From a virus, in the IMG/VR virus record IMGVR_UViG_3300009001_000057, positions 1-30,323 of that record: a stretch of 30,323 nucleotides of DNA; one strand, written 5' to 3'. How positions within the stretch are numbered: position 1 is the stretch's first letter; each line of letters starts with the position of its first letter. The translations under genes were made by a program, and so were the position numbers. Shown here piece by piece: positions 1-30,323 of the stretch. A model generated the notes under the pieces. That model made no database searches. It was not told the origin of the DNA and saw only the letters and a program-made list of their open reading frames with translations.

Positions 1-297
1 ATGGACGCTGCTCACCTGATGAAGACGGTGAACCTGATGGACGCTAACATCGAGGGCGAGGTGAGCATTCACGTTGTCCATGACAGCTATGGTTGCCACG
101 CAGCCGACGTCCCCATGCTCAACACCGTACTGCGTATGGCTTTTGTCGAGATGTACTCTCAGCCGGTCCTCGAGACCTTCCGGGAGAACATCTACAGCCA
201 GCTCGATGACTACAACCAGACTGAACTGGAGGAACTCCCTGAACCAGGTAACCTAGATCTGAGCTTGGTGCAGGACTCGTCCTTCTTCTTTGCGTAG
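1..297 (+). CDS. T7-like single-subunit RNA polymerase, C-terminal fragment (5' end outside window)
   Basis: This is the last 98 codons of a phage DNA-directed RNA polymerase of the T7 gp1 type, which transcribes the phage middle and late genes. The HDS triad at residues 27-29 matches T7 motif C (H811-D812-S813, with the catalytic Asp). The preceding HLMKTV segment matches the T7 region just before that motif, and the protein ends in FFFA, like the FAFA carboxy terminus of T7 RNA polymerase, whose terminal residues lie near the active site. The methionine at base 1 aligns inside the T7 protein, so it is not the real start: the gene is cut by the window edge. The promoter-specificity loop lies upstream and cannot be inspected. 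Two promoter-like repeats follow at once. Confidence 0.93.
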   Translation: MDAAHLMKTVNLMDANIEGEVSIHVVHDSYGCHAADVPMLNTVLRMAFVEMYSQPVLETFRENIYSQLDDYNQTELEELPEPGNLDLSLVQDSSFFFA

Positions 298-319
298 AAA
301 CCACCACCTTAAGAGAGAC
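297..319 (+). promoter_or_regulatory. Candidate phage RNA polymerase promoter, copy 1
   Basis: This is a 23-bp unit starting GAAACCACCACC and ending TTAAGAGAGAC. It recurs 30 bp downstream with a single mismatch. The 3' part resembles the T7 promoter core and initiation region (TATAGGGAGA), with +1 probably the G at 313. It sits directly behind the RNA polymerase stop codon, where T7 carries phi1.1A/B-type promoters. The assignment is by position, length, recurrence and partial similarity; no transcript data support it. Confidence 0.6.
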
Positions 320-326
320 GCTATCA

Positions 327-349
327 GAAACCACCACCATAAGAGAGAC
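327..349 (+). promoter_or_regulatory. Candidate phage RNA polymerase promoter, copy 2
   Basis: This is the second copy of the 23-bp repeat, with A instead of T at 339. The likely +1 is the G at 343, which would give a 22-nt leader before the ATG at 365. The leader contains GAGAGG at 355-360, a Shine-Dalgarno-like sequence. Tandem promoters here would drive the DNA-metabolism operon. Confidence 0.6.
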
Positions 350-364
350 TGAAAGAGAGGCCCT

Positions 365-631
365 ATGCCCTTCAACCCTGATAACTTTAACAACCACGGC
401 GTTGCTGAGGCAGCGGGTGCGGCTATGACAGTCGTGTCTTCGGTTCAGCATCTACCAGCAGAGACTCAGGTTCATGCCTTAGTCGCCGCTGCGGTGGTAA
501 CCATGGACGCTCTCGGACTACCTATCTCCGAGACCGTCGCCAAGACCAACAACCTTCTTAACAGCGCGTGGAATGCGGACAGCCCTGAGGCGTGGGCACT
601 GCGTGACTACGTACATGGAGAACTGAAATGA
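365..631 (+). CDS. Hypothetical protein, first gene after RNA polymerase
   Basis: An 88-aa protein I do not recognise. The ATG at 365 has GAGAGG about 4 nt upstream and lies 15 nt after promoter-like copy 2, so this is the first gene of the middle operon. The sequence is alanine-rich and likely all-helical (residues about 12-55), with no signal peptide or cysteines. The next gene starts inside its stop codon (ATGA overlap at 628), which points to translational coupling. In T7 the same position carries small genes that modify host functions, but no similarity to T7 gp1.1-gp2 is visible, so the role is unknown. Confidence 0.7.
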   Translation: MPFNPDNFNNHGVAEAAGAAMTVVSSVQHLPAETQVHALVAAAVVTMDALGLPISETVAKTNNLLNSAWNADSPEAWALRDYVHGELK

Positions 632-810
632 GAACAGTAGACCACACTGACCTCGACCCACCTGTCGATTACCAGACGCTGAACAATGCCCAACTGAGCT
701 TGTGCGCCAATCAGTGCCGTCGAGCAGGCTTACCCCTTCCGCTGGACCTACTCGCTGAGATGGATCAACGCGGCTGGGACACCAATGACTACCAACACGG
801 AGACTATTAA
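628..810 (+). CDS. Hypothetical small protein upstream of ssDNA-binding protein
   Basis: A 60-aa acidic protein of unknown function. Its ATG overlaps the previous stop (ATGA), with GGAG at 617-620 as a well-spaced ribosome-binding site, and its TAA overlaps the start of the gp2.5-like gene (TAATG at 808-812). It is therefore a coupled member of the operon. It has two cysteines in the middle (LCANQC) but no recognisable domain. It sits where T7 encodes gp2, the 64-aa host RNA polymerase inhibitor, and is of similar size, but I see no sequence similarity; a gp2-like role is speculation. Confidence 0.68.
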   Translation: MRTVDHTDLDPPVDYQTLNNAQLSLCANQCRRAGLPLPLDLLAEMDQRGWDTNDYQHGDY

Positions 811-1442
811 TGGCTAAATATCCTATTCACACCACCGGCGTACACACCGCCGTGTACCCTCACCTGCACCGGGAAGACCCTGAGTACGGTGACTACAAGG
901 TTACCTTCCGTCTGACTGAGGAAGAGGCTCAAGAGTTCATCAAGGTTCACGACTCCCTGATGCCGGTCGCCCGTGATATGTGGAACGGAAAGGGCAAGCA
1001 GGTTGACTTTGCTGGCTCACCCATCCGACCCGAAGAGGACGAAAACGAAGAGCCTACCGGCCAGTGGCTTGTGACTTTCAAGGTCAAAGCTACAGGTCAG
1101 AACCGGAACACCGGTGAGACTTGGGATAACACTCCCGACATGGTTGATGCCTCAGGCAAACGTATCGAAGGCGACCGCCCCCGAGTAGGCGGTGGCTCCA
1201 AGGTAGCTGTGGCATATCAGGCTTACCCATGGTACGGCACCAGCAAGATCGTCAAGGGTGCAGGCGTAAGCTTCCGCCTCAAGGCTGTACAGATCGTCGA
1301 GCTGGTTGAGTTCGGTGGCGGCGGCGGTTCCTTCGGTGTTGTCGAGGGTGGCTACGTGGCTCCTGAAGCACCTGCTGGTAACAGCTCAGGGTTCGCAGAC
1401 CGCTCTGAGGAAAGCGGTTCCACTATGGACCCGGACTTCTAA
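810..1442 (+). CDS. Single-stranded DNA-binding protein, T7 gp2.5-like
   Basis: A 210-aa protein (T7 gp2.5 is 232 aa) that should coat single-stranded DNA and coordinate polymerase and primase-helicase at the fork. The N-terminal two thirds read as the beta-rich OB-fold core, including the conserved-looking stretch KVAVAYQAYPWYG and a following beta segment with VELVEF. A glycine-rich linker (GGGGGSFG, residues about 169-176) leads to an acidic tail ending MDPDF. T7 gp2.5 also ends in an acidic tail with a terminal Phe, which contacts gp4 and gp5. The start overlaps the preceding TAA. Placement just before endonuclease I is exactly that of T7 gene 2.5. Confidence 0.88.
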   Translation: MAKYPIHTTGVHTAVYPHLHREDPEYGDYKVTFRLTEEEAQEFIKVHDSLMPVARDMWNGKGKQVDFAGSPIRPEEDENEEPTGQWLVTFKVKATGQNRNTGETWDNTPDMVDASGKRIEGDRPRVGGGSKVAVAYQAYPWYGTSKIVKGAGVSFRLKAVQIVELVEFGGGGGSFGVVEGGYVAPEAPAGNSSGFADRSEESGSTMDPDF

Positions 1443-1443
1443 G

Positions 1444-1893
1444 ATGCCATCCAAGAACAAGACTAGGATGACATCGCTGGGCTATCGCTCGGGCTTTGAG
1501 GAACGCATCGCGTCGTCTCTCGAGGCCCGGGAGTCACCCTTTGCCTATGAACCTGGAACCGTTAAGTATCTGATCCACCGGTACACCCGCTTCCGGCCTG
1601 ACTTTGTTCTCCCTAATGGCATCGTCATTGAGGCCAAGGGGTGGTTCCAATCCGCCGACAGGACAAAGCACCTCCGGCTGCGTGAAGAGCACCCACAGAT
1701 TGACTTGCGGTTCGTCTTCCAGAACTCCCGTCAACTACTCAGCAAGGCAAGCAAGACCTCCTATGGTCTCTGGGCTGATAAGTACGGCTTCAAGTATGCT
1801 CACAAGGACATACCTGATGAGTGGCTGACAGAGGACAGTGAGTCCACCCGGATCTCCAAGGACTACATCAAAGGACTGGGGTGGTTACCATGA
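1444..1893 (+). CDS. Endonuclease I (Holliday-junction resolvase), T7 gp3-like
   Basis: A 149-aa protein, the same length as T7 gp3, which cuts branched DNA and degrades host DNA to supply nucleotides. The ATG at 1444 follows the gp2.5-like stop by one base; an upstream in-frame start at 1306 would run through the gp2.5-like gene in another frame and was rejected. The PD-(D/E)xK residues are in place: E20 in SGFEERI, D53 in RPDFVLP, E63 and K65 in VIEAKG, matching T7 E20, D55, E65 and K67. The SYG and IPDEW segments near the end also match T7. Its stop overlaps the amidase ATG. Confidence 0.95.
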   Translation: MPSKNKTRMTSLGYRSGFEERIASSLEARESPFAYEPGTVKYLIHRYTRFRPDFVLPNGIVIEAKGWFQSADRTKHLRLREEHPQIDLRFVFQNSRQLLSKASKTSYGLWADKYGFKYAHKDIPDEWLTEDSESTRISKDYIKGLGWLP

Positions 1894-2345
1894 GCAACTC
1901 CCGCAAGATTAACATGCTGGTGATTCACTGCTCGTGGACACCGCCTGAGATGGACATCGGCACCAGTACAATCAGACGCTGGCATCGGGCTAACGGATGG
2001 CTGGACATCGGCTACCACTACGTCATCAAGCGTGATGGCACGGTCGAGAACGGTCGCCCAGCGCATCAGCAAGGTGCTCATGCTCGCGGCTACAACCGGC
2101 ACAGCTTGGGCATATGCCTGATCGGTGGCAAGGGTGCGGATGGTAACGACGAGAGGAACTTCACCGAGGCTCAGTACAAATCCCTGAGAGAGCTGATTGC
2201 TCGGCTTAAGGATGAGCATCCCATCGAGGACATCGTAGGTCACTGCGATCTAGACGACAACAAGACATGCCCTACCTTCGACGTTGGCGCATGGCTATCC
2301 CAAGGAAAGGACACCGACAATGACTCAGACAACGAAAGTGCTTAG
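1890..2345 (+). CDS. N-acetylmuramoyl-L-alanine amidase (T7 lysozyme, gp3.5-like)
   Basis: A 151-aa zinc amidase, the same length as T7 lysozyme. It cleaves the bond between muramic acid and the peptide stem for cell lysis, and in T7 it also binds and inhibits the phage RNA polymerase. Zinc ligands H13 (VIHCSW), H118 (VGHCDL) and C127 (KTCPTF) and catalytic Y42 and K125 match T7 H17, H122, C130, Y46 and K128. The WLDIGYHYVIKRDGTVE stretch is typical of the family. I chose the ATG at 1890, overlapping the endonuclease stop, over the GTG at 1881 because it gives the T7 length. No signal peptide is present, so it needs a holin for access to the wall. Polymerase inhibition is inferred from T7 only. 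Confidence 0.95.
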   Translation: MSNSRKINMLVIHCSWTPPEMDIGTSTIRRWHRANGWLDIGYHYVIKRDGTVENGRPAHQQGAHARGYNRHSLGICLIGGKGADGNDERNFTEAQYKSLRELIARLKDEHPIEDIVGHCDLDDNKTCPTFDVGAWLSQGKDTDNDSDNESA

Positions 2346-2517
2346 TCACTTGATGAAGCATGGCCCTATCAGCAAGCGAGAAGCCAGCATGCACTACCAG
2401 ATTGACCACCTTCCTGTGGTGATCCGTGAGCTGCGTAAGGCTGGGCACTACATCAACACGGAGATGCATACCGATCCCAACGGTGTACGCTACTCCCGCT
2501 ACCGCTTGAATAAGTAG
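2320..2517 (+). CDS. Small helix-turn-helix protein
   Basis: A 65-aa protein whose first 26 bases lie inside the amidase gene in another frame. The ATG at 2320 is preceded by AAGGAAAGG (2302-2310), better than an upstream in-frame ATG at 2284. The middle reads as a winged helix-turn-helix: KVLSHLMKHGPISKREA, a short second helix, then LPVVIRELRKAGHYI followed by a beta wing ending RYRLNK. This resembles the HTH_39 family found in many phages and prophages. It may bind DNA, possibly as a small regulator, but no target can be deduced. It is encoded just before the primase-helicase. Confidence 0.75.
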   Translation: MTQTTKVLSHLMKHGPISKREASMHYQIDHLPVVIRELRKAGHYINTEMHTDPNGVRYSRYRLNK

Positions 2518-2524
2518 AGCCACC

Positions 2525-4183
2525 ATGGCTGACGACAGTACGTTCATACAGCATGAGCCTTGCCCCGCCTGTGGGAGTAAGGATAACCTGGCGCGATACT
2601 CGGATGGTTCCGGGTATTGCTTCGGGTGTAAGCATCACGAGAAGGGGGAGGGTCAATCACGACCCATGCCCTCGACACCACCGAAGGAAACAGCCATGCT
2701 GACCGACCTCGAGATACTCCCCATTCCTTCCCGGAAGATCACGAAGAAAACTTGTGAACGCTTCGGGTATGCTATGGGTAAGGACAAGGCCGACAAGACC
2801 TGCCATGTATCACCATACTATGTCGATGGACGGCTTGTCGCTCAGCACCTGCGCTATCCTCACAAGAAGTTCAAGATCGTAGGCGACACTTCAAACCTCC
2901 CCTTCTTTGGCCAGAAGCATTGCAGTGGGAGCGGTCGCCGGATCGTAGTGACTGAGGGTCAGCTTGATGCCATGGCTGTGGACCAAGTCTTGGGTAACTC
3001 ATGGCCTGTCGTTAGCATACCGCATGGCACTGGTTCAGCGGTTAAGACTGTAAAGAATAACATCGCATTCCTTGAGGGGTACGACGAGGTCGTGTTCATG
3101 TTTGACATGGATGAGCCGGGGCAAGAGGCAGCAGTTGAATGCGCCCTCTTACTCAGTCCGGGTAAGGCGAAGATTGCCACGCTCCCCCTCAAGGATGCAT
3201 CGGAATGTCTTGTCCAAGGGCAGACCAAAGCCATCACCTCCGCCGTGTGGGAAGCAACTCCCTATCGGCCTGATGGTCTGGTTCGCGTCTCTGATATCAA
3301 AGAGGATGCCTTAGCCCCCTTGGAGATGGGCCTGCCGTGGCCGTGGGAAGGACTTACAAAGGCTACCTATGGTCGCCACCGTGGTCAGGTGATCACGCTT
3401 GGTGCCGGTACAGGTATCGGTAAGTCTGATGTGTTCACGCAGATCATAGCCCACACCATCGCCGACAAGGAGCAGGGAGGCTTGGGTCTCCCCGCTGCTG
3501 TATTCTACCTGGAGCAGATGCCCAAAGAGACAGTCCGACGCATCGCAGGTAAGACTGCGGGCCGTCCATTCCATGTTCCCCTCGAGGAAGGGGAGTGGTC
3601 TCAGGACGAATACACCAAGGTTATGGATGACCTTGAGAAGAAGGACCGCCTGACTTTCTACAACCACTTCGGTGAGACGGATTGGTCTGTGATCGAAGGG
3701 CACATCCGTTACCTGTACCTAGCCGAGGGTGTTCTTGATTTCTTCATTGACCACCTGACCGCTATGGCTGACCCGGAGAACGAGAAGGAATCTCTTGAGA
3801 CCCTGATGAAGGAAGTGGCGACACTGGCTCAGGAGCTGGAGATCACGATCTGCATGATCTCCCATCTGACCACCCCTGACAAGGGCAAGTCCCACGAAGA
3901 AGGGGGACGGGTTACTATTCGTCAGTTCAAGGGCAGTCGCAGCATTGGCTTCTGGTCCCACGTGATGATTGGCCTCGAGAGAGACCAGCAGTCTGACGAT
4001 GATCAGCTCAAGAACATCACGACCATGCGTATCCTGAAGGAGCGATACACGGGGAGAGGTACAGGTTCGCTTGTTTATCTCCAGTATGATCACTCCACTG
4101 GCATGCTCCATGAGATCGATAGCCTGCCTGATACGGAAGGGTTCCAAGATCACACCAGAGTAGCTGCCTCGGCAGACTTCTAG
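2525..4183 (+). CDS. DNA primase-helicase, T7 gp4-like
   Basis: A 552-aa bifunctional replication protein (T7 gp4A is 566 aa) that unwinds DNA at the fork and makes RNA primers. An N-terminal zinc site is formed by C13, C16, C32 and C35. A TOPRIM primase core follows, with the acidic residue in VVTEGQLDA and the FDMDEPG metal site. The RecA-like helicase domain starts at about residue 285 with Walker A GAGTGIGKSD (about 293-302), Walker B in FFIDHLTAM, and the SHLTTPDKGKSHEEGG and RILKERYTG motifs shared with T7. The protein ends in ASADF, an acidic tail with a terminal aromatic like T7 gp4, which contacts the polymerase. An internal start at M58 probably yields a helicase-only form. Confidence 0.96.
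   Translation: MADDSTFIQHEPCPACGSKDNLARYSDGSGYCFGCKHHEKGEGQSRPMPSTPPKETAMLTDLEILPIPSRKITKKTCERFGYAMGKDKADKTCHVSPYYVDGRLVAQHLRYPHKKFKIVGDTSNLPFFGQKHCSGSGRRIVVTEGQLDAMAVDQVLGNSWPVVSIPHGTGSAVKTVKNNIAFLEGYDEVVFMFDMDEPGQEAAVECALLLSPGKAKIATLPLKDASECLVQGQTKAITSAVWEATPYRPDGLVRVSDIKEDALAPLEMGLPWPWEGLTKATYGRHRGQVITLGAGTGIGKSDVFTQIIAHTIADKEQGGLGLPAAVFYLEQMPKETVRRIAGKTAGRPFHVPLEEGEWSQDEYTKVMDDLEKKDRLTFYNHFGETDWSVIEGHIRYLYLAEGVLDFFIDHLTAMADPENEKESLETLMKEVATLAQELEITICMISHLTTPDKGKSHEEGGRVTIRQFKGSRSIGFWSHVMIGLERDQQSDDDQLKNITTMRILKERYTGRGTGSLVYLQYDHSTGMLHEIDSLPDTEGFQDHTRVAASADF
2683..2698 (+). promoter_or_regulatory. Internal ribosome-binding site and ATG for a helicase-only (gp4B-like) product
   Basis: GAAGGAAA at 2683-2690 lies 5 nt before an ATG at 2696, in frame with the primase-helicase as codon 58. 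In T7 the same gene has an internal start at M64 that makes the 4B helicase lacking the zinc domain. Starting here would remove the four zinc cysteines and give a 495-aa protein ending at 4183. Confidence 0.6.
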
Positions 4184-4216
4184 TTCCAACAACCACACAA
4201 TGAGAGGAGGCGCGAT

Positions 4217-6049
4217 ATGTCACGTCTTGTATTCGATATCGAGACCAATGGTTTTCTCGACGTAACCGACCGTGTCCATTGCATCGTGGTCTATGACCTC
4301 GACGATGAACGCGCCTACAGTTTCTCTGCTGACACCTCGCTTGACGGTGTCGACGGGACGATTGACGAGGGCCTAGCAATGCTCTCGGAAGCTGACACTG
4401 TGATCGGCCATAACATCCTAGGCTTCGATCTTCCAGCCCTCTCCAAGGTGTACCCTGAGTGGGACGGTGCGACTGGCGAGGTGCTCGACACCCTTGTTCT
4501 TTCACGCCTCAAGTACCCGCACCTCCGGGGCTTGGACTTTGCCAAGCGAGCTACTGTGGCTGACTATCCCATCACTGGTAAGGACATTGGTTCCCACTCA
4601 TTGAGGGCTTGGGGCCTGCGCCTCAAGAACCACAAGGACGACTACGACGGAGGCTGGGAACACCTGTCACAGGACATGCTGGACTACTGCGTGCAGGACG
4701 TGATGGTTAACGTCGCGTTGTACCAGAAGCTTGAAGACCTCCTCGAGACAGCTCCTACTGCTGTTCACCTTGAGCATGAGACCTTCAAGATTGTCCACCG
4801 CCAGTCCGAGCACGGCTTCCTGTTTGACATGCAGTCTGCTCAGGACCTGTATGGTGATCTGGTTGCACGGCGTGAAGAGTTGCGTACTCAGTTGATCGAC
4901 CGCTTTGGTACTTGGTATGAGAGCGGCGGTGAGTTCACTCCCAAGGTGAACAACAAGAAGCTGGGGTACACCAAGGGCGAGACAGTGACCAAGGTTAAGG
5001 TCATTGAGTTCAACCCCTCCTCGCTCCAGCACATTGCCAACCGGTTCAAGACTGAGTACGGCTGGAAGCCTACTGAGTTCACACCTGATGGTCGTCCCAA
5101 GATGGATGAAAGCATCCTGTCTACTCTGGACTACCCTGAGGCCAAGATGATTGGTGAGTACCTACTGCTACAGAAGAGGTGCGGACAGCTTGCTGAAGGT
5201 AAGCAGGCATTGATGCACTCAGTCTCACCAGAGGATGGTCGCATCCATGGCTACATCAACACCAATGGCGCAGTGACAGGACGCATGACCCACTCCAAGC
5301 CTAACCTGGCGCAGATCCCCGGGAACCGATCTCCTTACGGTGAGAGGTTTCGATCTCTTATGACAGTTCCTGAGGACATGAAGCTAGTCGGCATCGACGC
5401 CTCTGGCTTGGAGCTGCGTATGCTGGCTCACTACATGGGCGCATATGACAACGGTGAGTACGCACAGGTCGTAGCTGAAGGTGATGTACACTCAGCCAAC
5501 CAAGCGGCGGCTGGGCTTGAGACGCGTGATCAGGCCAAGACGTTCATCTATGCGTTCCTGTATGGAGCAGGCATCCCGAAGCTGGGGTCGATTGTGGCTC
5601 CTGATGAAAGCTCTTCCGAGCAGGCTAAGGTTGGTGGTGCATTGCGTCATCGTTTCCTGAAGTCGCTACCCGCACTCAGTTACTTGATCAACGACGTGCA
5701 GGCGGCGGCTAAGAAGAAGGACTCCTTGCTCGGCTTGGATAAGCGTATCATCCCTGTCCGCTCACAGCATGCAGCCCTCAACACGTTGCTCCAAGGAGCG
5801 GGTGCCGTTGTCATGAAGCAGGCCCTTGTCCATCTGGATGCGACCCTGCGTAAGCATGTCGGTGACAATGACTACGAGTTCGTAGCCAACGTCCACGACG
5901 AATGGCAGATCGAGTGTGACTCCAAGTTTGCTGAGGACATCGGCAAGGCTGGTGTCTCTTCTATTGAACAGGCAGGGCGGTCCTTGGGCCTCCGCTGTCC
6001 ACTGACGGGTGACTACAACGTCGGTACTAACTGGGCGGAGACTCACTAA
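4217..6049 (+). CDS. DNA polymerase, family A, T7 gp5-like
   Basis: A 610-aa replicative polymerase with proofreading; T7 gp5 is 704 aa. Exonuclease motifs are intact: D7 and E9 in FDIETNG, the Asp in GHNILGFDLPAL, and YCVQD. Polymerase motif A is IDASGLELRMLAHYMG, motif B is RDQAKTFIYAFLYGAG, and motif C is VHDEWQIE. Motif B carries Tyr at the T7 Y526 position. The start follows GAGGAGG at 4202-4208. The stretch between FGTWY and FNPSS, where T7 has the thioredoxin-binding loop region, is clearly shorter here. Its stop overlaps the next ATG. The shorter loop raises the question whether host thioredoxin serves as processivity factor. Confidence 0.97.
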   Translation: MSRLVFDIETNGFLDVTDRVHCIVVYDLDDERAYSFSADTSLDGVDGTIDEGLAMLSEADTVIGHNILGFDLPALSKVYPEWDGATGEVLDTLVLSRLKYPHLRGLDFAKRATVADYPITGKDIGSHSLRAWGLRLKNHKDDYDGGWEHLSQDMLDYCVQDVMVNVALYQKLEDLLETAPTAVHLEHETFKIVHRQSEHGFLFDMQSAQDLYGDLVARREELRTQLIDRFGTWYESGGEFTPKVNNKKLGYTKGETVTKVKVIEFNPSSLQHIANRFKTEYGWKPTEFTPDGRPKMDESILSTLDYPEAKMIGEYLLLQKRCGQLAEGKQALMHSVSPEDGRIHGYINTNGAVTGRMTHSKPNLAQIPGNRSPYGERFRSLMTVPEDMKLVGIDASGLELRMLAHYMGAYDNGEYAQVVAEGDVHSANQAAAGLETRDQAKTFIYAFLYGAGIPKLGSIVAPDESSSEQAKVGGALRHRFLKSLPALSYLINDVQAAAKKKDSLLGLDKRIIPVRSQHAALNTLLQGAGAVVMKQALVHLDATLRKHVGDNDYEFVANVHDEWQIECDSKFAEDIGKAGVSSIEQAGRSLGLRCPLTGDYNVGTNWAETH

Positions 6050-6309
6050 TGATGCCTTCAGACTACCTATGGACCAGCCTGTATTCGTTTCTGGTCGATA
6101 TCAAAAACCTGACGATCCCTTATGCGGATTACAAGAAAGCCGAAGCTGATCTCCGTGACCAGCTTCATGGCACCTACGAATACCGGGGCAAGACTCGTCC
6201 CCTTTATCAACTATCAACATTAGAGGAATGGTTCAATGAGTACGACAGAAGCACAACAGGGGCGACCACAGAAGTCCATCAAGTACGACCGACCGAACCC
6301 GTGGCTTGA
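6049..6309 (+). CDS. Hypothetical protein behind DNA polymerase
   Basis: An 86-aa protein of unknown function. Its ATG overlaps the polymerase TAA (TAATG), and a second ATG follows directly, so the start is 6049 or 6052; GGAG of the upstream GGCGGAG is well spaced. It is tyrosine-rich and probably helical, with YLWTSLYSFLVDI near the start and a proline/threonine-rich tail. The last 74 bases overlap the next gene, which has its own strong ribosome-binding site, so the tail may be under dual constraint. T7 has small genes 5.3-5.9 in this position, but I see no similarity to them. Confidence 0.65.
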   Translation: MMPSDYLWTSLYSFLVDIKNLTIPYADYKKAEADLRDQLHGTYEYRGKTRPLYQLSTLEEWFNEYDRSTTGATTEVHQVRPTEPVA

Positions 6310-6571
6310 GTCCTGCGACGGTAAGGCTGGCGTCCGCCGTGACGACGTGAGTGAATACACGGTCACTGAGGGTAAGGACGGCGAGCATGGACTGCGTCTG
6401 AACTTCTTCACCCCCGTACTGGGCATCGTGTTCGCGAGGAACCTCGAGTCCTATGAGGAAGCTCAGGACATCGTCCGGACAATCTTGGGGCAGAGCATTC
6501 TGTACCACACTCAGTCTCGGGATACCTCTTCAGTACAGCCCTCGCTACCCTTGGACCAGTACGATGCGTGA
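6236..6571 (+). CDS. Hypothetical protein before exonuclease
   Basis: A 111-aa protein of unknown function. AGAGGAA at 6221-6227 precedes the ATG at 6236 with good spacing. It overlaps the preceding gene by 74 bases and the following exonuclease by 8 (ATGCGTGA). The middle (LRLNFFTPVLGIVFARNL) reads as beta strands followed by a helix containing EEAQDIVRTIL; the ends are polar and likely flexible. It has no membrane segment or signal peptide. The context between polymerase and 5'-3' exonuclease suggests a DNA-metabolism accessory, but nothing in the sequence shows the function. Confidence 0.68.
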   Translation: MSTTEAQQGRPQKSIKYDRPNPWLESCDGKAGVRRDDVSEYTVTEGKDGEHGLRLNFFTPVLGIVFARNLESYEEAQDIVRTILGQSILYHTQSRDTSSVQPSLPLDQYDA

Positions 6572-7337
6572 GCTGACCCTACTGATCGACGGCGACATTG
6601 TCCTGTTCCAAGCTTCGGCTGCGGAGGAAGAGAAGTATGACTGGCAGAATGGTACGAGTACCGTCTACTCTGACCCTGACCGGATCATGCGGATCGTCCG
6701 AGGTTCCATCAATAACCTAGTTGTTAAGCTCAAAGCTACCGGGGTTATCGTGGCTCTGTCTGATCCCAAGAAGAACTTCCGCAAGAAGATCCTGAGTACC
6801 TACAAAGAGAACCGCAAGGGAAGCACAAAGCCTTCCGGCTGGGCAGCTGCCCGTAAGCTGGTCGAGGAAAGTAACTATCGGATCTATGAACGTCCTACTC
6901 TTGAAGGGGATGACGTCATGGGTATCCTCGCTACGCATCCTACGTTGGTTCCCGGTAAGAAGATTGTGGTGTCCATTGACAAGGACATGGAGACAGTCCC
7001 CTGCACGTGGTACAACCCCAACCAATCTGAGAAGGGGCCGCAGAAGATCGACGAAGAACAGGCTAACTGGTTCCACATGTTCCAGACCCTGACCGGGGAT
7101 CAGGTTGACAACTACAAAGGCTGTCCTCGGATCGGCCCAGTGAAAGCCACGGACATCCTCGAGGGTCTTACTGACCCAGCTGACATGTGGGAAGCCGTGG
7201 TCGAAACCTACGTCACCAAAGGTCTTACCGAGGACCATGCCCTCACTCAGGCCCGATGTGCCCGTATCCTCCGTCACACCGACTATGACTTCAATAAGAA
7301 GGAACCAATCCTATGGACTCCACCCAAGAAGACCTGA
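6564..7337 (+). CDS. 5'-3' exonuclease, T7 gp6-like
   Basis: A 257-aa FEN-family nuclease (T7 gp6 is 300 aa) that degrades DNA from 5' ends, removing primers and recycling host DNA. The N-terminal metal site LLIDGDIVLFQ, the FRKKILSTYKENRK segment, the LEGDDVMGIL acidic cluster and VVSIDKDMETV are all present. The helix-hairpin-helix region LTGDQVDNYKGCPRIGPVKA follows. The open frame extends upstream to 6453, but that part overlaps the previous gene and lacks the family fold; the ATG at 6564 puts the metal-site strand at the N-terminus as in relatives. The end overlaps the DUF3310-like gene by 25 bases. Confidence 0.93.
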   Translation: MRELTLLIDGDIVLFQASAAEEEKYDWQNGTSTVYSDPDRIMRIVRGSINNLVVKLKATGVIVALSDPKKNFRKKILSTYKENRKGSTKPSGWAAARKLVEESNYRIYERPTLEGDDVMGILATHPTLVPGKKIVVSIDKDMETVPCTWYNPNQSEKGPQKIDEEQANWFHMFQTLTGDQVDNYKGCPRIGPVKATDILEGLTDPADMWEAVVETYVTKGLTEDHALTQARCARILRHTDYDFNKKEPILWTPPKKT

Positions 7338-7564
7338 TCAACAACCCGTCCCACTACACTCAGTACCTCATCGAACCCGTCACGTTTGTCATGCGTAACA
7401 AGATGGAGTTCTGGCGAGGCAACATCATCAAGTATGCATCCCGAGCTGGCAGTAAGATGTACGAGGGGATGGACGAAGCTGAGAGCGAGATGATCGACCT
7501 CGAGAAGGTCAAGCGGTATGCCGACATGCGTATCAACATGCTACGTGGGCAGACGGAACTATGA
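7313..7564 (+). CDS. DUF3310-like small protein
   Basis: An 83-aa protein with the typical DUF3310 pattern: NPSHYT near the start, IEPVTFV, then FWRGNIIKYASRAGSK and a closing helix with DLEKVKRYADM. This family is common in tailed phages and is sometimes annotated as nucleotide-kinase-like because of relation to part of T7 gp1.7; the activity of this short form is not established. AAGGAA in the upstream exonuclease coding region gives a plausible ribosome-binding site for the ATG at 7313. The stop overlaps the following ATG. A role in nucleotide metabolism fits the neighbourhood but is inference. Confidence 0.82.
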   Translation: MDSTQEDLINNPSHYTQYLIEPVTFVMRNKMEFWRGNIIKYASRAGSKMYEGMDEAESEMIDLEKVKRYADMRINMLRGQTEL

Positions 7565-7794
7565 CCGGGCGGGATATGTACTGGCTTGAGGAGTCGGGCA
7601 TCGGAGTTTCTACTGTCAACGTGCAGGTGAGCTGCGGTGCTGCCAACGCCTCAAGCGTGGCTGTTGCCTTTTACCGTGAAGTCAATGACATGAACCCCAT
7701 CCTTGTACGTCTCGAGGACCTCGGCCAGCTTGTTGGCTTCCTCAATGAGTTCGAGGCCGGTAACCTGGAGATACCCACTGACACAACCCTTTGA
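7561..7794 (+). CDS. Hypothetical protein closing the DNA-metabolism module
   Basis: A 77-aa protein of unknown function, coupled to the DUF3310-like gene by an ATGA overlap. The first part (STVNVQVSCGAANASSVAVAFYRE) alternates in a beta-strand pattern; the second (ILVRLEDLGQLVGFLNEFEAG) reads as an amphipathic helix. It is the last gene before a 65-nt gap that carries a promoter-like sequence, so it marks the end of the early/middle operon. Confidence 0.68.
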   Translation: MTGRDMYWLEESGIGVSTVNVQVSCGAANASSVAVAFYREVNDMNPILVRLEDLGQLVGFLNEFEAGNLEIPTDTTL

Positions 7795-7812
7795 TGTACT
7801 GAGACTTTTCAG

Positions 7813-7836
7813 ATTCAACCACCTTAACAGGGAGAC
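7813..7836 (+). promoter_or_regulatory. Candidate phage late promoter before the structural module
   Basis: In the 65-nt gap 7795-7859, ACCACCTTAA (7818-7827) exactly repeats a 10-mer of promoter copy 1 (303-312). It is followed by AGGGAGAC (7829-7836), which matches the T7 initiation sequence even better than copies 1 and 2. The spacing between the two blocks is 2 bp longer than in those copies. It stands at the border between DNA-metabolism and head genes, where T7-like phages place a class III promoter. Confidence 0.55.
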
Positions 7837-7859
7837 GAAAGATCGAACCCTTACCTAAA

Positions 7860-8042
7860 ATGGATGATTGGCCCAGCGTTTCACCCGCTTTTGTGCGCTA
7901 TCTCCAACGCAAATACCCCGACACAACTCCAATGCGAGCGACATCGCTCCTCGAGTTGGGTCAAGCTCAGGGCCGTCGAGAGGTGGTCCAGTTCATAGAG
8001 AACCTACAGAAGGCCCAGAAACGTGGGTCGATTCTCGACTAA
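7860..8042 (+). CDS. Hypothetical small protein at start of structural module
   Basis: A 60-aa protein, first gene after the promoter-like sequence at 7813-7836. The WPSVSPAFVRYLQRKYPDTTP opening, followed by a helix ending VVQFIENLQKAQ, resembles small proteins encoded ahead of the portal in other T7-like phages, but I cannot name a function. The ribosome-binding site is weak (GAAAG, distant), so initiation may be inefficient. T7 gene 7 lies in a comparable place; no homology is claimed. Confidence 0.62.
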   Translation: MDDWPSVSPAFVRYLQRKYPDTTPMRATSLLELGQAQGRREVVQFIENLQKAQKRGSILD

Positions 8043-8068
8043 CCAGATACCAAACGCAGGATGTTCCC

Positions 8069-8260
8069 ATGTGCTTTATGTCAGCCCCGAAGGTGGCACC
8101 CCCACCTCCCGCTCAGGTCGCTCCTAAGCCGCCTCAAGCTCCTAGGCTTAACACTGAAGAGGCACCGGGACGCCTGCGAAACCGCAGCAAGGTCGGACGC
8201 AATTCTCTTAAGGTTGGCTTGCAGTCTCCCGGAGGCAACGGCTTGAAGGTCCCCATGTAA
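8069..8260 (+). CDS. T7 gp7.3-like small virion/tail-assembly protein
   Basis: A 63-aa basic, proline-rich protein. The C-terminal part, from RNRSKVGRNSLKVGL to PGGNGLKV, follows the pattern of the T7 gp7.3 carboxy terminus (basic stretch, then SL-V, then a glycine-rich end). T7 gp7.3 lies in the same position before the portal gene and is a small protein linked to tail assembly and adsorption. The start is ATG 8069 (AGG 8 nt upstream) or ATG 8078; the longer open frame from 7868 overlaps the preceding gene and is rejected. T7 gp7.3 is longer (about 99 aa), so the N-terminal part is reduced here. Homology rests on the short C-terminal motif. Confidence 0.62.
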   Translation: MCFMSAPKVAPPPPAQVAPKPPQAPRLNTEEAPGRLRNRSKVGRNSLKVGLQSPGGNGLKVPM

Positions 8261-9802
8261 ATGGTGGAAGAAACCCTTGAAGTCGTTACAGCCGCCTCCC
8301 GGTACAAGAAGCTTGCTGAGAAGCGCAGCCCTTACGAGCGCCGTGCTGAGGAAGTATCTGAGCTGACGATCCCGACGTTGTTTCCTAAGACAGGCGACAA
8401 CGCCTACACTACATTCGAGACAGCCTATCAAGGCATGGGCGCACGAGGTGTCAACAACCTCGCGTCCAAGCTGCTGCTCGCTTTGTTCCCCCCTAACGCT
8501 CCATTCTTCAGGCTGACGATTGAACCGTCGGTCAAGCAAGAACTGGATGAACAGGAAGGTCTCGCCGAAGAGATCGACCTAGCACTTGCCGAAGCAGAAA
8601 AGACAATGCAACGCGCCACCGAGGCGTCTACCCTACGCATTGCTATCTTTGAGACCCTTAAACATCTGCTAATTACAGGCAACATGCTGGTGTATTTGGA
8701 CCCCAACACGGGGAACCCCAGAGTGTTTTCACTCCGCCAGTACGTCGTAGCCCGAGGGGCCGACGACCTCCCATACGAAATCGTGGTATGCGAGAAGGTC
8801 TCAGCACGTACACTCCCAGAACAAGCAAGTCTTCTGCTTGATAATATCGAAGACAGTGATGAGGACATCGACCTCTACACGCACATTAAGCTGATCGACA
8901 GCCGCTGGCAGGTCCAGCAGGAAGTTAACGGCCAGGTTATTCCCGGCACTGATGGCTCCTACCCTAAGGATGCCAGTCCTTGGATCGCCCTCCGCGCAAC
9001 TCGCGTTGATGGTGAAGACTACGGACGGTCCTACCTTGAGGAATATGCAGGCGACCTGCGTTCCCTCGAAGGTTTATCCCAAAGTGTAGTTGAAGCTGCC
9101 GCTGCGGCTGCTGAGGTTAAGTTCCTCGTCAGCCCTAATGGTATCACACGCATCGACGACCTTCTCGAAACAGAGAACGGCGGGTTCGTTGTAGGTGAGG
9201 CTAATGACGTAGTGGCTTTGCAGCTTGAGAAGTTCGCTGATCTACGGATCGCTGACGCTGCAATCCGGCGCATTGAAGAACGCCTGAGCATGGCCTTCCT
9301 AATGAACACCTCGGTCCAGCGTGATGCAGAGCGTGTGACGGCTGAGGAAATCAGGTTCGTCGCTGGTGAGCTTGAAGACGCCCTAGGTGGTTTCTATTCC
9401 AACCTTGCGGTAGAACTCCAGCTCCCCATTGTTAAGCGCCTGATGCACCAGCACGACGTTAAGGTCAAGAACATCGAGCCTGTCATTGTCACAGGTCTTG
9501 AAGCACTGGGCCGTGGGCATGACCTTACCCGTCTTCGTGGGTTCCTGTCGGACATCACAGCTCTGGCAGAGGTACGTCCTGAAGTCCTCATGCGGCTGGA
9601 CGAGAACGCTATCTTGGACCAGCTAACCGTAGGACACGGCATCGAGCGAGGTGCATTCCTTCTTTCAGAGGAAGAGTTCCAACAGAAAATGATGCAGCAA
9701 CAGATGGCTGCGCTGGCTCAGCAGGCAGCTCCGGGTCTTATCGACAAGGCGGCTGACCAGATGGGCATGCAACAACAACAAGAGAGTGAGCAAAATGGCT
9801 AA
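8261..9802 (+). CDS. Portal protein (head-tail connector), T7 gp8-like
   Basis: A 513-aa protein (T7 gp8 is 536 aa) that should form the twelve-subunit ring through which DNA enters and leaves the head. The N-terminal half has the family signature: YKKLAEKRSPYERRAEEVSELTIP, the GARGVNNLASKLLLALFPPNAPFFRL segment, and LITGNMLVYL. The long helical region including RIEERLSMAFLMNTSVQRDAERVTAEEIR matches the wing/stem part. The C-terminus is Gln/Met-rich (FQQKMMQQQMAALAQQ), typical of the family. The start directly follows the gp7.3-like stop, and the end overlaps a 69-aa gene by 8 bases. Confidence 0.95.
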   Translation: MVEETLEVVTAASRYKKLAEKRSPYERRAEEVSELTIPTLFPKTGDNAYTTFETAYQGMGARGVNNLASKLLLALFPPNAPFFRLTIEPSVKQELDEQEGLAEEIDLALAEAEKTMQRATEASTLRIAIFETLKHLLITGNMLVYLDPNTGNPRVFSLRQYVVARGADDLPYEIVVCEKVSARTLPEQASLLLDNIEDSDEDIDLYTHIKLIDSRWQVQQEVNGQVIPGTDGSYPKDASPWIALRATRVDGEDYGRSYLEEYAGDLRSLEGLSQSVVEAAAAAAEVKFLVSPNGITRIDDLLETENGGFVVGEANDVVALQLEKFADLRIADAAIRRIEERLSMAFLMNTSVQRDAERVTAEEIRFVAGELEDALGGFYSNLAVELQLPIVKRLMHQHDVKVKNIEPVIVTGLEALGRGHDLTRLRGFLSDITALAEVRPEVLMRLDENAILDQLTVGHGIERGAFLLSEEEFQQKMMQQQMAALAQQAAPGLIDKAADQMGMQQQQESEQNG

Positions 9803-10004
9803 CAAGAAACCGACGGCAACTACGCTATCAGCCGATGCCAAGGAAACCGATGTGGTGATCGACACTAGCGATGACATCATCCCCGGCGCTGACCCGGATC
9901 CAGAAGCACAGCAACGCGCAAAGGAAAACCTTGCGGCTGTTGGTGGTAAGCTGGACGAGCATAGCTCCGTGAGTGCTTACGGCAACATCATCACCAAGAA
10001 TTAG
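9795..10004 (+). CDS. Hypothetical acidic protein between portal and scaffold
   Basis: A 69-aa acidic protein of unknown function. The ATG at 9795 overlaps the portal stop by 8 bases and has a GAGAGTGAG purine tract upstream; a GTG at 9786 is also possible. The sequence is Asp/Glu/Ala-rich with no aromatic core except one Tyr, so it may be largely disordered. T7 has no gene here, but many related phages carry a small gene between portal and scaffold. A head-assembly role is suggested only by position. Confidence 0.65.
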   Translation: MANKKPTATTLSADAKETDVVIDTSDDIIPGADPDPEAQQRAKENLAAVGGKLDEHSSVSAYGNIITKN

Positions 10005-10018
10005 TAGGAGGTAGTATC

Positions 10019-10804
10019 ATGTCACAGCAGCAGACAGTTACCTTCCAGACCGACGAAGCTCCCGCTGTCGATCCCAACTTGACAGCTAGTGGTGCCGCCG
10101 AGGGTAAGACCACAGACAACGATGGTTCCTCGGATGGCGACGGTAAGATCCTTGGTAAGTTCTCCAGTACGGAGGAGCTGATCGAGAGCTATCGCGAACT
10201 CGAGCGTAAGCTTGGGCAGGGTGGCAGCACCGACGCTGAAGCAGGTGAGGCTTCAAGCGAACCAGTAGAAACCCCTACAGCCGAAGAAGCTGATCAGGTG
10301 GTCTCTGACCTTGGCTTCGATATGAATGCCTTGTCCAGCGAATGGAACGACAACGACGGGAAGCTCACCGATGAGACCCGCTCGGCCCTGAACTCCAAGG
10401 GCTTGTCGGATGAAATGATCGATGCCTTCATTCAGGGGCAGGAGGCGTTGGCCACACAGTTGACCAATGACATCCATAACCTGGCCGGTGGCAAGGACAA
10501 CTTCGAGTCAATGATGGCGTGGGCCAATGACAACATGACGGTGGACGAGAAGACCGTCTACAACAACGTCATGGAGAGTGGCTCTAAGGACGAGATCAAC
10601 GTAGCCGTGAAGGGCCTAGTCGCTCAGTACAACGCTACCAAAGAGCCGAACCTTCTCCAAGGCAAGGGCACCAGTATGCCTAGTGGACCCAAGCCGTATG
10701 AGTCTCGCGCTCAGTGGCTCAAAGATATCAACACGCCTGACTACAAGACCGACCCAGCCTTCCGTAATAAGGTCATGGAGCGGATGGCAGTCAGCAACCT
10801 GTAA
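10019..10804 (+). CDS. Capsid scaffold protein, T7 gp9-like
   Basis: A 261-aa protein (T7 gp9 is 307 aa) that should guide procapsid assembly and then leave the head. It is very acidic with a disordered, Asp/Ser-rich N-terminal part, then a KFSSTEELIESYRELERKLG segment that is a hallmark of this family. Helical regions follow, and the C-terminus has the conserved-looking YESRAQWLKDINTPDYKTDPAFRNKVMERMAVS run. AGGAGGT at 10006-10012 is the strongest ribosome-binding site of the head module, fitting the high copy number of scaffold. In T7 the capsid gene follows directly; here a 3.7-kb block intervenes. Confidence 0.92.
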   Translation: MSQQQTVTFQTDEAPAVDPNLTASGAAEGKTTDNDGSSDGDGKILGKFSSTEELIESYRELERKLGQGGSTDAEAGEASSEPVETPTAEEADQVVSDLGFDMNALSSEWNDNDGKLTDETRSALNSKGLSDEMIDAFIQGQEALATQLTNDIHNLAGGKDNFESMMAWANDNMTVDEKTVYNNVMESGSKDEINVAVKGLVAQYNATKEPNLLQGKGTSMPSGPKPYESRAQWLKDINTPDYKTDPAFRNKVMERMAVSNL

Positions 10805-10815
10805 GGACTACAGTC

Positions 10816-11205
10816 ATGTTTTCACTCATCGTAAAGGGCATCACCAGCGTCCTCAGCGGCTGGGTGAAAACCCGACAAGTCAAGGCTGAGGGTAAAGTTA
10901 AGGTCGCCGTAGCGCAGGCTGAGGCTCAGGCCAAGGTCGCCACCGCAGAGCGCGACTGGGACACCGAAGCTCTCCGTCAATCCCAATACTCATGGAAGGA
11001 TGAATACCTGACGATCATTCTGTCAGCTCCCTTTGTGGGATCATTCTTCCCGGGTATTCAGGATCACGTTATGAAGGGCTGGGAGTACGTAACCCAAGCT
11101 CCCGTTTGGTATCAGGTGGCGTTCCTCGGAACCGTAGCCGCATCGTTCGGATTGCGCTGGTGGTTCACCCGTACCAACATGGAGGTCATGTCTCGAGATG
11201 GTTAA
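10816..11205 (+). CDS. Holin-like membrane protein (GTA/3TM-holin type)
   Basis: A 129-aa protein with a short hydrophobic N-terminus (FSLIVKGITSVLSGWV), an Ala/Lys/Glu helix at about residues 22-50, and two convincing membrane segments at about 64-82 and 98-117. The motif SWKDEYLTIILSAPF, later PVWYQ and ASFGLRWW resemble the 3-TM holin family first named from gene transfer agents. A holin would let the gp3.5-like amidase, which has no signal peptide, reach the wall. The location between scaffold and capsid genes is unusual for a holin; a membrane-linked virion protein is the main alternative. It overlaps the next gene by 8 bases. Confidence 0.7.
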   Translation: MFSLIVKGITSVLSGWVKTRQVKAEGKVKVAVAQAEAQAKVATAERDWDTEALRQSQYSWKDEYLTIILSAPFVGSFFPGIQDHVMKGWEYVTQAPVWYQVAFLGTVAASFGLRWWFTRTNMEVMSRDG

Positions 11206-11482
11206 GTCAACCTACGTACTGATCGATGACGTGGCCACGGATCACACCGGTGCGCTTACTGAGATCGACAACTTCAACAGGGTCGAGTACGGCGTTGTTC
11301 AATGCAAGATCACAAGCACGGGGACCGTGACCCTACAAGGGCGGACGACCTCTAACATGCCGTGGCTCGATATCATTACCTTCACACAGGACGACGGGCG
11401 ACGGGTCACCGCCTTCCCTGAGATGCGAGCAGTTTCCTCAGGTGTATCAGGTGGTCCTATCAGGGTGGAAATGAGGTTCTAA
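11198..11482 (+). CDS. Hypothetical beta-rich protein, possible virion decoration
   Basis: A 94-aa protein of unknown function. Most of it alternates in a beta-strand pattern (YGVVQCKITSTGTVTLQGRTT, then WLDIITFTQDDGRRVTAF), consistent with a small beta sandwich, and it ends in the basic, strand-like IRVEMRF. It is coupled to the holin-like gene by an 8-base overlap (ATGGTTAA). Being between scaffold and capsid, it could be a capsid decoration or head-fibre base protein, but that is inference from fold impression and context only. Confidence 0.66.
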   Translation: MVKSTYVLIDDVATDHTGALTEIDNFNRVEYGVVQCKITSTGTVTLQGRTTSNMPWLDIITFTQDDGRRVTAFPEMRAVSSGVSGGPIRVEMRF

Positions 11483-11483
11483 T

Positions 11484-11801
11484 ATGCTTGGATGGATCAA
11501 ACGAAAGCTCCAGCCTTCCATCACAGCGAAGGAGCTGGATGAAGCGATGGCTACAGTAGCGCCTAAGCCGCCTGTAGAGGACCCTAAGACCACCGCTTGG
11601 GTTGGGCAACCCGTCACCATAGCCACAGGACAGCGTCGAACAGACGCCCATGTGCGCCGATGGAGAGGCCGTAAGCAACGCCTCAAGACCATCATTGCCC
11701 GTCACCGTGCGAAGGGGGAAGAGATTCCCGCACACCTGCGTCACGAGCTGATTGAATTGAATATGCAACTTGGAGACCCGTTAGATGGCGTGGCAGATTA
11801 A
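11484..11801 (+). CDS. Hypothetical basic protein
   Basis: A 105-aa protein of unknown function with GAGG upstream of the ATG at 11484. The N-terminal helix (LGWIKRKLQPSITAKELDEAM) is followed by a proline-rich stretch and a strongly basic helix (VRRWRGRKQRLKTIIARHRAKG) with a heptad-like continuation LRHELIELNMQLG. The basic part could bind nucleic acid or an acidic protein surface. The last 17 bases overlap the next gene. Confidence 0.64.
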   Translation: MLGWIKRKLQPSITAKELDEAMATVAPKPPVEDPKTTAWVGQPVTIATGQRRTDAHVRRWRGRKQRLKTIIARHRAKGEEIPAHLRHELIELNMQLGDPLDGVAD

Positions 11802-12201
11802 CGAAACATTCATTGAGGACCGCATCACCGGTGGTTCCCAAACCTCTCTCGAGGGAGCAGACAACGTCAAGATGGGTCTGTACACCTCAGCAACTAGCCC
11901 TAGCGGCAACAACCTGGTTACATCTCTTACAGAAGTGTCAGGCACCGGGTACACCGCAGGCGGTATTTCAGCAGGAACCTGCACGGTCTCTGAGGCCGCT
12001 GGTACGGTAACCTTTGATAGCCCAGCAACATTCCTATGGAGTGAGAACGCAGCAGGGTTTTCCAACGCTCGGTACGCTGTTCTGTACATTGTGGCTACCA
12101 ACCAGATCATTGCCTACGAGGACATGACGACTGACCAGAACAATACTGCTCACGACTTTGAGGTTGTTATTGACGCTGCTGGTATTTTTACCGCTGCATG
12201 A
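11785..12201 (+). CDS. Hypothetical phage structural protein (beta-rich)
   Basis: A 138-aa protein beginning WQINETFIEDRITGGSQTSL, with a central SGTGYTAGGIS run and many Thr/Ser/Ala strands. Proteins with this kind of start and a GTGYTAGG motif occur in structural regions of phages and prophages, but I cannot give a proven function. The start overlaps the previous gene by 17 bases and has GGAG about 10 nt upstream. It may form part of a head-surface complex with the 616-aa protein encoded two genes downstream. Confidence 0.7.
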   Translation: MAWQINETFIEDRITGGSQTSLEGADNVKMGLYTSATSPSGNNLVTSLTEVSGTGYTAGGISAGTCTVSEAAGTVTFDSPATFLWSENAAGFSNARYAVLYIVATNQIIAYEDMTTDQNNTAHDFEVVIDAAGIFTAA

Positions 12202-12219
12202 TAAGCTTGGGAGGGCTGT

Positions 12220-12675
12220 ATGCCTCATCAAGACGCTTTAGACAACGCAAGTAATCGTAACAAATCCTACGAGCGGTCCGTAGCTCGCGAAGCACGACGT
12301 CAGCAGGACCGCATCCTAGCGGACCCTAGCACGACGCCCCGCCAGAAGCGCGATGAGGCCCGTGCCAACCGCCGCAGGGCTTTGAAGTCCGCCTTAGGTA
12401 ACGAACCAAAGGTCATCCGCCGCCCGGACAGCGACCGACGCTTTGTCGTCATCAAGTCCGTAGTGGCTGACGATGGTCTGTGGCTTGAGGTAATGGCCTT
12501 GGACGCAGACAGTCGTCCCATCGAACGTAACAATGGCCAAGCGAGAGCCGTCGTTGATGTCGATGGCGTGAAGCATATCTTAAAGAACCCCATCCGCGTC
12601 GATGACCCGGCCATTGGGGAAAACCCCATTGACCAGTTGGTCGAGCTTATGGAGGATCTGAGGAGACACCGATGA
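12220..12675 (+). CDS. Hypothetical protein with basic coiled-coil N-terminus
   Basis: A 151-aa protein of unknown function. GGGAGGG sits just upstream of the ATG at 12220. The first half is a long basic helix rich in Arg/Ala/Gln (ARREARRQQDRI type composition, then QKRDEARANRRRALKSALG). The second half looks like a small beta domain (RRFVVIKSVVADDGLWLEVMAL, then RAVVDVDGVKHIL) with an acidic C-terminal helix. The stop overlaps the ATG of the 616-aa fibre-like gene (ATGA), so the two are probably made together; a chaperone or attachment role for that protein is possible but unproven. Confidence 0.66.
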   Translation: MPHQDALDNASNRNKSYERSVAREARRQQDRILADPSTTPRQKRDEARANRRRALKSALGNEPKVIRRPDSDRRFVVIKSVVADDGLWLEVMALDADSRPIERNNGQARAVVDVDGVKHILKNPIRVDDPAIGENPIDQLVELMEDLRRHR

Positions 12676-14522
12676 CAACTCACGTCCTCCGCATTGCAAG
12701 CACTGATGGTGTTATCGATAGCTATGACGCCACCTACGCCAACGCCCGTAGCGGCAGCGGCACCCTGTCCGTCAATACCTCCAATACGCAGGACTTCTTC
12801 GGGCAAGAGATCGTCAGCAGCAACTACTATTGCAAAGAGTACTTCGGCGAAGTGGATTGCTCCGGCCTCCCTACAGGTGAGACCGTTGACCTTGCTGAGT
12901 TCTACTGGCGCGTGAATACCGACAGCTCCGTTCAGGACTTCACCGTCGAGATCCGAGAGCATGACTGGGGCGGCGGCACTCTGACCACAGGCGACTTTGT
13001 GGCAGGCGCAGACCTAGGCTCAAAGACACTCTGGTCCAGCTTCAATACCAGTAACATTCTCGGCAGCAATTCGGTGATGGCCTTCTCCAGCGAGACCGCA
13101 TTGAAGACAGCGGTCGCCCTGAGAGGCAACCTTCGCTTCATCATGGCCTCCGACCGCCAGCGTACCAACAACGCTCCCGCTAACGATACTACAGACGAGC
13201 AGATATCGATCTGGACGGGCAACAACAGCTCGGCTAACGATCCTGCCCTAGGTGTCGAAACAAGCGATGCCAGCTACAGCGGCCCCACTCTGGATGAGAC
13301 AACCACGGGCCTTATTACCACAGGCACAACCGCCACAGTGAACCGCCCCGGTACTCAAGCGGAGTGTGAAGATAGCCTGATCGTCTTGTTCATCGTAGTT
13401 GACGGCGACCGCACGATCACCATGCCTAGTGGCTTCACGGCCATCCATGAGAACGTCCATAATAACGGCACAGCGCAGATGACGCAGACCGCCTGCTACA
13501 AGATTGGCGGCGCGAGCGAACCTTCTACCTACAGCTTCACCATCAATACAACAACGCGTGCCTGCATCACAGCCTCCCGCATCAGCGGACATGACGCAAC
13601 GACGCCTATCGAGGCCAGCGGCTCAGACAGTATCTCTTCTGGTGTAGCTTTCAGTTCACCCTTCGACATCACGACGACGCAGGGCAATTGTCTACATCTC
13701 GCCTTCCTTGGTTCTGATGATGGCCAAGACACTGGCTACATCCCCGGGATGACTGAGGTAGCCAGCTTTGTTTCTAATGCAGTAAGCTTTGGCGTCCATG
13801 GTGTCCTTTGCTCCACCGAAGTGATCGACAGTGGGACGCTATCGCTGATCACGGTTAGCGACCGAACGGAACAGCGGGCGCTGTCCAGCGTTGCTATTGC
13901 TCCCGGTCCAACGGTGCAGCAGCATACGGCAACCAAAGGCTCTATGAGCTTCACAGGGAAGACCAACAGCACCTACAGACGCCATGGGCAAGATGTCGCT
14001 GATGGCTCACTGAGCTTCTCAGGGCAGGCTAACAGTAACTACAAGTACCACCGACAAGACATCGCTGATGGTACTCTGAACCTTTCAGGACTGGCTACAA
14101 CAATAACCAAACTATCACAGTACGCTGTATCCCCGGGTAGTTCGGCGTTCACTGGCCAGTCCGCCAGTCTCTCTTACAAGTCAAAGTACGTATCCACTCC
14201 GGGTACTCTTACAGTGTCAGGCGGAGAGACATCCCTCCAGAAGTATCACGCGCAGAGCATTGCTACGGGTGGCCTTACGGTCTCCGGTACACTTGCTTCG
14301 CTCTCGCGTAAGAAGGCTATGAGTGTGCTTAAGGGCTTACTCACCTTCACAGGACAAGCTGTGACGCTCGATACGACGGACACAGTCCTTGTTACCTACA
14401 ATGTTGGCCCCGGTCATGTTACAGTGAACGGAAGGCCGACCCGGTATGAACCTCCACCGTTCATTACCGAACTCCATTTCCCGCTTACACTTCCTCTTAC
14501 TGAGGACATTGAGCGTGAATAA
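12672..14522 (+). CDS. Large beta-rich repeat protein, candidate head fibre or adhesin
   Basis: A 616-aa Ser/Thr/Gly-rich protein. Residues about 1-205 form one beta-rich domain (VDLAEFYWRVNTDSSVQDFTVEI). Residues about 206-415 form a second, recognisable by its DSLIVLFIVVDG, TMPSGFTAIHE, YKIGGASEPSTYSF and later TTPIEASG elements, a pattern shared by many phage and bacterial surface proteins. Residues 423 to about 590 are 22-residue repeats beginning G-[ST]-L-x-[FV]-[ST]-G. The tail (RPTRYEPPPFITELHFPLTLPL) differs. No signal peptide or protease motif is visible. It directly precedes the capsid gene, so a head-bound fibre is the favoured reading; a tail adhesin encoded out of place is the alternative. 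Confidence 0.78.
   Translation: MTTHVLRIASTDGVIDSYDATYANARSGSGTLSVNTSNTQDFFGQEIVSSNYYCKEYFGEVDCSGLPTGETVDLAEFYWRVNTDSSVQDFTVEIREHDWGGGTLTTGDFVAGADLGSKTLWSSFNTSNILGSNSVMAFSSETALKTAVALRGNLRFIMASDRQRTNNAPANDTTDEQISIWTGNNSSANDPALGVETSDASYSGPTLDETTTGLITTGTTATVNRPGTQAECEDSLIVLFIVVDGDRTITMPSGFTAIHENVHNNGTAQMTQTACYKIGGASEPSTYSFTINTTTRACITASRISGHDATTPIEASGSDSISSGVAFSSPFDITTTQGNCLHLAFLGSDDGQDTGYIPGMTEVASFVSNAVSFGVHGVLCSTEVIDSGTLSLITVSDRTEQRALSSVAIAPGPTVQQHTATKGSMSFTGKTNSTYRRHGQDVADGSLSFSGQANSNYKYHRQDIADGTLNLSGLATTITKLSQYAVSPGSSAFTGQSASLSYKSKYVSTPGTLTVSGGETSLQKYHAQSIATGGLTVSGTLASLSRKKAMSVLKGLLTFTGQAVTLDTTDTVLVTYNVGPGHVTVNGRPTRYEPPPFITELHFPLTLPLTEDIERE
13938..14426 (+). repeat. 22-codon tandem repeats in the fibre-like gene
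   Basis: Repeat units begin with a glycine codon at 13938, 14004, 14070, 14136, 14202, 14268 and 14334, an exact 66-bp period, then at 14412 after one 78-bp unit. The protein consensus is G-[ST]-L-x-[FV]-[ST]-G-x followed by a polar/aromatic stretch. The nucleotide sequences have diverged, but the length is held strictly, which suggests structural selection on the repeat. Confidence 0.88.
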
Positions 14523-14645
14523 CGCTACCCAAAGACGCTGAATAGCATCACTGGCCCGTTGCGACGGACAACCTTTGGAACGCATTAAGCGGTCTGCGGA
14601 AAGCACCCCAACTCAAACCCCAAGATGAAAAGGAAGGTAAAGCTT
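14523..14645. other. 123-nt gap upstream of the capsid gene
   Basis: No credible gene. It holds a small hairpin CCGT-TGCG-ACGG (14556-14567) and the capsid ribosome-binding site AAGGAAGG at 14630-14637. The position corresponds to the T7 phi10 promoter region. A TTAAG at 14585-14589 resembles part of the candidate promoters, but the flanks do not match, so no promoter is called. Confidence 0.5.
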
Positions 14646-15590
14646 ATGGCTTCTACTCCTACACGGATTGGTCAGGTTAACGCCACTGGCGACGATCAGG
14701 CCCTATTTCTGAAAGTCTTTGGTGGCGAAGTTCTGGCTGCATTCCAGACCCAGACTGTCACCCTTGACAAGCACATGGTGCGAAACATCCAGAGCGGCAA
14801 GTCTGCTCAGTTCCCGCGCCTCGGTAAGAACACCGCTTCCTACCACACTCCCGGTACGCAGTTGACCGGTAAGGCCATCAATAACGCTGAAGTCGTGATC
14901 CCGGTTGATGACATGCTCATCTCCGACGTAGCGATTGCTGATATTGATGAAGCAATGTCTCACTATGACGTACGCTCTCAGTACGCCTTTGAGTGTGCCG
15001 ATGCCCTTGCCCAGCAGTTCGATAAGACTGTGATGCAGGTTGGCCTTAACGCTGCTCGTACAGCCACCAACCAGGTTACTGGTCTGCCCGGCGGTACAAT
15101 CATCACGTCAGCCAACTCCAAGACCGTAGGTGCCGATCTGGCCACCGCGTTCTTCGATGCCGCACAGGCTCTGGATGAGAATGACGTACCGGAACAGGAC
15201 AAGCGTTATGGCTTCCTGCGCCCTGCTCAGTACTACTTGCTCGCTCGGACGACCGACGTGATCAACAAGGACTGGGATGGCCGTGGCTCCTACGCTGATG
15301 GCTCCGTTGTTCGTATTGCAGGCATTGAGCTTGTGAAGACCAACAACCTGCCGATCACGGATATCACGTCTCAGTTCCGTACTGACTACGATGTGAACGC
15401 CTCGACGACTGCTGCACTGATCATGCATGAGTCCGCCGTGGGCACCGTGAAGCTGATCGACCTTGCTGTCGAAAGCACCGGTCACCGTGTTGACTATCAG
15501 GATACCCTGCTGGTCGCAAAGCAGGCTCTTGGCCACGGCAAGGTCCGTGTCGAAGGTGCCGTAGAGGTACGTACAGGCGCACCAGTGTAA
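14646..15590 (+). CDS. Major capsid protein, T7 gp10A-like
   Basis: A 314-aa HK97-fold capsid protein (T7 gp10A is 345 aa). The match to T7 is clear: ALFLKVFGGEVLAAFQTQT, HMVRNIQSGKSAQFPRLG, DEAMSHYDVRSQYAFE and the late HESAVGTVKLIDLAVE. I chose the ATG at 14646 (MASTPTRIG) because AAGGAAGG lies 8 nt upstream and the T7 protein also starts MAS; the upstream in-frame ATG at 14625 would add MKRKVKL and lacks a ribosome-binding site. No slippery heptamer or open alternative frame follows the end, so a gp10B-like frameshift product is not expected. A strong terminator stands 25 nt after the stop. Confidence 0.97.
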   Translation: MASTPTRIGQVNATGDDQALFLKVFGGEVLAAFQTQTVTLDKHMVRNIQSGKSAQFPRLGKNTASYHTPGTQLTGKAINNAEVVIPVDDMLISDVAIADIDEAMSHYDVRSQYAFECADALAQQFDKTVMQVGLNAARTATNQVTGLPGGTIITSANSKTVGADLATAFFDAAQALDENDVPEQDKRYGFLRPAQYYLLARTTDVINKDWDGRGSYADGSVVRIAGIELVKTNNLPITDITSQFRTDYDVNASTTAALIMHESAVGTVKLIDLAVESTGHRVDYQDTLLVAKQALGHGKVRVEGAVEVRTGAPV

Positions 15591-15596
15591 GCTGAT

Positions 15597-15609
15597 GTGA
15601 CCTAGTCAC
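15597..15609. repeat. Short perfect palindrome between capsid stop and terminator
   Basis: GTGAC-CTA-GTCAC is a perfect 5-bp inverted repeat with a 3-nt centre, 6 nt after the capsid stop and 6 nt before the terminator stem. It could fold in RNA or be a protein-binding site; no function is shown. Confidence 0.6.
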
Positions 15610-15610
15610 C

Positions 15611-15665
15611 CATTTGAGGGGGGTCGTAATGGCTCCCCTCTTTTTTCGTTTATTACCCCCAAATG
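15611..15665 (+). promoter_or_regulatory. Possible competing hairpin over the terminator and gp11 leader
   Basis: CATTTG-A-GGGG (15611-15621) can pair with CCCCCAAATG (15656-15665): ten pairs with one bulged A. It uses the left arm of the terminator, so the two structures are mutually exclusive. The right arm abuts GAGAGG (15665-15670), the ribosome-binding site of the gp11-like gene. This suggests tuned readthrough or translation; it is unproven. Confidence 0.4.
15616..15646 (+). terminator. Intrinsic terminator after the capsid gene (Tphi-like)
   Basis: GAGGGG (15616-15621) pairs with CCCCTC (15635-15640), and a G-U plus a G-C pair can extend the stem inward, leaving a 9-nt loop. Six T residues follow at 15641-15646. 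T7 has its terminator for phage RNA polymerase in the same place after gene 10, where partial termination raises capsid output over tail genes. Confidence 0.9.
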
Positions 15666-15675
15666 AGAGGCTCCT

Positions 15676-16263
15676 ATGGCAGCACCTGAACGCTTGACCG
15701 AGCTAGATGTGGTCAACTCTTGTCTCGAGGAGATCCACGAGGCCCCAATCCAAACCCTCGTTGACCAGACCTCAGTCCTCGTGGCTGTCGCGCAACGGGT
15801 CTACAATGAAGTGACCCGCTCAGTCCTACTCAAAGGGTGGAACTTTAATACCGACAGAGAAGTAACCCTGTCCCCGGACGGCAGTAACAACATCCTTCAA
15901 GGCGTTGACTTCCTTAAGGCGGACCCCTGCGACGTATCGCTTCCCTATGTATGGCGAGGTGGTAAGCTCTGGGACTACGAAGAGAACACGGACGTCTTCA
16001 CCGATACCGTTGACTTCAACATCGTCCGGTCGCTTGACTTCGCTGATATCCCTCCCTACGCCCAAGAGTACATCAAGGCTCGCACAGTCCGCATATTCTA
16101 TGGCCGTTCAGTGGGCAAGGGAACCAACGACTACAAGGTCCTGACGTATGATGAGTCTGAGGCTTTGGCAGAAATGAGACGCGGCGACGTGCAGTCGAGC
16201 GACAAGACGCTCCTGCGGAACTCCCGAGGTGGAGCTAGCCGAGTAATGAACCGGAGAATTTAA
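15676..16263 (+). CDS. Tail tubular protein A (adaptor), T7 gp11-like
   Basis: A 195-aa protein (T7 gp11 is 196 aa) expected to form the ring joining the portal to the tail nozzle. Family features include LDVVNSCLEEIHEAPI at the start, RSVLLKGWNFNTD, and the ARTVRIFYGRSVGKGTND segment followed by a DEAEAL-type helix (here DESEALAEMRRG). GAGAGG lies 5 nt before the ATG at 15676. It is the first gene after the capsid terminator, so its expression depends on readthrough. The nozzle gene starts 1 base after the stop. Confidence 0.93.
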   Translation: MAAPERLTELDVVNSCLEEIHEAPIQTLVDQTSVLVAVAQRVYNEVTRSVLLKGWNFNTDREVTLSPDGSNNILQGVDFLKADPCDVSLPYVWRGGKLWDYEENTDVFTDTVDFNIVRSLDFADIPPYAQEYIKARTVRIFYGRSVGKGTNDYKVLTYDESEALAEMRRGDVQSSDKTLLRNSRGGASRVMNRRI

Positions 16264-16264
16264 G

Positions 16265-18637
16265 ATGACTATGGTCGATGGAGAGTTCCCCTCATTCGTG
16301 AGTGGGGTCAGCGAGCAGGCTGAAAACATCCGCTTGGCTTCGCAAGTAGGGACCCAAACCAACGCACTCTCTAGCTTGACCGAGGGCCTGACCAAACGCC
16401 CTAACACGGAGTACATTGCCAAGCTCACTGGTCTGACTGACGAAAGCGGCGCTATGCTCCACGTCATCAACCGTGACGCTAGCAACCAGCACATTGCCTT
16501 CGTGAGGTCTTCCGGTATCAAGGTGTTTGATCTGGATGGCTCTGAGCGGGTCGTGAATAACCCGAACGGGATTGCGTACCTCAGTACTGGAACCGCTGCC
16601 GACCTAAGGGCAGTGACCGTAGCTGACTACACGTTCATCCTTAATCGCACCGTGGTTCCTGCTATCAAGTCAGGCTCCAAGTCTCCGGCTCAGAAGGACA
16701 CCTCGCTGGTGTATGTGAAGCAGGGGAACTTCGGTAAGACGTACACCGTGACCATCTCCAGTAGCAACGTGAATGGCTCAGTGTCGCACACGACGCCTGC
16801 TTGGTCTGGTGACAACGGTGGCAACGAGTCCCAAGTTGATAGCGCATACATCGCTACGCAGCTCCGCTCTAGTCTGGCCAGTAACTTCCCGAACCTGACG
16901 TTCAACCTGATCGGCTCAGTGATCCACATTGAGGATACTAACGCTGTGGCTGGTGGTGATCTTTCGGTCAGCACAGAGGATGGCTTCGGTAATACGTCCA
17001 TGGTGGGCCTCAACGCCTCAGGAACGCAGAACTTCACGGACCTTCCACGTAAAGCACCTGACAACTACGTTATCCGCATCACAGGCGATCCTAGCAACGC
17101 CTTCGACGACTACTACGTAAAGTGGGTCAAGGAAGGGGAGTGGATCGAGACCGTAGCTCCTGACCTGGACATCGAGATTGATCCTGCGAGTATGCCTCAT
17201 GCGCTGATCCGCCAGCCAAACGGTGAGTTCAACTTCGAGCAACTCTCATGGGCACCTCGGGAAGCAGGTGACGACGACAGTGTGCCGTTCCCTTCATTCA
17301 TTGGGCGGACCTTAGGCGACATCTTCTTCTTCCGTAACCGGCTGGGTGTCACCTCGGATGAGAACGTGATTCTCTCAGCGGCCAGTGACTTCTTCAACTT
17401 CTTCCCAACGACGGCTACAAGCATTCTCGATGGGGACCCGATTGATGTACAGATCACAGCGACCAAGGTGTCTGTCCTAGAGCATGCCGTTCCGTTTAAC
17501 GAGACAGTAATGCTGGGGGCGGAGAACGCTCAGTTCACCATCAATACTCCTAACAACCTGACGCCTAGTACCATTGCCATCGACCGGGTAACGGACTACT
17601 CAATGTCCAAGAATGTCCGGCCAATCGGCTGCGGTACTAATGTGTATGGTGGCTTCGAGAGAGGCAGTAGCGCAGGGGTACGTGAGTTCCTGATCGGAGA
17701 AGACGCAGGGATCAACACGTCCGACGACGTGACAGCTCATTGCCCTACGTACATTCCGTCTGGCCTGAGCCACTTCACCTGTAACGGGGACGAGAACTTC
17801 ATTGCCGCCCTTACCAGCGGCGAGAGCAACGCTATCTACACCTACAAGTTCCACTATGAGCGTACCGAGAAGAGACAATCGGCGTGGTCCAAGTGGAAGA
17901 TGGCTGACGACGTTACGATCCTCGGGTGTGAGTTCCTCGGGAACGACCTGTACCTGATCCTGCAACGGGCTGATGGTATCTTCTTTGAGAAGGTAAGGCT
18001 CGAGGACGCCCCGGTCGATACCGGAAAAGGGTGGAAGACCCTACTGGACAGCCGCCTGCGAGAAACAAGCTGCTCTCTGGTGTACAATGGCGTCACCGAC
18101 AAGACCACTATCCAGCTCCCTTATGGCGCACCCTCGGACAATCTCCGGGTGGTAGACCTTGATGGGGCTACTATTCCCATTGAAAGCGTGAGTACACCCG
18201 GTGGCGGGTTCAGTACCATCACCGTCGATGGGGACAAAACATCGGACACCTTCTATGTAGGCCAGCCCTACGAGATGTCTGTCCAGCTCTCACGCCCTCA
18301 GCTCCGCTTGGGTGGCCAAGAGAACACCCGTGTCATCACAGACCACCGCCTGACCATCACAAAGATGCACTTGATGTACGCCCGGACAGGGCACTTCGAC
18401 ATCGAGGTAAGCAACGAGAGGGGTCGTCTGGACACTTACAAAATGAGGTCAGCAGTGACCGGCCTCACTGAAATCGGGGCACCTACCATAGAGGACGGCG
18501 AGTTCAACTTTGGTGTCCTAGGACGCAACACCGACGTGACAATCACGCTCAAGTCGGACAGTCACTTCCCAACAGCAATTCTGTCTGGTCAATGGGAAGG
18601 GCAATACAACAAGAGAGCAAGCAGACTCTCGACATAA
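16265..18637 (+). CDS. Tail tubular protein B (nozzle), T7 gp12-like
   Basis: A 790-aa protein (T7 gp12 is 794 aa) forming the tail nozzle. The N-terminus FPSFVSGVSEQAENIRLASQ is close to the family start, followed by the ALSSLTEGLTKRPNTEYIA region. Further landmarks are SWAPREAGDDDSVPFPSFIGRTLGDIFFFRNRLGVTSDENVILSA (at about residues 325-370), cut here into its key residues SFIGR, FFFRNRLG and SDENV, and the C-terminal QLSRPQLRL and GHFDIEVSNERGR. GGAG lies 8 nt before the ATG at 16265. After it, instead of the gp13 homologue, comes a ribonucleotide reductase. Confidence 0.95.
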   Translation: MTMVDGEFPSFVSGVSEQAENIRLASQVGTQTNALSSLTEGLTKRPNTEYIAKLTGLTDESGAMLHVINRDASNQHIAFVRSSGIKVFDLDGSERVVNNPNGIAYLSTGTAADLRAVTVADYTFILNRTVVPAIKSGSKSPAQKDTSLVYVKQGNFGKTYTVTISSSNVNGSVSHTTPAWSGDNGGNESQVDSAYIATQLRSSLASNFPNLTFNLIGSVIHIEDTNAVAGGDLSVSTEDGFGNTSMVGLNASGTQNFTDLPRKAPDNYVIRITGDPSNAFDDYYVKWVKEGEWIETVAPDLDIEIDPASMPHALIRQPNGEFNFEQLSWAPREAGDDDSVPFPSFIGRTLGDIFFFRNRLGVTSDENVILSAASDFFNFFPTTATSILDGDPIDVQITATKVSVLEHAVPFNETVMLGAENAQFTINTPNNLTPSTIAIDRVTDYSMSKNVRPIGCGTNVYGGFERGSSAGVREFLIGEDAGINTSDDVTAHCPTYIPSGLSHFTCNGDENFIAALTSGESNAIYTYKFHYERTEKRQSAWSKWKMADDVTILGCEFLGNDLYLILQRADGIFFEKVRLEDAPVDTGKGWKTLLDSRLRETSCSLVYNGVTDKTTIQLPYGAPSDNLRVVDLDGATIPIESVSTPGGGFSTITVDGDKTSDTFYVGQPYEMSVQLSRPQLRLGGQENTRVITDHRLTITKMHLMYARTGHFDIEVSNERGRLDTYKMRSAVTGLTEIGAPTIEDGEFNFGVLGRNTDVTITLKSDSHFPTAILSGQWEGQYNKRASRLST

Positions 18638-18650
18638 CAGGGGAACCAAC

Positions 18651-20330
18651 TTGACCTTCCGTAGTAATACCAACCCAATGTTTCGCTCCAAGTTCGCCGA
18701 GGACATCTTCAATCACAAGTATCGGCACGAGGGCTGCGAGACGTGGGCTGACCTAGCGCGTACCCTTGTGCACGACGTTATGGAAGGCTCAGACACTCCC
18801 AAGGATGTTCTTGATGAGATGATCAATATGATCGCTGATCTCAAGTTCATCCCCGGGGGTCGCTACTTGTACTATGCAGGACGTCCTAATAAGTTCTTCA
18901 ACAACTGCTACCTGCTGAGGGCTGAGGAAGATACCCGTGAAGACTGGGCGCAGATTGCCCATAACAGCACGCGCTGCCTTATGACAGGTGGTGGTATTGG
19001 TATCGATTACTCCAAGTACCGTCCTGCAGGTGCGGCTGTGAAGTCCACCGGTGGTCAGTCTTCAGGCCCACTACCGGCCATGCAGATGATCGACAACATT
19101 GGTCGCTCTGTCATGCAGGGTGGTTCCCGTCGCTCGGCTATTTATGCAAGCCTTAACTGGAAGCACCAAGACATCCCTGAGTTTCTCAAAGCTAAGGACT
19201 GGGACACTATGGCAGTTCCCGGGACCAAGCAGACGATGTGGGATGTCAAGCAAGCTGACTTCTCTTACCCAGCTCCGTTGGATCATACCAACATCAGCAT
19301 CAACTACGACACCGACTGGTTCACCCAGAGCCTGACCGATGGTCCGGGCGATGTGTTCATGGCCAATGTTGAGCAGGCATGCCGTACCGGTGAGCCGGGC
19401 TTCAGCTTCAACTTCTTTGACAAGGAGAACGAGACGCTTCGCAATGCCTGTACTGAAGTCACGTCTGAAGATGACAGTGACGTATGTAACCTTGGCTCCG
19501 TTAACATGGGCCGCATTGAGAGCGTGGAAGAGTTCCGTCGCGTTGTTGAGCTGGGTACGATCTTCCTGCTACAGGGGACCCGTAAAGCGGACCTCCCGTA
19601 TGAGAAGGTGTATCAAGTCCGTGAGAAGAACAGACGCCTAGGCTTGGGCCTTATGGGCATCCATGAGTGGCTCGTACAGCGTAACTACCGCTACGAAGTA
19701 ACACCTGAGCTACATAGCTGGCTCCAAGTGTACCGGGGGCAGTCTGACAAGACCAGCCGTGAGTACGCTGATCGCTGGGGCATTAGTGCACCAGTAGCTA
19801 ACCGTGCGATTGCTCCTACAGGCAGCATATCAATTCTCGCAGGAACAACCAGCGGCATCGAACCGATCTTTGCCGTGGCCTACAAGAGGCGATACCTGAA
19901 AGCAAGCAGGTGGCACGCACAGTACGTAGTGGACAGCGCAGCCCAGGAACTAATCGATTTGTATGGGGCCAACCCAGAGAAGATCGAGTCCTCTCTTAGC
20001 CTTGCTGAAGACTACAAGAGGCGCATGAAGTTCCAAGCGGACGTACAGCGTTACGTAGACATGGGCATCTCCAGCACAATCAACCTCCCTGCTTGGGGAA
20101 GCGATGCCAATAACCCTGACACCATCAAGGAGTTTGGCGAGGAGCTGGCCCGACGAGCACCCCAGTTGCGTGGTTTCACAGTGTACCCTGATGGTTCACG
20201 AGGAGGCCAGCCGCTAACGATGGTGCCTTATGAGGAAGCCGTGGATCGTCTCGGAGAAGAGTTCGAGGAAGGCGTAGAAGCGCACGACGTGTGTGACATC
20301 ACAGGCCGTGGCGGAACATGTGGAGCATAA
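18651..20330 (+). CDS. Ribonucleotide reductase, probably class II (B12-dependent)
   Basis: A 559-aa enzyme that should reduce ribonucleotides to deoxyribonucleotides for phage DNA synthesis. The catalytic centre is complete: C86 in NNCYLL, the N265-x-C267-x-E269 motif (NACTE), and C279 in VCNLGSVNM. RLGLGLMG (about 329-336) and the phosphate-binding PTGSIS (388-393) followed by TSGIEP are typical. C548 and C557 near the end can act as the redox shuttle pair. No small radical subunit gene is in the window, and the layout resembles marine-phage class II enzymes, hence B12-dependence is inferred. It is shorter than the 739-aa Lactobacillus enzyme. The start is TTG 18651 (AGGGGA about 7 nt upstream) or ATG 18678. 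It is inserted between gp12- and gp13-like genes. Confidence 0.93.
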   Translation: MTFRSNTNPMFRSKFAEDIFNHKYRHEGCETWADLARTLVHDVMEGSDTPKDVLDEMINMIADLKFIPGGRYLYYAGRPNKFFNNCYLLRAEEDTREDWAQIAHNSTRCLMTGGGIGIDYSKYRPAGAAVKSTGGQSSGPLPAMQMIDNIGRSVMQGGSRRSAIYASLNWKHQDIPEFLKAKDWDTMAVPGTKQTMWDVKQADFSYPAPLDHTNISINYDTDWFTQSLTDGPGDVFMANVEQACRTGEPGFSFNFFDKENETLRNACTEVTSEDDSDVCNLGSVNMGRIESVEEFRRVVELGTIFLLQGTRKADLPYEKVYQVREKNRRLGLGLMGIHEWLVQRNYRYEVTPELHSWLQVYRGQSDKTSREYADRWGISAPVANRAIAPTGSISILAGTTSGIEPIFAVAYKRRYLKASRWHAQYVVDSAAQELIDLYGANPEKIESSLSLAEDYKRRMKFQADVQRYVDMGISSTINLPAWGSDANNPDTIKEFGEELARRAPQLRGFTVYPDGSRGGQPLTMVPYEEAVDRLGEEFEEGVEAHDVCDITGRGGTCGA

Positions 20331-20333
20331 GAT

Positions 20334-20798
20334 ATGGGACGAGTAGTCTATCCTAACGCCCACCATGTTGAAGTGGTTGCACGTGAGATGCGTCAGCCTG
20401 ACAAGGACGAAGTGGCCTGCTTCGATCATACCCCCTATGAAGCTCTGATGAAGGGCTGGCTGGCCAGTACCATATGCAGGACCGTTGTTGATGACTATGG
20501 CGACCCGATTGCTATGTTTGGCGTCAGTAGTCCTGAAGAGGTGCCCCCGGGGGTAGGGGTACCTTGGCTACTCGGAACGCCTGCTCTTGAGGATATCAGC
20601 TTTCAGTTCCTCCGGGAGAGCAAATACTGGGTCCAGTACATGGGCCAGAAGTATGGCTACCTAGCGAACTACATCGATAGCCGAAACGAAGTCCACCTCA
20701 GGTACATCCGATGGCTGGGCTTCGAGGTTCTCGAGGACCGAGGTGTTCCTGTAGGCCCTGACAATATCATCTTTTACCCATTCAAAAGGACAAGCTAA
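20334..20798 (+). CDS. T7 gp13-like protein with GNAT-type fold
   Basis: A 154-aa protein resembling T7 gp13 (internal virion protein A, DUF2833), a small protein needed for proper virion formation that has an acetyltransferase-like fold. The pattern includes VAREMRQPDKDEV near the start, a hydrophobic strand block with PIAMFGVSSPEEVPPGVGVPWLLGT, and a final HLRYIRWLGFEVLEDRGVPVG that matches the closing helix-strand unit of GNAT proteins. Enzymatic activity is not shown by the sequence. It begins 3 nt after the reductase stop and its TAA overlaps the gp14-like start, so reductase and virion genes are read as one operon. Confidence 0.82.
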   Translation: MGRVVYPNAHHVEVVAREMRQPDKDEVACFDHTPYEALMKGWLASTICRTVVDDYGDPIAMFGVSSPEEVPPGVGVPWLLGTPALEDISFQFLRESKYWVQYMGQKYGYLANYIDSRNEVHLRYIRWLGFEVLEDRGVPVGPDNIIFYPFKRTS

Positions 20799-21307
20799 TG
20801 TGTGACCCGGTTACTCTACTGGCCGCTGGCCTAGTGATGTCTGTAGGCTCTAATGTCGCTGGCTTCGTTGGCCAAAACAAGACGGCTAAACGAAATGCCC
20901 AGAACGCGACGGAAGCCGCCGTACTAGACTATGAACAAATCGGCCTGCGTCAGATGGAAGAGGACGCCGCTGCCAGCGCACAGCTCGAACAGAGTAGGCT
21001 TGAGGCGCTTCAGGCTCGCTCCTCAGCGGAGGTAGCAGCAGGGGAGGCAGGGGTAGCCGGACAGTCGGTTAACCAGCTCCTAGGGGCTATCAGCGCCGCT
21101 CAGGGCCGTAATGCGAACGTCATTGAGAGTAACCTTAAAGCGCGTACATCACAGCTCAATGTCGAGCAACAAGCTGTCAGAACAACCGCTCAAGGACGGA
21201 TCAACGCCGTGCCTCGTGGCAGCCTTGCAGGCATGCTGTTTGATATCGGCGGTGAGTCAGTGGGCCACCTCACTCAGTTCGCCAAGACGCGAGGAAAGGA
21301 CTCCTAA
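20798..21307 (+). CDS. Internal virion protein B, T7 gp14-like
   Basis: A 169-aa protein (T7 gp14 is 196 aa). The start MCDPVTLLAAGLVMSVGSNVAGF, with hydrophobic residues 5-26, followed by a long Ala/Gln/Glu helix (residues about 30-95), is characteristic of this family. In T7, gp14 is ejected into the outer membrane and forms part of the trans-envelope DNA channel. The start overlaps the gp13-like stop (TAATG) and the stop overlaps the gp15-like start, giving a coupled core-protein cluster. Assignment rests on the N-terminal pattern and gene order. Confidence 0.85.
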   Translation: MCDPVTLLAAGLVMSVGSNVAGFVGQNKTAKRNAQNATEAAVLDYEQIGLRQMEEDAAASAQLEQSRLEALQARSSAEVAAGEAGVAGQSVNQLLGAISAAQGRNANVIESNLKARTSQLNVEQQAVRTTAQGRINAVPRGSLAGMLFDIGGESVGHLTQFAKTRGKDS

Positions 21308-22866
21308 TGCCCCCACGTCAGCAAGTAAACACGAACCTTGGCACCGTCCAGAGAACACCCGCAGCTCAACCAGTAGATGCCTTTGAGCGTCCCGCTGAGA
21401 GTTCTGCTATCCAGCTAGCCAAATCCCTCCGAGGCTTCCGGTCTTCTCTCGATCAATTCACCGGTGTCAAAAATGCACAGTGGCGAGCTGGGGAGATCGA
21501 TGAGGCAACCGCTCAGGCTGAGATGTTGTCCGAGTTCGAGAACTACCAAGCCGCAGTGGACGCAGGCTTCCTCAAGGGGACCGAGACGCCCATCTTCAAG
21601 CAAACCTTCAACGAGCGTAAAGGTCGTATTGCAGGTCAGCGGTATCAGGCGGATGTCATGGAGCGGTATCAGGATCAGGTTCTCCCCTCGATCACCGAAG
21701 ACACCGACATCAACGCCGTGGTGGCTCAGTTCCGCCATGAGTTCTTGGGCGACGAACCCCTTAACGATGCCTTTGTCGTTGGCTTTAGTCAGATCGCGTC
21801 TAGCGTGGAGTCAGGCGTTGTGTCTCGCTTCCGGGAAGATCGCCACAAGGCTCTTAAAGCTGAGGCCGAACAAGACATTTCCATTGAACTCCGGCAGAGC
21901 GTCCTAGCCGCTAGAGCAAACCTAGTTGACGGCCAGCGCGTCGCCGACGTAATCAACCTGACCGACATCGAGAGACGCCAAGGCGTTCTGACAGGTTCTG
22001 AACTCAATGACCTGATGACCGACACCGTAACAACACTTGCTGTTGAACTCCGTGACGAAACCATTCTTGATGTTCTTCTGAAGGATCGCGCTGACGGGAC
22101 TAAAGGTCCGGGGACAACGCAGCGGGGCCGGGCGCAGATGGAAAACGCTCGTAACCGTATCCAGAACCTGGAGATCGCTGAGTGGAACCTAAAGAACTCT
22201 GAGGCCGCTTATCAAAACAGACAGCAACAGCAAGCGACTGTACTAGCAGCCGCTGAACGCTTGGATGAGAACCCCTACGCCGACTTGAGGGACTTGCTAG
22301 TAGATAACCCCGAGAGCGCCTCCTTAGTTTCCTCCCTTCAGAACGCCATCGTAAACCAAGAGACTCGTCGCGATCAAGGACAGCTTGGACGTGCTTGGCT
22401 GGATGTGTACCGAGGTATCACTACAGACCCTGTGGAGATCATGAACCGCGTGGTTGCAGCAGGTGGTAATGCTGCTGACGTTAAGAACACCGTCGGCCTT
22501 CTTGAAAGCCGTCGTAAGGAAATCGCTAACGATCCGTATCAATCGTACCTGAATACATCGATCACCCGGTTGAGGGAACTTGTGTCGGGTGAAACCCCGA
22601 ACAGTGCTATGTCTGCTGCAATTGCTATGCAGAAATCAATCGCGTTAGGCGGTGCCCCGGACTTTGAAAAGACGGATACGCTGCATGCTGCAGAAGTTGA
22701 CCTCGTTAGGGCTTATCACGCCCAGATGCAGGCATGGCAGAATCCACAAGACGGCAGTCCGCCTCAGCAGGTCTACCCAGACATGGTCCATAAGTTCCTA
22801 TTGGAGCAAGTAGAGGCGATCAGTCAGATGTACCGGGTGACGCCCGAGACGAAAGCAAAGCAATAA
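21307..22866 (+). CDS. Internal virion protein C, T7 gp15-like
   Basis: A 519-aa, mostly helical protein in the place of T7 gp15 (747 aa), which spans the periplasm during DNA ejection. The N-terminus is polar and flexible (residues 1-30), then PAESSAIQLAKSLRGFRSSL begins a long alpha-helical body with many charged and Gln/Ala-rich stretches. No catalytic motif, signal peptide or membrane segment is visible. It is clearly shorter than T7 gp15, so part of the solenoid may be missing. It is coupled to the gp14-like gene by a TAATG overlap and followed after 17 nt by the gp16-like gene. Confidence 0.82.
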   Translation: MPPRQQVNTNLGTVQRTPAAQPVDAFERPAESSAIQLAKSLRGFRSSLDQFTGVKNAQWRAGEIDEATAQAEMLSEFENYQAAVDAGFLKGTETPIFKQTFNERKGRIAGQRYQADVMERYQDQVLPSITEDTDINAVVAQFRHEFLGDEPLNDAFVVGFSQIASSVESGVVSRFREDRHKALKAEAEQDISIELRQSVLAARANLVDGQRVADVINLTDIERRQGVLTGSELNDLMTDTVTTLAVELRDETILDVLLKDRADGTKGPGTTQRGRAQMENARNRIQNLEIAEWNLKNSEAAYQNRQQQQATVLAAAERLDENPYADLRDLLVDNPESASLVSSLQNAIVNQETRRDQGQLGRAWLDVYRGITTDPVEIMNRVVAAGGNAADVKNTVGLLESRRKEIANDPYQSYLNTSITRLRELVSGETPNSAMSAAIAMQKSIALGGAPDFEKTDTLHAAEVDLVRAYHAQMQAWQNPQDGSPPQQVYPDMVHKFLLEQVEAISQMYRVTPETKAKQ

Positions 22867-22883
22867 CCGAAAGGTAACAACGC

Positions 22884-25800
22884 ATGTCTAGCAACCCCCC
22901 AGTCAATGACTCGAACGCCCTAATCGGCGCGGGAGACCCTATTCCTATGGGCGCAGACACGCCTGCTATGGGTACAGATGCACCTGCTATGGGCGCAGAC
23001 ACGCCTGCTATGGACGTAGACACGCCCCCAGTAGACCCGGAGTCAATCCCTGCTGTACCGGAAGGTGCACAGGTTATCGGAGGGACCGCTGACATTCCAG
23101 AAGCGGTGCCTGAAGAAACCGACAGCGACTCCAGTGTTATCGGAAGCGTTGCTAAGGATATCGCCGGGGGCTTCGCTCACGACCTCCACCCAGCCGCTCT
23201 TGTGGGTAGTGCTGTAGATGGTATCGCTGAGACGCTGTATGCCGTGGGCCTCATTGAGGAAGACACCATCCAGAAGTGGAGGAATGGTCGCTCTTTCGCA
23301 CAGGAAGCAAGCCGCAAGAGTATGACTGGCGATCCTGACGAGACCGTGACAGGTGCTGTGGTATCCGAGGTGGCACAGATTGCTCTCCCCGGGACAGCCT
23401 TGTTCAAGGGACTTAAAGCGGCAGGACTGGGTTCTAAAGCCGCCTTCGCAACAGCAGAGGTTATCGCCTCCGCAATGGCGTTGAACCCTGACGACCCCAT
23501 CCTCGCCAATATGATCCCTGAGGACGCCGACAACGAAACCGTTCTGGCTCTCCGGAACTTCTTCGCGACGGACCCCGATGATCCCGAAGTCTTTAACCGG
23601 GCACGTCGGGCCTTAGAAATCACAGGTCTGTCCGGTGTTGGCTTTGGGGCAGAACGACTGATCACCCTCTCTCGTGCCCTGCGTAAGGATGCAGAGGCTA
23701 CAGGTGAGGCCCTTCTTGAAGAAGGCATTGAAGCTACCGCCGAGGCTGATGCTCAGGTTGCCAGTAAAACAGGTGACCTTAATGAGGATGACCTGGCGGA
23801 TGCTCCTGACGCTCCTGAAGAGTCAACCGCTCCTGAAGAGCCTGAGGTAACAAACCCTTCCGCCATGGACGACGTTGAGTTCTCTCAGGCGAAGGTTGAA
23901 GAATACCTCAATAACCGTGAACATCCTTTGATGGGCATGGATGACCTTCCGATCAACGTCGATAAGTTTGATAACCCTGAGCAGGTTCAAGACGCGTACG
24001 ACACGCTGGTTGCTGCCGCAAATAAGAACATGGTAGAAGCCATGACTGAGCGGGAGACGCTGGCCTCAACGCATGAGCTTGCAACCGAACTGGGCATGAA
24101 CCCCCGGAAACTCGCACAGATCATCTCAGAGGACGCCGAGAAGGCTCAGATGTGGGCTGCACATTTGGTTGCTGCTCGGAAGGTTACTGCCGATATTGGT
24201 AATGCCATGGCGACCCTGATCGACGAGTTCCAAGCAGGGCGTATGACTGGCGCTGAGTTTATGGAAACCGCCACTCCCTACTTCCAGCACCTTATTAAGG
24301 TGAAGATGATCCAGCGTGGGCATGCTCGAGCAGTTAGCTCCGGGCGCATCAAAGCTACTGGAATGTCTGACGAAGAGTTCGAGAAGAAGCTACTGGATAG
24401 TTTCATCGAACACGGAGACAACCCCGAGGCAATGGCAGCGGGGATGAAGCGGGTCATGAACGTGAACCCCGGCCTTCTTACCAAGCTCTTCGGGAAAGCT
24501 AGTCGCCGCAAGTTCTGGATGGTCTCCAATGAGGTCATGATCAATGGCCTGTTGAGTAGCACCAAGACTTACGCGGTGAACCTCACTGGTAACTTCTTGG
24601 AGATGACCTTCCGTCCCATCGAGCTGGGCGTGGGTGGTGCGATTCGTCGCGACCCTGCGGCTATGCATCAGGCGGCTGGTCAGTTCATTGGCTTGCAGCG
24701 GTCTCTTAGAGATTCCATGCGCTATGCTTGGACATCCCTGAAAAACGAAGAGCCTCTCTTGGACCCGGGCAACCGTACCATTGATATGGTGGGTGACGAC
24801 GGGGACCTGCGGGTTATTCGTGTTGCTCCTCGATTTGATGCTCAAGGTAATCCCATCCCTCTCACACGCACTCAGACAGCCATCAATCGCTTTGGGAATA
24901 TCATCAGGGCACCCTCAAGAGGGCTTATGGCCACTGACGAGTTCTTTAAGCAACAGGCTTATCGCTCCCGTGTGTGGGGCAAAGCATGGGCCAAGCTCCA
25001 GAACACCCCTCATACAACTCAAGAGAAGATGCGGCTTGCTGATCTGGAAGTAGAACGTGCGTTCAACGAAACGACAGGCTTGCCTACTGATCCTGAGGCT
25101 CTGAACTTCGCCCGTGAGAGTACCTTCACCGAAGACCTACTCCCAGGTTCATTGGGTAAATCAGTACAGAACGCTGTGGATGCTCACCCATTCCTGCGCT
25201 CCGTCACGCCCTTTATCCGCACACCGGTCAACCTCTTCCTGCACACCTATCGACGTCTCCCCGGCATTGGTATGGCTAGTCGGAAGAATCTGGACGATTG
25301 GAATGCAGGCGGTACACGTCGCGCTGAGGTTCTCGGGAGGCAGGCCGTTGGTACTACGATGGCCTTAGCCTACTGGTCGCTGGCCGACAGCGGTCAAGTC
25401 ACCGGTAACCCTCCTTCAGACCCGACGGAAGCGAACAACCTCCGTCAGACCGGGTGGAAGCCTTTGTCGTACCGGTACACCGACGAGAATGGCAAAGAGC
25501 AATTCATTGAGCTTAGTCGTCTCGATCCTCGGGCAGGTTCCTACATGGGCCTGATCACAGGTATGCACGAAGTGTGGAACCATATCGGGACCGAAGAGCA
25601 ACAGGACCTTCTCGGCAGCGTTGTCCATGTCATCATGGAGAACACGGCTAACCGGACCTACCTCCAAGGCTTGAGCGAAACATTCGACGCGCTTGCCTCA
25701 GGGGACGGGGACCGCATCGGGAAGATGCTTGCACAGCATACATCGAACCGGCTTGTTCCTTACTCGTCCGCTATCCGTACCGGTGCTCAAGTGATGGCAG

Positions 25801-26408
25801 GTCTGAACGACGAGCCTATGTATGTTAAGGAAATCCGTGGTTTCATTGACGGCCTCAAGAATGGCATCCCCGGCTTGGGCACTCTCCCAGCCAAGCGCAA
25901 TATGTTTGGCGAGAAGATCACCACCCCTGCGGCTGTAGGCTTTGAAGCACTCCTTCCGTTCCAGACATCTGAACTAGACGACCGTCTTGTGATGGATATG
26001 CTGGAGCTAGGCAGGGCTTGGCAGGCTCCGCTTCCTAAGTGGAGGTATCTGCCCGGTGTTGACTTGAGGGATGTACCCCTAGAAAGCGCAGGGCATTCTC
26101 TGTACGAGGAAGCCACAGACCGCATGAGTACGATGAAGCTGAACGGGAAGACCGTCCGAGAGGCAGTCGCAGAACTTGTTCAGAGTGACTACTTCAAGGG
26201 TTTCCCTGATGCCTTCGATCCCAAGAACCCTGACCCCGGTACCAAACAAGCTGTCGTCAGAGAAATGATCAGTGCTTACCGACAGACTGCTTGGGGTAGT
26301 CTCGGGAGTTCCGATTCCAAGGTCGATAAGGAAATCCAAGAGCTTATCACAGAGTCGGCGGAAGACAGGCGCGATCACTACACCCAAGACTACATCACAA
26401 ACCAATAA
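22884..26408 (+). CDS. Internal virion protein D, T7 gp16-like ejection protein without visible transglycosylase
   Basis: An 1174-aa protein (T7 gp16 is 1318 aa), ejected with the DNA and expected to reach the cytoplasmic membrane. Residues about 1-75 are low complexity with a seven-residue repeat (MGADTPA type). An Ala-rich, partly hydrophobic region follows, then an acidic linker (about 290-330). The large C-terminal body includes TYAVNLTGNFLEMTFRPIEL, IIRAPSRGLMATDEFFKQQAYR and LHTYRRLPGIG, the sort of helical segments kept in this family. The T7 lytic transglycosylase domain at the N-terminus, with its catalytic ES motif, is not seen. GAAAGGTAA lies 8 nt before the ATG at 22884. Confidence 0.87.
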   Translation: MSSNPPVNDSNALIGAGDPIPMGADTPAMGTDAPAMGADTPAMDVDTPPVDPESIPAVPEGAQVIGGTADIPEAVPEETDSDSSVIGSVAKDIAGGFAHDLHPAALVGSAVDGIAETLYAVGLIEEDTIQKWRNGRSFAQEASRKSMTGDPDETVTGAVVSEVAQIALPGTALFKGLKAAGLGSKAAFATAEVIASAMALNPDDPILANMIPEDADNETVLALRNFFATDPDDPEVFNRARRALEITGLSGVGFGAERLITLSRALRKDAEATGEALLEEGIEATAEADAQVASKTGDLNEDDLADAPDAPEESTAPEEPEVTNPSAMDDVEFSQAKVEEYLNNREHPLMGMDDLPINVDKFDNPEQVQDAYDTLVAAANKNMVEAMTERETLASTHELATELGMNPRKLAQIISEDAEKAQMWAAHLVAARKVTADIGNAMATLIDEFQAGRMTGAEFMETATPYFQHLIKVKMIQRGHARAVSSGRIKATGMSDEEFEKKLLDSFIEHGDNPEAMAAGMKRVMNVNPGLLTKLFGKASRRKFWMVSNEVMINGLLSSTKTYAVNLTGNFLEMTFRPIELGVGGAIRRDPAAMHQAAGQFIGLQRSLRDSMRYAWTSLKNEEPLLDPGNRTIDMVGDDGDLRVIRVAPRFDAQGNPIPLTRTQTAINRFGNIIRAPSRGLMATDEFFKQQAYRSRVWGKAWAKLQNTPHTTQEKMRLADLEVERAFNETTGLPTDPEALNFARESTFTEDLLPGSLGKSVQNAVDAHPFLRSVTPFIRTPVNLFLHTYRRLPGIGMASRKNLDDWNAGGTRRAEVLGRQAVGTTMALAYWSLADSGQVTGNPPSDPTEANNLRQTGWKPLSYRYTDENGKEQFIELSRLDPRAGSYMGLITGMHEVWNHIGTEEQQDLLGSVVHVIMENTANRTYLQGLSETFDALASGDGDRIGKMLAQHTSNRLVPYSSAIRTGAQVMAGLNDEPMYVKEIRGFIDGLKNGIPGLGTLPAKRNMFGEKITTPAAVGFEALLPFQTSELDDRLVMDMLELGRAWQAPLPKWRYLPGVDLRDVPLESAGHSLYEEATDRMSTMKLNGKTVREAVAELVQSDYFKGFPDAFDPKNPDPGTKQAVVREMISAYRQTAWGSLGSSDSKVDKEIQELITESAEDRRDHYTQDYITNQ
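22947..23030 (+). repeat. Four 21-bp tandem repeats at the gp16-like N-terminus
   Basis: Four in-frame units start at 22947, 22968, 22989 and 23010. They encode MGADTPA, MGTDAPA, MGADTPA and MDVDTPP. Units 1 and 3 are identical in DNA sequence. Such a repeat may change in copy number by slippage and codes for a flexible acidic-proline linker. Confidence 0.92.
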
Positions 26409-26418
26409 GGAGTAGCCC

Positions 26419-29400
26419 ATGGCTGCATTAGCTTCGGCTGAATACACCGGGGACGGTGTGACGGATACCTATGCCATTCCGTTCCCGTTCCTTGACGGTT
26501 CCCATGTTATTGTCACGGTGGACGACATCCTTGTTGCAACCAACTTCATCTCACCGGCCTCCATTCAAGTAGCGAGTGGAGCGCCTGAGGTGGATGCGGT
26601 GGTACAGGTGATCAGGAGTACGCCCCGGAACACCCGGATGGTGGACTATCAGAACGGCTCAACGCTGACTGAAAGCAACCTCGATACGGATAGCTTGCAG
26701 GCGTTCTACATCTTGCAAGAGATTGTGGACAGCGTTACTGGACAACCCGGCAGTGGCACAGTTCTTGGAGCAGGTCTCACAGAGGCTGAGGTCCAAGCCA
26801 TGGTGAACCAAGCGATCACTTCAAGCGTGGTCCTCCAGAACGTCCAGACGCTGGCCAATACCAACGCCACGGATATTGCTCAGGAAGTCCTGAACCGGAT
26901 CGATGCGGACGCTCTCCTTGACACCGACATCACCGACTTGGATACCAGACTTTCAACGGCTGAGGGTGTAGGCGGAGCAAATGCCAGTGCTATCTCCGGG
27001 CTAGACACTCGAGTAACAGCGGCTGAAGGTAGTATTACTACCAATTCCTCCCAGATCACCTCGCTTGAGGCTACAGTTAACGACGGGACGACCGGGGTTA
27101 ACGCTAATTCCACAGCAATCACGGCCCTAGACGCTCGCGTTACGACGGCTGAGGGTGACATAACGACGGCTGAGGGTGACATTACAACTAATGCGGCAGC
27201 AATTACAGCCCTAGATACACGTTTAACGACGGCTGAGGGCAATATTACCAGCAATGCCGCGGCCACTTCTCTCCTTGAGACCCGTGTTACCAACTCAAAT
27301 CGAAGCAATTTGTACAGTAATGCAGGCAATCAGACCGTCAATGGTCTACCCGCAGACGCCAACAAGGTGTTCGCAGGTGAGATCTTGCTGGCTGACCATG
27401 GGTTACTGGCAGGCGACAAGCTCTCCGCATCCGCTGAGGTCTGGTCTGACGCTGGTGCTGATGATCTTGCCATCGAGATTGTATGGATTGATGGTGCCGA
27501 CGCTGAGACTTACTCTCAGGGGGCTGCTGTCAATGGTACATCAGGCTCACCTGCGGTTGCATTCATTGACGCTGCTGCAATTCCTACGGGTACGGTTAAG
27601 GTGAAAACCCGCATCGTTAACCTCGACGGAACAGAGAACTATGTCGGAAGACGTGTTGCCCTGAACGTGGGTGAGATCCATATGCTGTTCGAGATCACCG
27701 CAGAAGCTCGTGACCTGACAGCGTTGACTACGACGGTTGGGACGAACAGCTCTAGTATCACCGTGTTGACCTCAACTACTGACGGTCTGGCCGCTCAGTA
27801 CACCGTGACGGTCGATAACAACGGCTACGTGAGTGGCTTCGGGTTGGCCTCAGACATCATTGATGGCAACCCAACGTCCGAGTTCACGATCCTTGCAGAC
27901 AAGTTCAAGGTCATCCACCCCGCTAATCAGGGCCAATATGCTGCCTTCATAGTGGACGGTGGTACGGTCTACATGGACGATGCGATGATCAAGGACGCAT
28001 CCATCACCAATGCCAAGATCGCTAACCTTGATGCCGGTAAGATCAACGCAGGTACGCTTGACGTTGGACGCCTCGGTGCCCAGACGATCACGGTTGACAA
28101 GATTGCAGCCGAGGAGACCTTCACTGAGAAGCTTTACCTTGGTAATTCAAACCTTATCCTTGACGGTATCAACAACAAGATCACCATCAAGAACGCCGGT
28201 GGTACGACCACGATGGCCGAGCTGGGTGAATTAGGACTGACAGTCAACGACGTCAACGGCGACCCGATCCTAGTGGCAGGCTCAGGTGTAGAGTGGGGTT
28301 CGATACTCAACCCGCCTCTCTCCGAGTTCACTGGTAACCTGGACCCTGCGACTGACTGGACGCCCGGCAGTACGGGGACTCAAGGCGACTGGACTGCTCT
28401 GGGTGGTGCTCGTAACAGCATCATCACTGACCTTGGTCCATTCGAGGAGACCTACCAGAAGCTCTGGAAGTTCGATGCGGATGGTGTTGAGACTGGTGGC
28501 TACACCAAGCAGATCACCTTGGACGGCTCAAAGTCCTACCGGTTCATTCAGTTCGTTAAGCGAGCTGCTAGTACCGATGGTAACTCAGCGTTGGACTGGG
28601 GCCTGACCTCGAATACCAGCCTCTTGGAGACAGACGGTGATACGCCTGCTGCTGCTCCTAGGTGGATCGATGGCTTCGATACCACGATGCTTGACGACAC
28701 ATGGTACATGCTTGTGGGCTACATCTTCGAGAGTGGTCATACGGATACAACCATCCGGGGTACCGTGATCGATGTGGCTACGGGAGAGGTGCTGACCTCA
28801 GGTTTCACTGAGCAGGACTTTAAGTTCAGTACAACCGGAGATATTACTGTCACCTACACGTTGACAACCTCTGGTGCTGCTAATGCTGCCGATGATATCA
28901 CCTTCGGTCCTCCCCTGATCCATGAGTTGAACGGCACAGAGCCTCACCTCAACACGCTACGTGGGTCTGGTTTCTTTATTGATGGCGACAACGTGGATAC
29001 CTACATTGGTTCCGCAGCTATCAAGGAAGCTCACATCGCTGATGCCTCCATCAAGAATGCCAAGATTGATTCTCTGGCGGTGTCCACGATTAAGATTCAG
29101 GACTTCGCTACAGCAATCAGTACCTACACATCCTTCACTGCCGATCAAACCCTGACGAAGACTAGCGGTCTCGATCAGGAGATCACTGGCTTTGATACCA
29201 CAGTAAGCACTACAGGTGCCACCAATGCTGACATCACGATCAAGGGTGCCATGCAGGGCTATGGGTACGTCAATACTGACACCCAGTGTAAGCTTAACAT
29301 GTGGATCGAAGTGGATGGTGTACAGGAGGGCGATACAATCGAAGGCTTCTGGGGCAAAGGACAGTTCGACGTTAAGAACGACCCTACGCCGCTGAACTTC

Positions 29401-29565
29401 AACTGCCCGTTCGTGTTCAACTTCCCATCACCCGGTGGTAGTATGCACGTCGAAGTGTTTGTAGAAATGGTTGCTAACGATGGCGACGGGAACTTCAACA
29501 TTGTTGGTCCCGAGAGCTTTAAGATCACCGGTGGCCAGATGGAAATCACCGAACAAAAGAAGTAG
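26419..29565 (+). CDS. Tail fibre protein, T7 gp17-like N-terminus with mosaic shaft and tip
   Basis: A 1048-aa fibre. Residues 1 to about 115 match the T7 gp17 N-terminal attachment domain (YTGDGVTDTYAIPFPFL, then MVDYQNGSTL and later LQAFYILQEI). Residues about 150-292 form a heptad-rich coiled coil built from repeated TAEG-IT-N--AI-ALD-R units. A beta module (about 295-430), a J-like central stretch with VDKIAAEETFTEKLYLGN and ITNAKI (about 500-600), a second beta module (about 640-850) and a C-terminal domain follow. The J-like part resembles host-specificity proteins of siphoviruses, so the fibre looks recombinant. Receptor binding is inferred. AAGGAG lies 8 nt before the ATG. No endosialidase-type or chaperone motif is evident. 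Confidence 0.92.
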   Translation: MAALASAEYTGDGVTDTYAIPFPFLDGSHVIVTVDDILVATNFISPASIQVASGAPEVDAVVQVIRSTPRNTRMVDYQNGSTLTESNLDTDSLQAFYILQEIVDSVTGQPGSGTVLGAGLTEAEVQAMVNQAITSSVVLQNVQTLANTNATDIAQEVLNRIDADALLDTDITDLDTRLSTAEGVGGANASAISGLDTRVTAAEGSITTNSSQITSLEATVNDGTTGVNANSTAITALDARVTTAEGDITTAEGDITTNAAAITALDTRLTTAEGNITSNAAATSLLETRVTNSNRSNLYSNAGNQTVNGLPADANKVFAGEILLADHGLLAGDKLSASAEVWSDAGADDLAIEIVWIDGADAETYSQGAAVNGTSGSPAVAFIDAAAIPTGTVKVKTRIVNLDGTENYVGRRVALNVGEIHMLFEITAEARDLTALTTTVGTNSSSITVLTSTTDGLAAQYTVTVDNNGYVSGFGLASDIIDGNPTSEFTILADKFKVIHPANQGQYAAFIVDGGTVYMDDAMIKDASITNAKIANLDAGKINAGTLDVGRLGAQTITVDKIAAEETFTEKLYLGNSNLILDGINNKITIKNAGGTTTMAELGELGLTVNDVNGDPILVAGSGVEWGSILNPPLSEFTGNLDPATDWTPGSTGTQGDWTALGGARNSIITDLGPFEETYQKLWKFDADGVETGGYTKQITLDGSKSYRFIQFVKRAASTDGNSALDWGLTSNTSLLETDGDTPAAAPRWIDGFDTTMLDDTWYMLVGYIFESGHTDTTIRGTVIDVATGEVLTSGFTEQDFKFSTTGDITVTYTLTTSGAANAADDITFGPPLIHELNGTEPHLNTLRGSGFFIDGDNVDTYIGSAAIKEAHIADASIKNAKIDSLAVSTIKIQDFATAISTYTSFTADQTLTKTSGLDQEITGFDTTVSTTGATNADITIKGAMQGYGYVNTDTQCKLNMWIEVDGVQEGDTIEGFWGKGQFDVKNDPTPLNFNCPFVFNFPSPGGSMHVEVFVEMVANDGDGNFNIVGPESFKITGGQMEITEQKK
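27142..27246 (+). repeat. Tandem 21-bp (one heptad) duplication in the fibre coiled coil
   Basis: ACGACGGCTGAGGGTGACAT plus one base occurs at 27142-27162 and again directly at 27163-27183, differing only in the last base; a third copy with three changes lies at 27226-27246. Each encodes TTAEG-I. The direct duplication adds exactly seven residues, so the coiled-coil register is kept. Confidence 0.9.
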
Positions 29566-29571
29566 AGAGCT

Positions 29572-29991
29572 ATGTACAGACTCATTAAGTACGACCCAAA
29601 GAGAGGCAACCAGATCGTAGGTAAAGCCTCAGTCAAAGAGCCGATTGTCCCCGCCTTCGTGGTGGGGGCCATAGCCCAGAACTTAAAGGTGTATGCCCTG
29701 AAAGAGGGAGACCAGCACCTGTCGTCTGGCTACATTGACCCCGAGCTTGGCCCTATGCCACTCATTGAGATGGACATTGGAGTGACCGACACCGACAATG
29801 GTAGCTCCTTTGTTCTCAGTGGTGTGCCTGAAGGGTCATGGGTGTACGTCAACGGCGTACGTCACGAGAAAGGGCCTTGGGTCTTCTCTCATGTCCCAGG
29901 GTGTAAGACCGTCATTGAGGTCAAGCGTGATCGATACAAACCATGGCGCACAGCTATCCTGCACGACAAGTCTGACATGGAGGGCGGCTAA
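29572..29991 (+). CDS. Hypothetical protein with PEGA-like C-terminal domain
   Basis: A 139-aa protein downstream of the fibre. Residues about 80-130 (FVLSGVPEGSWVYVNGV, then VPGCKTVIEVKRDRYKPW) follow the PEGA pattern: a strand, P-x-G-x-V-V-x-G, then a strand pair ending in Y-x-P-W. PEGA domains occur in surface and cell-envelope proteins. The N-terminal 75 residues are not recognised. No signal peptide is visible. Position suggests a fibre-tip, chaperone or lysis-associated role, none of which the sequence proves. The stop overlaps the next ATG (TAATG). Confidence 0.72.
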   Translation: MYRLIKYDPKRGNQIVGKASVKEPIVPAFVVGAIAQNLKVYALKEGDQHLSSGYIDPELGPMPLIEMDIGVTDTDNGSSFVLSGVPEGSWVYVNGVRHEKGPWVFSHVPGCKTVIEVKRDRYKPWRTAILHDKSDMEGG

Positions 29992-30323
29992 TGTCACAAG
30001 ACAACATAGACACCAAGGCGCTTGAGATGGCTGTAGAAGCTAAGAGTATTGCTGAACACGTACTCGTAGCTCACCAGACGTTGCGTGCGGATATCAAGGA
30101 CATCCATAAGTCCGTCGATGTGGGTTTCACCTCGCTACGTGCGGAGAACACCGAGCAACATCGGGCCAACGCGGCGATCATGCGGGACTTCCAGCGTGAG
30201 ATCCGTACGATTGTGGACCAGAACCGGCAGGAGACCAACGAAGTCATGGAATCCTTCCGTAATATCTTGGTGACACGCCAGATGCAAATCGCTGTTGGGA
30301 TCATTGGCGTACTGCTCGCTATG
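29991..30323 (+). CDS. Coiled-coil protein with C-terminal membrane segment, partial (3' end outside window)
   Basis: An open frame of 111 codons runs off the window end without a stop. The ATG overlaps the preceding TAA. Residues 1-97 are a charged helix with heptad character (DIKDIHKSVDVGFTSLRAE, then IMRDFQREIRTIVDQNRQE), followed by a hydrophobic segment at about 99-111 (QIAVGIIGVLLAM) cut by the window edge. This layout resembles XhlA-type haemolysin/holin accessory proteins. In T7 the holin gp17.5 follows the fibre, so a lysis role fits, but the topology cannot be finished from this window. Confidence 0.72.
   Translation, partial: MSQDNIDTKALEMAVEAKSIAEHVLVAHQTLRADIKDIHKSVDVGFTSLRAENTEQHRANAAIMRDFQREIRTIVDQNRQETNEVMESFRNILVTRQMQIAVGIIGVLLAM

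Follow-up and report, generated by a model that had tools for sequence, protein, structure and literature searches.

We report a ribonucleotide reductase gene that interrupts the virion genes of a T7-like phage, and we consider it probable (at roughly 0.6) that this is a working class II enzyme, lying away from its usual site before the portal gene and transcribed and made late, together with the virion proteins. The window, the whole 30,323-base stretch of DNA analysed here, is a virus record that is classed as linear and is an incomplete fragment. Its genes run in the T7 order: ssb, endonuclease I, lysozyme, primase-helicase, DNA polymerase, exonuclease, portal, scaffold and capsid are followed by gp11, gp12, the reductase, gp13 to gp16 and a T7-type tail fibre. 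By this gene order the phage belongs with the T7-like phages (Autographiviridae), and a megablast search found no near-identical named phage. The fragment starts downstream of the expected single-subunit RNA polymerase gene, and the early region is outside the window.

The reductase gene (18651–20330, plus strand; 559 aa, TTG start) is identified by matches to Pfam Ribonuc_red_lgC (177.6 bits, cut-off 23.9), PHROG 84 (E-value 3e-65) and NCBIfam models, and by an AlphaFold2 model. Upstream of it lies a full-length homologue of gp12, the tail tube B or nozzle protein (16265–18637, plus strand; 790 aa, stop codon TAA; Pfam Phage_nozzle, 801 bits, and PHROG 457). Downstream lies a homologue of the internal virion protein gp13 (20334–20798, plus strand; PHROG 308, E-value 7e-34), with gp14 next in line. 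A first, sequence-only reading had placed the reductase between these two genes, with 13 nt before it and 3 nt after it: the spacers are exactly so (18638–18650 and 20331–20333), and the embedding is borne out by the family matches of all three genes and by the recurrence of both junctions in two further contigs, L004 and L085. A Shine-Dalgarno-like AGGGGA (18639–18644, plus strand), identical in L085, stands 6 nt 5' of the TTG codon, and a Shine-Dalgarno-like GGAG for gp13 (20322–20325, plus strand) falls within the final codons of the reductase.

As an enzyme the reductase is of an ordinary kind; what is unusual is its placement. The active-site motif N265-A-C267-T-E269 (19443–19457, plus strand) and the cysteines C86 (18906–18908, plus strand) and C279 (19485–19487, plus strand) are invariant across 14 aligned relatives. 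We take C267 to be the radical-bearing cysteine, with the asparagine N265 and the glutamate E269, and C86 and C279 to be the redox cysteines; the catalytic residues of a class II reductase are thus all in place. In the alignment, the C-terminal cysteines C548 and C557 (20292–20321, plus strand) are a candidate pair for re-reduction by thioredoxin or glutaredoxin. At the position of the class I two-tyrosine motif the window reductase reads VYPDGS and Thermotoga NrdJ reads VYRDGS, while the class I enzymes of HTVC031P and P-SSP7, used as controls, have LYYC and LYYS there, respectively; unlike these two, the window reductase has no Tyr-Tyr pair near its C-terminus. A PF00268 search for an NrdB beta subunit gave no match within the incomplete fragment, and within that fragment the reductase has the single-gene character of class II, with neither beta subunit nor Tyr-Tyr pair. 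On the motif check and the PF00268 search of this fragment we reject a class I enzyme with a hidden beta subunit.

The AlphaFold2 model (pLDDT 84.8) finds its best PDB matches in the class II NrdJ of Thermotoga, in the B12-bound structures 3o0n and 3o0o. Among the curated NCBIfam models NrdJ_Z (TIGR02504) scores best, at 224 bits against a cut-off of 399.95, followed by RTPR (TIGR02505) with 97 bits against 340; since neither cut-off is reached, we place the enzyme in a divergent phage family and not in the NrdJ_Z equivalog. Judged from sequence and model, we regard the reductase as class II and B12-dependent, a member of a divergent phage-borne family, and it would presumably follow class II chemistry in vivo. 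It would provide phage DNA synthesis with deoxyribonucleotides by reducing ribonucleotides in an adenosylcobalamin-dependent reaction, with both B12 and the thiol reductant supplied by the host.

The closest named relatives are the class II reductases (559–561 aa) of Roseobacter phages CRP-3 and CRP-212, which are ~70% identical over the full length and have the same active-site and C-terminal motifs; these phages differ from ours in size (53–55 kb) and genome plan, and carry the gene among replication genes next to MazG. Both the genome plan and the reductase family of the window are found in L006, L015, L020, L032, L177 and a Rhodoblastus contig, L245. In these, however, gp12 and gp13 touch or overlap and the reductase lies ahead of portal, in most of them in the order exonuclease, DUF3310, MazG, reductase, two small genes, portal; in L006, L015, L020 and others the two small genes are one of ~68 aa and a proline-rich one. 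Reductases of other types occupy the same pre-portal place in CRP-125, CRP-227, HTVC031P and P-SSP7, and among the matches listed at least 59 T7-like loci have a reductase 5' of portal. The sequence-only reading had stated that the reductases of T7-like marine cyanophages lie with DNA-metabolism genes. As to position this holds, the gene normally closing the DNA-metabolism block directly ahead of the portal block, both in these loci and in the T7-like Prochlorococcus phage P-SSP7, with its order exonuclease-nrdA-nrdB-portal; as to enzyme type the comparison fails, for P-SSP7 has a class I reductase and a beta subunit to go with it (PMC6370689), and the reductase of the window is class II.

There is no reductase between exonuclease and portal in the window. 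The flanks of the usual site are kept: on the left the DUF3310 gene (7313–7564, plus strand; Pfam PF11753, E-value 5e-5 to the L006 gene) and on the right the small proline-rich gene adjoining portal (8069–8260, plus strand; E-value 6e-5 to the L006 gene). Between them (7565–8068, plus strand) both reductase and MazG are absent, and the interval holds a 77-aa ORF, a promoter-like motif and a 60-aa ORF.

The gene may have moved from this site or may have come from elsewhere. We rate at somewhat below even the chance that it arrived independently, through recombination with a different phage, directly into the gp12/gp13 junction of a genome whose usual site was already empty, a course of events compatible with late expression. 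The reductase family does cross phage types: the T7-like L006 has a reductase 81% identical to its counterpart in CRP-3, whose annotated gene layout is different, and 70% identical to the window reductase, which sits on its own long branch in the reductase tree. Against separate acquisition, a clade uniting the window reductase with those at the usual site of T7-like phages is not rejected (AU p 0.49 and 0.38), and a plot of reductase against portal identity puts the window on one line with the other T7-like carriers, a comparison of little power to separate a move from an acquisition because the sampled family members are 65–72% identical to the window reductase whatever the phage type. The reductase agrees with the phage in GC, GC3 and codon usage, which rules out a foreign composition; composition gives no date for the arrival. 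A host origin is rejected: in cellular genome collections 23 contigs among 84,980 genomes matched the reductase, and many of these adjoin phage replication genes.

The placement between gp12 and gp13 is rare. Our sample of loci comprises the best 80 of up to 600 matches per scan, with some loci being overlapping pieces of one contig; of the 180 listed that have both genes (159 distinct gp12), 174 have a gp12–gp13 gap of no more than 60 nt, and in several relatives the gp12 stop and the gp13 start overlap as TAATG. The reductase is found at this junction only in the lineage of the window, with L004 and L085, among the 180 loci listed, so the possibility raised at the outset, that most relatives carry it there, is not what gene order reveals. 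Other genes do occur at the junction: L112 has a minus-strand ORF of 150 aa (2804–3256), L351 has a similar gap, and L183 has an ORF of 62 aa (9200–9388). Our searches of the literature (open-access text) brought up no reductase within the virion operon of a T7-like phage.

The window is not alone in carrying a reductase outside the replication block, because the T7-like Roseobacter phages CRP-118, CRP-403 and CRP-804 also have one in the late half of the genome; both site and enzyme type differ, theirs being an RTPR-type reductase of ~640 aa that is flanked by DNA maturase A and B. The small gene upstream of the reductase is annotated as MazG in CRP-118 and CRP-403. The product of CRP-804 gp45 (OR420734.1, L089, 34371–36287), annotated as hypothetical, is the RTPR-type reductase at the maturase site of that phage, and its CRP-118 relative is annotated as two pieces.

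When would the reductase be made? In T7-like phages gene position normally predicts expression time. Two strong tandem copies of a motif resembling a promoter for a phage RNA polymerase (at 300 and 330; 300–351, plus strand) precede the DNA-metabolism block; the tandem 30-nt repeat at 296–355, AAACCACCACCWTAAGAGAGAC, is a likely pair of phage promoters. A weaker copy, conserved in L084, stands before the portal block (7815–7836, plus strand). With a model built from the two strong copies alone, 24 of 100 simulated windows contained a site scoring at least as high, which is not significant genome-wide, and because of this statistical weakness the copy rests on its position. That position matches the place of repeated promoter-like motifs in other phages: CRP-125 has five copies of TTAGGTTGCACCATAG, one of them 3' of the reductase and 5' of portal, and CRP-227 and L177 have comparable promoter-like motifs between reductase and portal. 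The identity of the window motif is a guess, since the polymerase gene and the early region are outside the fragment. Scans with a T7-type consensus promoter and for 20-mer repeats returned mostly fibre-gene repeats or noise.

An intrinsic terminator with an 11-pair stem followed by TTTTTT (15616–15640, plus strand) lies after the capsid gene, 3.0 kb upstream of the reductase. This is the place of the strong terminator of LUZ100 and T7, the former seen after the capsid gene in the LUZ100 transcript map (PMC10134795). We assign the reductase to the late region on account of the promoter-like motif ahead of the portal genes and the terminator behind capsid. No sigma-70 promoter-like site is found on the plus strand at 14400–21400, and the candidate phage motif has no copy near gp12 or the reductase; an extra promoter inside gp12, which the sequence-only reading had named as a finding that would overturn late expression, is not recognisable. 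Promoters may nonetheless be missed in the window, because the stretch 5' of the capsid gene, which holds a promoter in T7 and LUZ100, yielded no promoter-like motif.

With its own ribosome-binding site and no recognisable promoter, the reductase is most likely translated from a polycistronic late message, which would be produced by read-through of the presumably leaky terminator after the capsid gene. On the evidence of gene order and signals, then, the reductase is likely expressed late with the virion genes, and its synthesis would coincide with that of the tail and core proteins, at a time when replication and packaging are still ongoing. The reductase genes of P-SSP7 are expressed in the replication phase (PMC6370689).

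It is also conceivable, if rather doubtful, that the position between gp12 and gp13 is without regulatory meaning: the junction would simply tolerate insertions, and the reductase would be made early enough by read-through, on transcripts begun at middle promoters or at an unrecognised promoter within or upstream of gp12. Transcription that starts at the middle promoters of T7-like phages can continue into late genes, and as this blurs timing, the reductase may be made early enough anyway. The other inserts at the junction, in L112 (with the similar gap of L351) and L183, fit a tolerant site, as do hliP and psbA of P-SSP7, metabolic genes lodged in a T7-like structural region between gp9 and gp10; moreover, firm identification of the phage promoter requires the polymerase gene, which is outside this fragment. 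Set against these are the missing sigma-70-like site and phage motif around gp12 and the terminator 3 kb upstream of the reductase. A further difference is that CRP-804 and CRP-118 have a promoter-like motif directly in front of their late-region reductase cassette, while the window has none.

Late expression of a working class II reductase, which remains our preferred reading, leaves room for a bolder proposal that we hold only tentatively and think improbable: that the phage shifted a conserved enzyme of DNA-precursor synthesis out of the middle transcription unit into the late one and so changed its timing, boosting dNTP supply during packaging-phase replication. If so, CRP-118, CRP-403 and CRP-804, with their late-region reductases, would offer a parallel that involves a different enzyme. 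A reductase in the virion block of two phage groups, with two enzyme types and at different sites, offers a test of late dNTP limitation against loose positional constraint. Such cases also call for caution, as family membership alone is a poor guide to the timing or function of metabolic genes.

The locus itself is sound. Contig L004 (IMG 3300009000_000725) matches the window at 99.9% of DNA positions over 5,844 bp spanning both junctions, and L085 (IMG 3300006916_000766) has both junctions at 98% identity. Between the window and L085 the reductase differs by 30 synonymous and 5 nonsynonymous changes (dN/dS 0.045), with similar behaviour in gp13 and the gp12 tail, and this purifying selection argues that the gene is functional. 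The window being a metagenomic fragment classed as linear, one might suspect an assembly chimera or a broken reductase gene, a suspicion that we can dismiss almost entirely, because independently assembled L004 and L085 repeat both junctions, which rules out the chimera and with it an artefactual placement, and the reductase frame is open with all catalytic residues present and the low dN/dS given above.

Three further features of the window deserve mention. The interval between scaffold and capsid (10816–14522, ~3.7 kb) holds six extra ORFs at the place where P-SSP7 carries hliP and psbA; one of them (12672–14522, 616 aa) is without a family match. In the comparison with L085, gp15 (21307–22866) shows 34 nonsynonymous and 8 synonymous changes (dN/dS ~1.3), unlike its neighbours. 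Finally, the tail fibre gene has short repeats at 27136–27230, and L085 carries ~230 extra bases there (9118–9352; window position 27158).
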